Shown: in pieces, positions 1 through 64,000 of the stretch
Position numbering within the stretch: the stretch's first letter is position 1
Layout of the letters: the number at the start of each line of letters is the position of its first letter
NCBI RefSeq assembly: GCF_030297015.1
Contig: NZ_AP028056.1
Location: forward strand, 2,180,939-2,244,938
Reading direction: 5' to 3'
DNA: 64,000 nt
DNA from: Brooklawnia propionicigenes
Lineage (GTDB): Bacteria > Actinomycetota > Actinomycetes > Propionibacteriales > Propionibacteriaceae
Notes under the pieces: generated by a model
What the model saw: only the letters and a program-made list of their open reading frames with translations
The model's database searches: none
What the model was told of the DNA's origin: nothing
Made by a program: the position numbers and the translations under genes

Positions 1-364
1 GCTGGATGCCATCGGCGATGAGCTTGACCGAGGCGATCTCGGCGTCCTGACCGGTCACGACCGGCAGGCCGTCAGCCAGCGTCGGGCCATAGCCGGCGCC
101 CTGCAGAGCGGTGATGATGCCGCGGGAGATCCCGTCGAACGGCGACAGCACGCCGGCGAGGGGCTCGGAGCCGCCACCATAGGTGGACGTGATGAGGTCC
201 TCCATGCGCTTCTGCGCGGCTTCCTGCGACCAGCGCAGCGTGGCGACGGTGTCGAACGCGGTCTGCCCGGACTTCACAACCAACGTGCCGTCATCGATGA
301 AGGGCTTGAGGGTGTCCATGGCGCCATTGAAGAAGAAACCCGCGTTGTTGTCGTCGGGGGCGAT
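1..364 (-). pseudogene. 5'-truncated ChvE-type sugar-binding protein remnant
   Basis: Read on the minus strand, this stretch encodes the middle of a ChvE/xylose-type periplasmic multiple-sugar-binding protein, recognisable by the segments PDDNNAGFFFNGAMDTL, VVKSGQT, TLRWSQEAAQKRM, VLSPFDGIS and VVTGQDAE. In the family these lie in the second lobe, so the lipoprotein signal and roughly the first 160-170 residues are missing. There is no start codon with a ribosome binding site: coding similarity begins three codons after the stop of the upstream lacI-type gene and in the same reading frame. The gene runs off the left edge, so its 3' end is not seen. I infer a deletion that fused the regulator's 3' end to the interior of the transporter gene. 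Remnant status is seen; the deletion mechanism is inferred. Confidence 0.75.
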
Positions 365-370
365 TCGATA

Positions 371-1396
371 TCAGTTGCGGGGTGCCGCGGTCGACTCGCG
401 GACGATGAGACGCGCCGGGAGAGAGATCGGCTTGACCGAAGGCTCGCCTTCGATCGCCTTGACCAGGGTGGATACGACCAGGCGACCCAGTTGGGGGAAG
501 TCCTGGCGCACGGTGGTGAGGCGGGGAATGTAGAACTTGGCGGTCGGGATGTCGTCGAAACCCACGATCGAGACGTCCTCGGGAACCGACAGTCCCGCCT
601 CGTGGAAGGCGCGGATCAGGCCGAGCGCAAGTTCGTCGTTGCCGGCGAAGACCGCCGTGGGGGCTCCCTCACGCGCGAGCCGCAGCCCGACCTCGTAGCC
701 GACTTCCGAATTCCAGCCGCGGCCCAGCAGTTCGCGAGTGGGCAGACCCGCCTCGGCCATTACGGCACGCCACTCGGATTCGCGGGCTCTGGCCTCCGAC
801 CAGTCGGGCGGGCCGGGCACATGCGCGATGTCGGTGTGCCCCAGCTCGAGCAGGTGATGGACGGCTTGCCGGGCTCCACTCTCCTGGTTAACGCTCACCG
901 AGAGCACGCCGGCGGCTTGGGCAGCCGTGGGGGAGCGCACCGCAACGACGGGGACGGGGATGTCGACCAGATCGATCTCCTCGGCCATCTCGACCAGGGG
1001 AGCCACGATGACCACGGCCTCGACGGCCTGCCCCAGGAAATGGTCGACCGCGCTGCGCAGGGATTCGGGTGTGGTCACCTCGAGCGGTGCGACACCAGTG
1101 AAATAGCCGGCCTCGCGGGCGGCCAGTTCGATGGCCAGCAGGATCGACGTGGGTCCGTGATGGACCGAGGTCGTGGTGATGATGCCGATGATGCCCGATC
1201 TGCGCGTGACCAGGGCGCGGGCCACCGAGTTGCGGCGATATCCAAGGTCTTTGATCGCCTTGTGGACGCGGTCACGTGTCTTGGAGGACACCTTGTCGCT
1301 CCCGTTGAGGACGCGGGAGACGGTCTGATGGGACACGCCGGCTGCTGCCGCGACGTCCATCATCGAGGGTGGTCGATCGGTCCAGCCTGTGCTCAT
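371..1396 (-). CDS. LacI-family transcriptional regulator
   Basis: A 341-aa protein with an N-terminal LacI helix-turn-helix ([21 protein letters not shown], about residues 12-32) and a periplasmic-binding-protein-like effector domain ending in the usual [10 protein letters not shown] segment, so it looks full length. It probably represses a sugar uptake operon. A LacI-type palindrome lies at 1485-1496, just upstream of the start, suggesting autoregulation. The remnant of a sugar-binding protein follows directly downstream on the same strand, so the transporter it once controlled may be lost here. Family assignment is firm; the ligand is unknown. Confidence 0.93.
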
Positions 1397-1484
1397 GAGG
1401 ACGGTCTTTCTGTCGGAGTGCTGCGTGGAGGTCCGACTCGGCGGCCTCCCGAGGTGCCTGATTCCCGGCAGGAACGTGACATAT

Positions 1485-1496
1485 GTTAACGCTAAC
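1485..1496. promoter_or_regulatory. LacI-type operator GTTAACGCTAAC
   Basis: A near-palindrome with GTTA/TAAC arms around a central CG, the layout of LacI/GalR-family operators. It sits 89 bp upstream of the lacI-type start and at the 3' end of the MFS gene. Likely autoregulatory; the match to a family pattern is seen, binding is inferred. Confidence 0.45.
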
Positions 1497-2580
1497 CCCG
1501 GTGGCGCCCGTCACCGGCCGGCCAACTGGCCGGTTTCGAGCTCGGTGTCGAACTCGGCGATCGGTTCGGTTCGCGGCACCCGGCCATCCAGCCGCCACCG
1601 ACGATGCCCAGGAGCCCGATCACGATCGCGGCCGGGGCCAGCCCCGCCAGCGCCGTCACTGCAGAAATCACCACGGGCCCGAGCATCTGCCCCGAATCGG
1701 ACAGCTCTCGCCAGCCGGCCAAGAACTGGGGCCTGCCGAACTCGGGGGCGGCGTCGGCGCCCAACGTCATCACGATGCCCGAACTAATGCCATTGCCGAT
1801 GCCCAGCAGTGCACCGAGGATGCCGATCGATATCGTCTGCCGCGAGGTCCGCAGCATCATGAGTGCCAAGCAGCCGACCCCCACGGTCAGTAGCGAATGC
1901 CGATGCTGCGCCAGTACCTGGAATGTGCGCGGCCGCTGACCATCCTTGCTTATCTTCTCGACGCGATCGGACGACAGCGCGGGCAGCATCATCGTGACCC
2001 CGGCAGCCACCAGGCTCATGCAGGCCGCGAAGACGAACGCATTGCGGATCTCGCCGCCACTGATCAATGCGGAGACCGCGAGGGGACCGATGAAATAGCC
2101 GATGCGCAGCACTCCGCCCAGACTCGACATGCCACGCGCCCGGTACTTCAGCGGTATCGCATCGGTGATATACGTCTGCCTGGCCAGGCCGAAGATCGAC
2201 CCCGTCGTGCCGTGAATGAAGACGGCGAGGGCCAGCACCGACACCGAGCCGGCCAGATAGACCACGACCATGATGGCCGCATCCACCAGGCAGGCGAGCG
2301 CGATGCTCAGCCGCTCACCCAGGCGAGTGGCGATCGTGCCTGCCGGCAGGTCGAAGGCCAGCATCGCGATGCCCGGAATGGCCGTGACGAACGCCGCCAC
2401 GCCCGGACTGGCCCCGAGCGTGGTCGCCTGCAGCGGGATCAACGGGATGATCGCCCCGAAGCCGATGGACGCCAGCAGGGTCGGCCCGTAGATTGCGAGA
2501 ACGAGCCGGGCCCACTGACCCCTGGTTCGAGATTGGAGTCCGGCAGAAGTCACGGCCTCCAGTCTGGCACCATCGCGCAC
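1492..2580 (-). pseudogene. MFS transporter with internal deletion and 3' frameshift
   Basis: The 362-codon frame starts like a major facilitator transporter: TM1 IYGPTLLASIGFGAIIPLIP, the DLPAGTIATRLGER loop after TM2, then RQTYITDAIPLKYRARGMSS. In the C-terminal half the usual stretch between RTSRQTI and LGIGNGISSGIVMTLGAD, which in this family spans about three helices (some 65 residues), is gone without loss of frame. Near the end, GWMAGCREPNRSPSSTPS is out of phase. One frame over, the same DNA reads VPRTEPIAEFDTELETGQL and stops at 1511-1513, a far more natural tail. Deletion plus frameshift make a working 12-helix transporter unlikely. The assigned start is a GTG with no clear ribosome site. 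Confidence 0.7.
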
Positions 2581-2709
2581 AGCTTAATCTTGGGACGACC
2601 AGATGCGTGCGGTGTCGAGGTGCCCCCGGGATGGACGGACCTGCCGTTCGTGGTGCGGCTGGTGCTGGGCTGGTGCTGGGCCGGTGTCGAGCGATTGATC
2701 CGCAGCATT

Positions 2710-2728
2710 GTTCTAGTTAATATAGAAC
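2710..2728 (+). promoter_or_regulatory. YtrA-type operator overlapping a leaderless promoter
   Basis: GTTCTA (2710-2715) and TAGAAC (2723-2728) form a perfect inverted repeat around a 7-nt spacer. The spacer carries TAATAT (2718-2723), an actinobacterial -10, whose end is only 6 nt before the ATG at 2730. No ribosome binding site fits, so the mRNA is probably leaderless and the operator blocks the -10 directly. Autorepression by the encoded GntR protein is inferred. Confidence 0.6.
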
Positions 2729-2729
2729 T

Positions 2730-3086
2730 ATGTTGTGGCAGGTCGATCCGCGTGACCCCCAGCCGCTCTATCAGCAGATCGCTGGGACGGTCAGGCGCGC
2801 CGTCGGCGAGGGGACGCTGTCGTCCGGCGACCGCTTGCCGGCCGCGAAAGAGCTTGCGGCAAGCTTGGATGTCAATCTGCACACCGTCTTGCGGGCCTAT
2901 CAGATGCTGCGCGACGAGGGCCTGATCGAGCTGCGCCGCGGTCGTGGTGCAATTGTCATCGCGTCCGATCTGGGGATGTCGAAGCTCACGACGCTGGCCG
3001 ATGACCTGGTAGCGCAGGCAAAGCGCCTCGGCGTCAGTCGCGACGAACTGGCCCGGATCATTCTTGAGGGGGAAGCCGATGAGTAA
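2730..3086 (+). CDS. GntR-family regulator, YtrA subfamily
   Basis: A 118-aa protein with one winged helix: QPLYQQIAGTVRRAVGEGTLSSGDRLPAAKELAASLDVNLHTVLRAYQ (about residues 11-58) and the wing DEGLIELRRGRGAIV. The short helical tail instead of a large effector domain is typical of the YtrA subfamily, which usually represses neighbouring membrane-protein or ABC-transporter genes. The start fits the family's first residues and sits 1 nt after a perfect inverted repeat. Its last 8 bp overlap the next gene (ATGAGTAA), so the three genes to 5095 form one translationally coupled operon. Confidence 0.93.
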   Translation: MLWQVDPRDPQPLYQQIAGTVRRAVGEGTLSSGDRLPAAKELAASLDVNLHTVLRAYQMLRDEGLIELRRGRGAIVIASDLGMSKLTTLADDLVAQAKRLGVSRDELARIILEGEADE

Positions 3087-4086
3087 GACCTCTGTGCGCC
3101 AGGACCGTGGCCAGCTGGTCGTATCCGCCATCAGCGCAGCGGTCATCGTCCTGGTGGCGGTCGCCGGGGTGGTGGCGTTGTGGACCGCCCGCGATCAGCT
3201 GCCCGATCAGATCGCTACCCACTGGGGTGCCAACGGCCAGGCGGATGGCTTCACCGCGGTGGAGCGGATCTTCGTCACGAATGCCCTGCTTGGCGGCGTG
3301 TTGCCGCTGGTCCTGATGTTGGTGGGCCTGGCGATGAAACAGGGACGCATCATGGGGCCGCTCAGCGTGGGACTCGCGGTTTTCCTCAGCGGTCTCGGCA
3401 ACGGTGCGGCGTGGATGCAGCGCGGCATGACCCCGGACGAGGTGGCGTCCTCCGATCCGGGATGGGTGATGCTGATCTCGGCGATCGCCGGTGTGGTCGT
3501 CGGGGCAGCACTGTGGCTGGTCTTCCGGCGAACCCCCACCCCCGGCGGTGTCGCCGCGAACGTGGCCGCCGATGCGCCGCGGCTGCTGGTGGACGACCCG
3601 GTGCGGGTCGCCTGGATCGGGCACACCGCAGTCTCCAAGATGGTCTGGGTGTTCCTAGGCTTCGGGATCGTAGTGACCGTCGTCCCCGCGGTCAGAGCGT
3701 TCGCCGCGGGCTCCTGGGGACTGGGTATCTTCCTCATGTTGTTCGCCGCGTTGCTCACCGTGTTCGGCCTGGCGATGTACGCCACCGCAACTGTGGACGC
3801 CAGAGGCGTGCGGGTGCGGGCATTGGGCCTGATCACCTGGGCCGACATTCCCTTGAGCGAGATTGCCGGGGCCACGGTCACCGTGGTGAACCCGGTGGGC
3901 GAGTTCGGTGGTTGGGGACGACGGATCGGATTCGCCGGCGAACAGGGCATCGTCACCGACGCCGGTCCGGCGCTGCGGCTCGATCGAGGACACGACGCCC
4001 CCTTTGTCATCACCGTGTCCGATGCCGAAGCAGCCGCTGCGGCGGTCAACACCCTCGTCGGTAGAAGGAGCACAGATCATGAGTGA
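3079..4086 (+). CDS. DUF1648-domain membrane protein
   Basis: A 335-aa membrane protein. After a first helix (about residues 15-37) comes the DUF1648 signature RDQLPDQIATHWGANGQADGF, followed by several hydrophobic helices and a C-terminal soluble part with a beta-rich PH-like feel (VDARGVRVRALGLITWADIP). I chose ATG 3079, which overlaps the upstream stop by 8 bp, over a TTG five codons earlier. DUF1648 proteins, including the sdpI group, are often co-encoded with GntR/YtrA regulators. The molecular role is not established. It overlaps the following protease gene by 8 bp. Confidence 0.85.
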   Translation: MSKTSVRQDRGQLVVSAISAAVIVLVAVAGVVALWTARDQLPDQIATHWGANGQADGFTAVERIFVTNALLGGVLPLVLMLVGLAMKQGRIMGPLSVGLAVFLSGLGNGAAWMQRGMTPDEVASSDPGWVMLISAIAGVVVGAALWLVFRRTPTPGGVAANVAADAPRLLVDDPVRVAWIGHTAVSKMVWVFLGFGIVVTVVPAVRAFAAGSWGLGIFLMLFAALLTVFGLAMYATATVDARGVRVRALGLITWADIPLSEIAGATVTVVNPVGEFGGWGRRIGFAGEQGIVTDAGPALRLDRGHDAPFVITVSDAEAAAAAVNTLVGRRSTDHE

Positions 4087-5095
4087 TGAGCCTCGTCCAC
4101 AGGTCGATGATGCGCAGCCCAACGACGCGCAGATTGCGGATACGCGCGATGATAGCGTGCCGATGCCGGACCCTCAGACCGGCCGCGCGTCAACCGGCTG
4201 GCGTCCGATCGTGATCTACTGCCTCATCGCCTTCGGGCTGGCCTGGCTGGTCAGCCTGCCGCTGTGGCTGGGCGATGGGCTTGCCAGCCCGCTGTTCCTG
4301 GTCTGCTCGGTCACGATGATGCTGACGCCCACCATCTCGGCGGTCATCGTGACCAAGTTCATCGAGCACCGCCCGGTGCTGGTCACCCTGGGAATCAAGC
4401 CTCGGGTGGGAGCCGGTCGGACGATCGGGTTCCTGGCGCTTGCGCTGCTCGTCATCTGGGCGGTCGTACTGCTCGGCCTGGTCTCCAGCGCGATCTTCGG
4501 TACGTATGCCTTCGATCTGGTCGGTCTGTCGGGGTTCCGTCAGGTCCTGGACAGCCAACTGCAAGCCGCAGGCACGTCGGCCGACAGTCTCAACATGCCG
4601 ATCCGGTTGCTGTGGGCGCTGCAGTTCGCCACCGTGGCCGTCGGCGCCGTGATCAACACCCTGCCGGCGGCGGGGGAGGAGATCGGCTGGCGTGGCTATC
4701 TGTTCCCGAGGCTTCTCGACCGCCTGGGCCCCGGACTCGCGGTGCTCGTCTCCGGGGTCATCTGGGGATTGTGGCATGCCCCGCTGATCCTGCTCGGCTA
4801 CAACTATCCGTCGAATCCGGTCCTGGGGCTGGTCGCAATGTGCGTATTCACCACGGGGATCGGTGCCATCCTGGCCTGGCTGGCGCAGCGCGGCGGCTCC
4901 ATCTGGCCGGCCGCCCTGGGCCACGGCGCGCTCAACGCCGCGGCCGGCGGATTCATGATCATCTTCGCGGACGCCGACTTCACCGTCGACACGCTCAGCG
5001 GCACCATCCTGGGCTGGGGTGGCTGGCCGGTGTTGGTGGTCGCTGTCGTCGTGCTGCTGGTCTGCCGGGCCTTCCGTCCGGTCAGCGCTCGATGA
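4079..5095 (+). CDS. CPBP-family intramembrane metalloprotease
   Basis: A 338-aa polytopic protein with an acidic cytoplasmic N-terminal tail (residues 1-40) and about eight membrane helices. It carries the CPBP (Rce1-like, formerly CAAX/Abi) motifs: EEIGWRGYLF (catalytic Glu pair at 200-201, Arg 205), WHAPLILLG (His 233) and a later GHGALNAAAG. These residues form the membrane-embedded active site in this family. Substrates in bacteria are mostly unknown; roles in bacteriocin maturation or immunity are reported for some members. Start ATG 4079 follows GAAGGAG and overlaps the upstream gene by 8 bp, so it belongs to the GntR operon. Confidence 0.92.
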   Translation: MSDEPRPQVDDAQPNDAQIADTRDDSVPMPDPQTGRASTGWRPIVIYCLIAFGLAWLVSLPLWLGDGLASPLFLVCSVTMMLTPTISAVIVTKFIEHRPVLVTLGIKPRVGAGRTIGFLALALLVIWAVVLLGLVSSAIFGTYAFDLVGLSGFRQVLDSQLQAAGTSADSLNMPIRLLWALQFATVAVGAVINTLPAAGEEIGWRGYLFPRLLDRLGPGLAVLVSGVIWGLWHAPLILLGYNYPSNPVLGLVAMCVFTTGIGAILAWLAQRGGSIWPAALGHGALNAAAGGFMIIFADADFTVDTLSGTILGWGGWPVLVVAVVVLLVCRAFRPVSAR

Positions 5096-5199
5096 CCTCG
5101 ATCCAGTCGGCGCTGACGGCAGTCATGCGCGGCGCGGGCGGATTGGGTGATAACGATGTCATGCTGGTGCCGGAATCGCTGTCTTGTCCGGACGGAGAA

Positions 5200-5239
5200 G
5201 GACCTGCTGGTGAGTCTCCAGGCACTCACCAGCAGGTCC
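5200..5239. terminator. Strong hairpin between convergent genes
   Basis: A perfect 15-bp stem (5200-5214 with 5225-5239) and a 10-nt loop lie between the convergent ends of the CPBP gene and the VOC gene. No T-tract follows on either strand, so it would be a non-canonical bidirectional terminator. Confidence 0.6.
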
Positions 5240-5262
5240 GGTGCGATGACGTCGGGTTCTGT

Positions 5263-5688
5263 CTACCGCTCAACCAGCTCGATCAAGAACCCATCCGGAT
5301 CACGGATCAGTAGGGAGGTCTGCTGCAGCTCAGGCATGTAGACCGGTGCTGAGATGACCAAACCACCCAATTCGATGACCCGGTGCTGCAGGTCCTCGAC
5401 ATCGGGTACCTGCCAGGCGAGATGATGCGATGCCGGCATGCTCGGCGGGTTGAGGGGCTGACCCGCGGCACCTTCGTCGTAGGCGATCAGTTCGAGAGGT
5501 GCGCCGGTACCACTGCTCAGATACTGGATCGTGTGATCCGACAACCTCACCCGGTTCAGCACCTCGAGATCAAGCAGGTGGCTGTAGAAGTGGGTTGCCC
5601 GATCCAGCGAGCCCACTACCAATGCCACGTGGTCCAGGTGCGGCTTGACCGGCGGGTTACCCGCGGCGGCTACTGGGTGACTAGTCAT
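5263..5688 (-). CDS. VOC-family (glyoxalase/dioxygenase fold) protein
   Basis: A 141-aa protein with two beta-alpha-beta-beta-beta modules. Likely metal ligands sit at the expected places: His20 (LDHVALVV), Glu66 (PLELIAYDE), His88 or His89 (ASHHLAW) and Glu137 (FLIELVE). VOC enzymes use such sites for isomerase, epimerase or dioxygenase chemistry. Its ATG overlaps the stop of the sugar-binding protein by 8 bp (ATGACTAG), so it is the last gene of the sugar ABC operon. That suggests it acts on the imported substrate, perhaps as an epimerase or isomerase; this is inference. Confidence 0.85.
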   Translation of the reverse strand: MTSHPVAAAGNPPVKPHLDHVALVVGSLDRATHFYSHLLDLEVLNRVRLSDHTIQYLSSGTGAPLELIAYDEGAAGQPLNPPSMPASHHLAWQVPDVEDLQHRVIELGGLVISAPVYMPELQQTSLLIRDPDGFLIELVER

Positions 5689-6796
5689 AGAGGAGGATCG
5701 CGATCTGGGGATCAGTGATGTTGGAGTTGTCGTACCAGTGCGAACCGGTATCAACATCAGCGACAGCCTCGCCCTTGGACGCGGCCACTGCCAACTCGAC
5801 GGCCTTGTAGCCCATCTGGTACGGGTCCTGGGTGACAGAGCCCAGGAAGGCGCCCGAGGCCACCGCAGCCTTCTGCGATGCACCCGCGTCGAAGCCGACG
5901 ACGAAGATGTCCTTGTACTTGCCCGTCTCCCGGTTGAGTTCGGTGGCGTCCCCGGTAGCGCTGATCACGCCGTTCACGGCGTCCTGATTGGCGGCGAAGA
6001 GGCTGACCAAGCCGTCGGTCGCCAGTATTGTGTTCGCAGCGGCCTGAATATCGGACTGGCTGGTCGTCGGCGGAACGGTGACGACGATCTTCACCTTGGC
6101 GGGACTACTGGATGGCTTGGTCCACTTCTCCTGGCCAGACACGTCGACAGCGTCCTGCATCCCGGGCAGCTTCTCCACTTCGGTGACGGCAGCATCGACG
6201 AAGCCATTCACCCGCTGCACAATCGAGCCGGAGGTAGAGTCCTGGGCCAGCACTCCGATCACGGCCGGCTTGTCTGTGGTTCCGGCCGACAGGGCCTTCT
6301 GCACGTCCGCGTTGGCGAGCAGGTTGGTGGCGACGTTGGCGCCGGCCACCTCGTTGTCGGTCGCAGCCGTAGCCACGACCGCGCCCGACTGGTCGCCCGG
6401 CACGCCGGAATCGAAGCCAATCACCGGAATTCCAGCCGACTTTGCCTGCACGAGGGTGTCTTGCACAGCGTTGGGATCACTGGCAGCGAGCGCGATCGCT
6501 GCAGGCCGCTGGTTCACCGCCGATGCGAGTTGCTCCACTTGCTGGGGGATATTGCTCTCGGCATCCGGCCCGTTGGTGGTCAGGTCAACGCCGAGCGCGT
6601 CGGCGGCGTCCTGGGCCCCCTTGAACGCCGCCTGATAGAACTGGTTCTGGTAGCTCTTCGAGATGATGATCACCTTCGGCTTGTCGCCCGCGCCCGGGCT
6701 GCTAGAGCCTCCGCTGTCACCGCTGCCACAGCCCGCCAGCGCTGCCAGCATGCACGTCGCGCTCAGTGCAAGCGCGACTGTCTTCCGCGTTTTCAT
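5681..6796 (-). CDS. Sugar ABC transporter substrate-binding lipoprotein
   Basis: A 371-aa RbsB-type binding protein. A lipobox (LAALAGCGSG, Cys at about residue 23) follows a short basic and hydrophobic signal; then comes a Ser/Gly linker and the type-1 periplasmic fold (KVIIISKSYQNQFYQAAFKGAQ, IPVIGFDSG, DIFVVGFDAG). I chose ATG 6796 because it has AAGGAG 8 nt upstream and starts the signal peptide. It captures a pentose, hexose or polyol outside the cell for the permease and ATPase encoded upstream. The gap to the permease gene is 82 bp. Confidence 0.93.
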   Translation of the reverse strand: MKTRKTVALALSATCMLAALAGCGSGDSGGSSSPGAGDKPKVIIISKSYQNQFYQAAFKGAQDAADALGVDLTTNGPDAESNIPQQVEQLASAVNQRPAAIALAASDPNAVQDTLVQAKSAGIPVIGFDSGVPGDQSGAVVATAATDNEVAGANVATNLLANADVQKALSAGTTDKPAVIGVLAQDSTSGSIVQRVNGFVDAAVTEVEKLPGMQDAVDVSGQEKWTKPSSSPAKVKIVVTVPPTTSQSDIQAAANTILATDGLVSLFAANQDAVNGVISATGDATELNRETGKYKDIFVVGFDAGASQKAAVASGAFLGSVTQDPYQMGYKAVELAVAASKGEAVADVDTGSHWYDNSNITDPQIAILLYD

Positions 6797-6878
6797 TGCA
6801 TTTCTCCTTGTAATTGATGGTGAATGGTGGTCAGTTGTAAGTGGTCCATCGATCGATGTATGTGCTTGCTGGCAGTGG

Positions 6879-7871
6879 TTAGGTGCGGTTGAGTCTTCGT
6901 GTTCGCACGACATCGAGCAGCACAGCGAGGATGACGACGACGCCGATCAGTACTTGCTGCCACTGCACGGGCAGTTGCATGGAAAGCAGGCCGGTCTTCA
7001 GGACGCTGATTACGAAGACGCCGATGATCGTGCCCCATAGCGATCCGATTCCACCGGCCAGCGATGTGCCGCCGATTACTGCCGCCGCGATCGCGTACAT
7101 CTCTTGACCGTTGCCGGTCTGCGGGGTGATTGAGCTGAAGGTGGCAGCGTAGATGACCCCGGCCAGGCCGCAGAAAAAGCCGTTGAGAACGTAGACCCAG
7201 ACCTTCCAGTACGAAACCTGCACGCCGGACAGCGTGACCGCCTCCTCGTTGGAGCCGATGGCGTAGGTGTAGCGTCCGAGTTTGGTACGGGTCAGTAGGA
7301 ACCAGGCGATCACGAAGAACAGTGCCAGCCAAACCGCGCCCATCGGAACGGCGCCCCACTTGTAGATGATGCTCTTGAACACGCCACTGGGAGTGCCCAG
7401 GCTCGGGTAGGTCTGGGTCTGGACCTTCGCCACAACTGCGCACAGCCCGAGTGAAACGAATTGCATACCGAGGGTGGCAATGAATGGTGGCAGTCCGAGG
7501 ATGCCGATGAGCACGCCGTTCCCCACCCCGAATACCACGCCAGTGAGGATCACCATGAGCAGCGCGAGCGCGATCGGAAAATGCCAGACGTTGTAGGCCA
7601 CGCCGCCGACCAGAGCTGCCCCCACCATGACAGTGCCCGAGGACAGGTCGATGCCGCCAGTGATGATGACGAAGGTCATGCCGATAGCCAGGAAGCCGAT
7701 GTAGTACGACGAGCTCAGCATGCTGAGGAAGGTGTCGGCGCTCAAGAAGTGGTTTCCGAAAATCGCGAAGAAGCCATAAAGGACGACGAGTGCCGCTAGG
7801 GCGATAATCTGCTGCATCGCCGGACCGGACGCCGACGACTTGAGCCTGCTGAGGATTCCGGTTGAACTCAT
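6879..7871 (-). CDS. Sugar ABC transporter permease, RbsC type
   Basis: A 330-aa membrane protein with 8-10 predicted helices and the RbsC-family signatures MTFVIITGGIDLSSGTVM (about residues 65-82), LPPFIATLGM and the late GSLWGTIIGVFVISVLKTGL. It forms the membrane channel of the importer, presumably as a homodimer. Its start lies 2 nt after the stop of the ATPase gene, so the two are coupled. Substrate class (ribose, xylose, inositol or similar) cannot be fixed from the sequence. Confidence 0.95.
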   Translation of the reverse strand: MSSTGILSRLKSSASGPAMQQIIALAALVVLYGFFAIFGNHFLSADTFLSMLSSSYYIGFLAIGMTFVIITGGIDLSSGTVMVGAALVGGVAYNVWHFPIALALLMVILTGVVFGVGNGVLIGILGLPPFIATLGMQFVSLGLCAVVAKVQTQTYPSLGTPSGVFKSIIYKWGAVPMGAVWLALFFVIAWFLLTRTKLGRYTYAIGSNEEAVTLSGVQVSYWKVWVYVLNGFFCGLAGVIYAATFSSITPQTGNGQEMYAIAAAVIGGTSLAGGIGSLWGTIIGVFVISVLKTGLLSMQLPVQWQQVLIGVVVILAVLLDVVRTRRLNRT

Positions 7872-7873
7872 CG

Positions 7874-9388
7874 CTATTCCTTACTGTTCTTCGCTTGATG
7901 CTGAGTGGCGAGCTCCATGACCTTGAGCTGAGTGGCATCGGCGATATCGAGTTCGCCGGTTACCCGGCCTTCGCACATGACGATGACCCGGTCGGAGAGA
8001 TGGAGTATCTCGGTGAGGTCCGAGGAGACCAAGATGATTGACTTTCCTTCGGCGATGAGCCCGCGCATCATGTCGTAGATCTCGGCCCGTGCACCGATGT
8101 CGATGCCGCGGGTGGGCTCATCGAAGATGAGAACCTCGACATCGCGCAACAGCCACTTGGCGAGCACCACCTTCTGCTGATTGCCGCCTGAGAGATTCTT
8201 GACGATCTGGTTCACGCTAGGTGTCTTGGTGCGTAGCGCTGCGACGTAACGTTCTGCCGCTTTGCGGCATTCGGCTTGTCGCACGACCCATCCGGTCGAC
8301 AACTTGTCATAGGAGGCAAGCACGGTGTTATCGGTGACCGATAGGTTCAGTACCAGCCCGTAGCGTTTCCGGTCTTCTGACAGGTAGGCGATGCCGGCGC
8401 TGATCGCCTGCTTGGGGTGGGTGAAGTGCATCGGCATGCCGTGTACCTCGATCTCGCCGGTGCCCCAGGGGTCCGCTCCGCAGAGTATCTGCATCGTTTC
8501 GGTGCGCCCAGCACCGACCAGCCCAGCGAAGCCGAGGATTTCGCCCCTGCGTAGCTCAAACGAAACGTCTCTCACTGCCGACGAGGTCAGCCCTCGGGCG
8601 CGCAGCACGACCTCTGCGTCCGCGGGTACGTCACTGGACTGCTTCTGCGAGTTGTCGATCTCGCGGCCGACCATTCGCTTGATGATGTCATCGACCGTGC
8701 ACGAGGCCGTCTTGAGGGTGTCGACATAGTCGCCATCGCGCAGCACGGTGACACGGTCGGCAACCTGCATGATCTCGTTCATCCGATGCGAGATGTAAAC
8801 GACCGAGACGCCCCGCGCGCGCATCTGATCGACTTTGGCCAGCAGTTCGATGGTCTCGCCTTCTGACAGCGCCGCACTCGGTTCGTCGAGGATGAGTACC
8901 TGGGTTTCGGCGAACGACATTGCCCGCGCGATCTCGACCATCTGTGCCTTGCCGACACTGAGATCTCGTAGCAGGGTTCGGGGGTCAACACCGATCTCGA
9001 ACTCGTCGATCAGTGCCTGGGCTCGCCGGTTGAGATCACGGTCCGAGATACGGAATGACGACGATTCCCGGCCGATGAAGATGTTCTGGGCCACCGTGAG
9101 GTCGCTCATCATGTTCAGTTCTTGGTGGACGATCGAGATGCCCGCCCGCTGAGCATCCCCGATCGACCGGAAGGCGACTGGTTTGCCCTGGTATTCGTAG
9201 GTCCCGCCATAATCTGGGTAGATGCCGGTCATGATCTTGACCAGCGTGGATTTCCCGGCCCCGTTCTCGCCGACGAGCGCGTGCACCTCGCCGGCGCGCA
9301 GTTCGAATCGGGCGCTCTTCAGCGCCTGCACGCCGGGGAAGGATTTGGAAATACCCTCCATTCGCAGGCGCAACTCTTCAGGTTTCAC
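7874..9388 (-). CDS. Sugar ABC transporter ATP-binding protein, RbsA/MglA type
   Basis: A 504-aa protein with two fused ABC ATPase domains. Domain 1 has Walker A GENGAGKST, a variant signature LSVGKAQMVEIARA and Walker B VLILDEPSAAL. Domain 2 has the degenerate Walker A GLVGAGRTE, signature LSGGNQQKVVLAKW and Walker B LIFDEPTRGID. This unequal pair is typical of the CUT2 class of sugar importers. It starts with GTG preceded by GGAGGG. First gene of the operon, divergent from a LacI regulator, with a palindromic operator in the shared upstream region. Confidence 0.96.
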   Translation of the reverse strand: MKPEELRLRMEGISKSFPGVQALKSARFELRAGEVHALVGENGAGKSTLVKIMTGIYPDYGGTYEYQGKPVAFRSIGDAQRAGISIVHQELNMMSDLTVAQNIFIGRESSSFRISDRDLNRRAQALIDEFEIGVDPRTLLRDLSVGKAQMVEIARAMSFAETQVLILDEPSAALSEGETIELLAKVDQMRARGVSVVYISHRMNEIMQVADRVTVLRDGDYVDTLKTASCTVDDIIKRMVGREIDNSQKQSSDVPADAEVVLRARGLTSSAVRDVSFELRRGEILGFAGLVGAGRTETMQILCGADPWGTGEIEVHGMPMHFTHPKQAISAGIAYLSEDRKRYGLVLNLSVTDNTVLASYDKLSTGWVVRQAECRKAAERYVAALRTKTPSVNQIVKNLSGGNQQKVVLAKWLLRDVEVLIFDEPTRGIDIGARAEIYDMMRGLIAEGKSIILVSSDLTEILHLSDRVIVMCEGRVTGELDIADATQLKVMELATQHQAKNSKE

Positions 9389-9475
9389 ATTCCCTCCGAT
9401 CCGGACGTCGACGTCATGGTTCGGGCAGCAGAAACCGGGGTACTGCCATCGTCGTAGTGCCCGGGTCTCACCTAT

Positions 9476-9489
9476 GACATCGATGTCAC
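9476..9489. promoter_or_regulatory. Perfect 14-bp LacI-type operator TGACATCGATGTCA
   Basis: A perfect palindrome centred on CG in the 160-bp region between the divergent ABC operon and its lacI-type regulator. A second perfect palindrome, GACGTCGACGTC (9404-9415), lies in the leader of the ATPase gene. Control of both transcription units from this site is inferred. Confidence 0.65.
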
Positions 9490-9548
9490 TTCTGCGTGCA
9501 AGGCTAGGCTGATGCTATTGGCCTGTCAAGGGGCGAAAGGAGATTGAG

Positions 9549-10604
9549 ATGGTGACGTCAGTACCTCGCGACGCTGACCCCGCGGCTCCACGACGGGCTG
9601 CGACTATGAAGCAAGTCGCGGCGTTGGCCGGGGTAGGCGCCAAGACCGTCTCTCGGGTGATCAATGACGAACCTCGGGTTGCGCCGGAGACGGCGGCTAG
9701 GGTCTGGGATGCCATTCGAGCACTCGATTACCACGTGGATATGCGAGCAGGCAGCCTGCGCCGGGCTGGCGGCCGGACCCTGACGCTCGGCTTGCTGGTC
9801 AGCAGTGTGGATAACCCGTTCGCCGGCGAAGTTCACCGCGGAGTGGAGGACGTCGCTCGGGCGCGCGGGGTGGCGGTGCTCGCCGTGAGCCTGCATGAGG
9901 ATCCCGTGCGAGAAAAGAGCGCAGTGGAAGACTTCATCCGGCGGCGTCTCGACGGCATCATTTTATCCACCACGTCCACCGATGTGAGTTATCTGAGTAC
10001 CACGCTGATCCGCGGAATGCCCATGGTCTTCATCGACCGCCGGCCGCTCGGTCTTTCGGTCGACGCCGTCACCAGCGACAATCGTGAGGCAGCGGCCTTG
10101 GCCACCCGATCTCTGATCGCCCGCGGGCATCGGCGGATCGCATTTCTTGGAGAGCGCTCCACTATTCGCACTTCGGCCGAGCGACACCAAGGATTCCTTG
10201 ATGCGTTCGGTGAGGCAGGTGTCCCGACCGGTGAGGCGACGGTGATCTTCGGGTTGTCCAGTGCCCGGGAAGCCCAGGAGGCTCTCGGCGCACTTCTGGA
10301 CAGCGATCAACCGCCGACGGCCGTATTCGGGGGGCAGAACCTGATTACTGTCGGCGCGCTGCACGCTTTACACAGCCGGGGCATGCAACATCGCATTGCA
10401 CTGATCGGTTTCGATGACCTTGAGCTTGCTGATCTGCTCGATCCCGGCGTCACGGTGATCAGGCAGGATCCTCGGAAGCTAGGACGTGTGGCTGCCGAGC
10501 GGATGTTCTCCAGGCTGGACGGTGGCGTCCTGGCACCCGAACACATAATTGTGCCCACTGAGTTCATCGAACGGGGCAGTGGCGAGATCTTGGCACCTCG
10601 ATAG
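9549..10604 (+). CDS. LacI-family regulator of the sugar ABC operon
   Basis: A 351-aa repressor with a LacI helix-turn-helix (MKQVAALAGVGAKTVSRVIND, residues about 20-40), the hinge helix and a periplasmic-binding-like core (TLTLGLLVSSVDNPFAGEVHRGVED) ending in IIVPTEFIERGSG. AGGAG lies 6-7 nt before ATG 9549. Divergent orientation and the palindrome at 9476-9489 make it the likely local regulator of the ATPase-permease-binding-protein-VOC operon, responding to the imported sugar or a product. Confidence 0.94.
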   Translation: MVTSVPRDADPAAPRRAATMKQVAALAGVGAKTVSRVINDEPRVAPETAARVWDAIRALDYHVDMRAGSLRRAGGRTLTLGLLVSSVDNPFAGEVHRGVEDVARARGVAVLAVSLHEDPVREKSAVEDFIRRRLDGIILSTTSTDVSYLSTTLIRGMPMVFIDRRPLGLSVDAVTSDNREAAALATRSLIARGHRRIAFLGERSTIRTSAERHQGFLDAFGEAGVPTGEATVIFGLSSAREAQEALGALLDSDQPPTAVFGGQNLITVGALHALHSRGMQHRIALIGFDDLELADLLDPGVTVIRQDPRKLGRVAAERMFSRLDGGVLAPEHIIVPTEFIERGSGEILAPR

Positions 10605-10659
10605 ACCGACCTTGGTGGTAGTACAGCTGGCCCGCCGCCCTGGCCGGCACCTGCCCCGG

Positions 10660-11688
10660 TCAGCGCTCGATGATCTCGATCCAGTAGGCCCCCAGCCCGG
10701 CCGGGAAGGTCTCGATCAACGTCAGCGCCGAGTCGGCGTCCGGACGATACTGGCCGACGACCCGATCGAGTTCTGACGCCACCAGCAGGTCTCCATTGGG
10801 CAGCACCGCGAAACCGCGCGGCTGGGCCACCACATCGGAATGGGCAGTGACCCCGCCGAGCACGCCGTTGCTCGCGATATCGAGAGCCGTGATCGTCGCC
10901 CGGGTGCGCTCGGAGCAGTAGAGCCGGGTCTCGGACGCGTCCAGGTGCAGATCGGCGCCCCAGATCAGCTGCTCGGCGCGAGGATCCGCCCCGAAACGGC
11001 TGTGCTTGAGCCCGCGATCGGTCGGAATGCAGGTCTGCGCGGAGACGAACGTCAACTGTCCGGATTCGGCGTCGCGCCGGTAATGCAGCACCTCGCCCGA
11101 GTACTCGGTGTTCACATAGACCGAGCTCTGGTCGGACGAGAAGATGAGATGCCGTGGACCGCTGCCGGCCGGTGCAGCCACAGTCGGCGGATCCAGCGGA
11201 CGAAGCCCCTCGTCGGCGGAAACCGCGTACTGGGCGATCAGGTCGTCGTGCAGCGACACGTAGTAGGCGAAGGCGCCGTCGGCGCTGACCACGACGCTGT
11301 GCAGGTTCGGGTAGCTGATCGTCTCGCCCACCGGCGACAGCGAGCCGTCATCGGCGACGGCGAAGACACCTCCGACACCTTGGTGGTAGGACGCCCAGAA
11401 CAGCCGGGAGCCGTCGGCGCTCAGCTTCAGGTAGACCGGTGACCCGGGAGCGTCGGTGCGCCCGATCACGGTCGTGCGGCCCGACGAACGGTGCAGCTGC
11501 AGGACGACAACGCCGAACGGGTCGCTCGTCCCGGCGAAGACCAGGTCGCGTGCGGGGTCGACGGTCAGCGGCAGTCCGGGAGCGCCGACCTCGCTGACGG
11601 CGAGCGGGGTGAGCTCATCGCCGCTCAGGTCAAACGTGGTGATCGTGCCATCCTTGGAGTTGCCCACCAGCACAAGAGAAGAAGTCAT
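10660..11688 (-). CDS. Lactonase-family beta-propeller protein
   Basis: A 342-aa cytosolic protein built from repeated beta-propeller blades, with typical lactonase/YVTN-family segments such as VYLKLSADGSRLFWASYHQ, NLHSVVVSADGAFAYYVSLHDD, GPRHLIFSSDQSSVYVNTEYSGEV and DLHLDASETRLYCSERT. Relatives include 6-phosphogluconolactonase of the Pgl beta-propeller type and carboxy-muconate cyclase. A role in sugar lactone hydrolysis fits the neighbourhood but is not proven. It stands alone, convergent with the lacI gene upstream in coordinate order. Confidence 0.85.
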   Translation of the reverse strand: MTSSLVLVGNSKDGTITTFDLSGDELTPLAVSEVGAPGLPLTVDPARDLVFAGTSDPFGVVVLQLHRSSGRTTVIGRTDAPGSPVYLKLSADGSRLFWASYHQGVGGVFAVADDGSLSPVGETISYPNLHSVVVSADGAFAYYVSLHDDLIAQYAVSADEGLRPLDPPTVAAPAGSGPRHLIFSSDQSSVYVNTEYSGEVLHYRRDAESGQLTFVSAQTCIPTDRGLKHSRFGADPRAEQLIWGADLHLDASETRLYCSERTRATITALDIASNGVLGGVTAHSDVVAQPRGFAVLPNGDLLVASELDRVVGQYRPDADSALTLIETFPAGLGAYWIEIIER

Positions 11689-11754
11689 GGTGCGAGCCTA
11701 ATGGCGACGCCCGCCGCCGGGGCTGCTTCTCGTCGTGACTGCTCGCCGCCGGGG

Positions 11755-13224
11755 CTACTTCGCGTCGGCCGACTCGTCGATGGGCAGCCTGCCCGCCTGC
11801 ACCGCGCGCAGCAGGGCTGCGTGATCTGCCTCGGTCTGATCGGCGTATGCCCTGGCGAAGTTTGCGAATGCCTCCGCGGCGGCGTCCGAATTGCCGAGAT
11901 AGCCCGCGATTCGCGAGGCACCGGAGGTGCGGGCATGGCTCTTGGCCAGCAGCAACCCGAGCACCCGCGCGTAGTCGGCCACGGCTTCGGCGCCGAGCCC
12001 GTCGATGATGACCGCGCCCTTCATGTTCCGGTACTGGCGGACGTAGACCTGCAGCGCCGGCGAGCCCGGCATCTCGGTGAACGGCCCCAGATAGGTGGCC
12101 GTGCTCGGTTCGGCGAATGCCGGCAGCGTCGCCCAGCCGAGCAGCGGGTCACTGACCGTTTGCAGCGCCTGCTGGTACTCGACGACGCGTTGGCCCTGGT
12201 GATGATGCCAGGCGTGCGAGCCGTGGGTGAAGCGTGCCAGCACCGAGCGCTGCGCCTGCTTGAGTTGCAGGAACAGCAGATCGTCGGGCGCCGAGCCCTC
12301 CAGCAAGGCGATGAAGGCCCGCAATCCGACCGAACCGACCCCGACGACCTTGTGGGCGCAGTCGACCAGCCGGTAACCGCCGATGACGCGCCGCCACTGC
12401 AACGGCAGCGTGCCGAGGTAATCGTCCAGCGCCTGGGTGATCTGCTCGAAACGGGCATCCGAGACGCGGGTCAGCAGCGCGCCATCCGGCCTGATCTCCA
12501 GCGCCCCTCCCTCGCTGGTGGTCAACTTCGGCAGTGCACGGTCGCTGGTGCGCTGCTTCGCCTTGGCTGCCGCCCGCACCACCTGATTGCGCAGTGACGG
12601 CTCGATGACCGTCTCATTGAGCCGGTTCAGATCAACCCGCAGGAAGCTTCGGGACAGCAGCGGCACCTGGGCCAGATGTGTCAGTTCATCGCGATAGGCG
12701 CTGACGCAGGCCTTTACCGCGTCGCTGCACTGCTGCTCGCTCATCTGGTTCTGCCGGCCGGCCACGTAGACACTCGCGACCAGCCGCCGCATGTCCCATT
12801 CCCACAAGCCCGGATGGGCTTCGTCGAAGTCGTTGAGGTCAAGCACCAGTTCGCCCTCGGGCGAACGGTAGAAGCCGAAGTTGCCCAGGTGGCAGTCGCC
12901 GCAGATGATCGCGCTGATACCGGTCGCAGGCAGGGACGCGCAGTCACTCGCGCAGACGTTGGCGGCACCGCGCAGGAAGCCGTAGGGCGAGGCCGCCATC
13001 CGGGCGACCCGCACCGCGATCAGCCGGGGGATGCGTCCCAGATGGGCCTCCATGATCTGCTCGATCGGGTCGGGACGATTGTCCGCGGGACTCCAGTAGC
13101 CGAGCGTGGCGCGGGGCACCTTCACGCGCAGGCTCTTGCCGTATGCCCGCGATTCGGCACGACTGGGGATCGGCTTGCGCACCGAGCGAAACGCCTCGGC
13201 GTCCATCATCGTCTGCGTCGACAT
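11755..13224 (-). CDS. DUF2252 family protein
   Basis: A 489-aa protein matching DUF2252 throughout: R-x-P-x-x-L-Y/W early region (VPRATLGYWSPADNRPDP), the kinase-like catalytic segment ICGDCHLGNFGFY and LDLNDFDEAHPGLWEWDMRRL at about residues 120-165, and the C-terminal YARVLGLLLAKSHAR. The HxDxxxxN-like GDCHLGNFG and DFD motifs suggest an aminoglycoside-phosphotransferase-type fold, but the substrate is unknown. Monocistronic as far as can be seen; family match is strong, function is not assigned. Confidence 0.88.
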   Translation of the reverse strand: MSTQTMMDAEAFRSVRKPIPSRAESRAYGKSLRVKVPRATLGYWSPADNRPDPIEQIMEAHLGRIPRLIAVRVARMAASPYGFLRGAANVCASDCASLPATGISAIICGDCHLGNFGFYRSPEGELVLDLNDFDEAHPGLWEWDMRRLVASVYVAGRQNQMSEQQCSDAVKACVSAYRDELTHLAQVPLLSRSFLRVDLNRLNETVIEPSLRNQVVRAAAKAKQRTSDRALPKLTTSEGGALEIRPDGALLTRVSDARFEQITQALDDYLGTLPLQWRRVIGGYRLVDCAHKVVGVGSVGLRAFIALLEGSAPDDLLFLQLKQAQRSVLARFTHGSHAWHHHQGQRVVEYQQALQTVSDPLLGWATLPAFAEPSTATYLGPFTEMPGSPALQVYVRQYRNMKGAVIIDGLGAEAVADYARVLGLLLAKSHARTSGASRIAGYLGNSDAAAEAFANFARAYADQTEADHAALLRAVQAGRLPIDESADAK

Positions 13225-13290
13225 AGTCCCGAGTGTAAGGCTTGCACCACGGGTTGACAGCGATACCGCCGCTGCCCGGGAAATCCCTCA

Positions 13291-13319
13291 TTGGTTAGCG
13301 GCCTTGCCTCTAATAGGAT
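13291..13319 (+). promoter_or_regulatory. Sigma-A type promoter for the BI-1 gene
   Basis: TTGGTT (13291-13296) and TAGGAT (13314-13319) are separated by exactly 17 nt and lie about 50 nt before the GTG start at 13370. Confidence 0.5.
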
Positions 13320-13369
13320 GTCTGAGGTGCCGCGATCAGCGGGGCCGCAAACGACCCAGGAGGAGTCCG

Positions 13370-14179
13370 GTGCGCAGTAACAATCCCGTTTTGACGGGCC
13401 GGAATGCGTTCACGTATTACAACCCGAATCAGCAGGGCGGCTCCGGCCAGACCGATGTCTACGGGTACCAGACGGCACACGGATACACCCCGCAGCCGCA
13501 GCAGGCCACCGGCCGGATGACCATCGACGACGTGATCACCAAGACTGCCATCCTTCTGCTGATCATGATCGCAGCCGGCGGCGTCACCTGGCTGCTGCTG
13601 CCGATCTCGTTGCTCTACCCGGTCGCGATCATCGGTTCGCTCGTCGCCTTCGTGACGGTCTGGATCGTCTCGATGCGCAAGGAGGTGTCGGTTCCCGGCG
13701 TCTTCGCGTATGCGGTCGTCGAGGGCCTGATGCTCGGCGCGTGGAGCAAGATCTTCGAGTACATGTATCCGGGCATCGTCGTGCAGGCGGTGATCGGGAC
13801 CTTCGTGGCTGCGTTCGTGGTGCTGGGCGCCTACAAGTTCCTGGGTGCCCGGGTGCGTGGACGACTGGCTCAGATCGTGGTCGTATCGATCATCGCGTAT
13901 GCCGTGATGTCACTGCTGAACCTGATCCTGATCTTCGTCGGCGTGAACCTCGGCTGGGCCACCATCGGTGCCAACGCCGGACCGCTGTCGTGGCTGTCCG
14001 CAGGTCTTGGTGTGGTGCTGGCAGCGGCCAGCCTGCTCATGGACTTCGAAGCCATCGAGGTCGGTGTTCGCGGCGGGGCTCCCGAATCGGAATCGTGGCG
14101 GGGCGCCTTCGGTCTGCTGGTGACCATGGTCTGGCTCTACACCACGCTGCTGCGCATTCTGAGCTTCTTCCGCAACTAG
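13370..14179 (+). CDS. Bax inhibitor-1/YccA-family membrane protein
   Basis: A 269-aa protein: a polar Gln/Asn/Tyr-rich N-terminal tail of about 55 residues (YYNPNQQGGSGQTDVYGYQ), MTIDDVITKT, then seven membrane helices. This matches the actinobacterial Bax-inhibitor-1/YccA group, whose members are thought to be pH-sensitive ion leak channels or protease modulators. The GTG at 13370 follows AGGAGGAG and lies in the only frame with the family fold. A promoter sits about 50 nt upstream and a strong terminator follows at 14252. Confidence 0.9.
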   Translation: MRSNNPVLTGRNAFTYYNPNQQGGSGQTDVYGYQTAHGYTPQPQQATGRMTIDDVITKTAILLLIMIAAGGVTWLLLPISLLYPVAIIGSLVAFVTVWIVSMRKEVSVPGVFAYAVVEGLMLGAWSKIFEYMYPGIVVQAVIGTFVAAFVVLGAYKFLGARVRGRLAQIVVVSIIAYAVMSLLNLILIFVGVNLGWATIGANAGPLSWLSAGLGVVLAAASLLMDFEAIEVGVRGGAPESESWRGAFGLLVTMVWLYTTLLRILSFFRN

Positions 14180-14210
14180 CAGTCGGGAAACATCGCAGGT
14201 AAAAGAACAG

Positions 14211-14291
14211 TCGCGGTGCCGTAGGGGTTGCCGCACCGCGAGTAGGTTGTGCACCGGCCCGGAGTCACCCCCGGGCCGGTGTTCTCTTTTT
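14211..14291 (+). terminator. Tandem hairpins with T-tract after BI-1 gene
   Basis: A first stem (CGCGGTGC with GCACCGCG, 14212-14240) is followed by a perfect 11-bp GC-rich stem (14252-14262 with 14271-14281) and the tail TTCTCTTTTT (14282-14291), a standard rho-independent terminator. Confidence 0.85.
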
Positions 14292-14367
14292 GCCCGCTCG
14301 TCGTCCTGCCCGGTTCGTCGTCGGCCCCATGCGCTCGCCGTCCGTGCAGTTCGCTCGCCGAGCGAAC

Positions 14368-15063
14368 TCAGCGGAGCCGGATGTGATTGAGGTGGCGGTC
14401 CAGCAGGGAGCGGGCGCCGGACGTCCAGGGAAGCGAGCGCCAGCGCGGCACCGGCACCCAACTGGCGGCCATCGTGGTGCCGCCGACGTCGAGGACGAGC
14501 GGGTCGGTCGGGTCGGCGCAGACCGCGGTGTAGATGATGCGCAGCGCCTGGAAGTCCTCGAGCACGCCGGAGGGGGAGCGTCCGATCCAGTGGTCGGACT
14601 GGACGTCGATCAGCCTGCTGATACGAACCCGCTGCGAACTCTCCTCCATGATCTCGCGCATCACGCCTTCACTGGGGGTCTCGCCCTGCTCCAGGCCGCC
14701 ACCGGGCAGCTGCCAGAGTCCGGGGATCGCCGTCCGGTCGGAGCATTGCGTGCCCAGCACCCCACGCTGCGATCGGACGATGGCGTAGGCGGCTACGCGC
14801 TGATGCGGCACCGGCTTCTCGTCCTGGGCGATCGTCAGGCTGGGATCCAACCCCCGCGACTTGACCCGGGGTGGACGAGAGTTGTTCGCTCGCGGCCTGA
14901 CCTGGGTAGTCAGCACGATGCCCTGATCGTCCAGATGAGTGCTCAGCGGATGGGTCATCAAGAAACCATGCCGCCACAACATCATGCGGGGATCTTCACC
15001 ATGGGCCAGGACCGCATCCACTGAGATGCTGGCGCCCGGTGCCAGTACTCCCACGATCCTCAT
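14368..15063 (-). CDS. NUDIX hydrolase
   Basis: A 231-aa protein with a NUDIX box GGLEQGETPSEGVMREIMEESS at about residues 122-143: Gly, Glu, REIMEE are in register, while the usual Gly after the last Glu pair is Ser. An unusual N-terminal extension of about 85 residues (MLWRHGFLMTHPLSTHLDD) precedes the fold. Such enzymes hydrolyse nucleoside-diphosphate-linked compounds, with substrate set outside the box. It lies 27 bp downstream of a lipoprotein gene on the same strand, so the two may be co-transcribed. Confidence 0.88.
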   Translation of the reverse strand: MRIVGVLAPGASISVDAVLAHGEDPRMMLWRHGFLMTHPLSTHLDDQGIVLTTQVRPRANNSRPPRVKSRGLDPSLTIAQDEKPVPHQRVAAYAIVRSQRGVLGTQCSDRTAIPGLWQLPGGGLEQGETPSEGVMREIMEESSQRVRISRLIDVQSDHWIGRSPSGVLEDFQALRIIYTAVCADPTDPLVLDVGGTTMAASWVPVPRWRSLPWTSGARSLLDRHLNHIRLR

Positions 15064-15090
15064 GCATCAATCATTCCATGGCCAGCAATC

Positions 15091-16080
15091 TCAGGGATTC
15101 TCGATCTTGTTGCCCATCAGATCGGTGACCACCTTGGAACCGCCGGATTCAACGGTGATTCGTGGCTGGTCGGCGTCGGCAGGTTGGTTGACGGTGACCG
15201 TCACGGTGGTCACATCGGGCTGCTCGAGCAGCAGCGGCGCGGTGCGGATCAGCTGGCCGATCACCGCTGGGTCGATCACTGTCTGATCGAACGGCAGGGT
15301 CGAGGGTGTCTCGCGGCGTTGGGTGATGAACATCGGCACGGTGGCGGTCCGGATGCGCCGCTCGACCACGCCAGGCGTGTCCAGTACATCGACCCACACC
15401 TGGTCGGCACTGCTCATGACATCGGCGCTGTCCACGGTCACGCTGACCGTCAGCACAAAGCGTCGGTGGTAATAGACGTCGTTCAGCCCGATGGCCAGGT
15501 CCTTGTCGACGGTGAGATCGAGTCGCGGAATCGGGTTACCGTCCCGGTCGAAGAAAACCGTCGAGGATTCGGGACTGGTGGTGACGGTCATCAGGATCTG
15601 CCGGTGGTCGTACTCATTGATCTGCAGTTCCTGCCGTTCGGCCGACCCTGACACCTGGGCCGCGATGGTGAACAGGCTCGCCACATCCGAAAGATTGAAG
15701 GTATTCGGGTCGAAGCTGGTAGCCGCCACGAGATCGGTGCCGTCATCGCTGGGTGTGATCACACCGGCCAGCCAGACCATGGAACGGGGCCGGTCGCCGT
15801 CGCCGATGTAGGTCAGTCGCGCCTGGGTGCGATTGATCACCACCCGGACGACGGGCTTGCCGGCAGCAGCCGTCACGAGCTCGGAGACCACCTGTTGAGC
15901 CAGCCCCGGCGCGAACAGATCGTGGCTGGCGGGGATGGCCGAGGCGGACGGCGTGGCCGACATCGAGGGAGACGGCGAGCGGGACGTGGTCTGTGCCGGC
16001 AGCGTCGCCGCGCATGACGACAGCGCGAGCATCGCCGCCAGCGCGAGGGCTGTCGCGCCAATGAACCTGCATGCCGTCAC
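15091..16080 (-). CDS. Hypothetical secreted lipoprotein
   Basis: A 329-aa protein with a lipoprotein signal (ATALALAAMLALSSCAA, Cys at about residue 22), a Ser/Pro/Thr-rich linker, and a beta-rich body with segments VRVVINRTQARLTYIGDGDRPRSM and QPDVTTVTVTVNQ. I placed the start at a GTG (16080) because the alternative further upstream at 16113 would overlap the divergent glycosylase gene and precede the signal peptide with a charged tail. No family recognised with confidence; the repeated beta pattern is compatible with PepSY-like or similar extracytoplasmic domains. Confidence 0.75.
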   Translation of the reverse strand: MTACRFIGATALALAAMLALSSCAATLPAQTTSRSPSPSMSATPSASAIPASHDLFAPGLAQQVVSELVTAAAGKPVVRVVINRTQARLTYIGDGDRPRSMVWLAGVITPSDDGTDLVAATSFDPNTFNLSDVASLFTIAAQVSGSAERQELQINEYDHRQILMTVTTSPESSTVFFDRDGNPIPRLDLTVDKDLAIGLNDVYYHRRFVLTVSVTVDSADVMSSADQVWVDVLDTPGVVERRIRTATVPMFITQRRETPSTLPFDQTVIDPAVIGQLIRTAPLLLEQPDVTTVTVTVNQPADADQPRITVESGGSKVVTDLMGNKIENP

Positions 16081-16091
16081 ATAGTGCAGGC

Positions 16092-16097
16092 TACCGT
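16092..16097 (+). promoter_or_regulatory. Probable leaderless -10 for glycosylase gene
   Basis: TACCGT ends 6 nt before ATG 16104, the spacing of actinobacterial leaderless promoters. Only 23 bp separate this start from the divergent lipoprotein start, and no ribosome site is present. Confidence 0.4.
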
Positions 16098-16103
16098 GGC
16101 CAC

Positions 16104-16715
16104 ATGTGCTCAATCGACTTCAACCGCCGCGCCGACGAGGTGGCCCCGCTGGTGTTGGGCTCGATCTTGTGGCGTGGGCCGGTGGGATTGCGGCTCACCG
16201 AGGTCGAGGCATATCTGGGCCCGGACGATCCGGCCTCGCACGCCTACCGCGGTCCCCGCGGGCGAGCGGTGACCATGTTCGGCGCCCCCGGCTGCCTGTA
16301 TGTCTACCTCAGCTACGGCGTCCACCGGGCGGCGAATCTGGTCTGTTCGCCGGCGGGATCGGCCTCCGCGGTGCTGCTGCGCGCCGGCGAGGTGGTGGCG
16401 GGACGAGACCTCGCCCGGCAGCGCAGGGGATGGGATGCCGATGACGTGGTGCGTCCCGATCACCGGTTGGCCAGCGGTCCGGGAAATCTGGGCACCGTGC
16501 TCGGACTGAAGCTCACCGACGACGGTGCCCGGCTGGGCGACGATTTCGTCCTGGAGCCCAGCGATACCCCTAGCCGGAACGTGCTGATGGGCCCGCGCAC
16601 CGGGATCACCAAGGCCGTCGACTGGCCGCTGCGATTCTGGCTCGCCGGCGAGCCGAGTGTGAGTCCCTACCGGAGGTCACCCAAGGCCCCGCGGGTGGCT
16701 GAAGATCGGCTGTGA
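16104..16715 (+). CDS. mpg: 3-methyladenine DNA glycosylase (AAG/Mpg family)
   Basis: A 203-aa enzyme of the alkyladenine glycosylase family, which flips out and excises alkylated purines in base-excision repair. Diagnostic stretches are LRLTEVEAYLGPDDPASHAYRGP (catalytic Glu in TEVEAY), VTMFGAPGCLYVYLSYGVHRAANLVC and SGPGNLGTVLGL. Length matches bacterial members. The ATG gives the family's usual N-terminus; there is no ribosome site and a -10-like TACCGT sits 6 nt upstream, consistent with a leaderless message. Confidence 0.93.
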   Translation: MCSIDFNRRADEVAPLVLGSILWRGPVGLRLTEVEAYLGPDDPASHAYRGPRGRAVTMFGAPGCLYVYLSYGVHRAANLVCSPAGSASAVLLRAGEVVAGRDLARQRRGWDADDVVRPDHRLASGPGNLGTVLGLKLTDDGARLGDDFVLEPSDTPSRNVLMGPRTGITKAVDWPLRFWLAGEPSVSPYRRSPKAPRVAEDRL

Positions 16716-16822
16716 TCAATCGTCTGATACCTACCCACGAGGGGTGCTGTGGCACTAAGGTGGCAGCCAACCCGAACCAAGGCGTACGGGGGATCACAAC
16801 TCAACGAAGAAGTGAGAAGCCC

Positions 16823-17233
16823 ATGGAACAGACAAGTGAGGTCACTGCCGAGACCGAGGGTTCGACGGTGGTCGTGAGCCGGACCGTGAAGCAACCTGTC
16901 AAGGTCGTCTGGGATGTACTCATGACCGATGATGGAGCCGAGGCGCTGTTGGGCCCGGGCGCCAAGCTGGGCTCCAAAGGACACACCTGGCACTCACACA
17001 ACGGACGCGAGGGCGTCATTCGAAGCTTCCACCCACTGGAACAGATCCGCTTCTCGTATCGTTCAAATGCCGCCAGAACGCCGTCAGTGGTGGCGGTGAA
17101 CCTCAAGCCTGCCAGTGACAACGCCACCACGATCGAGATCGAGCATTCGAACCTGAGCTCCGATATCGACCGGGGCTGGGCCCTCGACCGCTGGTCGGCT
17201 GCGCTGGAGCGCATCGAGAGCGACTGCCTGTAA
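16823..17233 (+). CDS. SRPBCC/START-like small protein
   Basis: A 136-aa protein with the helix-grip pattern of SRPBCC (AHSA1/polyketide-cyclase-like) proteins: an opening beta strand VVVSRTVKQPVKVVWDVLMTDDGAEALLG, mid strands REGVIRSFHPLEQIRFSYR and TTIEIEHSNL, and a long C-terminal helix. ATG 16823 has a purine-rich GAAGAAGTGAGAAG upstream. The fold normally binds a hydrophobic ligand; no ligand or partner can be named. Confidence 0.75.
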   Translation: MEQTSEVTAETEGSTVVVSRTVKQPVKVVWDVLMTDDGAEALLGPGAKLGSKGHTWHSHNGREGVIRSFHPLEQIRFSYRSNAARTPSVVAVNLKPASDNATTIEIEHSNLSSDIDRGWALDRWSAALERIESDCL

Positions 17234-17305
17234 GACCTAGTCCGAGCCCGGCTAGGCCGGTCGTCCGATTTCGGCCTGGCCTCCGACGGCGCTCGATCAC
17301 GTTGT

Positions 17306-17342
17306 CACTACCCCGGCGAGTGAACGCCTCGCCGGGGTAGTG
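17306..17342. terminator. Perfect 15-bp hairpin before small membrane gene
   Basis: CACTACCCCGGCGAG (17306-17320) pairs fully with 17328-17342 around a 7-nt loop. It probably terminates the SRPBCC transcript, without a T-tract. Its right arm also contains TAGTGT (17338-17343), 7 nt before ATG 17351, which could be a leaderless -10. Confidence 0.55.
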
Positions 17343-17350
17343 TCATTGCC

Positions 17351-17743
17351 ATGATGCGGTTTTCGAAGAACCTGATGCTCGTTCTGGGCAGTGTGGCTGG
17401 TATCGCCTTCGTGGCCTTGATGGTGTACAACGTCGTCCAGATCAACCAGCTGCATGCTGTGGCCATCGCCAACCGCAGTGCTGGCTTCGCCAACCCTCGC
17501 AACTGGGTGATGATTGCCGCCGCCCTCGGCCTGGTCGCTGGTCTGCTGCTCGGGATGGGGATCGCGCTGCCCGACAAGACGTTCAAGGCCCGGTATGCCG
17601 AGGCCCGCAGGCTCGAAGCAGGCCTGGATGCCGGCGCAGATCTCCGCGCGACGACCACCGACAAGCACGTCGCAGATGCCCGTGAGCCGCAGCCCGGTCC
17701 CACCGAGCAGGCCCCGCGCGAACGTCCCGAACAGACCAAGTAG
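17351..17743 (+). CDS. Small two-helix membrane protein
   Basis: A 130-aa protein with two hydrophobic segments (LMLVLGSVAGIAFVALMVYNVV, residues about 9-30; WVMIAAALGLVAGLLLGMGIAL, about 52-73) and a charged, Pro-rich cytoplasmic tail. No domain recognised. No ribosome site is evident and a -10-like TAGTGT lies 7 nt upstream, so translation may be leaderless. Confidence 0.65.
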   Translation: MMRFSKNLMLVLGSVAGIAFVALMVYNVVQINQLHAVAIANRSAGFANPRNWVMIAAALGLVAGLLLGMGIALPDKTFKARYAEARRLEAGLDAGADLRATTTDKHVADAREPQPGPTEQAPRERPEQTK

Positions 17744-17835
17744 CCGACCGGATCACCAGGTAGTCGGCTTGGGCCGGCTACCCGCCATCGGCTGCGGGGC
17801 GCGCATCACCGGCCGTGGTCAGCGACCGGTGTTGG

Positions 17836-18356
17836 TTACCGGCCGTTGTTGCCCGATCCGTTTCCGGGCCGGGAGGTGAAGTCTCCCCAGCTGCCCTGAG
17901 CCCACGGATTCGCGCTCGCCCGTGACTCGGTGGATCCTTCGCTCGGCTGAGGACGCTCGCTGTCTTCATCGTCCGAAGGCGTGGCCGTCGGGGTCTCCGG
18001 TTCGGGACTGCCCTTCTGCGGGACGCCGATGATGATCGGCTCCGGTGTCCAGCGTGTGCCTGTCGGCGTCGGCGAGGCATAGCTGGTGGACGGGGCCGGG
18101 GCCTGAGTTGCGTTTCGACCGTTGCGGCGACCTGCTGGGCATCGTGCAACTGCGGTGCGCGGCCGATGGCAATGACCAACGTCATCGAGGCCACGGCCAG
18201 CGCGATGGAGCCGACGATCAACGCGCCGACGAATCCGCCGCTGGACTCCTTGGCGGAGGTGTTATGTCCGAAGAAATGCAGCAGCGGCAACTTCTCGGGT
18301 TTATCGGTGGCGGTCGGCTGCTCGCCGGGCATTTGTTCGGGAGTGTGTTCAGCCAT
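17836..18356 (-). pseudogene. Membrane-anchored Pro/Thr/Ser-rich protein with frameshift
   Basis: The first frame gives MAEHTPEQMPGEQPTATDK, a conserved-looking LPLLHFFGHNTSAKESSGGF and one membrane helix (FVGALIVGSIALAVASMTLVIAI), then turns into Arg-rich nonsense after VETQ near 18,110. From that point the next frame encodes APAPSTSYASPTPTGTRW, TPEPIIIGVPQKGSPEPET and a natural end NGSGNNGR with stop at 17836-17838. A 1-nt loss at about 18,105-18,115 would explain this. The intact product would be a single-pass protein with an extracytoplasmic low-complexity tail. Sequencing error and genuine mutation cannot be told apart here. Confidence 0.65.
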
Positions 18357-18491
18357 CGCGCCTCCTTCGGGTCGCTATATCGTGTTCGGAAGCCAATCCT
18401 ACGGTCTGACCGTTGATCGAACCAGCCCAACCGCCCCGGTGGGCCGGCGCCGGCTTTGACAGTGCCGGTGCAAGGCGGTTGGCTGGGAACC

Positions 18492-19448
18492 ATGACGAAT
18501 GCCATTGAAGCCGCGCGTCTGATCGGGTTGGACTGGGGCACCACGCATGCCCGTAGCTATCTGCTGGCTCCCGGAACCGGTGCGCCGCGGCTGCTGGATC
18601 AGCGGGCCGGTGACGGCATCTTGTCGGTTTCACCCGATGATCCCGACCGGGACGCAGCCTTCAATGCGATCCTGCGCACCCTCGTGGCCGACTGGCAGCA
18701 GGCGAGCCCGGGGCTGCCGATGATCGCCTGCGGCATGGTGGGTGCTGCGCAGGGCTGGCGCGAGGCCAGCTACCGGTCCTTGCCGACACCCCTGGCCGGC
18801 GATGGCGGTATGACTACGGTGGATACCGATTTCGGAGCGTTGCCGATCATCGCCGGGGTGAAGAAAAGCCGTCCGAACGCCGATGTGATCCGCGGCGAGG
18901 AGACCCAGCTCGCCGGCTTGGTGCCCGAGCTGGCGGCAGGCCGGACGACGCTGGTCGTGATGCCGGGTACCCACACCAAGTGGGCCCAGGTGCGCGACGG
19001 CGTGCTGCTCGATTTCGACACCGCGATGTCCGGCGAGCTCTTCGCGTTGCTGGCCGACCGTTCGATGGTCGGACGCGCGGGCGCCCCGCCCGAACCCGGA
19101 CAGGATTGGCGGACCGGATTCGACTGGGGCCTGGACCGGGCCGGGCACACCGATGCGTTGGCATTCGCGGCATTCGTGATCCGCAGTTCCGTGCTGGACG
19201 CCCAACTGCCCGCATCCCAGGTACGTGATGCGATCTCCGGATTGTTGATCGGCTCCGAGGTTGCCGACCGGGCAGCGAAGCTCGACCTGGCGTCCATGCC
19301 GATCGTCCTGGTTGGGGGTGCGGAACTGACCGGGCGCTACCAGCGCGCGCTGGCTCGGCACGGGGTGAGCGCGACACTGGCACCCGACGACGTGACCATC
19401 CGCGGCCTCTGGCGCTCGGCGGTGGGCGCAGGGCTGGTCGGCGAGTAG
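18492..19448 (+). CDS. dgoK: 2-dehydro-3-deoxygalactonokinase
   Basis: A 318-aa ASKHA-fold sugar kinase of the DgoK family: LIGLDWGTTHARSYLL (phosphate-1 loop, residues about 10-25), VIRGEETQLAGL, LVVMPGTHTKWAQV, FDTAMSGELFALL and IVLVGGAELTGRY. It phosphorylates 2-keto-3-deoxy-galactonate (or possibly the gluconate epimer) at O6. ATG 18492 gives the family N-terminus. The aldolase that would use its product begins 45 bp downstream, supporting a common operon. Confidence 0.93.
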   Translation: MTNAIEAARLIGLDWGTTHARSYLLAPGTGAPRLLDQRAGDGILSVSPDDPDRDAAFNAILRTLVADWQQASPGLPMIACGMVGAAQGWREASYRSLPTPLAGDGGMTTVDTDFGALPIIAGVKKSRPNADVIRGEETQLAGLVPELAAGRTTLVVMPGTHTKWAQVRDGVLLDFDTAMSGELFALLADRSMVGRAGAPPEPGQDWRTGFDWGLDRAGHTDALAFAAFVIRSSVLDAQLPASQVRDAISGLLIGSEVADRAAKLDLASMPIVLVGGAELTGRYQRALARHGVSATLAPDDVTIRGLWRSAVGAGLVGE

Positions 19449-19493
19449 CGAGAAAGCGCCGGCAGCAACGGCCGGCACAAACGAGGAGAAGCA

Positions 19494-20093
19494 ATGGGTA
19501 CTGAGGGTCTGATCGCGATTCTGCGCGGGCTGCGTCCGGACGAGGCCGCCGAGATCGGTGAGGCGGTGCTGGCCGGTGGCGTCACGACGCTGGAGGTACC
19601 GCTCAACTCGCCGTCCCCGCTCGCATCGATCGCCATCTTGCGCGAGCAACTGGGAGATCGTGCGACGGTCGGCGCCGGTACGGTGCTGACTCCCGACGAT
19701 GTGGTCGCCTGCCGCCGCGCCGGGGCGCAGATCATCGTGTCTCCCAACTGCGAGCCGTCGGTCATCGCGCGCGCGGTAGATCTGGGCATGACTCCTTTTC
19801 CGGGCGTGGCGACTGTCAGTGAGGCCTTCACGGCGATCAACGCGGGGGCACGCCATCTGAAGCTCTTCCCGGCCAATGTGCTGGGAGTGGCGTCCATGAA
19901 GGCCTGGCGCGACGTATTGCCCGCCGCCATCTCGATGCTGCCGGTCGGTGGCATGGATGCCTCGACGGTGGGCGAGTGGGCAGCGGCCGGTGCGGCCGGA
20001 GCAGGTTTCGGAAGTTCGCTCTACAAGGCCGGACGCAGCGCCGAGGAGGTCACCGCCCGAACTGCGGAGCTGGTGAGAGCCTGGCTGGGGTAG
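19494..20093 (+). CDS. dgoA: 2-dehydro-3-deoxy-6-phosphogalactonate aldolase
   Basis: A 199-aa class I aldolase of the KDPG/KDPGal family. Markers are IAILRG, the LEVPLNSP strand that distinguishes KDPGal-type from KDPG-type enzymes, VGAGTVLT, the P-N-C segment IVSPNCEP, and the Schiff-base lysine in RHLKLFPA. It splits KDPGal to pyruvate and glyceraldehyde 3-phosphate. ATG follows AGGAGAAGC. With dgoK and the kduI gene downstream it forms a galactonate/hexuronate catabolic group. Confidence 0.93.
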   Translation: MGTEGLIAILRGLRPDEAAEIGEAVLAGGVTTLEVPLNSPSPLASIAILREQLGDRATVGAGTVLTPDDVVACRRAGAQIIVSPNCEPSVIARAVDLGMTPFPGVATVSEAFTAINAGARHLKLFPANVLGVASMKAWRDVLPAAISMLPVGGMDASTVGEWAAAGAAGAGFGSSLYKAGRSAEEVTARTAELVRAWLG

Positions 20094-20227
20094 TGCCGGT
20101 GGCGTAGCCGAGGCCACCCGAGCGAATCTCGGACGAGCAGACCCGTCCGGCATCTTGGCAACAAGCTGGTGGCCGTCTCTGCGGCCGGGTTACTGTCGGG
20201 TGCAGAGCAACGAAAGGCTTCGACAAC

Positions 20228-21055
20228 ATGGAGAACCGTCATTCGGTCAGCATGGCCGAAACGTCCCGCATGAACACCGAGGAACTGCGAGCCAACTTCC
20301 TCGTCCCGAATCTGTTCGTCGACGACGAGATCATCTTGGTTCACAGTCATGAGGATCGCGTGATTCTGGGCGGCGCCGCCCCGATCGACGAGCCGCTGTG
20401 GCTGCAGGCCCCCGAGGAAGTGCGGGCCGACTACTTCTTGCAGGGCCGCGAAATGGGCGTGTTCGTCATTCGTGGCACCGGCGTGGTCACCACCGACGGC
20501 GACCGGCACGAACTGCCCAAGGGCGGCTGCCTGTACATCGGACGCGGTGTCCGCGACATCAGCTTCGCCTCCGAGCATGACGAGAAGGCGCTCTTCTACT
20601 TCTTCAGTGCGCCGGCGCACACCAGCTATCCGACCGCGTCGGTGCTGCCGGGTCAGGGTGACATCCGCGAGCTGGGCGATCAGGAGCACGCCAATCGCCG
20701 CACCCTGAACCGCTATATCCACGAGGACGGCATCCAGTCGTGCCAGATCGTCATGGGCCTGACCCAGCTGCACTCCGGCAGCATGTGGAACACCATGCCC
20801 GCCCACACCCACGATCGCCGCACCGAGTGCTATCTGTATCTCGACGTTCCCGACGATGCTCGCGTGGTGCACCTGATGGGTGACCCGAACGAGACCCGCC
20901 ACCTGATCGTCGCCAACAATGAGGCCATCATCTCGCCGAGCTGGTCGATCCACTCCGGTGTCGGCACTCAGGCCTACAGCTTCATCTGGGCGATGGCCGG
21001 CGAGAACAAGAGCTTCGACGACATGGATCATCAGCCGATCGACACGCTGCTCTGA
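20228..21055 (+). CDS. kduI: 5-dehydro-4-deoxy-D-glucuronate isomerase
   Basis: A 275-aa double cupin of the KduI family, which converts 5-keto-4-deoxyuronate to 2,5-diketo-3-deoxygluconate in pectin and glycosaminoglycan breakdown. The metal-binding cupin segment MPAHTHDRRTECYLYLDV (about residues 193-210) and the family ends NRRTLNRYIHEDG and PSWSIHSGVGT are all present. Length matches the family. It follows dgoA by 134 bp; no kduD gene is in view, so the pathway is incomplete within the window. Confidence 0.94.
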   Translation: MENRHSVSMAETSRMNTEELRANFLVPNLFVDDEIILVHSHEDRVILGGAAPIDEPLWLQAPEEVRADYFLQGREMGVFVIRGTGVVTTDGDRHELPKGGCLYIGRGVRDISFASEHDEKALFYFFSAPAHTSYPTASVLPGQGDIRELGDQEHANRRTLNRYIHEDGIQSCQIVMGLTQLHSGSMWNTMPAHTHDRRTECYLYLDVPDDARVVHLMGDPNETRHLIVANNEAIISPSWSIHSGVGTQAYSFIWAMAGENKSFDDMDHQPIDTLL

Positions 21056-21086
21056 TCTCGGGCGCTCGTCGCCCACACGTCGGCGC

Positions 21087-21171
21087 GAGACCAGCGCCAG
21101 CCCCGGGGTCCCGGTAGCTGGCACTGGTCTCGGCGACTCGGTGCCGGGTCCGTAAGGCGGGCCCCGGCACC
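21087..21171. terminator. Two hairpins between convergent kduI and bglA
   Basis: GAGACCAGCGCCAGC (21087-21101) pairs with 21117-21131 apart from one mismatch; a second stem pairs GGTGCCGGG (21140-21148) with CCCGGCACC (21163-21171). They separate convergent operons. Confidence 0.6.
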
Positions 21172-21173
21172 AT

Positions 21174-23483
<2,310 letters not shown>

Positions 23484-23530
23484 GCGATGTCCCTTGTCAG
23501 ACTGTCGCCAGATTAATCGATCGCCGAACG

Positions 23531-23566
23531 CTCCGCGCCCGCAAGCAGCCCTCGGGGAGCGCGGAG
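23531..23566 (-). terminator. Hairpin between PTS and antiterminator genes
   Basis: CTCCGCGC (23531-23538) pairs with GCGCGGAG (23559-23566) in the 105-bp gap. It could reduce distal expression or stabilise the upstream mRNA; no T-tract. Confidence 0.35.
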
Positions 23567-23588
23567 AGTTCGCAGCAGCACATCGGAC

Positions 23589-25487
23589 TCAGGCCTCCAC
23601 GGCCAGCACGGCATCGCCGGCGGCAACCTGACCGGGCTGCTCGGCCGTGATGGCGCCGAGCGACTTCGTGTTGGTCACCACCACGATGGTCGTCGGGTCG
23701 AACCCGGCCTCGGAGATCTTCGCCAGGTCCGCCGTGGCCAGCGCGTCGCCGGCGTTCACCCGCTGTCCTTTGGTCACCTCGGCGGTGAAGCCGTCGCCTT
23801 TCATCGCGACCGTGTCGATGCCGATGTGGACGAGCAGGTCGATGCCGTCGTCCGACTTGATGCCATAGGCATGACCGGTCGGGAAGACGGTCACCACGGT
23901 GCCGGCGATCGGAGCCACGAAATGGCCGTCGGACGGGACGATGCCCACGCCCGCGCCGAGTGCGCCGGACGCGAAGACTTTGTCCGGGACATCGGCCAAA
24001 GCGATCAGCCGGCCGTTGACCGGGCTGACGATGCTGCGGGTGATGCCGGTCAGCGCGCGCGCCGAGGCTTCTTCGGTCTCGGCTTCCTCGACCGGAAGGG
24101 CCTCGTCGGGGCCGGCGTCGGGGGAGTCGTTCTGGCTGGTCACACCGAACAGGAGCGTCAGCACGAAGGCGATGGTCACGGCGGCTGCGATGCCGAGCAG
24201 CTGCATGACGAAGCTCCCCTGGCCCAGGTAGGCAGGCAGCGACAGCAGCGAGGGGACGACGAATGTCGTGGTGGCGGAGCCGCCGATCGCGGCAATCATG
24301 CCGCCCACGGCGCCACCGGCCAGACCGAAGTAGAACGGCCGTCGCATCGGGAGATTGACACCGTAGATGATCGGCTCGGTCACACCGGCGAGGAAGCCCG
24401 AAGCGGCGCCCGGCAGAGCAACCTCACGGCGGGCCTTCGACTTCGTCCGGATGGCGACCGCAACGGCCGCCGCGGCCTGGGCGAGCACGGCCGGCGGCAG
24501 CGGGCCGGCCAGCAGGGAGTAGCCGAGGGTGCCGAGGTCATTGATGATCACCGGAACCAGACCCCAGTGCAGACCGAAGATCACCAGCACCTGCCACAGG
24601 CCACCGACGATCGCGCCGGCAGCCCACGGGGCGTGGACGAAGAGGAACTGAACACCGGCCGAAATACCGCTGGCGACCACCGTGGTGATGGGTCCGACAA
24701 CGATGAGCGTGAGCGGCACCATCACCAGCACGGTGATCAACGGGACGGTGAAGTTGCGGATCATGGCCGGCAGAGCCTTGGTCAGTATCCGCTCCAGATG
24801 CCCTTGGATCCACACCGCGAAGATGATCGGGATGACCGATGAGGTGTAGTACATCATGACGACCGGGATGCCGAAGAAGGTCACGGGGTCGGCGCTCGCG
24901 GTGAGGGCCACGATCGTGGGGTAGACCAGCGCGCCCGCGATGGCCAACGAGGTGAACTGGTTGGCCTTGAAACGCTTGGCCGCGGTGATGGCGAGGAACA
25001 TCGGCAGGAAATAGAAGACCGAATCCGCGGTGGCATTGAGGATCGCGTAGGTGCTGGCCGCGGTGTCTATCCAGCCGAATTGCGCCGCCATCGACAAGAA
25101 GGCCTTGAGCAGCGCAATACCGGCCAGCGGCCACAGGATCGGCAAGAAGATGGACGAAATCAACTCGATGAACCGGTCGAGCAGATTGCCCTTGGGAGCA
25201 TCATCGTCGGGAGGAACCTCGCCGCTGCCCGAGATACCGGCGGCCTTGGTGAAGTAGTCGTAGACCACCGGTACCTCATCACCGATGACCACCTGATACT
25301 GCCCGCCTGCTTCGACGACCGACAAGACTCCGTTGATCGACTCGATCTTGGCCTTGTCGGCCTTGCTGACGTCCTTGAGCTTGAGCCGAAGCCGCGTGAT
25401 GCAATGGGAGGCACTGGCGACGTTCTCGGTTCCGCCAACGCCGGCAAGCACCTGGTCGGCTACCAGTTGGTAGTCAGGCTTAGCCAG
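23589..25487 (-). CDS. Beta-glucoside PTS EIIBCA, probable CTG start
   Basis: A 632-aa fused permease: EIIB (residues 1-90, phosphocysteine about 29 in ASASHCITRLRL), EIIC membrane domain (about 105-460, with VPVIINDLGTLGYSLLAGPLPP) and EIIA (about 490-632, His in LLVHIGID). It imports and phosphorylates beta-glucosides. A GTG at 25451 would delete the conserved first EIIB strand. The frame stays open upstream as AKPDYQLVADQ, and CTG at 25485-25487 has AAGGAGG 5 nt before it. No ATG, GTG or TTG is better placed. The RAT/terminator lies just upstream. Confidence 0.9.
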   Translation of the reverse strand: MAKPDYQLVADQVLAGVGGTENVASASHCITRLRLKLKDVSKADKAKIESINGVLSVVEAGGQYQVVIGDEVPVVYDYFTKAAGISGSGEVPPDDDAPKGNLLDRFIELISSIFLPILWPLAGIALLKAFLSMAAQFGWIDTAASTYAILNATADSVFYFLPMFLAITAAKRFKANQFTSLAIAGALVYPTIVALTASADPVTFFGIPVVMMYYTSSVIPIIFAVWIQGHLERILTKALPAMIRNFTVPLITVLVMVPLTLIVVGPITTVVASGISAGVQFLFVHAPWAAGAIVGGLWQVLVIFGLHWGLVPVIINDLGTLGYSLLAGPLPPAVLAQAAAAVAVAIRTKSKARREVALPGAASGFLAGVTEPIIYGVNLPMRRPFYFGLAGGAVGGMIAAIGGSATTTFVVPSLLSLPAYLGQGSFVMQLLGIAAAVTIAFVLTLLFGVTSQNDSPDAGPDEALPVEEAETEEASARALTGITRSIVSPVNGRLIALADVPDKVFASGALGAGVGIVPSDGHFVAPIAGTVVTVFPTGHAYGIKSDDGIDLLVHIGIDTVAMKGDGFTAEVTKGQRVNAGDALATADLAKISEAGFDPTTIVVVTNTKSLGAITAEQPGQVAAGDAVLAVEA

Positions 25488-25490
25488 CTA

Positions 25491-25499
25491 TTCCTCCTT
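25491..25499 (-). promoter_or_regulatory. Ribosome binding site that defines the CTG start
   Basis: AAGGAGGAA on the minus strand, the AAGGAGG core 5 nt before CTG (25487-25485), where the EIIB domain must begin. Confidence 0.7.
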
Positions 25500-25522
25500 G
25501 AATCTGCCCGGAAAACAAAAAA

Positions 25523-25591
25523 AGACCTGAGACTGCACCGCGCGACTATTGCGCGATAGCGTCTCAGGTCTTGCCTCGAAAGTAACAACCC
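25523..25591 (-). promoter_or_regulatory. RAT antiterminator overlapping a rho-independent terminator
   Basis: Read on the minus strand, GGGTTGTTACTTTCGAGGC (25591-25573) continuing into AAGACCTGAGAC resembles the ribonucleic antiterminator (RAT) consensus, with GGxTTGTTACT and GGCAAxACC-like features. The last 12 nt of this RAT are also the left arm of a terminator: the complement of 25561-25572 pairs with that of 25523-25533 and a run of T follows. The two structures are mutually exclusive, the established LicT/BglG mechanism; the LicT gene is in the same operon. Confidence 0.9.
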
Positions 25592-25720
25592 TGATGAAGG
25601 CTTTTACACCTTCGAAAGGAGCATAAGCGTGCGCCGCAATGTCAATCGCGTGGCCGGCGGTCGACCGTTCTGCTCCGAGCGAACCTCGAGGCTGGGGGTT
25701 CGTCCCCGGTGATGGCGTCC

Positions 25721-27088
25721 CTAGATCGTCGTGCCGTCGGGAATGCGCTGCGGGGTATCGGTCGTCAGCACTGCGTCGCCGTGCGCCACGACGCCTTTGC
25801 CGAAGGTGAAATCGCCGGTGACATGAAGCGAACGGGCCTGCGCCAGTGAGGGCGGGCCATCGGGGAACCGCGCCTCGAAGTCGTCGATGAGCTTGTAGTA
25901 GTCGGGATCCAGGCGGACGGTCGGGCTGATCTCGCGTCCGACCAGGAGGGCATCATCGGTGAACTCGTAGACGTCGCTGCGCAGCACCAGAAGATCGGCG
26001 GTCGCCTTGACCGGCAGGAAGCGGCTGCGTGGCACCCCGATCGCCTGGGCGCCGTCGAAGACCTCGACCGCAGCACCGATGGCTCCCTCCAGCTGCACCA
26101 CAGCAGGGGAGGTCGCATCGGCAGGGTCGAGCGTCTTCTTGTTGATGATCAACGGCAGTGAGAGCGTGCCCTGGTTGGCGTCCAGCACCGTGACCACCTG
26201 CTGCAGATCGAGCCACAGGTTGTTGGTGTGCGTCCACGGGTGTTTGACGATGTCGACGAAGGAGTCCATCTCGCCCGGGCTGACCTGCGCGGTATCGCGC
26301 AGCACCAGGCGTCCGTCGGAGATCCGGTGGGCCAGATGGCCGCCCTTGCGGTCCATCTCGGTGCGTTCGGTGACCTCGGCCGCATACGGCGCGCCGCTGG
26401 CGGCGAACCACCCTGCCAGCCGCGGGTCGGGTACCGCGCCGAGGTTGTCGATGTTCGCCACGAACAGGTAGCGGAAGCCCTCGTCCAGCAGTCTGGTGAT
26501 CAGGCCGCTGGCATACAGCGAGGGGTAGAAGTCGCCGTGGCCGGGTGGGCACCATTCGAGGTTGGGATTGGCCGGCCAGCTGGCGGGCATCCGGGTGTCG
26601 GCCAGCAGTTTGGGTTCGCGGCTCTGGACGAATTCCAGCGGCAGCGAGCCGACCGCGAGGTCGGGGTAGGCCTCGAGCGCCGCCAGTGAGGCCGCCGACG
26701 TGTTGTAGCTGTTCATGAGTAGCAGCGGCAGCCGCACCCCGTGGGCTTCGCGCACCGCGAGGATCTGCCGCACCACGATGTCGAGGAAGCTCAGCCCATC
26801 GCGCACCGGAATGAGGCACTTTGGTCCGGCCAGCCCCATCGAGGTGCCGAGCCCTCCGTTGAGGCGCACCACCGCAGTCTGGGCGAGCGCCTGGGTCGCG
26901 GCGTCACCGAGCTCCTGATCGGCAAGCATCGGCGGATTGGTGAGCGGCTCGAGATCGGCTTCATACACATAGCCGGTCTCACCGCTGGCCAGCCGGTTGT
27001 AGCGGTCGATGAAGGCGGCGATCACCGAGGAGGCGGCGCCGTCGGCGGTGAGCTTGGCTGTCGCGGCGTCGAGCGCTGGATCTGTCAT
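25721..27088 (-). CDS. UTP-glucose-1-phosphate uridylyltransferase, UGP2 type
   Basis: A 455-aa nucleotidyltransferase of the animal/yeast-like UDPGP family rather than the bacterial GalU type: VVRLNGGLGTSMGLAGPKCLIPV (nucleotide-binding loop, about residues 68-90), EWCPPGHGDFYPSL, FVANIDNLGAV and a C-terminal left-handed beta-helix tail. It makes UDP-glucose. I chose ATG 27088 with AAGGAG 8 nt upstream over an ATG 25 codons earlier that lacks one. Such enzymes are widespread in Actinobacteria. Divergent from the HAD gene. Confidence 0.92.
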   Translation of the reverse strand: MTDPALDAATAKLTADGAASSVIAAFIDRYNRLASGETGYVYEADLEPLTNPPMLADQELGDAATQALAQTAVVRLNGGLGTSMGLAGPKCLIPVRDGLSFLDIVVRQILAVREAHGVRLPLLLMNSYNTSAASLAALEAYPDLAVGSLPLEFVQSREPKLLADTRMPASWPANPNLEWCPPGHGDFYPSLYASGLITRLLDEGFRYLFVANIDNLGAVPDPRLAGWFAASGAPYAAEVTERTEMDRKGGHLAHRISDGRLVLRDTAQVSPGEMDSFVDIVKHPWTHTNNLWLDLQQVVTVLDANQGTLSLPLIINKKTLDPADATSPAVVQLEGAIGAAVEVFDGAQAIGVPRSRFLPVKATADLLVLRSDVYEFTDDALLVGREISPTVRLDPDYYKLIDDFEARFPDGPPSLAQARSLHVTGDFTFGKGVVAHGDAVLTTDTPQRIPDGTTI

Positions 27089-27238
27089 GAATGCACTCCT
27101 TCGTAAGTCGGTCAGGACATCCGGAAGGGTTGGGCTGGTGGCCTCGGGGACGTCCACAGCCATGAGCTTAAGGCCTCACGGCGAGGGAATCTGGGATCAT
27201 GGAGGAGGCGATGCCGCCTGCGGAAGGAGATCGCGCTC

Positions 27239-28045
27239 GTGAGCTATTCGATGGTTGCCAGTGATTGGGATGACACTCTAGTGCCGCTCGGTGCGACGAT
27301 TCCCGACCGCACCCGCGCCGCGTTGGAGCGCGTGCGGGCGCAAGGCACGGTGCTGGCGGTCGCGTCCGGACGAAGCGTGCACGGTCTGCAGGTGCAGCTG
27401 AAGCGCAACGCCATCGACCTGGGCGGGCTGTACTTCATCGCATACAACGGGGCATTGGCCGTACAGGCCTGGGACGAGGAAGTCCTGTTCGGTCATCCGC
27501 TGGGACTCGACCTGGCTGCCCGCGCCGCACGAATGTGCGCCGATGCCGGGGCAGCGGTCATGATTCACCACGGCCGTCGGCTGCTCAGCGACCAGCCCGA
27601 TCACTTCGCGGTGCGTTTCGAGGCGGACTCGAACGATCTGGACGTGGTCAAGGTGCACGACTTCTCCGCTCTCGACTTCGTGCCGGTGAAACTGCTGGTG
27701 GGCGGCGACAAGGAGCAACTCACCAAGCTCTGCCGGGCGATGCGAACCGAGTTCGCTCACGAGGGGGAGGCGATGCTGTCGGCCGACTTCCTGATGGAGT
27801 TCACCGCCAGGCATGTCAACAAGGGCAGCGCGCTGCGCGGGCTGTGCGAGGCGATCGACATTCCGCTCGGCGAGGTCGTGGCGTTCGGCGACAACTACAA
27901 CGACATCCCGATGATGAAGGTCGCCGGCTACTCGGTCGCGGTCGCCGATGGAGTGCCCGAGCTGCTGAGCATCGTCGACGAGGTGACCGCCCCGAGTAGC
28001 GAATCGGGCGTTGCGGACGTGCTCGACGAGTTGCTGCCCGCCTGA
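27239..28045 (+). CDS. HAD-family (Cof-type) sugar phosphatase
   Basis: A 268-aa HAD IIB hydrolase: motif I ASDWDDTLVPLG (nucleophile Asp in DWD), cap region with YFIAYNGALAV, a lysine at VNKGSALRGLCE and motif IV VVAFGDNYNDIPMMKVAGYSVAV. The class dephosphorylates sugar phosphates or flavin/pyridoxal compounds. GTG start with GGAAGGAG upstream. The next gene begins 11 bp after its stop, so they are probably co-transcribed. Confidence 0.92.
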   Translation: MSYSMVASDWDDTLVPLGATIPDRTRAALERVRAQGTVLAVASGRSVHGLQVQLKRNAIDLGGLYFIAYNGALAVQAWDEEVLFGHPLGLDLAARAARMCADAGAAVMIHHGRRLLSDQPDHFAVRFEADSNDLDVVKVHDFSALDFVPVKLLVGGDKEQLTKLCRAMRTEFAHEGEAMLSADFLMEFTARHVNKGSALRGLCEAIDIPLGEVVAFGDNYNDIPMMKVAGYSVAVADGVPELLSIVDEVTAPSSESGVADVLDELLPA

Positions 28046-28056
28046 GCCGGTGCCCG

Positions 28057-28860
28057 GTGGAACGGATCAGCGAGCGCTGCTGGACCGCGACCAGCCGCTT
28101 CTGCCGCATGAACACGGTAGTGGTGGCCGGTTCTGACGGTTGTCTGCTGGTCGATCCCGGAGTTCACACCGATGAGCTCGCGACGCTGGGCGCCGAGATT
28201 CGTGAGCGGTTCGGACGATGCGCGCTGGCCGTGTCGAGCCATCCGCATTGGGATCATCTGTTGTGGTCGACGGGGCTGGGGGAGGTGCCCCGGTTGGCCT
28301 CGGGGCGCGGTTGTGAGTTCTTGGCCGAGCCCGGACGATTGTCCGCCTGCCGCGCGGAGGCCGTGGCCGAGGTGCCGGATTGCGATGCTGCGCTGCTCGG
28401 GGTGGTGTCGTCGCTGCGTGATGGGGGCCGGTCGGGTCGGATCGAGTGGGACGGCCCACAGGTGGAGTTCGTCGTCCATGACGGGCATGCGCCCGGGCAT
28501 CTCGGCTTATTCGTGCCTGGGGACGGGGTCTTGATCGCCGGCGATATGTGTTCGGACGATGAGGTGCCGCTGCTCGATCTGGCCGGGCGTGATCCTCTCG
28601 AAGACTACTGGGATGGCCTCAATAGGCTTGCCCGGCTGGCGGGTGATCGCTGCGAGGTGCTGGTTCCCGGGCACGGGGGAGTGGCCTGCGGGGGCGCTGA
28701 GGTCCGGGCGCGATTCGAGCGGGACCGGGCCTATCTCGACTCGCTGGCGGCGGGTGGCCCGGTGGCCGATGCCCGGCTGGGTGAGGGTGCGCCTGGGTGG
28801 TTGGTCGCCGAGCATGAGGCTGCGATGGCGTGGTCTGTGCGGAGTAGATCGTCCGGCTAG
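28057..28860 (+). CDS. MBL-fold metallo-hydrolase
   Basis: A 267-aa metallo-beta-lactamase fold protein. Metal motif SSHPHWDHLLW (the HxHxDH core, with Ser-His-Pro-His-Trp-Asp-His) at about residues 63-73, then GHAPGHLGLFVPGDGVLIAGDMCSDDEVPL and LVPGHGGV supply the remaining ligands. It begins with GTG 11 bp after the HAD gene. The group includes thiolesterases and lactonases; the substrate cannot be told. Confidence 0.88.
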   Translation: MERISERCWTATSRFCRMNTVVVAGSDGCLLVDPGVHTDELATLGAEIRERFGRCALAVSSHPHWDHLLWSTGLGEVPRLASGRGCEFLAEPGRLSACRAEAVAEVPDCDAALLGVVSSLRDGGRSGRIEWDGPQVEFVVHDGHAPGHLGLFVPGDGVLIAGDMCSDDEVPLLDLAGRDPLEDYWDGLNRLARLAGDRCEVLVPGHGGVACGGAEVRARFERDRAYLDSLAAGGPVADARLGEGAPGWLVAEHEAAMAWSVRSRSSG

Positions 28861-28912
28861 CGCGGCTTGTTGGGTGGACGCAGGCCGAGAGCCGGGGCAC
28901 TACGCACTTTGT

Positions 28913-29039
28913 AACTGACTGAAACTCAGTTGCAGTTCAAATGTCGTTGAACGCTGGTTTGTTACAGGTTTCGATGCTGTCCGGAGTATGGTCTAACCAT
29001 ACGAAGTCGACGCGGTCCCCGTACGAGGGCCGCGTTTTT
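28913..29039 (+). promoter_or_regulatory. Promoter region with nested inverted repeats and attenuator-like hairpin
   Basis: Three inverted repeats are stacked: AACTGA/TCAGTT (28913-28931), TTCAA/TTGAA (28936-28951) and TATGGT/ACCATA (28987-29001). TATGGT also has the form of a -10. Just downstream, at 29011-29039, a GC stem (CGCGG with CCGCG) is followed by TTTTTGTTTTG. The hairpin may be the terminator of the preceding operon, or lie inside the leader of the small gene at 29059 and act as an attenuator. Confidence 0.5.
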
Positions 29040-29058
29040 GTTTTGAGAGGGCATTGAA

Positions 29059-29292
29059 ATGGCAGCGTTGGTGCACCCAACAACGAATCATTCCGCGCAG
29101 CGGACGGTGGCTGCGCACGGAGCGCAGAACCTGAGCTGGTTGGCTGTGGGAGCTGCAGCGCTGGTGGTCCTCCTCCTGGTCGGTGTGGTCAGCCTGGCCA
29201 GCACCACGGTGCAGTCGGCCGCCCTGGCAATCGTCGCCGTGGCCGCCTCGATCGGCGCCGCCTGGTACCTCAATCGTCGCCGCAACAGCTAG
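29059..29292 (+). CDS. Small membrane protein
   Basis: A 77-aa protein with a polar N-terminus (about 25 residues) and two adjacent hydrophobic segments (LAVGAAALVVLLLVGVVSLAS and AALAIVAVAASIGAAWYL), ending in basic RRRNS. GAGAGGG lies 7 nt before the ATG. No family recognised. The elaborate upstream region suggests it is regulated. Confidence 0.6.
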   Translation: MAALVHPTTNHSAQRTVAAHGAQNLSWLAVGAAALVVLLLVGVVSLASTTVQSAALAIVAVAASIGAAWYLNRRRNS

Positions 29293-29418
29293 TGCGGCGC
29301 TAGCACTCACCCCGCTTCAGCGACGGGCCGATCGTCTCTCCGGATGGGAGGACGCGTCGGCCCGTTCTCTATTCCTGGCTGGTCGTGCAATTCCTGGCTG
29401 ATCGTGCACCCGGTCGGT

Positions 29419-30204
29419 TCAGTCGATGAGCCGGGATCGCAGGGCGTCAAGAGTCCCGGAATCCAGCCCCAGGCCGGTGGTGAAGTAGCCCTCGATGCTG
29501 CCGAACCGAGAATCGACCTGATTGAGCGCCGCGTCCAGGTAGCTCTCGCGGACGCCCAGAACCGGCAGCAGCAGATCGGCCGTTATGCCTTGGGCGGCGG
29601 CAAGGTCGAACAGGGGTTGCAGGGCTGGAAGTAGGTCGGTGTTGCTCTGCAGATAGTCGTCGCGGACGGTCTGCTCGTCCGCCCCGAGTAGGAGCAGTAA
29701 GGAGGCCGCGGCCCAACCGGTGCGGTCCTTGCCGGTGGTGCAGTGGACGAGCGCGGCGCCGGCGCGGTTCGGGTAGGCGAGGCCATGGAAGAAGTCGCGG
29801 TAGCACACCTGCGCCGAGCGCAGGGTGATGAAATCGCGGTAGGTCTGTTCCATCAACGCTTCGGCCTGGCCGCTCCCGAGTACGTCATCGAGTAACTCCG
29901 GATTCGTGCCGAGATTGCCGATGCTGGTTGCGGCATCCGTGGAATGGTCAGCGAGCACGTCGAGGCCGGTGACCTCAATGCCGGCGGGCAGACGGTCGGG
30001 GGCGGAGATGCGTTCGCCCTCGGTGCGCATGTCGTAGATGATGGTGACGCCGAGGCTTTCGAAGATGGGCAGATCTTCGTCGCTGAGATTGGCGAGCATC
30101 GTCGAGCGATAGATCTGGCGTGCGCGGACGATTCCGCCGTCAACGGGCAGCCCGCCGAGATCGCGCGTGTTCGGTGCGCTGGGCAGTGGGATGCGGCGGT
30201 CCAT
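29419..30204 (-). CDS. Tyrosine-protein phosphatase (PtpB-like family)
   Basis: A 261-aa protein with the Y_phosphatase3 layout: N-terminal NTRDLGGLPVDGG, IIYDMRTEGER and the P-loop HCTTGKDRTGWAAA (CX5R, Cys at about residue 162). Such actinobacterial enzymes remove phosphate from tyrosine or phosphoinositides. ATG 30204 gives the conserved start; longer frames upstream have no ribosome site. It is the last chromosomal gene before the tRNA and ends toward the small membrane gene. Confidence 0.92.
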   Translation of the reverse strand: MDRRIPLPSAPNTRDLGGLPVDGGIVRARQIYRSTMLANLSDEDLPIFESLGVTIIYDMRTEGERISAPDRLPAGIEVTGLDVLADHSTDAATSIGNLGTNPELLDDVLGSGQAEALMEQTYRDFITLRSAQVCYRDFFHGLAYPNRAGAALVHCTTGKDRTGWAAASLLLLLGADEQTVRDDYLQSNTDLLPALQPLFDLAAAQGITADLLLPVLGVRESYLDAALNQVDSRFGSIEGYFTTGLGLDSGTLDALRSRLID

Positions 30205-30342
30205 GGATGGGAGCCTATCGCGATGGCGAAGGCTGGATTGACTGGTCGACTTGCGCCTATGTCGCGGGCGGGCTTGCCGCATCTTGCGGCGGGCTCGTCG
30301 TGAATCTGGGAGACCGATCCGCTACCCTTGTGGTTGCACGTA

Positions 30343-30418
30343 GCGCCTATAGCTCAGTTGGCAGAGCAGGAGACTTTTAATCTTCGGGTCCAGGGTTCGA
30401 GCCCCTGTGGGCGCACCA
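30343..30418 (+). tRNA. tRNA-Lys (anticodon TTT), element attachment site
   Basis: A full 76-nt cloverleaf: acceptor GCGCCTA pairs with TGGGCGC, D-stem region AGCTCAGTTGGCAGAGC, anticodon loop CTTTTAA (anticodon TTT, lysine), T-arm GGGTTCGAGCCCC and an encoded CCA. Mobile-element genes begin immediately at its 3' end, which is the usual attachment segment for integrases. Confidence 0.97.
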
Positions 30419-30691
30419 TTGCTCGGGCGACATCGGCTTGCGCGGACGAGGCTCGGTCTCGAAACCCATGAGCACTTGCGCTGTCGTGCTGAAGTACTCG
30501 GCGAGCATCTCGATCTCGTGCAGCTGGAACGGCTGCACGCCGCGGAAGCGCAGCGACACGGATCCTTGGGAGATGTTGAGCAATCGGGCGAGATCTGACT
30601 GCTTGAGGTGGAACCTCGCGCAGAGTCCGCGCACTTCGCCGCCCACTCGCTCGGCGAGCGTTTCTTCCTGAACCAGGTTCACGATGCTCAT
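30377..30691 (-). CDS. XRE-type regulator running into the tRNA 3' end
   Basis: A 104-aa protein with a helix-turn-helix (LKQSDLARLLNISQGSVSLRFRGVQPFQLHEIEMLAEYF, residues about 29-67). Its last residues, CAHRGSNPGPED, are the antisense translation of the tRNA-Lys 3' half, so the stop codon lies inside the tRNA. That arrangement is common where an element inserted in a tRNA gene borrows its C-terminus from the attachment site. Divergent from a second XRE gene; together they look like the control switch of the element. Confidence 0.8.
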   Translation of the reverse strand: MSIVNLVQEETLAERVGGEVRGLCARFHLKQSDLARLLNISQGSVSLRFRGVQPFQLHEIEMLAEYFSTTAQVLMGFETEPRPRKPMSPEQWCAHRGSNPGPED

Positions 30692-30729
30692 GCCGATAGC
30701 GTACTAAAAGCAGGCCGAGCGCACCAGTA

Positions 30730-30794
30730 GAACTGAGTTCGTATTTGTGACATTAGTTCAAGAGCTTGACGCGTAGCAATGTAGTTAATACGCT
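30730..30794. promoter_or_regulatory. Divergent switch region with palindromic operators and leaderless promoter
   Basis: GAACT-G-AGTTC (30730-30740) and TCAAG-AG-CTTGA (30758-30769) are perfect palindromes between the two XRE genes. The second overlaps TTGACG (30766-30771), which is 17 nt from TACGCT (30789-30794); the ATG at 30801 is 6 nt further, a leaderless start. Confidence 0.6.
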
Positions 30795-30800
30795 GCCAGT

Positions 30801-31052
30801 ATGGAAGATGCTGTAGAAGTGAGGCGACGGATCGGCGCGAGCGTCCGAGCTGAGGCCGCCCGCCGAGGCTTGCGACAGCTGGACATAGGCCTGCGGTTGG
30901 GTGTTAGCCAAAGCGCGGTGTCAGGGCGGTTCGTGGGGCGCCTTCCGTTCTCCGCGGAGGAGCTGGTCGAGCTCGCCGATTGGTTCGACGTGCCGGTCGC
31001 GCGCTTCTTCGAGCCCGTGCCCGGTGCACGGCCGGGCGGGGAGGTGGGGTGA
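30801..31052 (+). CDS. XRE-family regulator
   Basis: An 83-aa protein that is little more than a helix-turn-helix: VRAEAARRGLRQLDIGLRLGVSQSAVSGRFVGRLPFSAEELVELADWFDVPVARFF. It starts without a ribosome site 6 nt after a -10 box. Its helical organisation mirrors that of the divergent XRE protein, suggesting a CI/Cro-like pair controlling the element. The next gene begins at 31054, 1 nt after its stop. Confidence 0.85.
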   Translation: MEDAVEVRRRIGASVRAEAARRGLRQLDIGLRLGVSQSAVSGRFVGRLPFSAEELVELADWFDVPVARFFEPVPGARPGGEVG

Positions 31053-31053
31053 C

Positions 31054-32220
31054 GTGGCTGGTGCTAGCTACTACTTGGCGCCCGCTGGGTCAGTCACGGT
31101 CTCGAATCAGGTGTCTTTGGACATGTCGATCTCCGCGCTGGCGCTTGGGCTGCTGGTCTGGATCAGGGCGCGGCCGGCTGGTGCGTCGCAGAGCTATCGG
31201 GAGTTCTTGTCTCGGGGTTTTGGGGAGGTCGCGACGCGGCGAGCGCTGGTGGAGTTGGAGGCTGCCGGCTACCGATGGCGTTTCGTGGAACGGCGCGATC
31301 ATGGCCGGATCGTCACGGCGACCTTGTTGTTTGACCGGCCAGCTACCGAGGACGAGGCACGCGAGGTGCTCGAGGGACTATCCGAATGGCCTATCGGCAA
31401 GTGTCTGAGCAGTCGTCGCATTGACCGTGAAGGCGATGGTGGGCTGCACTCGGCGCAGCAAAGTGGCTTGTCGGACCGTGCAGAGGATGTGTCTGCACGG
31501 TCCGACAAGGGAAAACACGAACCGCAGCCGGCAGCTGAGCGTCGGCGTGAAACCCCTAGTGGCACCGTGCAGCGGTTTACCGAGGCGCGGTCATCCGTAG
31601 CACGGTCCACCGTGCCACGGTGCGCCGAGGCGCAACCATCTAACGATGGTTCCAATGGTTGGGAGACTGACGTCTCCCAACCAAACCAGACCACACCCGT
31701 GTGCGAACAGCGATCGTCGGAGTCGCCGCTGGACCGTGCTTTGCCAGCCGGGCCGGTCGGGTCGGGTCTGGAGGGTTTGCTTGAGGTTTCGGCCGAGGAC
31801 ATCGCTGCCGATGACTGGACGGTGTTGGTGGAGTGTCTTCCTGTCGGTATGCGACACGTTGAGCCATCGGCTGTTTCGAAGATCGCCGCCGCGTTGCGTG
31901 CTCGGCTTGAGGCTGGGTGGTCGTCGGAGGCGCTTCGGGCGACCCTGGCCGGCAATGCGCTGCCGCCGGCTGATGAGATCCGGAATCTCGCGGGGATCGT
32001 GAGCTATCGCATCGGCCAGACTCCGATTCGTCCGCCGAAGCGCCGGCGCCACGCGCCCACCTCGAAGGCCGCCGAGCCGGTGAGACCAGCGGTGATGCCG
32101 TTGGCGTTGCAGAAACGGGCAGAGGCCCGCTCTGCCGGTTCTCCGGACGCCAATCAGCCGTTGTCGTGGTGGTTCAGCCGCTACCCGCCTCAAAGTGCTG
32201 AGGGGAGCGAGCCGGCATGA
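31054..32220 (+). CDS. Mobile-element winged-helix protein with hairpin-bearing linker
   Basis: A 388-aa protein starting at GTG with GGAGGTG upstream. Residues about 20-95 form a winged-helix-like domain (MSISALALGLLVWIRARPAG, RRALVELEAAGYRWRF) seen in proteins of actinobacterial integrative elements. Residues about 125-230 are low-complexity and polar. The C-terminal part (VECLPVGMRHVEPSAVSKIAAALRARLEAGWSSEALRATLAGN) is helical. The DNA of the linker holds four perfect hairpins (31,467-31,682). It may bind element DNA at an origin; that is inference. Its stop overlaps the next start (ATGA). Confidence 0.75.
   Translation: MAGASYYLAPAGSVTVSNQVSLDMSISALALGLLVWIRARPAGASQSYREFLSRGFGEVATRRALVELEAAGYRWRFVERRDHGRIVTATLLFDRPATEDEAREVLEGLSEWPIGKCLSSRRIDREGDGGLHSAQQSGLSDRAEDVSARSDKGKHEPQPAAERRRETPSGTVQRFTEARSSVARSTVPRCAEAQPSNDGSNGWETDVSQPNQTTPVCEQRSSESPLDRALPAGPVGSGLEGLLEVSAEDIAADDWTVLVECLPVGMRHVEPSAVSKIAAALRARLEAGWSSEALRATLAGNALPPADEIRNLAGIVSYRIGQTPIRPPKRRRHAPTSKAAEPVRPAVMPLALQKRAEARSAGSPDANQPLSWWFSRYPPQSAEGSEPA
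31467..31682. repeat. Cluster of four perfect stem-loops inside a coding region
   Basis: Stem 1: 31467-31484 with 31492-31509, 18 bp, loop GGATGTG. Stem 2: GCACGGT/ACCGTGC, 31600-31615. Stem 3: AACCATC/GATGGTT, 31634-31651, loop TAAC. Stem 4: GGTTGGGAGAC/GTCTCCCAACC, 31657-31682, loop TGAC. The 9-mer GGACCGTGC or its complement occurs at 31473, 31495, 31600 and 31731. Confidence 0.85.
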
Positions 32221-33674
32221 GTGAGCATCTGGTAGGGCGGGCCTGGCTGGCCGATGTCGAGTCCACGGCGCAGCGCGCGTTGCTGGGTAGCATCGCATGG
32301 CTGTCAGACTCCGATGGCCGGACCCACACGACCACCGCTGCGGTGGCCCGCGCGGCGGGCATGTCGACCCGCTCGGCTCACGATCACCTGGCTGAGCTCG
32401 TCGCGGCGGGCTGGATTCGGATCGAGCATGTCAGGTCTGCTGATGGGCGCCGCCACGGAGGGTCACTGATCCAGCTGTCACCGCTGTTCCTGCCGAAAGA
32501 TCCCCACCCGGCAATCGTGGCCGCGTCACAATTGCCGGGTGACGACAGGCCGAGCGTGGTGCCGTTCACAGCGGAGCGGATCGGTCCAGCGTGGGCGTGG
32601 CGAGCCCCCGTCGACTGCGCCGCACATCGAGTCGTGCTCGGCACGATGGCGTTGCTCGCCGACCACCGAGGCGTCTGCCTGGCACCCAGAACCACGATCG
32701 CTGCCCGGTCGCTGCTCTCCCGCCGTTCGACCGACCGCATCCTTCGCGACCTCGAGGAACAAGGGTGGATCGAACGGGAGTCCCGGCGTCGGGGACAGCG
32801 CGCGGCAGAGGCACGACTGGGTCTATCCCGCCAGTTCCTCACCATCGCAGACGCACCACCACCTGGCAGCCCGCGCTTTGAGGCCGGACCGCCGCCCAGC
32901 GCGGCTCGTCAACCCGTGGCCAGGCAGGCGATCGTCCGGGACGATGATGATCTTGCTGGGATGATCAGAGACGCCGTCGATGCTGGATGGTCGGGTGCGG
33001 CTGCTGAACGGCTTGCGGATGCTGTGATGACATGGTTGACGACACGCGCGTCCAGGCTCATCCGACGCAGGGTCGCGTTTACTGCCCGGGACTCGGTCGC
33101 TGATACCGCAACAATCGCCTGGAGAGTGCTGCGTGAATGCGCTGGACAGCTGATGGCAGCTGACCGACCGTGGGGGCTGCTGGCCACGATCGTGGCGGCC
33201 CGGTCAGCACGCGAAGACGAGACTGCGCGCGGCGTCGTCGACCTGGGAAAGACCGGCAAGATCCAAGGCTTTGGCCTGGCCGACGATTGGGAACTCGACC
33301 GCATCCCCTCGGCGCGCGACGAGCAGCTGAGAGGCAGATCCCTCGGGCTTGACGATATCGCTGACGCTCCCATCATGGACGACCTCGTCGTCCAGCTCGC
33401 CGCCAACGGTGTTGATCCCGGCCTGGCATGGCCGGTGCTGTGCCGATGCGTCGAGATCGCCCTGCATACGTCGCAGAGCCGCAGGCACACCGCTGCGCGC
33501 AACGACTACCAACTCGAGCTCCTCGGCCTGACCCCAGGCGAGGCATCGGCCTGGATGAACCTGGTGACTGGCACCCGTCGCGGAGGACAACAGGTCTCGG
33601 CGCTCCTGCAGGCAGGCATCCCGCTGGCTGAGGCGGTTCCTCCCGACTGGATCGCGGCGATCACGGCCGCATGA
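32217..33674 (+). CDS. Mobile-element protein with two winged helices
   Basis: A 485-aa protein. Two similar winged-helix units are visible: residues about 18-85 (QRALLGSIAWLSDSDGRTHTTTAAVARAAGMSTRSAHDHLAELVAAGWIRIE) and about 140-200 (HRVVLGTMALLADHRGVCLAPRTTIAARSLLSRRSTDRILRDLEEQGWIERE). The rest is helical without recognised motif. The layout, duplicated wHTH followed by a large helical region, resembles replication or partition initiators of actinobacterial plasmids, but no specific family is claimed. It overlaps the upstream gene by 4 bp. Confidence 0.78.
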   Translation: MSEHLVGRAWLADVESTAQRALLGSIAWLSDSDGRTHTTTAAVARAAGMSTRSAHDHLAELVAAGWIRIEHVRSADGRRHGGSLIQLSPLFLPKDPHPAIVAASQLPGDDRPSVVPFTAERIGPAWAWRAPVDCAAHRVVLGTMALLADHRGVCLAPRTTIAARSLLSRRSTDRILRDLEEQGWIERESRRRGQRAAEARLGLSRQFLTIADAPPPGSPRFEAGPPPSAARQPVARQAIVRDDDDLAGMIRDAVDAGWSGAAAERLADAVMTWLTTRASRLIRRRVAFTARDSVADTATIAWRVLRECAGQLMAADRPWGLLATIVAARSAREDETARGVVDLGKTGKIQGFGLADDWELDRIPSARDEQLRGRSLGLDDIADAPIMDDLVVQLAANGVDPGLAWPVLCRCVEIALHTSQSRRHTAARNDYQLELLGLTPGEASAWMNLVTGTRRGGQQVSALLQAGIPLAEAVPPDWIAAITAA

Positions 33675-33686
33675 ACGTGCCAGCAC

Positions 33687-33902
33687 TCATTCGACCAGTT
33701 CGTAGTCGCTCATCGCCCGGGCGACGGTGATCGTTTCTCGGACCCTCCACAGGTGGAACTCGGGTGGGCAGTTGTCCAAGACCAAACGAGCTGCGGCCTC
33801 GGTCTCGAAGAGCCGGGCAGTCGAGCGCAGGTCTGAACCCCATTCGGGGTCCGGGAGCGGCGCGACCAGCCACAGCCATCGCTTCGTCGACTCTGTGCTC
33901 AT
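33687..33902 (-). CDS. Small hypothetical protein
   Basis: A 71-aa protein (RWLWLVAPLPDPEWGSDLRSTARLFETEAAARLVLDNCPPEFHLWRVRE) with GAGGAG 6 nt before its ATG. Trp-rich with alternating strand and helix patterns. It is encoded against the direction of its neighbours. No family recognised; the ribosome site and composition support a real gene. Confidence 0.55.
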   Translation of the reverse strand: MSTESTKRWLWLVAPLPDPEWGSDLRSTARLFETEAAARLVLDNCPPEFHLWRVRETITVARAMSDYELVE

Positions 33903-33959
33903 GGTCGCTCCTCACCGCCGGTCCGTTTCCGGTGTGCTCTATCTCCGGCACATCCCGGT

Positions 33960-34373
33960 ATGACTGCTCCACCACCGAGCCAGGACAACGGAGCTCACAT
34001 CGTCACCGGCGACGGCGTCCCCGTGGTCGCAGTGCGGGCAGTCATCGCCCGGTTCCGCGCTGCGACAACCCGTGGCGACATCGAGCAGGCCTGCCAGGTT
34101 CTTGCCCGGATCAGCGGCGAACCCGCATCAGGTGATCAACCTTCCGACCTCGCCGTCTGGCAGGCGGTCGTAGTCGCACACATGCTGGCCCCTCCAGATG
34201 GGCAGCCGACCGTCATCGACGCCGAGGCCGCCCATCTCGAGGCGTTCCACGATTCTCAAGCGCCCTACCGGGCGGCGTTCACCGAGCCGGTAATCGCACC
34301 GGATCAGCCGGCGCGATCAGCCGCGCGAGCCGCCGTCACCTGGAGCCGTTTTCGCCCAAGCATCGAACGATAG
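33960..34373 (+). CDS. Hypothetical mobile-element protein
   Basis: A 137-aa protein with a helical core (PVVAVRAVIARFRAATTRGDIEQACQVLARISG, DLAVWQAVVVAHMLAP). It begins a run of four same-strand small genes to 35940. No ribosome site is obvious in front of the ATG. Function unknown. Confidence 0.55.
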   Translation: MTAPPPSQDNGAHIVTGDGVPVVAVRAVIARFRAATTRGDIEQACQVLARISGEPASGDQPSDLAVWQAVVVAHMLAPPDGQPTVIDAEAAHLEAFHDSQAPYRAAFTEPVIAPDQPARSAARAAVTWSRFRPSIER

Positions 34374-34383
34374 GAGCACCCCA

Positions 34384-34767
34384 ATGTCCCAACCCGCGCA
34401 CGGCTTGGCCGCTGTCACCGAGCAGGTTCCAGCGACCTCCATGGGATCGCTTTCCCGACGCCGAGATACCCACCGCGGAGGGGGCAATTTGGGCTCGGAC
34501 AACACCGCAGCCCCTTCGGACAACACCGCAGCCCCTTCGGACAACACCATCGGTCAAACGGACAACACCGCACCCCAAACGGACAACACTCAAAGTTTTG
34601 CCTTGTCAGCGAAAGAAACTAGGTTGAAGGTGCCGGCCAATTCAGCCCTCGAAGAAGTCCTCCTAGCGGCCTTCCCGGGGCCGACTGGGACTGCCGGAAA
34701 CAGCACCGAACGGCGAGCTCTCAACTCGCCCGCCAACCCGCTCAGCACGATTGCTGCTGGGCTATAG
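34384..34767 (+). CDS. Hypothetical protein with five heptapeptide repeats
   Basis: A 127-aa protein whose middle (residues about 38-70) is five heptads of the form S/T-D-N-T-x-x-x, coming from exact 21-bp DNA periodicity. No domain recognised. Either a real repeat protein or a reading frame over an iteron array; the ATG has GATAGGAG 7-8 nt upstream, which favours translation. Confidence 0.55.
   Translation: MSQPAHGLAAVTEQVPATSMGSLSRRRDTHRGGGNLGSDNTAAPSDNTAAPSDNTIGQTDNTAPQTDNTQSFALSAKETRLKVPANSALEEVLLAAFPGPTGTAGNSTERRALNSPANPLSTIAAGL
34497..34589 (+). repeat. Five 21-bp direct repeats (iteron-like)
   Basis: GGACAACAC starts at 34497, 34518, 34539, 34560 and 34581, a period of exactly 21 bp, two helical turns. 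Units 1 and 2 are identical over the full period. A short AT-richer stretch (CAAAGTTTTG) follows. Confidence 0.9.
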
Positions 34768-34785
34768 AGACCCCCAGGAGATCCA

Positions 34786-35343
34786 ATGAAACAGACAATC
34801 GAGCAACTGCAACACCACGGTGAACGCCAACGCGAGGCCGCGATCCAGGCCAGCGATGCCGCACAGGAACTCGCGCGAAGAGCCAACTCCTCAAACGCCA
34901 GCGTGATTCCCGGGCCCGCAGCCTATGACGTTCTAGGCGACATCAAGATGCTCCTCTACTACGTGAGCGAAGTGACCGACAACCTACCTCAGGCCTTGGC
35001 CGGCTCTCTCAACGACGCTCGCCTCGACGTCTATGACCGGGACTACGACGGCAACGAGCGCGAGCCGAGAATCCAGGTCCAACATGCCAGCGAGCAACTA
35101 CACGAACTCACTGAGTTGCTGTCGCAGGCATACGACCGAGCAGAAGCCGCACAGCAGGCCATCAGCGGCCAGGGCTACAAAGCGCGACCACAGATCGGTG
35201 CCGGCTCGCGGCCACTTCAGGAACCGCTGCAGGCGGCATTCCCGGACACAGCCAACAGCCGGCCGACGATTCCCACCTCGAGCACCCGCATCTCACCACG
35301 TCCACAGCCGGGCAGTCACTGCCGCACGGAACTACAGCGCTAG
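34786..35343 (+). CDS. Helical mobile-element protein, paralogue A
   Basis: A 185-aa, mostly alpha-helical protein starting QLQHHGERQREAAIQASDAAQELAR with a likely coiled coil. Middle segments VIPGPAAYDVLGDIKMLLYYV, LPQALAGSLNDARLDVYD and HASEQLHELTELLSQAY match the next gene position for position. The last 50 residues are Pro/Arg-rich and differ. CAGGAG lies upstream of the ATG. Function unknown. Confidence 0.65.
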   Translation: MKQTIEQLQHHGERQREAAIQASDAAQELARRANSSNASVIPGPAAYDVLGDIKMLLYYVSEVTDNLPQALAGSLNDARLDVYDRDYDGNEREPRIQVQHASEQLHELTELLSQAYDRAEAAQQAISGQGYKARPQIGAGSRPLQEPLQAAFPDTANSRPTIPTSSTRISPRPQPGSHCRTELQR

Positions 35344-35379
35344 CGCCGAAGCACTCACCAACGACCCCAGGAGACCAAG

Positions 35380-35940
35380 ATGAACAAGACGACAAAGACC
35401 CTCGACCAACTCAAGGCTGAAGGACAACAACAAGAGCAAGCCGCCCAACAGGCTCGCGACGCGGTCAACCACCTCGGTCTAGCGGTGAACGGGGCCAGCG
35501 CGCCCGTTGTGCCCGCTCCCGTCGCCAGCGTGTTGTTGGAAGAAACCGGGATCCTACTCGGCTACCTCCGTCAAATGATCGACTACCTACCCACGGCACT
35601 CGCGAGATCCCTGAGTGACCCGCGAATCAGCGTCCATGACTGCACGCGCACTCAAGAGTTCCGTGAACCCCGCCCTCAGATCGACGAGGCTAGCGAGCAG
35701 ATGCTGGCGCTCAGTGCGGCCCTGGCCCGAACAGTGAGCTACGCAGAAGCCGCTCGGCAGGCGATTAAGTACCAGACATACGAGGAGAAGCCGGACGCGG
35801 CCACTTACACGGCCGAGCTCAAGGCCGCACGCGAAGCACTCGCGGACTTCCCCGATAGCCCCTCACTCGACGACGCCTTCTCAGAAATTGTCCGCGACCT
35901 GCGTCGCAAGCATGGCATCAAGCCATCCCGTCAGCCCTGA
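35380..35940 (+). CDS. Helical mobile-element protein, paralogue B
   Basis: A 186-aa protein homologous to the preceding one: LDQLKAEGQQQEQAAQQARDAVNHL, VVPAPVASVLLEETGILLGYL, LPTALARSLSDPRISVHD and EASEQMLALSAALARTVSYAEAARQAI. Its C-terminus adds a helical KAAREALADFPDS region that paralogue A lacks. CAGGAG precedes the ATG. Tandem duplication followed by divergence is the likely origin. Function unknown. Confidence 0.68.
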   Translation: MNKTTKTLDQLKAEGQQQEQAAQQARDAVNHLGLAVNGASAPVVPAPVASVLLEETGILLGYLRQMIDYLPTALARSLSDPRISVHDCTRTQEFREPRPQIDEASEQMLALSAALARTVSYAEAARQAIKYQTYEEKPDAATYTAELKAAREALADFPDSPSLDDAFSEIVRDLRRKHGIKPSRQP

Positions 35941-35981
35941 CGGCCAACTCGTCCTACCGTGACTCGCGGTATGGAACGCAT

Positions 35982-36022
35982 CAGTGCCGTACTGGCCAGC
36001 CTGTCCGGCCAGTACGGCACTG
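35982..36022. terminator. Perfect 16-bp hairpin between convergent genes
   Basis: CAGTGCCGTACTGGCC (35982-35997) pairs with 36007-36022 around a 9-nt loop, between the convergent ends of the helical protein gene and the primase gene. No T-tract. Confidence 0.7.
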
Positions 36023-36113
36023 CCGTCATCGTTGGCTGCAGATCGCCGCGTGCCCGAGGCAATTCCATTCGTCCAACGATCTGACCGACCGCCGATGCCT
36101 CGCGGACTCCGGC

Positions 36114-37238
36114 CTACCGCTGATTCGCCACTGCCGAGCTACGGCACTTCGCACGCGCGGCAGGCCACCCGGAAGGTGGTGGGCCGGCATCTGGGAGTAC
36201 GCCAGCCGGCGCTGTCATCCGCCGCGGAAAGCTCGCCGCCCGCAACGCGTCGAGATCCGCAGCGGTCGGCGTTGGCGCGAGCTGCTCGATGAGCGCGGTC
36301 TGGACGCTGCTGATCGGGACGTCCGCCAGTTGGGCGACGGTTCTGATCCACTCGGTGGAGTCGTCGGGGCGGATGCGGCCAGCGTCGCGCTTGGCCAAGG
36401 CCTCGACCATCAGCTCCGCCGTGACCGGGTTGTCTGGTCGACCCCACCGCTCGAGCTGGACCTGCGCGACCGCGACACTCATCGGCGTCGCGCAACGGAT
36501 CGCCCGATTGAGGATGGCAGGGCGGACGCTGGCCGGATCGTGACCGGCTGGCAGCTGGACGGCAAGCTGGGCCGCTCGTCCCTGGTCGGCGGTAATCTCC
36601 CAGGCATGCAGCAGGGCCCGCTGGCCGGCGGCGTCCGCATCGAAGCAGAACCACACCGGCTTGTCGGTGATGGCACGGATGCGAGCCAGGTGTTCAGTGG
36701 TCAGGGCTGTTCCGCACGCGGCTAGTGCCACGATGTTGGCCCTGAATTGGGATGCCATCTTGTCGACGGCGAGCTTGTCCATCGGGCCCTCGACAATCAA
36801 CGGCGTGGCGCCGGCCGCCAGCGCACCCCGGGCAGCGCCGAGCCCATATAGGGTCGACCGTTTCTCATACAATCCGGTGGCTGGAGTGTTCAGATACTTG
36901 GGCGAGCGGGTGTCTTTCGGGTTCGCGCGGCCCAGGAACCCGACGAGTCGGCCGGTGTGGTCTTGGACCGGCAGGATCAGCCGATCGCGCATCACATCGC
37001 GAAGCCCACGATCACCCTTGATCGAGACACCCGCCCGAACCAGATCGTCGGGGGAGTGACCGAGCGACAGCAGATGGTCAGTAGTGGCAGTCCAACCCGC
37101 CGGTGCGTATCCGATTCCGGCTTCGGAGATCGCTTTCGACAGATCGCGGTTGGCGAGGTAGTCGCGTACCCACGACTTGTCGATGCGTTGCCGGTAGAAC
37201 CGCTGGGTATGGGCCAGGACGTCGTCGGCGCTACCCAT
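36114..37238 (-). CDS. DnaG-like primase lacking the zinc-binding domain
   Basis: A 374-aa protein with the primase core: FYRQRIDKSWVRDYLANRDLSKAISEAGIGYAP, the catalytic-core YLNTPATGLYEKRSTLYGL, TOPRIM motifs LIVEGPMDKLAV (Glu) and WFCFDADAAGQRA (DxD). The CHC2 zinc finger normally at the N-terminus is absent. Likely primes replication of the mobile element when excised or after transfer. ATG 37238 overlaps the upstream stop by 8 bp (ATGGGTAG), which favours it over an ATG 18 codons earlier. Confidence 0.9.
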   Translation of the reverse strand: MGSADDVLAHTQRFYRQRIDKSWVRDYLANRDLSKAISEAGIGYAPAGWTATTDHLLSLGHSPDDLVRAGVSIKGDRGLRDVMRDRLILPVQDHTGRLVGFLGRANPKDTRSPKYLNTPATGLYEKRSTLYGLGAARGALAAGATPLIVEGPMDKLAVDKMASQFRANIVALAACGTALTTEHLARIRAITDKPVWFCFDADAAGQRALLHAWEITADQGRAAQLAVQLPAGHDPASVRPAILNRAIRCATPMSVAVAQVQLERWGRPDNPVTAELMVEALAKRDAGRIRPDDSTEWIRTVAQLADVPISSVQTALIEQLAPTPTAADLDALRAASFPRRMTAPAGVLPDAGPPPSGWPAARAKCRSSAVANQR

Positions 37239-37530
37239 CGGAATCGGTTTCCCGGTCTGGAGGGTCGACGACTGGAGATGTGGGCTCAGCATGGTCGTGG
37301 CCGGCCGACGCCGATGGTGTTGATCGCGGCTTCCTCGGCGCCTTCAGACCGAAACTGACCAGGTCAGAAGTGGCCCAACCCGCGCGGATCACCTTCATCC
37401 AGGCGCGCGTGGACGCGAGGTCCAGCTCGTGGCGCCGGCGGTCGATGTCCTCAATGTCAGCCGCATAGGTGCGTAGCGCTTCCATGCGCTTGTGCTGGAG
37501 TGATTGTGCCTTGAGTAGCAGACTCATCAT
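37231..37530 (-). CDS. Small helical protein coupled to the primase
   Basis: A 99-aa protein with a helical first half (LLLKAQSLQHKRMEALRTYAADIEDIDRRRHELDLASTRAWMKVI) and a disordered tail ending in acidic residues. AGGGAG lies 6-7 nt before the ATG. Its stop overlaps the primase start, so the two are translationally coupled; it may assist priming. No family recognised. Confidence 0.65.
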   Translation of the reverse strand: MMSLLLKAQSLQHKRMEALRTYAADIEDIDRRRHELDLASTRAWMKVIRAGWATSDLVSFGLKAPRKPRSTPSASAGHDHAEPTSPVVDPPDRETDSDG

Positions 37531-37655
37531 GGGGCTCCCTTCGGTTCAAAAGGGATGTGGCGCGGCGCGTGCACTATGCGGGGCAGGCGTTGAGTCGCTG
37601 GGCAACGGGGGCTTGCTGCGACTATGAGTGGTCCAGCTATCGCTTGTGTGTGGAC

Positions 37656-37874
37656 TTACCCATCGCTTTCTACCCTGATCGCAAGCCCCAGAGCTTTGGC
37701 TGCTTTGGAGAGCGTGGCCGTGGAAATATCGTCCCCTCGTTCAATTCTTGCGATAGTGGGACGCGAGAGTCCGGAGCGCCGACCCAGCTCTTCCTGGGAC
37801 CAGCCGCGCTCCTGGCGGGCGGCGCGCACCGCTCTACCCAAGACGGCGGATGTCCGCTGATCGTCCTTCATCAT
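37656..37874 (-). CDS. XRE-type regulator at the end of the hsd operon
   Basis: A 72-aa single-domain helix-turn-helix: LGRAVRAARQERGWSQEELGRRSGLSRPTIARIERGDDISTATLSKAAKALGLAI. Its ATG overlaps the hsdR stop by 4 bp (ATGA), so it is translated from the restriction-modification mRNA. Controllers of restriction genes are usually encoded ahead of the restriction gene; a coupled distal position is less usual. It could also be the antitoxin-like half of another pair, but no partner is seen. Confidence 0.85.
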   Translation of the reverse strand: MMKDDQRTSAVLGRAVRAARQERGWSQEELGRRSGLSRPTIARIERGDDISTATLSKAAKALGLAIRVESDG

Positions 37875-40800
37875 CTCATTGCGTTCGCTGGCATGGTGTC
37901 TGACGGATGCGCCTGATGGTGCTGGGCATATAGGGTGTCGGCAGTGATCTCGATGATCTCCTGCAAGAAACTGAGGTCGGTCATGTAGGACTGGATCTCT
38001 TGGGACTCCTGGCAGGTCTTCAGCACTGCTAGGCCGACGGCGTTGCTGAAGTCGGAGGAGGCCTTAAGCTGTCCTGCGCTGTTGTTCTTCGCCATCGCCT
38101 TGGCCTCCTCGTCGGCGTCGAGGAATCCCCAGTAGGTGGTGATGAACCCGGCGACGCTGCCATGGGTGACGTCGACGCCCTTGGCGCGGAACATCTCGTT
38201 CACGCGGTCGATCGCCTCCTCCAGCGGGCCCCGGGCGGGTGTGTTGCCACCCTGCAACTCGCCCTCGAAGCCGGGGAGCTTGATGCCGTCGTGGCTGCCC
38301 TCGGTCAGGGAGTGGTCCTCGTTGATGGCGGAGGGGACGAGCTTCACGCCGGAGAGCTGAACGCCTTCGAGGTAGCTGTCGTCGAACTGGTCCCCGTCCA
38401 TGTGGAGGTTGCGGGACAGCAGGGTCGTCAGGATCGCGCGCTTGTGGAGGCTGACGTCCTGGTAGTCGACGATTTGGCTGAGGAACTGCCAGGCGTTGCG
38501 GTAGCCGATGACATCGGCCCGGAAGCTCTGCAACGACTGCTTGAGCGCCTTGTCCTTCCTCACCCTGGCCTGGGCCCACTGGCCCTGCCAGCGGTTCTTG
38601 ATCGGCCCCATGGCCCTGGCGATGGCCTCGCCGCCTGCGTCAGTGAGGTAGGCGGCCGCGACGGCCTCCATCTCGGGCATGGTGTAGATGCCCGCGGTGT
38701 CGAGACGCTCCGCGAGGGTGATGAGCGCGTTGGGGTCGACGTCGCCGTTGACATGTGCGTCCGAGTAGTACATCTTGAAGTCTTCTTGCACGCTCGCCGG
38801 GGTGTTCTGGAAGTCCACGACCATCGGAGCGGTCTTGCCCGGGTAGGTGCGGTTCAGGCGCGAGAGGGTCTGGACGGTGGCGATCCCGGAGAGCTTCTTG
38901 TCGACGTACATCGCCATGAGCCGGGGCTCGTCGAAGCCGGTCTGGAACTTGTCTGCGACGATGAGGACCCTGTAGTCGTCCCCCTCGCGGAAGGCCTTGG
39001 GGGTGTCGCTGAGCCCGTTGAGCGAGGTCTCTGTGACGGTCGAGCCGTCGTCGGTGGTCAGGGAGCCGGAGAACGCCACCAGGGTGCGCATGTCCGTGTA
39101 GCCCTTCTCGTCGATGTAGTCGTTCATCTTCTGCGACCACCGGTAGGCCTCGATGCGCGAGCTGGTGACGACCATCGCCTTGGCGGTGCCGCCGAGCGCG
39201 GGCATCACGTTGCGGCGGAAGTGCTCGACGACAACGCGGACCTTCTGCGCGATGGAGGTCGGGTGCAGGCGGGCGAAGCGCACGATGTTGGTCACGGCCG
39301 GGCCGGTCTCGACCAGCAACTCGTCCTCGGTGCCCTCGATCTCGTTCTTGACGCGCAGGAACATGTCGTAGGTCGAGTAGTTGGTCAGCACGTCGAGGAT
39401 GAAGCCCTCCTCGATGGCCTGGGCCATGGTGTAGGTGTCGAAGGCGCGCCAGCTGCCGTCGGCGTCCTGCGTGCCGAACAGGCGCAGCGTCTTGGCCTTG
39501 GGTGTCGCGGTCAGGGCGATGAAGGTGATGTTGCTGGAGGCCGCGATGGCGGAGTCCTTGGCGGCGAGCAGCTCGTCGGCGCTGACGTTCTCGGGGTCCT
39601 CGACCTCCACGTCGGCCAGCAGCGCCTTGAGGTCACGTGCGGTCGAGCCCGACTGGGAGGAGTGGGCCTCGTCGGCGACGACGGCCCAGCTGCGGCCGCG
39701 CAGCTCGGTGGTGTCCTCGATCAGCTTCATGACCTCGGGGAAGGTCTGGAGGGTGCAGGTGATGATGTGGTCGCCCTCGACCAGTGCCCTCTTGAGCTGC
39801 GGCGACTTCGCGCCGGACTTCTCCCCGACAGTCACGACCAGGCCCTTGCTGGACTGGACCAGGCTCATGTCCTCGCGGATGTTCTCGTCCAGCACGGTGC
39901 GGTCGGTGACGACGATGACCGAGTCGAACGCCGACCTCGACTGGGCGTCCATGTGCCGGATGAGCCGGTGGCTCAGCCAGGCGATGGTCTTGGTCTTGCC
40001 AGAGCCCGCCGAGTGCCAGATCAGGTAGCGCCCGCCGGGGCCCTTGGCCTCGACGTCGGCGACGACGCGCTCCACGGCGCGCAGCTGGTGGAAGCGCGGG
40101 AAGATCAGGCGCCCCTCGCTCTTCTTGCCCCGCTTGCTCGGCTCGTACAGCGCGAAGTCCTTCAGGACACGCATGAACATGGGCCGGGCGAGGATGTCAC
40201 GCCACAGGTAGTTCGTCGGCGATCCGGTCGCCGAGGGCGGGTTGCCCTCGTGGCCGTCGTTGCCCTGGTTGAAGGGCAGGAACACGGTCTCCTCGCCCTC
40301 CAGCTTGGTCGCCATGAACACCAGGTCGTTGGAGACGGCGAAGTGGACCAGCGCGCGGCCAGGGGCCAGCAGCGGCCGGTTCCTTCCGGGCCTGCGGTCC
40401 TGCTTGTACTGGCGGATCGCGTGGTTGATGGTCTGGGTGTTGTCGGTCTTGAGCTCCATGGTGACCACGGGGACGCCGTTGGCGGTCAGCACGACGTCGA
40501 GGGTCTCGTTCGTGGTGGTGTCGAAGCGCACCTGGCGCAGGACGCGCAGGCGCACGGCGTCGGATGCCTCCACCACCTCGGCGAGGTTCGGGTTCGCGGG
40601 CGGGAAGGCGACCATCGGTCCGAACTTCGCCGTGGGCCGCCCCACCTGGGCGTAGGAGAACCCCTTACGCAGCACTCCGAGCAGGCCGCCCACCGGGTAG
40701 CCCGAGGTCGGGTCCATGAGAGTGTGCTTCGCCAGCTCCTTGGTCAGGTGGGTGAGCAGCTTCGTCTCAGCGGTCGCGCGCGGCGTCCCCGCCAGGTCGG

Positions 40801-40996
40801 CGGGCACCGCCTTCTCGTACTCGTCCGGGTACTGCGTCGCGAGCCAGTGCAGCACGTCCTGCGGCACCAGGGCGAGGCCCACGTCCCAGCCGGCGGCCGA
40901 CGTGCTGCCGTCGGCCTCGTAGAGCCAGCCGCGCTCGGAGAGCTCGGCGCAGAGGTTGGACTCGAACTCGAGTTCCATGAGTTGTGCGTGTCCCAT
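37871..40996 (-). CDS. hsdR: Type I restriction endonuclease subunit R
   Basis: A 1041-aa motor and nuclease subunit. The HsdR N-terminal nuclease domain (residues about 10-250) includes VRFDTTTNETLDVVLTANGVPVVTMELKTD, with the Asp...ExK pattern. The SF2 helicase follows with Walker A IWHSAGSGKTKTIAWL, the DEAD-type box VVADEAHSSQSG, TATPK, and motif VI-like VQTLSRLNRTYPGK. The C-terminal part binds the methylase complex. It translocates and cuts unmethylated DNA together with HsdM and HsdS. Its ATG overlaps the hsdS stop (ATGA). Confidence 0.96.
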   Translation of the reverse strand: MGHAQLMELEFESNLCAELSERGWLYEADGSTSAAGWDVGLALVPQDVLHWLATQYPDEYEKAVPADLAGTPRATAETKLLTHLTKELAKHTLMDPTSGYPVGGLLGVLRKGFSYAQVGRPTAKFGPMVAFPPANPNLAEVVEASDAVRLRVLRQVRFDTTTNETLDVVLTANGVPVVTMELKTDNTQTINHAIRQYKQDRRPGRNRPLLAPGRALVHFAVSNDLVFMATKLEGEETVFLPFNQGNDGHEGNPPSATGSPTNYLWRDILARPMFMRVLKDFALYEPSKRGKKSEGRLIFPRFHQLRAVERVVADVEAKGPGGRYLIWHSAGSGKTKTIAWLSHRLIRHMDAQSRSAFDSVIVVTDRTVLDENIREDMSLVQSSKGLVVTVGEKSGAKSPQLKRALVEGDHIITCTLQTFPEVMKLIEDTTELRGRSWAVVADEAHSSQSGSTARDLKALLADVEVEDPENVSADELLAAKDSAIAASSNITFIALTATPKAKTLRLFGTQDADGSWRAFDTYTMAQAIEEGFILDVLTNYSTYDMFLRVKNEIEGTEDELLVETGPAVTNIVRFARLHPTSIAQKVRVVVEHFRRNVMPALGGTAKAMVVTSSRIEAYRWSQKMNDYIDEKGYTDMRTLVAFSGSLTTDDGSTVTETSLNGLSDTPKAFREGDDYRVLIVADKFQTGFDEPRLMAMYVDKKLSGIATVQTLSRLNRTYPGKTAPMVVDFQNTPASVQEDFKMYYSDAHVNGDVDPNALITLAERLDTAGIYTMPEMEAVAAAYLTDAGGEAIARAMGPIKNRWQGQWAQARVRKDKALKQSLQSFRADVIGYRNAWQFLSQIVDYQDVSLHKRAILTTLLSRNLHMDGDQFDDSYLEGVQLSGVKLVPSAINEDHSLTEGSHDGIKLPGFEGELQGGNTPARGPLEEAIDRVNEMFRAKGVDVTHGSVAGFITTYWGFLDADEEAKAMAKNNSAGQLKASSDFSNAVGLAVLKTCQESQEIQSYMTDLSFLQEIIEITADTLYAQHHQAHPSDTMPANAMR

Positions 40997-42150
40997 CAGG
41001 CCACAGCCTTTCGTCCGGTCACCACGTCGGTGATGAGCGCGGCGCGGCGCTCGATGAGCAGTGATTTCAGTTCGGCGACCTTGGCCAGCATCGCGTCGAT
41101 CTTGCCGGTGACCTCGTCGAGGTGGTCGGCAATGCGACGTTGCTCGTCGACAGGCGGGTGCGGCACACGCCAGCGGCGCAACATGCCCTGGCTAATGTTC
41201 GGCTGTCCACCACCCGCAGCCTCGCGAATGATGTCGTCCCGCTGACCCCAGAGGGTGTAGTAGAAGAAGCGCGGATCGACGTCACGAGGGCTGGAAAAGG
41301 CGCAGCACGCCTGGTTCATCGTCGCATCCGTACCGAGCACGCCAAGCCGCCCGATTGTCGCACCATACATAGCGATCACGATGGCTCCGCGAGGGTGGAC
41401 GCGCAGAGACGAGACTGCGGCTACAGCCTCCTCAGTGACGTCCTGAAGCGTTGCGGTGACGAGGTTCTCTCGGAGTTCAGATGTGGTCACCCAAGGAACA
41501 CCGGCTCCACTTTCTACGTAATACCCTGACCCCTTAGGCGTCGTGCCGCTGCCAATGGAAGCGAAGAGGTGAGCTGTGGGAACGACGTTCCACCGAGCGC
41601 CGTCGTCGGCATACTGAGTCGACCGCTGCATAGCGGACATCCGACGAACCTCAAGCTTCTCCGCCAGCTCGTCCATCTTGGCGATCATCGCGTCGATCTC
41701 GCCGGTCTCGCGGTCGAGGTAGTCGGCGATCGCGCGTTGGGTGCCGAGGTCATGCGCGGTCACGGGGTACTCGCGAAGACTCATCCACTCCGCGCGCGGC
41801 ATCTTGACGCCCTTCGAGGCGGCCTCGGCGAAACGCACGAAGTTCCGACTGCCGACGATATAGGCGAGGTAGCGGGGCTCGACGTCAGCCTCAGGCCTAT
41901 AGACGTGTATGTCGCCACCCGCTGTGCCCTCGCGGTCAGCAAGCCAGTGCTTGGCGAGGTAGGGGCGCAACTTGCCGAACAAGACGTCACCTTCGACGAA
42001 GGGCGTCCCCTTCGCCGAGTACTGGGAGAGGTCGCCCTCAACGAGGCGCCCCGTGCTGGAGACCATGTCCTCAAGCGATACCTGGAAGTCAAGCGGCGCC
42101 TCAGAGTCAGAGACAAGCGTTGCTGCCGCCCAGAAGGGCATTGTCTTCAC
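40996..42150 (-). CDS. hsdS: Type I restriction specificity subunit S
   Basis: A 384-aa protein with two target-recognition domains and two conserved helical spacers: DLGTQRAIADYLDRETGEIDAMIAKMDELAEKLEVRR (about residues 150-186) and DEQRRIADHLDEVTGKIDAMLAKVAELKSLLIERR (about 333-367). This classic repeat sets the bipartite target. The first TRD starts MPFWAAATLVSDSEAPLDFQVSLEDM. GTG 42150 overlaps the hsdM stop (GTGA). TRD sequences are variable, so the recognition site cannot be predicted. Confidence 0.94.
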   Translation of the reverse strand: MKTMPFWAAATLVSDSEAPLDFQVSLEDMVSSTGRLVEGDLSQYSAKGTPFVEGDVLFGKLRPYLAKHWLADREGTAGGDIHVYRPEADVEPRYLAYIVGSRNFVRFAEAASKGVKMPRAEWMSLREYPVTAHDLGTQRAIADYLDRETGEIDAMIAKMDELAEKLEVRRMSAMQRSTQYADDGARWNVVPTAHLFASIGSGTTPKGSGYYVESGAGVPWVTTSELRENLVTATLQDVTEEAVAAVSSLRVHPRGAIVIAMYGATIGRLGVLGTDATMNQACCAFSSPRDVDPRFFYYTLWGQRDDIIREAAGGGQPNISQGMLRRWRVPHPPVDEQRRIADHLDEVTGKIDAMLAKVAELKSLLIERRAALITDVVTGRKAVA

Positions 42151-44069
42151 TCTTCGCTCACCCCCTGGAACATCTCGGCCAGCTCGCCCATGATGCGTTG
42201 CACGTCGGCGTCGATCTCGGCGAGCGGGCGCGGCTCCTCGGGCACGTAGAAGATGCGGGTGAACGGGATCTCGTTGCCATGTTTGGCCTTGGACTCGTCC
42301 CACCTCGCCTCGGGCGCGAACGGCAGCACCTCGCGGGCCATGTGCTCGTCGAGGTCCTCGCTCATGGGCACGCGCTCTGTGATCTTCCAGCCGTCGGCGA
42401 GCACGGGGTTGCCCTTGCGGTCCACGGCCGGAGGGGCGGTCTCGTCGGGCACGGCCATGGCCTGCATCACGGCGTCGACGAGGCCGACGGGGGCCTTGAG
42501 CCCGGCGGCCTTGGCAGCCACGGGCAGCCGCTTGGGGATCAGGTTCCACGGGGTGCCGTCGAGGTCCTTCAGGATCTGGACGAGCGCGTCGCCGAAGTCG
42601 CGGCGGCCGCGCAGGGCGTCGACCGCCTCCTCGGAGTAGCGGGCGGCCAGTCGGGCCTGCTTGAACACGGGGACGTCGCGGAACATGAAGTCCTGCGGCG
42701 TGAGGACGCGGGAGACGTCGGAGTCGGTGAAGGCCTCGTAGGCCTCGACGACCGCTGCGCGGTTGGCTGCGCTCATCTCGCGGCGCTTGTCGCCCAGCGG
42801 CTTGCGCATCGGCTCCCAGAGGCCGGACGCGTCGATGAGCTGGATCTTGCCCCGACGCTCGGCGGGCTTGTTGTTGTCGAGGATCCAGACGTAGGTCGCG
42901 ATTCCGGTGCCGTAGAACATCTGGGTCGGCAGGGCGATGATCGCATCGATGAGGTCTTGGTCGAACAGCCACTGGCGGATCGAGTTGGGCCCGGCATCGG
43001 AGTTGAACAGCGGCGATGCGTTGGAGACCACGGCGGCGCGCCCGCCGGTGGGGCTGAGCTTGGAGGCACAGTGGCACAGGAACAGCATCTGGCCGTCGGA
43101 CTTGCTGGGCAGCCCGTGGCTGAACCGGGAGCCGGGCGTCTTGGCCTGCTCGCGGACCGACTTCTCCTCGACCTCCCAGTCGCCGCCGAACGGCGGGTTT
43201 GACAGCACGTAGTCGAAGGTCTGGTCGTCGTAGAGGTCGGTGATGAGGGTGTCGCCCTGGCGGATCGCGTCCGGTCGCCCGCCCTGGATCAGCAGGTCGG
43301 CTTTGCCGAGGGCGTAGGCGGCGTCCATCAGCTCCTGGCCGTAGACGGTGACCTTGATGTCGGGGTTCAGCTCCTTGAGCGCGTCCTGGGCGACCAGCAG
43401 CATGCCGCCGGAACCGGCGGTGGGGTCGTAGATGGAGCGCAGCGTGTTCTCACCGGCCAGGGAGTCCTCGTCGGCCGAGAACAGCACGTCGACCATGAGC
43501 TTGATGGCGTCGCGGGGGGTGTAGAACGCACCGGCGGCCTTCCCCTTCTTGTCGAAGGCGCGGTACATGACGTCCTCGAAGATGTCGCCCATGACGGCGT
43601 CTTCGACGTTGGTGGAGCCGAGAGGCAGCGTCGAGAAGTGCTTGACGACGGCGTGGAGCCGGTTCGCGGCGGCGAGCTTGGCGACGAGCTTGGGGAAGTC
43701 GAAGGCCGTCCAGATGTCCGCGACGTTCTGCGAGAAGCCAGCGACGTAGCTCAGCAGCGACTTGTCGACGTTGTCGTCGACCGAGGCGATCGTCGCGAGG
43801 TCGAGGGGCGAGACGTTGTAGAAGCTTAGCTTGAACTTGTCCCTGACGGCGATGTCGATCAGGTGGGGAGGCAAGTTGCTGAATGCCTCGACGTACTTGA
43901 TGACCTCCGGCTTGGTGTCCTCCAGAAGGCACTCCAGGCGCCGCAGCACGGTGAATGGCAGAATGTAGTCGCCATACTCCTGGGGCTCGACAACGTTACG
44001 CAGGAACTTGTCGGCCGTGTCCCACACGATCCGGGCGGCGGCGGACGCGCGTCCCGACTCAGTTGCCAT
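42147..44069 (-). CDS. hsdM: Type I restriction modification methylase subunit M
   Basis: A 640-aa N6-adenine methyltransferase: an N-terminal helical HsdM domain (IVWDTADKFLRNVVEPQEYGDYILPFTVLRRLECLL), AdoMet motif I IYDPTAGSGGMLLVA and catalytic motif IV VLSNPPFGGDW, followed by SHGLPSKSDGQMLFLCH. It methylates the adenine in the site chosen by HsdS and protects element and host DNA. First gene of the hsdM-hsdS-hsdR-XRE operon, each joined by 4-bp overlaps. Divergent from mobC, with the oriT candidate in between. Confidence 0.96.
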   Translation of the reverse strand: MATESGRASAAARIVWDTADKFLRNVVEPQEYGDYILPFTVLRRLECLLEDTKPEVIKYVEAFSNLPPHLIDIAVRDKFKLSFYNVSPLDLATIASVDDNVDKSLLSYVAGFSQNVADIWTAFDFPKLVAKLAAANRLHAVVKHFSTLPLGSTNVEDAVMGDIFEDVMYRAFDKKGKAAGAFYTPRDAIKLMVDVLFSADEDSLAGENTLRSIYDPTAGSGGMLLVAQDALKELNPDIKVTVYGQELMDAAYALGKADLLIQGGRPDAIRQGDTLITDLYDDQTFDYVLSNPPFGGDWEVEEKSVREQAKTPGSRFSHGLPSKSDGQMLFLCHCASKLSPTGGRAAVVSNASPLFNSDAGPNSIRQWLFDQDLIDAIIALPTQMFYGTGIATYVWILDNNKPAERRGKIQLIDASGLWEPMRKPLGDKRREMSAANRAAVVEAYEAFTDSDVSRVLTPQDFMFRDVPVFKQARLAARYSEEAVDALRGRRDFGDALVQILKDLDGTPWNLIPKRLPVAAKAAGLKAPVGLVDAVMQAMAVPDETAPPAVDRKGNPVLADGWKITERVPMSEDLDEHMAREVLPFAPEARWDESKAKHGNEIPFTRIFYVPEEPRPLAEIDADVQRIMGELAEMFQGVSEE

Positions 44070-44348
44070 CTTTCATCGCTCCTCGACTCTGGGTGCATCC
44101 ACAGCGGACTGTATCAGCATGTTTACGTGCTGCCTCACGATTGGTCAGACCCGATCTGCGTCGCTGACGTGTCCAGAGGCCCCCGACGCCGCCAATGTGG
44201 GAGGGCAATGGGGAGAAACGGAGAGCAAGCTAGGACTTGGGTGCCCCAAGTCGGGGTGCTGTGCACCCCCGTGTCCACACCTTTGGTGAGCCCACCCGGT
44301 CGGGTGGGGCGCTGCGCTGGGCTTTCGGGTCCGGAAGGGGGTGCGGAG
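44070..44348. other. Candidate oriT region with four palindromes
   Basis: This 279-bp gap between divergent hsdM and mobC contains no credible gene. From 44235 four perfect inverted repeats follow one another: ACTTGGG/CCCAAGT (44235-44251), GGGGTGC/GCACCCC (44253-44269), GTGT/ACAC (44271-44280) and CCCACCCG/CGGGTGGG (44291-44308). Location directly ahead of mobC and a MOBP-type relaxase, together with the stacked hairpins, is how oriT regions are built. The nic site itself is not identified. Confidence 0.7.
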
Positions 44349-44744
44349 ATGGTGGAACCGGGCGGTCTGCGACGGTTGTCACGTCAGCGGGCCCGGAACG
44401 TGCCGGGCGGCCGGCCGTTCCGGCATGTCGTCAAGGCCAGCGAAGCGGAGGAGGCGCGGCTGGTCGTCCTCGCCGCCCGGCATCAGATGACGATCCCGCG
44501 ATTGCTGATGATGTCTGCCCTGGAACGCTCGGATGAGATCACCGCAGCGGACAAGCGAGAGCTGCTCACGGAGTTGTTCGTGATTCATCGCTTGCTGGGG
44601 AACATGGCGAACAATGTCAATCAGATCGCGAAGGTGGCGAACTCGACACGGGAGCTGCCGCCGCAAACCGACGCGGTGCTGTCCGCGGCCTGGTCCGTGC
44701 TGCGCCGCGTGGACCGTGAGATCGAACGGTTCGGTCTGTCATGA
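44349..44744 (+). CDS. mobC: MobC-type relaxosome accessory protein
   Basis: A 131-aa protein. A basic N-terminus precedes a ribbon-helix-helix-like segment (FRHVVKASEAEEARLVVLAARHQMTIPRLLMMSALE), and the family hallmark LLGNMANNVNQIAKVANSTRELP lies at about residues 82-104. MobC proteins bind oriT and help the relaxase open the strands. GGAAGGGGG precedes the ATG; the stop overlaps the relaxase start (ATGA). Confidence 0.9.
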   Translation: MVEPGGLRRLSRQRARNVPGGRPFRHVVKASEAEEARLVVLAARHQMTIPRLLMMSALERSDEITAADKRELLTELFVIHRLLGNMANNVNQIAKVANSTRELPPQTDAVLSAAWSVLRRVDREIERFGLS

Positions 44745-46417
44745 TCCCGAACGTGCGGCGCGGCCAGGACATGGTCCGGCTCATCAAGTATCTGGTGGGC
44801 CCGGGCAAACGTAACGAGCACACCGATCCGCATCTGGTGGCGGGCAGTTCGTGGCAGATGGCCTGGCACAGCGACGCAGAGCTTTCGTATCCGGACGCGA
44901 CCGCGATGGGCAAGGACTTGGAGGCTCCCACCAGGGCGTTCGATGTCGACGTGCCGCACGGGCATGTGTGGCATTGCTCGTTGTCGCTGGACGCTGCCGA
45001 AGGACGGCTGGCCGATGATGAATGGGCCGAGATCGCCGAGCAGTTCATGACCCGCATGGGGTTTGTCACCGATGACCTGGAGCAGCCGTCGTTGCGGTGG
45101 GTGGCAGTCCGTCACGGGGTGTCGAGCAACGGCAACGACCATATTCATCTGGCGGTCAACCTCGTCCACGAGGACGGCTCGGTCGCCGATGTCTTTCGGG
45201 ACTGGAAGCGCGCCCAGTCGGCATGCCGCGAGCTCGAGGCACAGCACGGTCTTCGGCAAGTGGGCATGAATGGACGCTCGTGTATCGGGTACAAGCCCGG
45301 CGAGATCGAGGCCGAGGCCCGCCGCAGAGCCCGTGCTGCACATACGCAGGCACACGAGACTGGACGAGAGCAGCGCGCCTGGGACGAGATCCCGAAGGCT
45401 GAGCGGCACGCGATCGTCGCGCACTACCGGCCGGCTGAGGTGGTGCGGTGGACGCTGGCCCGGCAGGTGCGGGCGGCGGCTACGGCGGCGGCTGATGAGG
45501 GGGAGTTCGTGCGCCGGGTTCGCCGGCAGGGTTTGTTGATCAGGCCGCGGTTCGCCCGTGGCACCCAGGATGTCGTGGTCGGCTACCGGGTGGCGGCGCG
45601 TCCCCGGTACGGTGAGCGTCCGATCTGGTTCGGCGGTGGCCACCTCGCCCATGATCTGACGCTGCCCCGGTTACGGGAGGCGTGGCCGGATACACCCCAA
45701 GCCAGTTTGGCTGCGTCGGCGGAATGGCGTGCCGCCTGGCGTGGCATCAGGGTCGCGGCCCCGGGACGCGAAACCCGCGAACCCGCACCCGACCTGCCCC
45801 AGCAGCTGACCGCCGACCTCGACGCCATGCGCGCACAGCTGCACGCGATTCCACCCAATGACCTGGCCGGGTGGGGCCGAGCAGCGGGGCAGGTGTCGGG
45901 CGCGTTGTCGGCGTGGTCAGTGACCACCGAACCCACCCCAGGCCCGTTGGCGCAGGCCGCGGACGCGATCGCCCGCTCGGCCGAACTGCGTCGCCCGCCG
46001 CTGCCGCGACCGGACCGCGTCCCCGGGATGTCGTCGATCGCCGGGCTGATACTGGCCGGAGTCGGGAAGGGACGCAAGACCCAGGAGATGCTCACCCAAA
46101 CACTCCTGTTGCGGCAGTTGCTCGCCCTCGGTAGGGCGGCCGCGGAGGCGCACCAGGCGGTGGGGGAGCTGCGTCGGGCTGAGCAGATCAACCATGCCCT
46201 GAACGCGCGGCTGGCGCCGATGCTGCGGCAGTTGGAGGCATCCATGCCGTCAGTGCACGGCACCGATCCGGCGCGGGCGGCAAGTGATCAACAGCAGGTG
46301 GTGGCCGCATCGTTCGCCCAACCGGCCGGATCAGTGATCCCACCCAGCCTGCCCACACCACCGCCGGGGCGGCCGGCTGAGCGTACGACCCGGGCGGGTT
46401 CCGGGATCGAGCGATAG
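44741..46417 (+). CDS. MOBP-like relaxase/mobilisation nuclease
   Basis: A 558-aa relaxase. Motif I carries the probable nicking tyrosine in LIKYLVGPGKRNEHTDP (Tyr17). The metal-binding motif is VRHGVSSNGNDHIHLAVNLV with His125, His134 and His136. Next comes RDWKRAQSACRELEAQHGL. The C-terminal half is helical without a helicase domain, as usual in this actinobacterial group. It would nick the oriT candidate at 44,235-44,308 and pilot the strand to the coupling protein. Confidence 0.93.
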   Translation: MIPNVRRGQDMVRLIKYLVGPGKRNEHTDPHLVAGSSWQMAWHSDAELSYPDATAMGKDLEAPTRAFDVDVPHGHVWHCSLSLDAAEGRLADDEWAEIAEQFMTRMGFVTDDLEQPSLRWVAVRHGVSSNGNDHIHLAVNLVHEDGSVADVFRDWKRAQSACRELEAQHGLRQVGMNGRSCIGYKPGEIEAEARRRARAAHTQAHETGREQRAWDEIPKAERHAIVAHYRPAEVVRWTLARQVRAAATAAADEGEFVRRVRRQGLLIRPRFARGTQDVVVGYRVAARPRYGERPIWFGGGHLAHDLTLPRLREAWPDTPQASLAASAEWRAAWRGIRVAAPGRETREPAPDLPQQLTADLDAMRAQLHAIPPNDLAGWGRAAGQVSGALSAWSVTTEPTPGPLAQAADAIARSAELRRPPLPRPDRVPGMSSIAGLILAGVGKGRKTQEMLTQTLLLRQLLALGRAAAEAHQAVGELRRAEQINHALNARLAPMLRQLEASMPSVHGTDPARAASDQQQVVAASFAQPAGSVIPPSLPTPPPGRPAERTTRAGSGIER

Positions 46418-46468
46418 CGACCTGGTGCACGCCGATTGGCACATCGTCGCTGAGGAAAGGAACCTGCC

Positions 46469-47317
46469 ATGTCTGACAACGACGGAATCGACGACGCACT
46501 ACGTAACGCCGCCCAACTAACCGGGGGGATGCTGGCCCGCCTCGGCGAGGCACAATCCCGCGCCAGCCAACAACACGCCATCGACCAGGAACACGCCGTC
46601 ACGGCCGCGTCCGCACGGGCCGAGCATCAGATCTCGCAGGCCGCAGCCCAAGAACAGGCGGCGATGGCACGGTTGCGGCTGGTCCATGACCCCAACTGGT
46701 GGGCCGCCGCGACCGTCCGGCAGGTCAGCGACACCTGGCAGATCGCCGACGCCTACCGAGGCCGTCAGGACGCGGACGCTGCCCGCGAGATCATGACCCG
46801 CGAGATCACCACCCACTGGGGTGTTACCCCGCAAGCTGACGCCGATGCTGCCGTTGTTCGTCGGCTCCTCGAACAGACCGAACAAGACCGGCAACAAGAG
46901 CGCGCCGAAGACCACCGCGCCGAACACGACCGCAGGCGTGGGCGAGCTATCGAGGATGAAGCGGACGATCAGGACCGGCAGGCGCAACGAGCCAACAGAC
47001 CAGCCGAACTGCGATCCGAGACTGTAACCGGCACCGACGAGGTCGTCGAGGCCAAACAGACGCGGATCCGGGCGGAGGGCCTCGACCAGCAAAGCGCCGA
47101 CGGGTACGACTCGGCCGAACAACGCGACGCTCGGGCCGAGGGTTACGCGCGGTCCGGAGACCAACGCGCCACCCAAGCGCGCATTTTGGCTGACGAGGGA
47201 AATGCGTTGCCGCCGGAGTATGCGACCCGCACCCGACCCGGCCGGAGACGCCGGTCCTCCCACGGACCACACCAACCACGCCCCTACTACCGCATCGTCG
47301 GCGACCGCGGACGATAG
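46469..47317 (+). CDS. Coiled-coil protein following the relaxase
   Basis: A 282-aa, strongly charged and Gln/Ala-rich protein. Residues 25-70 and 105-200 are long helices likely to form coiled coils (LLEQTEQDRQQERAEDHRAEHDRR). One Trp-rich segment HDPNWWAAATVRQVSDTWQIADAYRGR stands out. The C-terminus is basic (RPGRRRRSSHG). GAGGAAAGGA precedes the ATG. A decayed second copy of its C-terminal part is at about 53,855-54,110. A mobilisation helper role is inferred from position. Confidence 0.7.
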   Translation: MSDNDGIDDALRNAAQLTGGMLARLGEAQSRASQQHAIDQEHAVTAASARAEHQISQAAAQEQAAMARLRLVHDPNWWAAATVRQVSDTWQIADAYRGRQDADAAREIMTREITTHWGVTPQADADAAVVRRLLEQTEQDRQQERAEDHRAEHDRRRGRAIEDEADDQDRQAQRANRPAELRSETVTGTDEVVEAKQTRIRAEGLDQQSADGYDSAEQRDARAEGYARSGDQRATQARILADEGNALPPEYATRTRPGRRRRSSHGPHQPRPYYRIVGDRGR

Positions 47318-47809
47318 TGCCTATGCTCAAGTTCGACGCAATAGGAGTGAACGACCGGCGCACGCAATCACAGCAGTTGCTTCAACGGCGCACCGCCCGA
47401 CGGCTCAGCGCCATCGAAAATCTAGCTCCCAACACTTGTTTGGAGTCATTGCGATGACGGTGCCTGCCCGTGTCAAGTGGCATGCCCATGCTGGCAGTAG
47501 GTCGGGCGACGGAGCCGCCCGCGGACTCAGCGCGCAGGCTTGGCGTGCTGAGCTCAAATAGGCGCGATATCGGATCGAGCGCGGCCAGAAATGAGCAGAG
47601 TCTGGCGGGACGGGTGCCGGGTGCCCAGGATCGCCCCTCTGCCTGGTCACGGGTGGGCGGCTGGCGGCGTCAGACGCACCTGGCAGTCTCCGGGTCAATC
47701 ACACTCGACACCATGACGGTCCATCGCGCTCAACGGTGTGACTGTCTTCTGCATTTGAGGGCCGGACGCCAGTGACGACGCCCGAGTCTGGTTTGGATCT
47801 ACTGCCGGA
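47318..47809. other. 492-bp stretch without a convincing gene
   Basis: Only short open frames without ribosome sites or recognisable domains occur here; one at 47,454 could encode 35 residues (MTVPARVKWHAHAGSRSG...). No repeats or strong hairpins were found. Confidence 0.5.
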
Positions 47810-48317
47810 TCAGCGTGCAGCACCCTTCTTCCAGTCCGCTAGGGTCTTGGAGATCTCCTTCAACGGCCTTTCAACCAAAGCGAGCCCTTGCGATCTGGCA
47901 GCTTGGTGCTTCAGGTCCTCCATCTGGATGATATAGGACAGGTCGGGGATCGGCCGTCCCGTGGAGTCGGTGGCTGGAATCTTGATGTTGATTGCCGGGA
48001 CGGGGTCTTCACCTTCGTTGGGGAAAACTTGTGCAGCACACCCAGATCCCACATGAAGGTGCGCCCCGGAGCAAGCGAGCCTAGGCCCGCCTTGCACAGT
48101 TGCTCGAGGGCTGCGAAGTCCTGGCGTTCCTCTTCCGGGGACCATGCTGGCAGCCGGGGGTCGAATGCAACATTGACATCGCGGGCCACTGTCGGGCCGG
48201 AGTGGCCGATCTGGAAGGTCAATGCGCCGGCGTCGTCGCGCGCGCGGAGGTCGGCCCATACGTATTGGCTCGGAGCAGCTCGTTGGCCTGAGAATTGGCC
48301 AAACTTGGGTTGGTCGC
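47810..48317 (-). pseudogene. Interrupted conserved hypothetical gene, 3' part
   Basis: Three frames have to be joined: ATNPSLANSQANELLRANTY, then WADLRARDDAGALTFQIGHSGPTVARDVNVAFDPRLPAW through FMWDLGVLHKF, then FPNEGEDPVPAINIKIPATD through the end LADWKKGAAR. Shifts fall near 48,262 and near 48,020 (a short T run). The ISAs1 element enters at 48,317. The remaining upstream part continues at 49,624. The encoded family is a conserved hypothetical in my recollection but I cannot name it. Two frameshifts and an insertion make this a clear pseudogene. Confidence 0.7.
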
Positions 48318-49633
48318 CAGGGCCCCGGAAAGGTCGGTTGATGGGCCTGTGACTTGGGAGAACGTGGGGGTGTGACCGGCGTGGCGTGTGGGACGGGTGT
48401 GGCCTGTGGGGCTGGGATGGGAGTTGCCATACAACCTTCCCCGACCCAGGACCACACCCGCCGATGCCATCTTCCCCGACAGTCGGCGCGAGCAGGATCG
48501 AACGCGCCGGTGACCTGATGACCGCCTTGAACCATGTTCCCGATCCCCGAGACCCACGCGGGGTCCGCTACCCGCTGGCCGGGATGCTCGCCGTCGCAGT
48601 GTGTGCGGTGCTCGCCGGAGCGCGCTCGTTCGCAGCGATCGGGGACTGGGCGCTGGATCTCGACGCTGGGCACCTGGACCGGCTCGACTTGGAACGCGCG
48701 CCGGTGGAGTCCACACTGCGCAAACTGTTCGCCCGGATCGACGCGGCCGCTCTGGATGCTGCGCTGGCGGTGTTCGCCTGGTGCCGGGTCCGCCACATCG
48801 CAGGCCGTCGGGTTGTCGCGATCGACGGCAAGACGGTGCGGGGTGCACGCTCCAAAGCGGGCAGCGCACCGCATCTGATTGCCGCACTCGACCACGCCAC
48901 AGGCGTCGTGCTCGGCCAGCACGCGGTCGAGGCGAAGAGCAATGAGATCCCTGCGGTGCGGGATCTGCTCGCCGGCTTTGACCCGGCTGACTTGGCCGGA
49001 TGCGTGATCACAGCCGATGCGATGCACACCCAAGACGACACCGCCAAGGCCATCATCGCTGCCGGCGCGGACTATGTGTTCACCGTCAAGGCCAACCGCC
49101 CCACCCTGCTGGCAGCGCTCAAAGCGCTGCCCTGGAACAAGGTGCCCGTCGGATCGACCTCGACCCAGCACGGCCACGGCAGGCGCGCCACGCGAACCAT
49201 CAAGGTCATTGAGACGCCCACCCTGCCCGGCTGGCCGGAGTTCACCGGCGCGGCCCAGGTCGCCCAGCTACGCCGCACAGTCACCAAGAACGGGAAGAAG
49301 ACCGTCGAGGTGGTGTACCTGATCACCTCCGCCGACCATCACGACGCGCCACCGGCGACCCTGGCCGCCTGGGTCCAAGGGCACTGGTCGATCGAGAACG
49401 CCCTGCACTGGGTCCGCGACGTCACCTACGACGAAGACCGCTCCCACGTCCGCACCGGCCACGCCGCCCATGTCATGGCCAGCCTGCGCAACACCGCGAT
49501 CTCGATCCTGCGACTCACCGGCTGGGACAACATCGCCACCGCCCTACGCCACCACGCCCGCAACCCCGAAAGAGCCATCACATGCGCCCTCACAAGCTGA
49601 AACAAGACCTTTCCGGGGCCCTGGGTTGGTCGC
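48308..49633 (+). mobile_element. ISAs1-family insertion sequence
   Basis: The element proper spans 48318-49623, with perfect 18-bp terminal inverted repeats CAGGGCCCCGGAAAGGTC (48318-48335) and its complement (49606-49623). The 10-bp target duplication GGTTGGTCGC is present on both sides (48308-48317, 49624-49633), showing a fairly recent, complete insertion. One transposase gene inside. Confidence 0.95.
48464..49600 (+). CDS. ISAs1-family transposase
   Basis: A 378-aa DDE transposase: N-terminal helix region VPDPRDPRGVRYPLAGMLAVAVCAVLAGARSFAAIGDWA, catalytic Asp in VVAIDGKTVRGA, second Asp in VITADAMHTQ, and the C-terminal Glu segment HWSIENALHWVRDVTYDED. All match ISAs1. The frame is open to 48386 but upstream codons look non-conserved. 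It ends 5 bp inside the right inverted repeat, and looks intact. Confidence 0.93.
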   Translation: MPSSPTVGASRIERAGDLMTALNHVPDPRDPRGVRYPLAGMLAVAVCAVLAGARSFAAIGDWALDLDAGHLDRLDLERAPVESTLRKLFARIDAAALDAALAVFAWCRVRHIAGRRVVAIDGKTVRGARSKAGSAPHLIAALDHATGVVLGQHAVEAKSNEIPAVRDLLAGFDPADLAGCVITADAMHTQDDTAKAIIAAGADYVFTVKANRPTLLAALKALPWNKVPVGSTSTQHGHGRRATRTIKVIETPTLPGWPEFTGAAQVAQLRRTVTKNGKKTVEVVYLITSADHHDAPPATLAAWVQGHWSIENALHWVRDVTYDEDRSHVRTGHAAHVMASLRNTAISILRLTGWDNIATALRHHARNPERAITCALTS

Positions 49634-49770
49634 GGCGCCAGGCCGCGCACCTGGAACTCGTTTGTCTGAGGGGAATGGCAGGTATATCTGCGCTGGGTTG
49701 ACCACTCGTCGAATCACGTCAGCATCCCTGTCGTGGGATCCATCAGCGTCGCAGACTCGGTAGTCCGTTC
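49624..49770 (-). pseudogene. Interrupted conserved hypothetical gene, 5' part
   Basis: On the minus strand the DNA to the right of the IS reads DADVIRRVVNPAQIYLPFP, then SDKRVPGARPGAATN and joins in frame with PSLANSQANELL left of the IS once one copy of GGTTGGTCGC is removed. The true start lies somewhere beyond about 49,770 and is not certain. Rejoining across the target duplication is good evidence that this and 47,810-48,317 were one gene. Confidence 0.55.
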
Positions 49771-49899
49771 GCCGCTATCGACGTGTCCGGTACTCAGCGC
49801 CGGATCCTCGCGACTACGGTTGGAAGTAGACGATATCTCCGTTCGTAGCGAGGGTGCGGATGATCGAACGGAGAAAACTGAAACAGAGGGCCGGGGAAT

Positions 49900-51408
49900 A
49901 TGACCTACGAACAGATGCCGATCGTGGAGGCTGAACTCCACGAGCTCCTTCTTGATCTGGAGAACTACCGCATCCCTACCCGTCGTGATGACGAGGCGGG
50001 GGCCCTGAAGTACCTGTTCGCATCCGAAGATGTCCTCGGCGCGGCGCGGCTGATCCTCCGAGACGGCTACTTTGACAACGAGGTGCCAATCGTGATGCTC
50101 GCATCGGCAACAGACGGCGTCCCAACCTACATTGTGCTGGAGGGAAACCGTCGAGTCAGCGCGCTCAAGGCTCTCCATGACCCCACGATCGTGCCTGGCC
50201 ACGAGACTGAGATTCGATCCTTGCTCAAGCGATACGCAGTTGAGGCGGAGAGTCTTCCCGAGCGAATCCGTGTCCTTGTGGCTCCCGATCGGGCGACGGC
50301 GGCACCGCACGTAGCGCGGCTGCACACGGGTATCTCGAAGAGGCGCTGGAGCCGCGACCAGCAGGCCACGTTCTACTACTCACTCTTGGACGCGCAGACC
50401 ACCGTTGATGATGTGAAGGCGCAATACCCCGATGTCGAGGTCGCCAGGTTTATGAAGATGGCGGTGATGCGACGCTTTCTCAGTGCAGCACCGTTCTCCG
50501 ATCAGACTCTCCGGCAATACGCCGGTGGCATCTTGACAATGTCGGCCTTCGAGTATGCATACCGAAACAAGGACATCGCGGCAGCGATCGGGGTGGAGTT
50601 CGACAAGGATGGCCTACTGCTCCCGAGAACCTTGACTCCCGAGAAGATCGCCGCAAAGCTACCGAAGAAGAAGCTCGACGCCTTGGAGTACCTCGTAGGC
50701 GAGTTCCGCGCGCGCCGTCTCAGCACTCGATCGCCGGAGCTCAAGAAGAGCAGCCGGGAACCCCACCAGCACTTCGTCGATCGGCTCAACGGCATCTCGA
50801 CGCCTGCTGCGCCACAACCAACTCCTGCCACCCAAAGCCCATCCTCAGGGCCGTCGCAGAGTGGTTCAACCGACCCATCGAGTGGCTCCAGTGCCCGAGC
50901 GGAAGGCGCGGGCCCAACCCCATCTGGCCCCGCGAACGGCGCGGGAAGCCGTGGTCCAAACCATCCCGATACCAAAGACACGCTTGACCTGGCGGGCCTG
51001 GACTACAAGAACGCGCCACTAAACCTCAAACTGAGGTATCTCGAGTTGCGAAAGATCAGTGTCTCGAATCTGCCTATTGCGGCGGCGATCCTAATGCGTT
51101 CCGTCCTTGAGGCTACGATCAAAGTACATTTCGAGAGCGCTGCAACTCCAGCAACTGGCGAGTTGAGCGACGTATTCAAGTGTGTCAAGCAGTCTTATGG
51201 GCAAGAGAAGTCACTCAGGTCAACCGTCGGCATTATACAGTCAGGAAACGCCCAAAAACACGGTTCTATTCAGTGGTTCAACCTCATCGCGCACAGCGCT
51301 GATGCTTTGGTGAGTGCAGATGACGTGCGGCAAGCATGGAAGGTAGTGAATCCCTTGCTCAGGCACTTGTTGCGTCCACTTTCGCAGGTCTCGACTGCAA
51401 CGCCTTGA
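49900..51408 (+). CDS. ParB/Srx-like domain protein with helical C-terminal domain
   Basis: A 502-aa protein. Residues about 10-110 match the ParB N-terminal-like fold, with VLEGNRRVSALKALHDP carrying the GxRR-type signature. A helical middle (to about 290) is followed by a disordered Ser/Pro/Gly linker (290-355). A conserved-looking helical C-terminal domain (LKLRYLELRKISVSNLPIAAAILMRSVLEATIKVHF, GNAQKHGSIQWF) suggests a HEPN/Abi-like helical bundle. GGGGAAT precedes the ATG. Its 3' end overlaps the convergent methylase gene by 50 bp. A defence or DNA-modification role is inferred. Confidence 0.72.
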   Translation: MTYEQMPIVEAELHELLLDLENYRIPTRRDDEAGALKYLFASEDVLGAARLILRDGYFDNEVPIVMLASATDGVPTYIVLEGNRRVSALKALHDPTIVPGHETEIRSLLKRYAVEAESLPERIRVLVAPDRATAAPHVARLHTGISKRRWSRDQQATFYYSLLDAQTTVDDVKAQYPDVEVARFMKMAVMRRFLSAAPFSDQTLRQYAGGILTMSAFEYAYRNKDIAAAIGVEFDKDGLLLPRTLTPEKIAAKLPKKKLDALEYLVGEFRARRLSTRSPELKKSSREPHQHFVDRLNGISTPAAPQPTPATQSPSSGPSQSGSTDPSSGSSARAEGAGPTPSGPANGAGSRGPNHPDTKDTLDLAGLDYKNAPLNLKLRYLELRKISVSNLPIAAAILMRSVLEATIKVHFESAATPATGELSDVFKCVKQSYGQEKSLRSTVGIIQSGNAQKHGSIQWFNLIAHSADALVSADDVRQAWKVVNPLLRHLLRPLSQVSTATP

Positions 51409-52267
51409 CCACGTTCGCGACGGAAGGGGACGCCACGAGCAATTCCTCTGCCTGGCCCGGGTGCCGCGCAGAGTAGTTGAGTTCCAGCCGGCACTGGAAC
51501 TGGTCACGATACAGCCTCTCAATGAGTGGCGCAGTGTCATAAGTCATCAACCAGTGCGCCTTCTCGACGGTGTTGACGATCGCTGCAAGCGCCTTATGGT
51601 CTCGTCCATCGAACGCATTGAGATAGAGCTGCGAACCTGCCTGCACGTAGGGCGGGTCGATGTACATAAATGCTCGGTCATCTTGGGAGTACCGCTGGAT
51701 CACGGTTCGGCCGTCGAGGTCGGACACCGTGATACTGTCTGCGAGGTTGCCGATGGCGGACAATCGCTCGATAAGCGTCGCCCGATTGAAGCGGGCATCA
51801 ATCTTGTACTTTCCCTCTTGTCTCTGTCCACCGATGACACCCGCGTTCAGAATCCCTGAACGGTTCGTCCTGTTCAAGAAGAAGAATGCAAACCCTAAGC
51901 GAAGCGCATCACTCTCATCTCGCGATCTGTAAATACGTCGCTGCTTCTGCCATTCAGCTATGGTCAATGGTACTGAGGCGACCATCTCGACGAGTCTTGC
52001 ATTGTCACCGACGGCGGACTTCCAGAAGGCGTAGACGGCCGGGTCAATGTCATTTACCACTAGGTGTTGGACGATTCCCTCTCTAAGCAGCGCGATGCCG
52101 GCGCCTACACCGCCAGCGTAAGGCTCGATGTAGCGGGCATTGTCTATTCCAAGCCCCTTGATGATGTCCGCAAAGAAGCCCGCGAGTGCTGCTTTCCCGC
52201 CTGGGTAGCGGAGCGGTGAAAGACTGCCATAGCGGCGTGACCCGATGACACGCAGGATGTCGCTCAT
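51359..52267 (-). CDS. Dam-family DNA adenine methylase
   Basis: A 302-aa class D12 adenine methyltransferase: LSPLRYPGGKAALAGFF, AdoMet motif IEPYAGGVGAGIALL and catalytic DPPY in AFMYIDPPYVQAGSQLY. It may methylate GATC or a related site. ATG 52267 overlaps the stop of the zinc protein by one base (TGATG). No cognate restriction enzyme is seen next to it; the convergent ParB-like protein is its only partner. Confidence 0.93.
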   Translation of the reverse strand: MSDILRVIGSRRYGSLSPLRYPGGKAALAGFFADIIKGLGIDNARYIEPYAGGVGAGIALLREGIVQHLVVNDIDPAVYAFWKSAVGDNARLVEMVASVPLTIAEWQKQRRIYRSRDESDALRLGFAFFFLNRTNRSGILNAGVIGGQRQEGKYKIDARFNRATLIERLSAIGNLADSITVSDLDGRTVIQRYSQDDRAFMYIDPPYVQAGSQLYLNAFDGRDHKALAAIVNTVEKAHWLMTYDTAPLIERLYRDQFQCRLELNYSARHPGQAEELLVASPSVANVVKALQSRPAKVDATSA

Positions 52268-52461
52268 CAAGAGTCCTTCCGTGCCCGGTGCGCGGCAACG
52301 CGGCAGCGCGCCGAGCAGAAGCGGGCGTCGCTGCGCCCAAGAAACGTCTCGCCACAATGTTCGCATCCTCGCCGTGCCTCGCGACGCTGCAGCCGTTCAT
52401 GACGTAGCGCTCGATCAAGCTCGGTGAGCCTCGCGTCAGTGAGAGTTCCAAGATCGATCAT
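52267..52461 (-). CDS. Small zinc-ribbon protein
   Basis: A 64-aa protein: a basic helical N-terminus (TELDRALRHERLQRREARR) and a treble-clef or ribbon CEHCGETFLGRSDARFCSARCRVAAHRAR with CxxC and CxxxC ligands. Similar small FCSxxCR proteins occur in mobile elements. Its stop is coupled to the methylase start. It may bind DNA or guide the methylase; inference. Confidence 0.75.
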   Translation of the reverse strand: MIDLGTLTDARLTELDRALRHERLQRREARRGCEHCGETFLGRSDARFCSARCRVAAHRARKDS

Positions 52462-52511
52462 GTTACAAATACTACTCGTAACAGAGGAGATAGGTGAGTT
52501 ATCACGCTGAC

Positions 52512-53585
52512 CTAGTGTCGCGTTTCTGAAGTTGGTTTATGGTTCGCTTTCATGAGGATCTCGTCGGCGGTTTTGGTCCAGACGAAGGCGTGTTTGCGGT
52601 CGTTCCAGCCGGTGATGAATTGCCGGATCTTCGCGTTGAGGTCTTTCACGCTCGTGAACACGCCCCGCCGGATGGCCTGCTTGTCGATGATCGAGAACCA
52701 AACCTCGACGAGGTTCAGCCACGACCCCGAGGTCGGGGTGAAGTGCACGTGGAACCGCGGGTGCTTGTCGAGCCAGTCCTTCACCTCGGGGGTCTTGTGA
52801 GTGGCGTAGTTGTCCATCACCAGGTGCAGCTCCGGCTCCGGGTATGCCCGATCCAGCTGACGCAAGAAGGACAGGAACTCCTGTCGACGGTGCTTCGGTT
52901 TGACCGCCCCGGTGACGTGCCCGGTCGCGATCTCCAACGCCGCGAACAGCGTCGTCGTGCCATGCCGCTTGTAATCGTGCGTGCGCTTCTCAACATCCCC
53001 GATCCGCATCGGCAGCATCGGCGCGGTCCGGTCCAGCGCCTGGATCTGGCTCTTCTCATCCACACACAACACGATCGCGTTCTCCGGCGGCGCCAGATAC
53101 AAGCCCACGACATCAGTGACCTTCCCGACCAGCTCCGGATCCGTGGAGAACTTAAACGTCTCGCTCCGCCAAGGCTGCACCCCGTACTTCCGCCACGCCC
53201 GCGCAACCGTCGCGTTCCCGATCTTCAGATGCCCTGCCAGCAGCCGCGACGACCAATGCGTCACCCCATACTTCTTCGGCGGCACCGTCAACGTCGCCGT
53301 GATGATCCGCTCGTCATCGACACGCTTGGGCCTGCCCGCACGCGGCGCGTCGGCCAGCCCCGCAAGCCCAGCCTCGATATACCGGTTCCGCCACTTCCAC
53401 ACCGAGACCGTCGTCGTACCCACCTCGGACGCGATCCGCGCGTTCGCGATCCCCTCAGCAGCCAACAAAACGATCCGAGCCCGCACCGCCAACCCGGCCC
53501 GGATCGTCGTCGACCGCGTCCACGACACCAACTCGTCCCGGTCACCATCACGCAACACCAATGCCGGAGCAGGAGAATTCGCCAT
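52512..53585 (-). CDS. IS630-family transposase
   Basis: A 357-aa protein: two N-terminal helix-turn-helix units (VRARIVLLAAEGIANARIASEVGTTTVSVWKWRNRY; DERIITATLTVPPKKYGVTHWSSRLLAGHL) and the DDE core IVLCVDEKSQIQALDR, LHLVMDNYATHKT, SGSWLNLVEVWFSIIDKQAIRRG. I chose ATG 53585 with GGGAG upstream; an in-frame ATG 9 codons earlier is possible. The stop codon TAG is made of the target TA plus the first flanking base, so the element itself ends in-frame at CAC. Confidence 0.93.
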   Translation of the reverse strand: MANSPAPALVLRDGDRDELVSWTRSTTIRAGLAVRARIVLLAAEGIANARIASEVGTTTVSVWKWRNRYIEAGLAGLADAPRAGRPKRVDDERIITATLTVPPKKYGVTHWSSRLLAGHLKIGNATVARAWRKYGVQPWRSETFKFSTDPELVGKVTDVVGLYLAPPENAIVLCVDEKSQIQALDRTAPMLPMRIGDVEKRTHDYKRHGTTTLFAALEIATGHVTGAVKPKHRRQEFLSFLRQLDRAYPEPELHLVMDNYATHKTPEVKDWLDKHPRFHVHFTPTSGSWLNLVEVWFSIIDKQAIRRGVFTSVKDLNAKIRQFITGWNDRKHAFVWTKTADEILMKANHKPTSETRH

Positions 53586-53638
53586 AACCCATTCTCCCAA
53601 ACCACCAACCATTTATGAACTAACGAAACGCGACACTA
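52513..53638 (-). mobile_element. IS630-family insertion sequence
   Basis: Terminal inverted repeats GTGTCGCGTTTC (52515-52526) and GAAACGCGACAC (53625-53636) are flanked by TA at 52513-52514 and 53637-53638, the TA duplication expected for the IS630/Tc1 group. The repeat extends to CTAG on both sides because the target was C-TA-G. Confidence 0.93.
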
Positions 53639-53854
53639 GCAGCGCATTGCTAGTGGGGCGGGATCGCCGGGATGAGTTCCGTGCCGACTGCCTGCGTGGC
53701 ACGATCCACCGCTGGGAGGGTTGGATTCTTGGGTGGACGTGGACGAAGCTGATCGTGAGGATCGGCCCGGTCACCAAGCCGACGACAACACCTCCCCTCC
53801 AGAACCCGCGACGCAGGTCGGCGCTGGCGAGGTTTGCGGAGGCCGGATAGGCGC
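53639..53854. other. No gene recognised right of the IS630 element
   Basis: Frames here are short and unlike known proteins. CTAGCA/TGCTAG (53636-53653) forms a small palindrome across the IS border. Confidence 0.4.
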
Positions 53855-54110
53855 GGATGCGAACCGACAGCCTCGACCAGAAAAACGGGGACGCTCGGAT
53901 CCGGCTGAATAGCGCAGGCCCGCCCTGAGTACGTCAGATCCAGGGACCAGCGCGCCACCGAGGCGCGCATCTTGGCCCACGCGGAAAGCGCACGGCCTCC
54001 GACTCATGCGATCCGCGTGCGGCCAACCCGTAGCTGCCGACCTTCCCGCGATTCGCACAACCCGCGTTGGCGTTACCGCGTCGTCGTCGGCCGCGGCCAC
54101 CGAACCGAGG
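53855..54110 (+). pseudogene. Decayed second copy of the relaxase-linked coiled-coil gene
   Basis: DNA and broken frames here resemble the 3' end of the gene at 46,469-47,317: RMRTDSLDQKNGDARIR corresponds to RIRAEGLDQQSADG, DQRATEARILAHAESARPP to DQRATQARILADEGNALPP, and WRYRVVVGRG to YYRIVGDRG. At DNA level GACCAGCGCGCCACC closely matches GACCAACGCGCCACC in the intact gene. No relaxase precedes this copy; the IS630 element lies between it and the methylase genes. Confidence 0.6.
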
Positions 54111-54167
54111 CCGGGCCATGGGCTGGCCGTGTCCCCTGCGCGAAATGAGAAGGTCCGGGCCTGCAGG

Positions 54168-54491
54168 TCACGACAAGATGCTTGGCCGCGCGAGGCGATA
54201 AGCGGACGTGACCGGTGACCATCCGTGCCCCGCAATCCTCAACGGCCACTCTGGGGCCGCGTCCGCAGCCTCCATCCGTGGCTCCAGAAGCTCCGACCAC
54301 CGCTCGATGGCGATACTTACGTCCCTTTCGACCACCCACGTTCGCCTCGACTTTGCCCAGTGCCTCGTTCTCCAGGAGGTGGGCGGCCCTCCCCTGGGCA
54401 ACAACGAGTACCGCAGGGCTTCGAGCTGCGATGCATTGTGCTTGGTAGATCTGGACGGCATCGACCTCCAGGTCACGTCAATGGTCATCAC
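54168..54491 (-). CDS. Doubtful small hypothetical protein after the resolvase
   Basis: A 107-codon frame beginning ATGATG 15 bp after the resolvase stop, with a weak AAGAGAG upstream. Its third-position GC content is high but the protein (TWRSMPSRSTKHNASQLEALRY) resembles nothing I know. Could be a real coupled gene or chance. Confidence 0.3.
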   Translation of the reverse strand: MMTIDVTWRSMPSRSTKHNASQLEALRYSLLPRGGPPTSWRTRHWAKSRRTWVVERDVSIAIERWSELLEPRMEAADAAPEWPLRIAGHGWSPVTSAYRLARPSILS

Positions 54492-54506
54492 GACTCTCTT
54501 CGTCGC

Positions 54507-55082
54507 TCACGACTGCGCGCCCCCTGCGCGCTCGACCGCGCGGTAGACCGTGGACCGCGCCACCCCGAACAGCTCGGCCAGCTCGGCTGTTGTGTGCCCG
54601 CCCGAGCGGTACAGGTCGACCAGGTGCCTCTCCTGCACGCCGGACAGCTTCGGCTTCTTACCCCGCAGCTTGCCGTTCGCCTTGGCGACCTGCATCCCCT
54701 CGCGCGTGCGCATCTTGATCAGGTCGGCCTCGAACTCGGCGAACGTCGCGAGGATGTTGAACATCATCTTGCCCATCGGGTCCGTCGGGTCGTAGGCGCT
54801 GGCCCCGAGCCGAAGGGTGACGCCCTCGGCCGCCAGCTCGTCGGCGATGTCCTTGGCGTCCCTGATCGACCGGGCCAGCCGGTCGAGCTTCGTCACCACC
54901 AGCTCGTCTCCCGGGCGCACCGCCGCGAGGGCCTTCTCCAAGCCCGGGCGCGACCGGTTCGTCCCTGCCAGCCCCTTGTCGACGTGGATGTGCCTGGCGT
55001 CGACGCCGAGGCCCACCAGCGCGTCACGCTGGGCGGTGAGGTCCTGCTCGGCGGTGCTGACTCGCGCGTAACCGATCTTCAT
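54507..55082 (-). CDS. Serine recombinase (resolvase/invertase family)
   Basis: A 191-aa small serine recombinase: MKIGYARVSTAEQDLTAQRDAL (catalytic Ser in RVST), GDELVVTKLDRLARSIRDAKDIADEL, MMFNILATFAEFEADLIKMRTREGM and a C-terminal helix-turn-helix GHTTAELAELFGVARSTVYRAVERA. Length and layout match Tn3-type resolvases and invertases. It likely acts at inverted motifs just upstream (55,099-55,199). Not a large serine integrase, so it does not explain the tRNA insertion. Confidence 0.94.
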   Translation of the reverse strand: MKIGYARVSTAEQDLTAQRDALVGLGVDARHIHVDKGLAGTNRSRPGLEKALAAVRPGDELVVTKLDRLARSIRDAKDIADELAAEGVTLRLGASAYDPTDPMGKMMFNILATFAEFEADLIKMRTREGMQVAKANGKLRGKKPKLSGVQERHLVDLYRSGGHTTAELAELFGVARSTVYRAVERAGGAQS

Positions 55083-55098
55083 GGCCCGAGCGTACCGT

Positions 55099-55199
55099 AA
55101 GGGGTCCCTTCACCGGGCAGTGTTGCGGGCGGGTCTTGCGGGACACCCGGAACCGCTGGATCTCGTCGCTGGGGTGCGCCCGCGAGAGTGTCCCGCAAG
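55099..55199. promoter_or_regulatory. Candidate res site upstream of the resolvase
   Basis: AAGGG-GT-CCCTT (55099-55110) lies 17 bp before the resolvase start. CTTGCGGGACAC (55135-55146) and its perfect complement GTGTCCCGCAAG (55188-55199) follow, with 41 bp between them. The placement fits a multi-site res with promoter overlap; binding is inferred. Confidence 0.5.
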
Positions 55200-55257
55200 C
55201 CGGTCGGCTAACGGCCGCGCATTGCTGAGCATCCATCGTCTCTGCGAGGCTTCTAGG

Positions 55258-55996
55258 GTGGCTATCAACAACTGGTGGGACTCAGATCCCGAGGAGTGCT
55301 ATTGGATGGAGATCCGTCAGGAGCCGCGAGGCCTCGGCGAGTACCTTCGTACACCGGTGGCGGCAGCAGGCGGTAAACCCTCCTGGTCGTACGAGCTGAC
55401 CACATACGTGCGACCGGGTGACCGAATCTTCCACTGGCACAAGACGCCGGCCGGTGAGCCCGGCATCATCGGCTGGTCCGAGGCCCTCGGGCCTCTGCCC
55501 TGCAGCGCTGGTTCCCATTATGTTCGCGCAGCGTGATGTGGCGCGCAGTCGAGAAGGGCGAGCAGCGGACCCGGCTCCGCGCCGGGAGAGCGGCCAAGGC
55601 TACATCGCCGACGCTACGCTGAGAGCAGCTATTGAGCAGCATGCTGTCGAGCGGGCCATCTCTCACTACAAGGATTACGGTGCCACGAGCATTGAGGAGC
55701 TCGGAAAGCCGTACGACCTCAAAGTGGTGGTTGGTGGCGTCGAACGCCATGTCGAGGTCAAGGGTTCCTCCGGCACGGGAGTCGAGTCGGTGCAGCTGAC
55801 CCAAGGCGAGGTCGACCACGCCAACAGCTATCGGCCGACGGACCTTTTCATAGTCGACGGAATCATCGTCCGGAGAGAACCGGGTGGCGGGGTGACGGCT
55901 GTGGGAGGGAGCGTCCGGTTGTGGGCCGACTGGGCCCCGGCGGCTCGTTCACTGCGCCCAACGCACCTGCGGTACAGTCTTCCCTTGGAGACGTAG
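55258..55996 (+). pseudogene. Broken EVE-DUF3883 restriction-type gene
   Basis: From GTG 55258 the first frame encodes an EVE-domain start (INNWWDSDPEECYWMEI, LTTYVRPGDRIFHWH, IIGWSEALGPLP) and stops at 55,536. From about 55,590 the next frame encodes a DUF3883 module: GYIADATLRAAIEQHAVERAISHYKDYGATSIEELGKPYDLKV, HVEVKGSSG and QLTQGEVDHANSY, to 55,996. The region that should connect the two domains is much shorter than expected, so a deletion plus frameshift is likely. EVE domains read modified bases and DUF3883 has a PD-(D/E)xK-like EVKG motif, suggesting a former modification-dependent nuclease. Confidence 0.7.
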
Positions 55997-56356
55997 AGCA
56001 TCAGGCTCGACGGTTTGCGCAGGTCCACAGGTCGAGCTTCTAGTCTTGCGTTGGCGCTGTTGGTGTTCCGCCCGTTTTCGAGTGCGGATTCACGGTGGCG
56101 AGGCGAAGAGTCTTGATGAGGCCGAGGTGGGAGCCACCTAGCGAGAAGGTCGTTACGCGACTTCGGTCGCGCGAGCGCCGACAATGAGGGCGACCTGGTG
56201 CGGGAGCGAACTGCGCTGACGGCGGACCGCGAACCCACGGGAACTGCCGTGGGGGCAGAGACCATCGCGTGCGTCCGCTCGGCTCTGACGCGAGTGCACC
56301 TGCGGCATGTTCAATAGTCCAAGTTCCGAGAGGCTGGGACGGAGAAGGAGCGGTCG
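55997..56356. other. 360-bp gap holding three small hairpins
   Basis: No credible gene. Perfect stems: AGGTGG/CCACCT (56125-56139), CGCGAC/GTCGCG capped by TTCG (56156-56171) and CCCACGG/CCGTGGG (56234-56253). A structured RNA or decayed DNA are both possible. Confidence 0.5.
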
Positions 56357-57214
56357 CTACTCTAGGTCGAAATCTCGATATCTCTCCCCCTCGTCGTCGA
56401 TCCAATGGACGCGGAGCTTCTCATCACCACGGGACTGCAGTAACAGCGTGTAAGGGATTCGCCTCGAACCACCAGACTGGATTGTGACGGGCGCTTGCGG
56501 CGCGACGAGATGCATCGCTGCGCCCTCCGGAATCGTCTCGAATGTGACCTGCTCCGCATCTGCGCCACCGCGGTTGGTAACCTCGGCCCAACGTCGAGTG
56601 GTGTACTTCGGAGTGCCGTTCTGCTGGATGCCCGAGACTTCACGTTCCTGCCTCGGCTGGACCAGGAGGTCGACGCCCTTACGGTCGGTCTGGGCAGGTG
56701 CGGATGAGAGCTCGAGGCCAGTGAGATCGTGCTCGAGGGTTCGCCAGACCAAGACTGTGAGTTCTTCCGTGTTGCTGAATTCTCCAAGGATCCCCTTCTC
56801 CTGCATCAACTTTCGGAAGTCGCGAAGTGCTTGGAGCTGATCAATATCTACGTCGTTAGGTAGGGGAGCGGTCGAGAACAGCATGTGGACGGGCTTGCCT
56901 TGTTCTTGCGCACGGTCCACTTCCTCGGCGGTCCCTGACACGGCGGAGGGCGTGGGTGACCCGAGCCGGCCGCCGAACAGCGCGAATACGACATCCGAGT
57001 CGTCCACGCCCTGGGCGTTTATGAGTTCTTGGGGATGTCCACCCTGTACGGGCACCGACGCCGTTTCCCACCGCCACGGCACTAGCACGACGCCCCTATT
57101 GCGGGCATTGGCGTCATTCCAACTATGGATTGCCTTTTCGACCGCGTCCCGAGCATCTGGTACATCCGAGGGAGACGCGATCATGACGCGGAGGACAGTT
57201 GCTGAAAACACCAT
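56357..57214 (-). CDS. DUF4062-domain protein
   Basis: A 285-aa protein with an N-terminal DUF4062 domain (residues 1-115): TVLRVMIASPSDVPDARDAVEKAIHSWND, DDSDVVFALFGGRLGSPTP, GTAEEVDRAQEQGKPVHMLF. DUF4062 is distantly TIR/SEFIR-like and often forms the sensor part of larger signalling proteins. Here it is followed by a helical stretch and a C-terminal beta-sandwich (EVTNRGGADAEQVTFETIPEGAAMHLVAP). No nucleotide-binding or effector domain is attached. It follows the NYN gene on the same strand by 125 bp. Confidence 0.82.
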   Translation of the reverse strand: MVFSATVLRVMIASPSDVPDARDAVEKAIHSWNDANARNRGVVLVPWRWETASVPVQGGHPQELINAQGVDDSDVVFALFGGRLGSPTPSAVSGTAEEVDRAQEQGKPVHMLFSTAPLPNDVDIDQLQALRDFRKLMQEKGILGEFSNTEELTVLVWRTLEHDLTGLELSSAPAQTDRKGVDLLVQPRQEREVSGIQQNGTPKYTTRRWAEVTNRGGADAEQVTFETIPEGAAMHLVAPQAPVTIQSGGSRRIPYTLLLQSRGDEKLRVHWIDDEGERYRDFDLE

Positions 57215-57339
57215 GCCCTCAGGCTAGAAGATGGCTCCGACAGATGGACGGCCCCGCGCCACAGACAACATCCGTCAAACGGATGCTGGGGGCAGGAACG
57301 CGCGTGGCGTCGCAGTTGAGGCTGCGGATAGCTACGCGA

Positions 57340-58281
57340 TCAGTTGGCCGAAATTTCCTGAACAGGGACACCCGGGCTCAATGTGACCTGATCTGTGGTC
57401 GGGAGCCCCGAAGTTGGGATGCTCGCGTCGGTGCCCGTGCTCGCAAGCCTTCGCACAACAGTGACGAACACGCCGCGAACTGTGCGCATTTCATCGCTCG
57501 AGAATCTAGTTCCCCCGAGGGCCGCAGCGGTGGCGGCGATGAGGCAACGGTCGTACTCGACAGGCACACGCTGGTCGAGTACGAAGTGCGCCTCCAATTG
57601 TTGAAGATCGCGACGGCTCAAGGGGCTCAGGATTGTCAACGACACGCGATCTGCTGCGGACTCCAACGATTCCCCGTCGATGCTATCGACGGCCACCTGC
57701 GGAGCGGTGGCACGCCCCTGGGCCAAGTCGATTCGGCCGCGCACCTGCTCAAGGGAGGCTTGGAACCACGATGTGTCAATCGCCGAGAAGGAATCGGACT
57801 CCATGCGGAGAGCGTTACTTACGTTGTGCGCTGTATCGCCTGCTCCCCACAGATGCACTCTCAGTCCGTAGGACTGCGCCAACTGGACGCCCACCCGAAT
57901 GTCTTCATCGCCCGACAGGACGACTGCGTCTGTGACGGCGCGGTTGCGTGCCAAGTCGATGAGATCGGTCACGATCAGCGAGTCCACACCCTTCTGCTGG
58001 CCAACGCTATTGAGGACGCCGAGGCGGAGTTTGAGCCCCGGCTGCAATGCCAGTTCAGACTGCTCGAGCGACAGTTGAGGTCCCGGCATGGCATCGTACC
58101 AGTAGATCCGCAGCAATTGCACATCACCGCACAGTGTTCCTGCTTGTGTGTGAAGTTCTTGCACCGCCGTGCCTGTGTCGCGCAACCTTAGGTCTTTGCG
58201 AGGAAGCACGACTCCGAACGCCGCCTCAGACCCACCGGCGAAAAAGTACCCGGCGTCCACTAGAAGCGCAAAGCGGTCCAT
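57340..58281 (-). CDS. NYN-domain putative ribonuclease
   Basis: A 313-aa protein with a LabA-like NYN (PIN-type) domain, residues 1-170: FALLVDAGYFF (Asp8), LRIYWYDAMP, KGVDSLIVTDLIDLA and AVVLSGDEDIRVGV supply the acidic metal cluster. The C-terminal half (LTILSPLSRRDLQQLEAHFVLDQRVPVEYDRCLIAATAAALG) is helical and unfamiliar. ATG 58281 has GGAGG 5 nt upstream. NYN proteins cleave RNA; next to DUF4062 and EVE-type genes a defence role is plausible. Confidence 0.85.
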   Translation of the reverse strand: MDRFALLVDAGYFFAGGSEAAFGVVLPRKDLRLRDTGTAVQELHTQAGTLCGDVQLLRIYWYDAMPGPQLSLEQSELALQPGLKLRLGVLNSVGQQKGVDSLIVTDLIDLARNRAVTDAVVLSGDEDIRVGVQLAQSYGLRVHLWGAGDTAHNVSNALRMESDSFSAIDTSWFQASLEQVRGRIDLAQGRATAPQVAVDSIDGESLESAADRVSLTILSPLSRRDLQQLEAHFVLDQRVPVEYDRCLIAATAAALGGTRFSSDEMRTVRGVFVTVVRRLASTGTDASIPTSGLPTTDQVTLSPGVPVQEISAN

Positions 58282-58333
58282 CGTTCCTCCGAACTGCTGC
58301 CGCCCGCGGGGCGGAATAACCTTCTGGCAAAAT

Positions 58334-58354
58334 AAAAGCCCCTTTCGGGGCTTT
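58334..58354. terminator. Rho-independent terminator
   Basis: AAAGCCCC-TTTC-GGGGCTTT with T-rich flanks on both strands (CTTTTATTTTG on the minus strand). It lies 53 bp upstream of the NYN start, so it either ends transcripts from the right or, if inside the leader, works as an attenuator. Confidence 0.75.
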
Positions 58355-58531
58355 ATATAGGCGCCAAATCCAAACAACTCATAGTGGTTCGACGCGACTG
58401 CTCCACAGTACCTCGCGACTCAGGGAAGCGCAACCTGCCTGTCGACGAGACTCATACATAGTCCCCGCGAGTGAGGGGGCCGTGCCTCATACAGTTTCCT
58501 CCGCGAAGCTTGGGTCGGCCACGATGGGGTG

Positions 58532-59001
58532 TGAGTGTGAGGGATCTGTCGTTGTCGGCTCGGGTTGAGGTCACGAGAGTTGCGCCACGGCGTGCGCGCA
58601 TGCGGCGAAGAAGGCCAAGGGCCGGATCGTGGACCAGGTCGTGGAGGCTACGGGCTGAAACCGGGACCATACCCCTCAATAACTGAAGGCGCGTTTGGTG
58701 CAGCCGAAAGGCCGTGCGCAGGCAACGGTGACGGTAATCGACCGGCGACGTACCAAACCCTGTCAGTACTACTACGACGCGTTGAAAACGTTGCAGCAGG
58801 TGTGGGCCACCGGTGGTGGGGTCTGCGGGCAAATACCTGGCCGCGTCGATGAGTGAGTGGCCGGACGCGATGGAGGCTGAAAGGTCACTGGTACTCGACG
58901 AATGCCGCTACGACCAGCAGGTACGCTGCGAACTGGAGAAGATGTCACCGGCCACGATCGACCGTTACTCTGCCGCTGCCCCCGACTCCGATCTGAGCTG
59001 A
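58532..59001 (+). pseudogene. Transposase remnant with several frameshifts
   Basis: Joining frames gives LSLSARVEVTR, then AAKKAKGRIVDQVVEATG, then KARLVQPKGRAQATVTVIDRRRTKPCQYYYDALKTLQQVWATGGGVCG, then GKYLAASMSEWPDAMEAERS and CELEKMSPATIDRYSAAAPDSDL. This is the DNA-binding N-terminal part of an integrase-type transposase I recognise from actinobacterial IS elements; the catalytic DDE part is absent. Stops and shifts make it clearly dead. Confidence 0.65.
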
Positions 59002-59104
59002 GGGGAAGACCGCCACCAGGCCAGCCTGGCGCGAGCTTGTCAGCCGCTTTGCAGCATCGCAGGTCGAGTTCGCCCGCCCAGGGCTTCGTGTCGATCTTCG
59101 ACCG

Positions 59105-59578
59105 TCAGTCCGGATCTGTACGAACGTCGGAAAACAATCCTAGGGGTGGGGCTGTGTACGGCAGGGGGTCGGTGACGCTGGCACTGTCGGTGGAGTGCGC
59201 GAAGGGTCCGGTCGGACTCAGCAGAACACTGAGGTGGTAGTCGGCGTGGTCGCGGAGCCAGGTGCTGATGCCGGTGGCGGGGTCGAGTCGGTGGTGTTCC
59301 CAGGATCGCCACATGGCTTCGAGGCGGATGACGGCTTCGGCGGATTCCCACCAGCGGGCTGACCAGCGGTATTCGGCTCGTCCGGCTTCGCCGACGTTGC
59401 GGCGGAAGACGGGGCAGACGAATTCTCGGACGAATTCGTCGGTGCTGCCGAAGTACAGCTCCGGGGGCGCATCATTGCCGGTCTCGCCCATTGCTCCAGG
59501 AGTGTCTTCTGATTGCGGGGTGGTGGGATCGTCTGTGGGCCACTCGGTGTTGGTGGTCCAGTCGGGGATGTCGGTCAT
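59105..59578 (-). CDS. DUF4913 family protein
   Basis: A 157-aa protein with an acidic disordered N-terminus and the DUF4913 core at about residues 40-125: YFGSTDEFVREFVCPVFRRNV, YRWSARWWESAEAVIRLEAMWRSWEHHRLDPATGISTWLRDHADYHL. The family is regularly found right after TraG-type coupling proteins in actinobacterial conjugative elements, but its role is unknown. Its ATG overlaps the coupling-protein stop (ATGA). Confidence 0.88.
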   Translation of the reverse strand: MTDIPDWTTNTEWPTDDPTTPQSEDTPGAMGETGNDAPPELYFGSTDEFVREFVCPVFRRNVGEAGRAEYRWSARWWESAEAVIRLEAMWRSWEHHRLDPATGISTWLRDHADYHLSVLLSPTGPFAHSTDSASVTDPLPYTAPPLGLFSDVRTDPD

Positions 59579-61323
59579 GTTGGGGTCTCCTGTAGTTGGG
59601 TGTCTCGGCTGGGGTCGTGGGCGTCGACGGATGCCCGGATTGCGGCCGCGTCAGGGCTGGTCATCCAGGGTTGGGTGGCGATGAGAGTGGGTCGGGCGCC
59701 AGACGCGAACACCACTGCTCTGCCGGGTGGCATGGCCGCGAGGTCAGCTGCCTCAAGGATGCGTTGCCTGTTGAGCTGTTGGGTGACGTTTCGGTGGCCT
59801 TTGCCGACCGACACCGATCGGGTGGTCTTGTCGTAATCGCCGATCATCGCGGCGAGAGTATCGAGGAAGTCGCGTTCTTTGACGCCGCCGCCGTAGATGG
59901 CGATGTTGGCTGCTGACCAGAGTTTGCGCATGCCGGATTCTCCCCAGACGTCGACGCCTTGGGACCAGGATTGGAGGATGGTCATGAGGATGATGCCGCG
60001 GCTGCCGTAGTGGGAGTAGAGGGCGGGTAGGTCGGTCCAGCGGCAGACGTTGGCGGCTTCGTCGAGGACTCCGAGTAGGGGTGTTTGGAGTCGGCCGCCG
60101 GCGCTTTGGGCGGCGAGGTTTTCGGCGGCTTCAGCGACGGCGGCGGTGAGGGCGGTGACGAGGGGTCCGGCGGTGGATGTGCCTTCTTTGGACAGGCTGT
60201 AGAGGGTGCCGCCGTCGGCGTGGACGAAGTCGGTTGCACGCAGCTGGGCGCGGGGGTCGTCTGGCTCCTGTGGGGTGATCCAGGCGGCGATTTGTCGGTT
60301 GGTGAGGCATGAGGCCATTTGTTGGGCGGTGCCGTAGATGCCGCCTCGTTGTTTGTCGGGGGCGAAGATGACGCCGGCGAGCTGGTCGGCGGTGAGTTCG
60401 TAGCCGGCCGCGGCGACAAGTCGCATTGGGGTGTCGTCGGTGGGGCGGGTGAGCCATCGGTACACGTCGGTGATGGGCCGGTGGTCGACGGCTGCGGCGA
60501 GGAGGAGTCCGGCGAGGAGGTCTTGTCCGGCGGGGTCGAAGAAGGCGTCGGTGCGTGCTCCGGGGGCGCGGGAGCCGCTGGCGAAGTGGGCGGCGAGTTT
60601 GGAGGCCTGGACTTCGTCGGTGACGTACGACAGCGGGTTCCACCACCATGTTGGTTGTTCGCCGGCGAGGTGTTGGGGGTCGAACACCCAGACGGGTCCG
60701 CGTTCGGCTCGCAGGTCGCGGGTGGCGTCGACGACATCGCGTTTGTTGCTGGTGACCAGCACGGAGCCGGGTGCGGCGAGGATGGCGGGGATAGCGCGGC
60801 TGGTGGTTTTCCCGGTTCGTGGCCCCCAGATGTCGACGTGCATGTCTTCCCACGAGCCATAGAGCCGCTCGCCGCTGGCGACAGTGACACCGATCGGGAT
60901 ACCGGGGGTGCTGGGATCAACACCGAGACGCTTCGCCTTCGCAACAACGGATGCCTTCGACAGGGGGCTGATGTCGTGCCTGACCCCGAGGTAGTGGGAC
61001 GACTGGTCGACTCGCGTCCTATGCCTGGTCCGGTGGCCGATCAGAAGCCAGCCGGCGGCGATCGCAACGGTGATCGTGAGGACGCTCGCGATGGCGACGA
61101 TGGTGGAGGCTGCCGGCCAGGTGGTGGTGCCGCGGATGGCGCCGAAGACGATGGTCCAGAATCCGCCTTGGGGGCGTCCGAGCCCGGCGATACGCCATCC
61201 CGCCTGGATGCTGATCCACATGATCAGGCTGATGCTGATCGTGAGGGCGCCGGTCCCGTACATCAGGATCGTGTCCGGACCCCAGAGGGAGGGCTGGGCC
61301 CGTCGGTTGTTGGGTGTGGTCAT
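59575..61323 (-). CDS. Type IV coupling protein, TraG/VirD4 family
   Basis: A 582-aa membrane-anchored ATPase. Two N-terminal helices (ILMYGTGALTISISLIMWISI; ASTIVAIASVLTITVAIAAGWLL) are followed by Walker A IWGPRTGKTTSRAIPA (about residue 160), Walker B LLGVLDEAANVC and a C-terminal TraG/TraD region (DYDKTTRSVSVGKGHRNVTQQ). It links the relaxosome to the type IV secretion channel. ATG 61323 overlaps the VirB4 stop by 4 bp. Confidence 0.93.
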   Translation of the reverse strand: MTTPNNRRAQPSLWGPDTILMYGTGALTISISLIMWISIQAGWRIAGLGRPQGGFWTIVFGAIRGTTTWPAASTIVAIASVLTITVAIAAGWLLIGHRTRHRTRVDQSSHYLGVRHDISPLSKASVVAKAKRLGVDPSTPGIPIGVTVASGERLYGSWEDMHVDIWGPRTGKTTSRAIPAILAAPGSVLVTSNKRDVVDATRDLRAERGPVWVFDPQHLAGEQPTWWWNPLSYVTDEVQASKLAAHFASGSRAPGARTDAFFDPAGQDLLAGLLLAAAVDHRPITDVYRWLTRPTDDTPMRLVAAAGYELTADQLAGVIFAPDKQRGGIYGTAQQMASCLTNRQIAAWITPQEPDDPRAQLRATDFVHADGGTLYSLSKEGTSTAGPLVTALTAAVAEAAENLAAQSAGGRLQTPLLGVLDEAANVCRWTDLPALYSHYGSRGIILMTILQSWSQGVDVWGESGMRKLWSAANIAIYGGGVKERDFLDTLAAMIGDYDKTTRSVSVGKGHRNVTQQLNRQRILEAADLAAMPPGRAVVFASGARPTLIATQPWMTSPDAAAIRASVDAHDPSRDTQLQETPT

Positions 61324-62816
61324 GGTCGGGTTCCGACGCGGGATCGTTGGTGCCACAGTTTGTTGGTGTCGTGGATGTGTTGTTCGGTGCGGGTGAGGTC
61401 GACTCGGATGGGGATGCCGGGGCGGCCGCCGACTTTGACGAGGAACTTGCCGAGTCCTGGGGGTTCGGCTTCTTGTCCGCGGCGTGAGTCCCAGGCGGGT
61501 GGGTCTTGCCAGCTGGCGAGCATGGCTTGTTCGGCTTGGGACAGTCCGATGACGGGGGTGAGGTCGACCATTTCTGCTTGGGGGAGTCCGCCGCAGATGA
61601 CCATGCCGGCGCGTTCGACGAAGCCTTTGGCTTTGAGGTAGTCCTCGGGGGTGGGCAGTGCCCGCAGGTCACTCATGGTGTGGGTGATCATGGCGGTCCC
61701 GACGCCGACTTGCCGGTTGAGGCGGGTGAGGGAGTCGACGCGGTCGACGATGCCGCTGCCGGAGCGTAGCGCTTGCCACAGTTCGTCCATGATGACGAAG
61801 TAGTGGCGCCGCTGCTCGAGTTCGGCGTCGGCGAGGACTTGGGCGATGTTGACGGTGGCGAAGCCGTTGGACCAGCAGGCCAGAAGGACCGCGGCTCGCA
61901 CATCGTGGTCAGCTTCAGTGATGGAAGACACGTCGTAGACCACGGGCCGGTCGAGTTGCATGGGGTTCGTGGTGGGCTGGGCGAAGATTTCGCCAAGCCG
62001 ACCACCTCGGCTCAGGCTGATCAGGGACGCTTCGAGGCCACGGGTGATGCGCTGGTATTCGCCGAAGTCGCCGCGATCGACCGCCACCTCACGCACCGCA
62101 GCGGGCCCATCTTGCACGATCGCGAGAAGATCAGCCAGCACGGGTGTGTGGGTGGCTTGGTGGTCGAGGACCCGCAGCGCCTGGTCGAGGACGGATTCTT
62201 CGACGTCGCTGGGGGGTTGTTTACGCAAGATGGTGAGCAGGGCGCTGACCATGGTGAGGCGTCGGGCGTGGGCGTCGGCTTCGACTTCTTGGGCTTGTTT
62301 CTCGTAGCCAGCATCACGGAGCCGGCGGGCTGCGTGTTTGGCTTGTCCGGGGTCGAGGATGTTGAGGTGGCCGCGGCCTCGTCCGAGGGTGATGACTTGT
62401 CCGCCGAGGGCGGTGACCATGTCGATGTAGTCGGGTTTCAGGTCACCGAGCACGATCGGGAGGACGCCGTATCCGGCGAGTCCGGTGGCCATCCGGCGTA
62501 CGGCGGTGGACTTGCCGAGACCGGTGAGGCCGAGGAAGAAGACGCTGGGGTTGCGGATCAGTTTCGCGCGTTGGAACCAGCTGATGGGGTCGCAGCACAA
62601 GGTGGCGCCGGTGATGATGTGGCGTCCCAGCGGGACACCGACCATGGGTGTTCCGGAGCCGACGACCCACGGCCATAGCCCGCACACTTGTACGGTGGTG
62701 CCGCGGAACTCGGATGCCGGGTCGATGAGGATGGCTTCACCTCGATCGCGTCCGGGCCAGCCTTTCGGCCCGGGCCTGCGGGGTGCCGGCGCTGCCGGCT
62801 TCTGGTGACGGCTCAT
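61320..62816 (-). CDS. VirB4/TraC-like conjugation ATPase
   Basis: A 498-aa protein with Walker A VFFLGLTGLGKSTAVRRMATGL (about residues 91-112), Walker B HYFVIMDELWQALRSG and the motif TRLNRQVGVGTAMITHTMSDL. The order and HerA/FtsK-like fold match the ATPase that follows SCO6880-type proteins in actinobacterial transfer operons. It powers assembly or transport at the mating channel. Start ATG overlaps the upstream stop (ATGA). Confidence 0.92.
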   Translation of the reverse strand: MSRHQKPAAPAPRRPGPKGWPGRDRGEAILIDPASEFRGTTVQVCGLWPWVVGSGTPMVGVPLGRHIITGATLCCDPISWFQRAKLIRNPSVFFLGLTGLGKSTAVRRMATGLAGYGVLPIVLGDLKPDYIDMVTALGGQVITLGRGRGHLNILDPGQAKHAARRLRDAGYEKQAQEVEADAHARRLTMVSALLTILRKQPPSDVEESVLDQALRVLDHQATHTPVLADLLAIVQDGPAAVREVAVDRGDFGEYQRITRGLEASLISLSRGGRLGEIFAQPTTNPMQLDRPVVYDVSSITEADHDVRAAVLLACWSNGFATVNIAQVLADAELEQRRHYFVIMDELWQALRSGSGIVDRVDSLTRLNRQVGVGTAMITHTMSDLRALPTPEDYLKAKGFVERAGMVICGGLPQAEMVDLTPVIGLSQAEQAMLASWQDPPAWDSRRGQEAEPPGLGKFLVKVGGRPGIPIRVDLTRTEQHIHDTNKLWHQRSRVGTRP

Positions 62817-64000
62817 AGTTTGTCCTTGAATGCGGTGATGGACGACACGAGTTGGGGTAGCAGGATTCCCAGGGGCAGGCCGGCCGCGAAGGCGGCGTCT
62901 TGGGAGCCGTAGCAGGGCCGCACGCGTAGACGTGCGGTGGCGGACAGCATGTCGACTGCGGCGCGGGCTTCGGGTAGCCGTGCGGGGTCGGTCACGGTCG
63001 CGGTAATCAGGGCTCCGAAGTTGACCAGTCCGGCGCCGGCTGCTTCTTCGGCGGCGGTCGCCTCGGCCGAGCGGGTGTCCAGGATCGACCGGGCGGTGGG
63101 CCGTTCGGTCGAGGTCGCTCGGAAGCTCGCCGCCCGGACGTCGGCTTCGACCATGGCCGCGGCGACCGCGGAGTTGATGGGCCGGTACAGCAGGGTGACG
63201 CGTTTGCGGGCGATGTCAGGGTGAGGGGCCAGCAGCCGGGCCAGCACCGAGGATTGCACGTTGCCGCGCGGGGCGCTGCTCATCTGCCAGGTCACCGAGC
63301 AGGCCGAGTCGTGGCGGTACACGTCCCAGCCGGCTTGGTGGGCTGCCGGGCCGACATCGGTCCAGTCCAGGTCGACGGGCTCGTTGTCGGCGTGGGCACC
63401 CGCGATGAGATCCGCGGTTGGGGGGTCGTAGGCGACCCGGACGATTTCGCACAGCTCGGCCGCGTCCACCAGCCGGGTCGCGCCGGCACCGGTGGACCCC
63501 AGGGTGCTCATCAGCCCGGGGAGGCGAGCGGCAAGGTCCCGGCCGACCTGTTCGGGTGTGCGTTTCTTGCCGGAGCTGTTCGCGGCGGTGAAGGTGATGG
63601 TGACCCAGGCGTGGATGGTGGAGGAGCCGGCCGGGTAGGCCTTGACGATCTCGGTGAGCATGGCACGGGCGAACGCGGGTGCGTTGGGGTCGATGGCGCC
63701 CCCCACTTCGTGAGCGAGCCGGTGGCCGGAGTCGGGTGCGGTTTCGATGGTGACGGCTGCTGCTTCGATGCCGGGTTCGTCGCCGAGGTTGGTGAGCCAT
63801 TGACCCCAGTCGGCGACCCAGGAGTCGATCTGTGGCTGGTCGACCAGGGCGGCCCCGTCGGGTTCGGACGCGATGACGACGGTGTGGGTGGCGGTCGAGG
63901 GTGCGGAGATCAGCGCGAAGGGTCGGCCGTAGGCGTCGAGGTGTTCGCTGAGCCGTAGGCAGGCGGCCAGGCCGGGCAGTTGGCAGGTGCCCCAGGGGAC
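62813..64000 (-). CDS. SCO6880-family conjugation protein, 5' end beyond the window
   Basis: The frame is open to the right edge, giving at least 395 residues: VPWGTCQLPGLAACLRLSEHL, LISAPSTATHTVVIASEPDG, SWVADWGQWLTNLGDEPG, a long helical/beta region with HAWVTITFTAANSSGKKRTPEQVGRDLAARLPGL, and the end LPQLVSSITAFKDKL. This matches the SCO6880 group in actinobacterial conjugative elements, thought to be part of the type IV apparatus. The N-terminus, with its membrane helices, is not in view. Confidence 0.85.
   Translation of the reverse strand, partial: VPWGTCQLPGLAACLRLSEHLDAYGRPFALISAPSTATHTVVIASEPDGAALVDQPQIDSWVADWGQWLTNLGDEPGIEAAAVTIETAPDSGHRLAHEVGGAIDPNAPAFARAMLTEIVKAYPAGSSTIHAWVTITFTAANSSGKKRTPEQVGRDLAARLPGLMSTLGSTGAGATRLVDAAELCEIVRVAYDPPTADLIAGAHADNEPVDLDWTDVGPAAHQAGWDVYRHDSACSVTWQMSSAPRGNVQSSVLARLLAPHPDIARKRVTLLYRPINSAVAAAMVEADVRAASFRATSTERPTARSILDTRSAEATAAEEAAGAGLVNFGALITATVTDPARLPEARAAVDMLSATARLRVRPCYGSQDAAFAAGLPLGILLPQLVSSITAFKDKL

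Follow-up and report, generated by a model that had tools for sequence, protein, structure and literature searches.

Sequence comparison indicates that positions 31467–31700 of the window, by which we mean the whole 64-kb stretch of DNA analysed, are probably where an integrative conjugative element (ICE) starts its replication, an origin lying within the ICE's own initiator gene, in the stretch that encodes the linker, and following a lambda-like plan to which hairpins have been added. The case for an intragenic origin is built on selection acting at the DNA level, on the initiator family to which the gene appears to belong, on repeats that lie between the domains in distant relatives as well, and on the location in a mobile element that plausibly replicates. 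If true, this places an ICE origin inside an initiator gene, explains a variable "polar linker" by a function of the DNA rather than of the protein, and offers a purely sequence-based rule for locating origins in uncharacterised elements and prophages, which is to search the linker of the initiator.

An integrative conjugative element with two winged-helix genes

The genome is a single contig of 3.21 Mb, of which the window is a part. An insertion of about 44.6 kb in a tRNA-Lys gene is an integrative conjugative element: it has an att repeat at the tRNA, a relaxase, transfer ATPases and an integrase, the last of these read from its ORF only. The features of the element are as follows.

30343–30418: tRNA-Lys, site of insertion of the element
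30376–30430, + strand: attL, the 3′ half of tRNA-Lys plus flank, 55 bp, repeated as attR
G000:C1:2255852-2255906, beyond the window: attR, 44.6 kb downstream of attL, 96% identity
30801–31052, + strand: small XRE-type HTH gene (HTH_3, 2.4e-5), immediately upstream of the 31054 gene
31054–32220, + strand: initiator-like gene, 388 aa, GTG start, with an N-terminal wHTH-like domain, a repeat-bearing linker and a C-terminal domain
32217–33674, + strand: second winged-helix gene, 485 aa, two wHTH domains (HTH_36, 1.1e-14; phrog_270, 2.6e-14)
36114–37292, − strand: DnaG-like primase core (DNAG_N, 7e-26, plus Toprim; TIGR01391, 1.9e-46, from model position 114), apparently missing the zinc domain
44741–46417, + strand: MobA/VirD2-type relaxase of the element (PF03432, 5.8e-13)
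59575–61356, − strand: TraG/VirD4-type coupling protein (PF12696, 1.5e-31)

Also between the att repeats lie a type I restriction system, MobC, a D12 methyltransferase, a transposase and a HerA-type ATPase, whose match is just at its cut-off. By ORF reading alone, a gene for a ParA-like protein lies towards the right end of the element and one for a tyrosine-recombinase-like protein adjoins attR (ORF L044:18922-19791).

Two winged-helix genes lie at the element's left end, and the 31054 gene comes first. The product of the second, 32217, directly matches phage replication-initiation families of PHROG, and a gene of this type adjoins the first gene in all three related loci found in the genomes G001 and G005. 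The 31054 product itself has no Pfam domain at gathering score anywhere along its length and no NCBIfam match, and against PHROG it gives a weak HTH match alone (E = 0.0064). Its predicted model (AlphaFold, 4-row alignment) is poor, with a mean pLDDT of 44; at this low confidence residues 18–92 form helices and two strands in wHTH order, and the linker has no ordered structure, in keeping with the "polar linker" that an earlier sequence-only reading had seen here. The C-terminal domain aligns with a distant O-type family of initiators over 84 columns (hhalign probability 98.6), and it is from this homology that the gene is taken to be a replication-initiator gene; the N-domain was not aligned to the family in the same comparison.

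By sequence, the 31054 product has matches in 5 of 57 genomes, its own included; the strong ones beyond its own genome are confined to G001 and G005, those in G018 and G020 being short and weak. A profile finds it in 14 of 198 Propionibacteriaceae genomes, again counting its own. Protein searches of viral contigs, plasmids and genome contigs returned no relatives, the null in genome contigs being a limit of the method, as contigs were later found there by a DNA pattern search.

Iterons in the linker

The repeats of the linker are listed below.

31467–31481, + strand: iteron 1, CTTGTCGGACCGTGC, codon phase 2
31495–31509, − strand: iteron 2, inverted, CTTGTCGGACCGTGC, codon phase 0; with iteron 1 it makes the 18-bp inverted repeat 31467–31509
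31556–31570, + strand: iteron 3, CTAGTGGCACCGTGC, codon phase 1, embedded in GAAACCCCTAGTGG, which starts at 31549; distant relatives have words like it
31600–31615, no strand assigned: dyad of the iteron core, GCACGGT-CC-ACCGTGC, with inverted arms of 7 bp and a 2-nt spacer
31731–31739, + strand: isolated iteron core, GGACCGTGC

The sequence-only reading had reported a perfect 18-bp stem with a 7-nt loop, and this is exact at 31467–31509, where it is the longest perfect stem (loop 3–10) in the 64-kb window. It had taken the stem for a hairpin in a possible origin within a winged-helix initiator gene; comparison supports an origin, while the longest "hairpin" is better explained as a pair of 15-bp iterons, CTWGTSGNACCGTGC, that face each other and are candidate initiator-binding sites. 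Exact copies of CTWGTSGNACCGTGC number three in the 3.2-Mb genome, at 31467 (+), 31495 (−) and 31556 (+), all in the linker and within 104 bp. They stand in three different codon phases, so that no single peptide accounts for the iteron. With one mismatch allowed there are 5 genome sites, against 12 for a reversed control, which is no genome-wide enrichment; the clustering of exact sites is therefore the telling feature. The shorter core GGACCGTGC or its complement recurs at 31473, 31495, 31600 and 31731, with one further copy far off at 56910, and ACCGTGC is found additionally at 31564 and 31609, all four core copies in the linker and both shorter words lying where the sequence-only reading had put them.

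The earlier proposal that DNA or RNA structure is what is selected here holds up against a synonymous null in which the protein was kept and the synonymous codons of the gene were permuted in 5000 recodings. None of the 5000 reached a longest stem of at least 18, a summed stem length of at least 37, or at least six copies of ACCGTGC or its complement, and 42 had three or more stems of at least 7. When codons were instead resampled from codon usage, the corresponding counts were 0, 2, 0 and 176 of 5000. The repeats and hairpins are real, and the encoded protein is no explanation for them. Chance or codon bias in a linker under low constraint is accordingly a very remote explanation: the linker peptide upstream of the hairpins is indeed poorly conserved (17/65, 27/68 and 36/69 aa against L020, L018 and L019), but the recodings and the conservation of the stems with a compensated change, described below, speak against it.

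Among the related loci the iteron dyad is kept in L002, altered in L007 (CCTTGTCATTGTG / CACAACGACAAGG, one mismatch) and absent in L003. In L002 the iteron core is also present in the linker as a 15-bp × 4.7 tandem array.

Two tetraloop hairpins follow the iterons

Downstream of the 31600 dyad stand two further stems and a tract of biased composition.

31634–31651, + strand: hairpin A, AACCATC-TAAC-GATGGTT, an exact 7-bp perfect stem with a 4-nt loop
31656–31683, + strand: hairpin B, TGGTTGGGAGAC-TGAC-GTCTCCCAACCA, a 12-bp stem with a 4-nt loop
31684–31698, + strand: A/C-rich tract AACCAGACCACACCC, directly 3′ of hairpin B, with counterpart tracts in relatives and a presumed role

Of the three shorter stems in the earlier account, the 7-bp stem of hairpin A stands as described, the one given as 11 bp is actually 12 bp (hairpin B), and the one at 31600 is a dyad and not an ordinary hairpin, its arms being 2 nt apart.

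Hairpins A and B are conserved as structures in the sequences compared. Hairpin A is kept in 3 of 3 related loci of the two genus-mate genomes (G001, G005), with the loop TAAA in L002, and as a DNA pattern it was found in three stretches on two of the genome contigs. Hairpin B has in L007 the form ...GAAAC-TAAC-GTTTC..., a compensated G-C to A-T change, and in L002 and L003 its place is taken by GGAACC-TAAA-GGTTCC, which encodes a different peptide. The pattern of hairpin B, TGGGARACTRACGTYTCCCA, had 0 matches in viral contigs. Loss of the stems in relatives that keep the linker peptide would have argued against the structures; for the tetraloop hairpins the opposite is seen, L002 and L003 keeping a hairpin with a changed peptide, whereas the absence of the 18-bp stem from L003 goes partly the other way.

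The hairpin block of the window is identical to that of L020 (the L007 copy) at 64 of 72 nt, compared with 164 of 330 for the N-domain. The peptide of the block is also conserved in L020 (21/24 aa), so DNA and protein conservation are inseparable for this pair. Against both L018 and L019 the block is identical at 50 of 66 nt (76%), with N-domain values of 49% and 55% and C-domain values of 63% and 62%, respectively.

Both hairpins have a perfect stem of at least 6 bp and a coding-strand loop of the type T-N-N-A/C (TNNM), and both lie in the inter-domain linker. The 64-kb window contains 35 hairpins with a stem of at least 6 and a loop of 4, six of them with a TNNM-type loop on either strand; three of the six fall within 84 bp of the linker (the 31600 dyad included) and three elsewhere.

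A probable lambda-like plan and the distant O-type initiators

Distant O-type genes of Propionibacteriaceae share with the window the C-terminal domain and dyad repeats in the linker, and have a winged-helix N-domain in the three members tested, L024, L031 and L032, where this domain matches replication-initiation families of PHROG (1.5e-19 to 4.4e-17). L032 also matches protein O of phage mEp554 at 2e-7, and a protein search of plasmids with the L024 product gave no relatives. Seven distinct linkers (L024, L029–L032, L054, L056) carry CCTAGTS or CCTTGTS words next to other dyads (GGTGACA/TGTCACC types and GTGAGTCCCAC/GTGGGACT), and then a TATAAGGAAGAACC-like tract. A word of the CCTAGTS/CCTTGTS type stands in the window at 31552 (ACCCCTAGTGGCACC) and in L030 (ACCCCTAGTGGGAGC), with similar ones in L024, L029, L031, L032, L054 and L056. 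These genes differ from the window in their half-sites, and the position taken in the window by tetraloop hairpins is occupied in the seven linkers by the TATAAGGAAGAACC-like tract. Dyad repeats with different half-sites (GGTGACA/TGTCACC types) are also present in the linker of the HTH gene of Bifidobacterium phage PMBT6. A fixed word beside a changing half-site in a variable linker would be the expected look of initiator sites that co-evolve with their protein.

The origin of phage lambda lies inside gene O and consists of repeats and a 40-bp A+T-rich tract, as given in part of PMC5043065. In the lambda genome (NC_001416) the annotated iterons, 39034–39118 in O, form a dyad-symmetric array of initiator sites inside the initiator gene, and in the window a dyad-symmetric repeat array likewise occupies the inter-domain linker of the initiator-like gene; the two are likened by plan. 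The 40-bp A+T-rich tract has no clear counterpart, 31632–31710 being 46% AT compared with 35% for the gene, and in the position where lambda has this tract stand the two tetraloop hairpins and the A/C-rich tract. Since repeats and placement are present and the AT-rich tract is missing, we regard the locus as a variant of the lambda-type origin rather than a filed member of it. After its AT tract lambda has, by reading, an imperfect stem with a GAAT loop, and O contains no perfect stem of at least 6 with a TNNM loop. The oriL of SPP1, in the portion of PMC6316719 that describes it, lies inside gene 38 and has direct initiator-binding repeats, an AT-rich DUE and a dedicated loader, gp39; it resembles the window in having repeats inside the initiator gene and differs in the direct orientation of its repeats, the DUE and gp39. 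Lambdoid Stx-phage origins have iterons within gene O, and part of PMC7466680 raises iteron-formed hairpins as a question and describes no separate tetraloop hairpin element.

The repeats might instead be no more than an operator array, serving autoregulation of the initiator operon or partition, with the true origin elsewhere, for example at 34495–34589. There, 3 kb from the linker repeats and inside the ORF 34384–34767, is a 21-bp × 4.5 tandem repeat; the ParA-like protein near the right end would suit partition, and a related element, L012, has two copies of another 21-bp unit at 11472–11514, about 2.2 kb after the second gene. However, the stretches searched after the second gene of the three related loci, about 3 to 7 kb each, show no comparable multi-copy array, while the linker repeats are kept, and arrays in this position are origins in phages lambda and SPP1. 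We consider an operator function alone improbable.

Several features count against reading the locus as an origin: the missing AT-rich unwinding tract; for the 31054 protein, the lack of a confident domain match, the unaligned N-domain and the poor model; the missing 18-bp dyad in L003; the lack of iteron enrichment once a mismatch is allowed; the second array at 34495–34589; the conserved peptide of the hairpin block in L020; and the three TNNM-type hairpins elsewhere in the window.

If 31467–31700 is an origin, the N-terminal winged-helix domain of the 31054 product would bind the iterons CTWGTSGNACCGTGC, including the facing pair; binding would distort and open the adjacent DNA, and the C-terminal domain, the 32217 product or both would recruit a helicase or loader.

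The same class of hairpin in phage initiator genes

A scan of viral contigs with CAACCATCTAAMGATGGTT gave one match, L017, in the linker of a phage replication-initiation gene whose named relatives are mostly from phages of Pseudomonas, Salmonella, Xanthomonas and other hosts; a single match could be chance. The pattern GGAACCTAAAGGTTCC (GGAACC-TAAA-GGTTCC) gave 27 matches, with at most 23 distinct flanks and many of them related, of which 21 lie mid-gene in an initiator-type ORF. Fifteen of these 21 ORFs were compared with PHROGs, every one of them matching replication-initiation, primosomal or DnaD-like families; of the 21, L080, L083, L084 and L103 are tblastn relatives of L081, and L097 and L101 share flanks with tested ORFs. 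Six of the 27 matches lie outside initiator-type ORFs: L094 falls in a DNA primase and L099 in an ATPase-type protein, no match was obtained for L086 and L088, and L092 and L102 have the same peptide as L099 at the hairpin. With the same stem and a permuted loop (GGAACCATAAGGTTCC), the one control pattern used, there were three matches, one in a QueE-like gene and two in ORFs of fewer than 80 codons.

We compared sets of related genes by a synonymous-codon null rather than by pair covariation, since selection for perfect pairing would make covariation circular. The first query was picked for having the hairpin, and the members share ancestry. Protein relatives of L081 comprise 38 loci, 37 after the partial match L141 was dropped and 31 after length and redundancy filters. 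A perfect stem of at least 6 with a T-N-N-A/C loop occurs at 0.40–0.70 of the gene in 21 of the 31, compared with a mean of 0.21 and a maximum of 3 in 200 synonymous shuffles; for any 4-nt loop the figures are 22 of 31 against a mean of 3.94 and a maximum of 9. The 31 genes have 24 linker hairpins, with the loops TAAA (11), TAAC (6), TATC (2) and, once each, TAGC, TGCC, TGAC, CTCA and GAGA; thus 22 carry a TNNM loop on the coding strand, and the reverse complements of these loops do not occur. Eleven hairpins elsewhere in the same genes have other loops, none of them TNNM. Relatives of L017 comprise 54 loci, 53 without L198 and 32 after filters; a linker hairpin with any 4-nt loop is present in 12 of 32 (null mean 2.62, maximum 7) and one with a TNNM loop in 6 of 32 (null mean 0.14, maximum 2). 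In this family GGGC and GAGC loops sit on the same stem as TAGC and TGGC, and these G-first loops mean that the T-N-N-A/C rule is not strict.

The hairpin is recurrent and not universal. That all O-type genes might have it was considered and rejected, as a perfect stem of at least 6 with a TNNM loop was found in 1 of 16 named-phage genes, that of Paracoccus phage Pkon1 (loop TATC). It was absent from the genes of lambda, epsilon15, phiPSA1, mEp554, PMBT6, CP2 (gene cut at the record end), BUCT711, Dardanus, Rac, Olaya, Marvin, Babsiella, Bcep176, phiAX1 and BR233a. Phylum-wide matches to phrog_1032 (29 of 30 loci, own genome left out) contain one TAAC hairpin in an initiator-like ORF, L218; the automatic choice of ORF took the wrong frame in many of these loci, so that this single case is no measure of frequency.

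Single-stranded DNA as the likely form of the hairpins

Stems at this place in the phage genes include ggaacc, acaacc, agaagc, ggaaga, ggtagc, acactccc, agagagttc, atcacc and ccgttcc, so that their letters are free. We considered the stems as sites of a sequence-specific double-strand binder and rejected this, because stems at the same place have no common sequence; a reader of double-stranded sequence is unlikely and a structure on a single strand would be read instead. The strand polarity of the loop likewise suggests that a single strand is read. The hairpins thus probably act as single-stranded DNA.

A regulatory RNA in the initiator mRNA, acting by attenuation, translational control or autogenous binding of the initiator, was the other option raised by the sequence-only reading and found no support; we judge it hardly likely. 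Folding of 31460–31710 is far stronger than in shuffles both as RNA (z −7.9) and as DNA (z −8.5), and the strand-polar loops (22 versus 0) would be expected for RNA or for one DNA strand. Rfam, however, recognises no family besides the tRNA, and by reading of the sequence no T run, as of an intrinsic terminator, comes after the stems, hairpin B being followed by AACCAGACC. RNA helices would be expected to hold more G-T (G-U) pairs than the 6 of 175 in the T-loop stems (A-C control 2 of 167); with a selection biased towards perfect stems and with duplicates counted, this test is weak and leans only slightly to DNA over RNA. A regulatory RNA would also leave the iterons unexplained.

On exposure of the coding strand within the putative origin, hairpins A and B could then fold and be recognised by their shape and their T-N-N-A/C loop, most likely, if speculatively, as a priming or helicase-loading mark for a host factor or for the DnaG-like primase of the element.

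A related possibility, which we hold to be rather unlikely though less so than a regulatory RNA, is that the hairpins are a single-strand origin for second-strand synthesis after conjugation or of rolling-circle intermediates, the iterons then serving autoregulation of the initiator operon. A relaxase and transfer genes are present on the element, and the fold as DNA is strong. The sso1 of ICEBs1, as described in part of PMC4595007, is made of stem-loops on a conjugative element and is active as a single strand; in that description, by which the two are likened, it resembles plasmid sso sequences and is not placed inside an initiator gene. Phages would not be expected to conjugate, yet hairpins of this class stand at the corresponding position of their initiator genes, which argues against the hairpins being such an origin. 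Likeness to CS-6, a word in the loops of rolling-circle single-strand origins, was also considered; the loops here are mostly TAAA or TAAC.

A tetraloop hairpin class in initiator linkers is not described in the titles and the first parts of abstracts of the open-licence literature searched. Tentatively, we propose that the intragenic origins of many temperate phages and of at least one actinobacterial ICE may hold an undescribed, strand-polar DNA hairpin with a free stem and a constrained tetraloop (T-N-N-A/C, mostly TAAA or TAAC), which would be read as a single-stranded structure by a factor that Actinobacteria and Proteobacteria share, for instance a primase, helicase or RNA polymerase. 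Should such a hairpin hold up, it would be a structural signal common to phage and ICE origins, and its reader could be searched for. In the best-sampled phage family the hairpin lies just 3′ of a purine-rich, AT-rich tract: the 45 nt on its 5′ side are 78% purine and 60% AT, compared with 55% and 41% for the gene (25 genes, duplicates counted).

Hairpins in a Split Initiator Gene and in Other Genes

The initiator gene of one genus-mate locus (L007, of which L020 is a copy; G005:C166:6774-7824), which is one of two related loci lying about 45 kb apart on a single contig, is broken into a 219-aa N-terminal part and a C-terminal part in a different frame. The hairpins are intact at this locus despite the split. 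Tetraloop hairpins were also seen in other genes. In an O-like initiator gene of another actinomycetotal genome (L218, G533), the hairpin cgctcgtc-TAAC-gacgagcg comes after dyad repeats and lies at 0.51 of the ORF length. A phage DNA primase gene (L094, 775-2994) contains the GGAACC-TAAA-GGTTCC hairpin.

Dyad Repeats in Phage Initiator and HTH Genes

In Bifidobacterium phage PMBT6 (L113, 2001-2957), the linker of an HTH gene contains GGTGACA-CCCA-TGTCACC dyads, which are of the same type as those in two relatives from Propionibacteriaceae (L032 and L055). This match in dyad type may reflect an initiator specificity common to different genera. Many of the phage initiator genes related to L017 (L153-L197) have GTCCGC dyads in both the N-domain (nt ~61) and the linker (nt ~340-360), followed by a purine-rich stretch that encodes a REEKRREE-like peptide.

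Further Features of the ICE

Two further features lie in the same ICE as the initiator-like gene 1.

34495-34589, 21-bp tandem repeat of the TCGGACAACACCGCAGCCCCT type, 4.5 copies, within ORF 34384-34767
37871-44069, type I restriction-modification genes

The tandem repeat resembles iterons or a partition site. At the three related loci, the stretches searched 3′ of gene 2, the second winged-helix gene, held no similar array of many copies, though one of these loci (L012) has two copies of a different 21-bp unit at 11472-11514.
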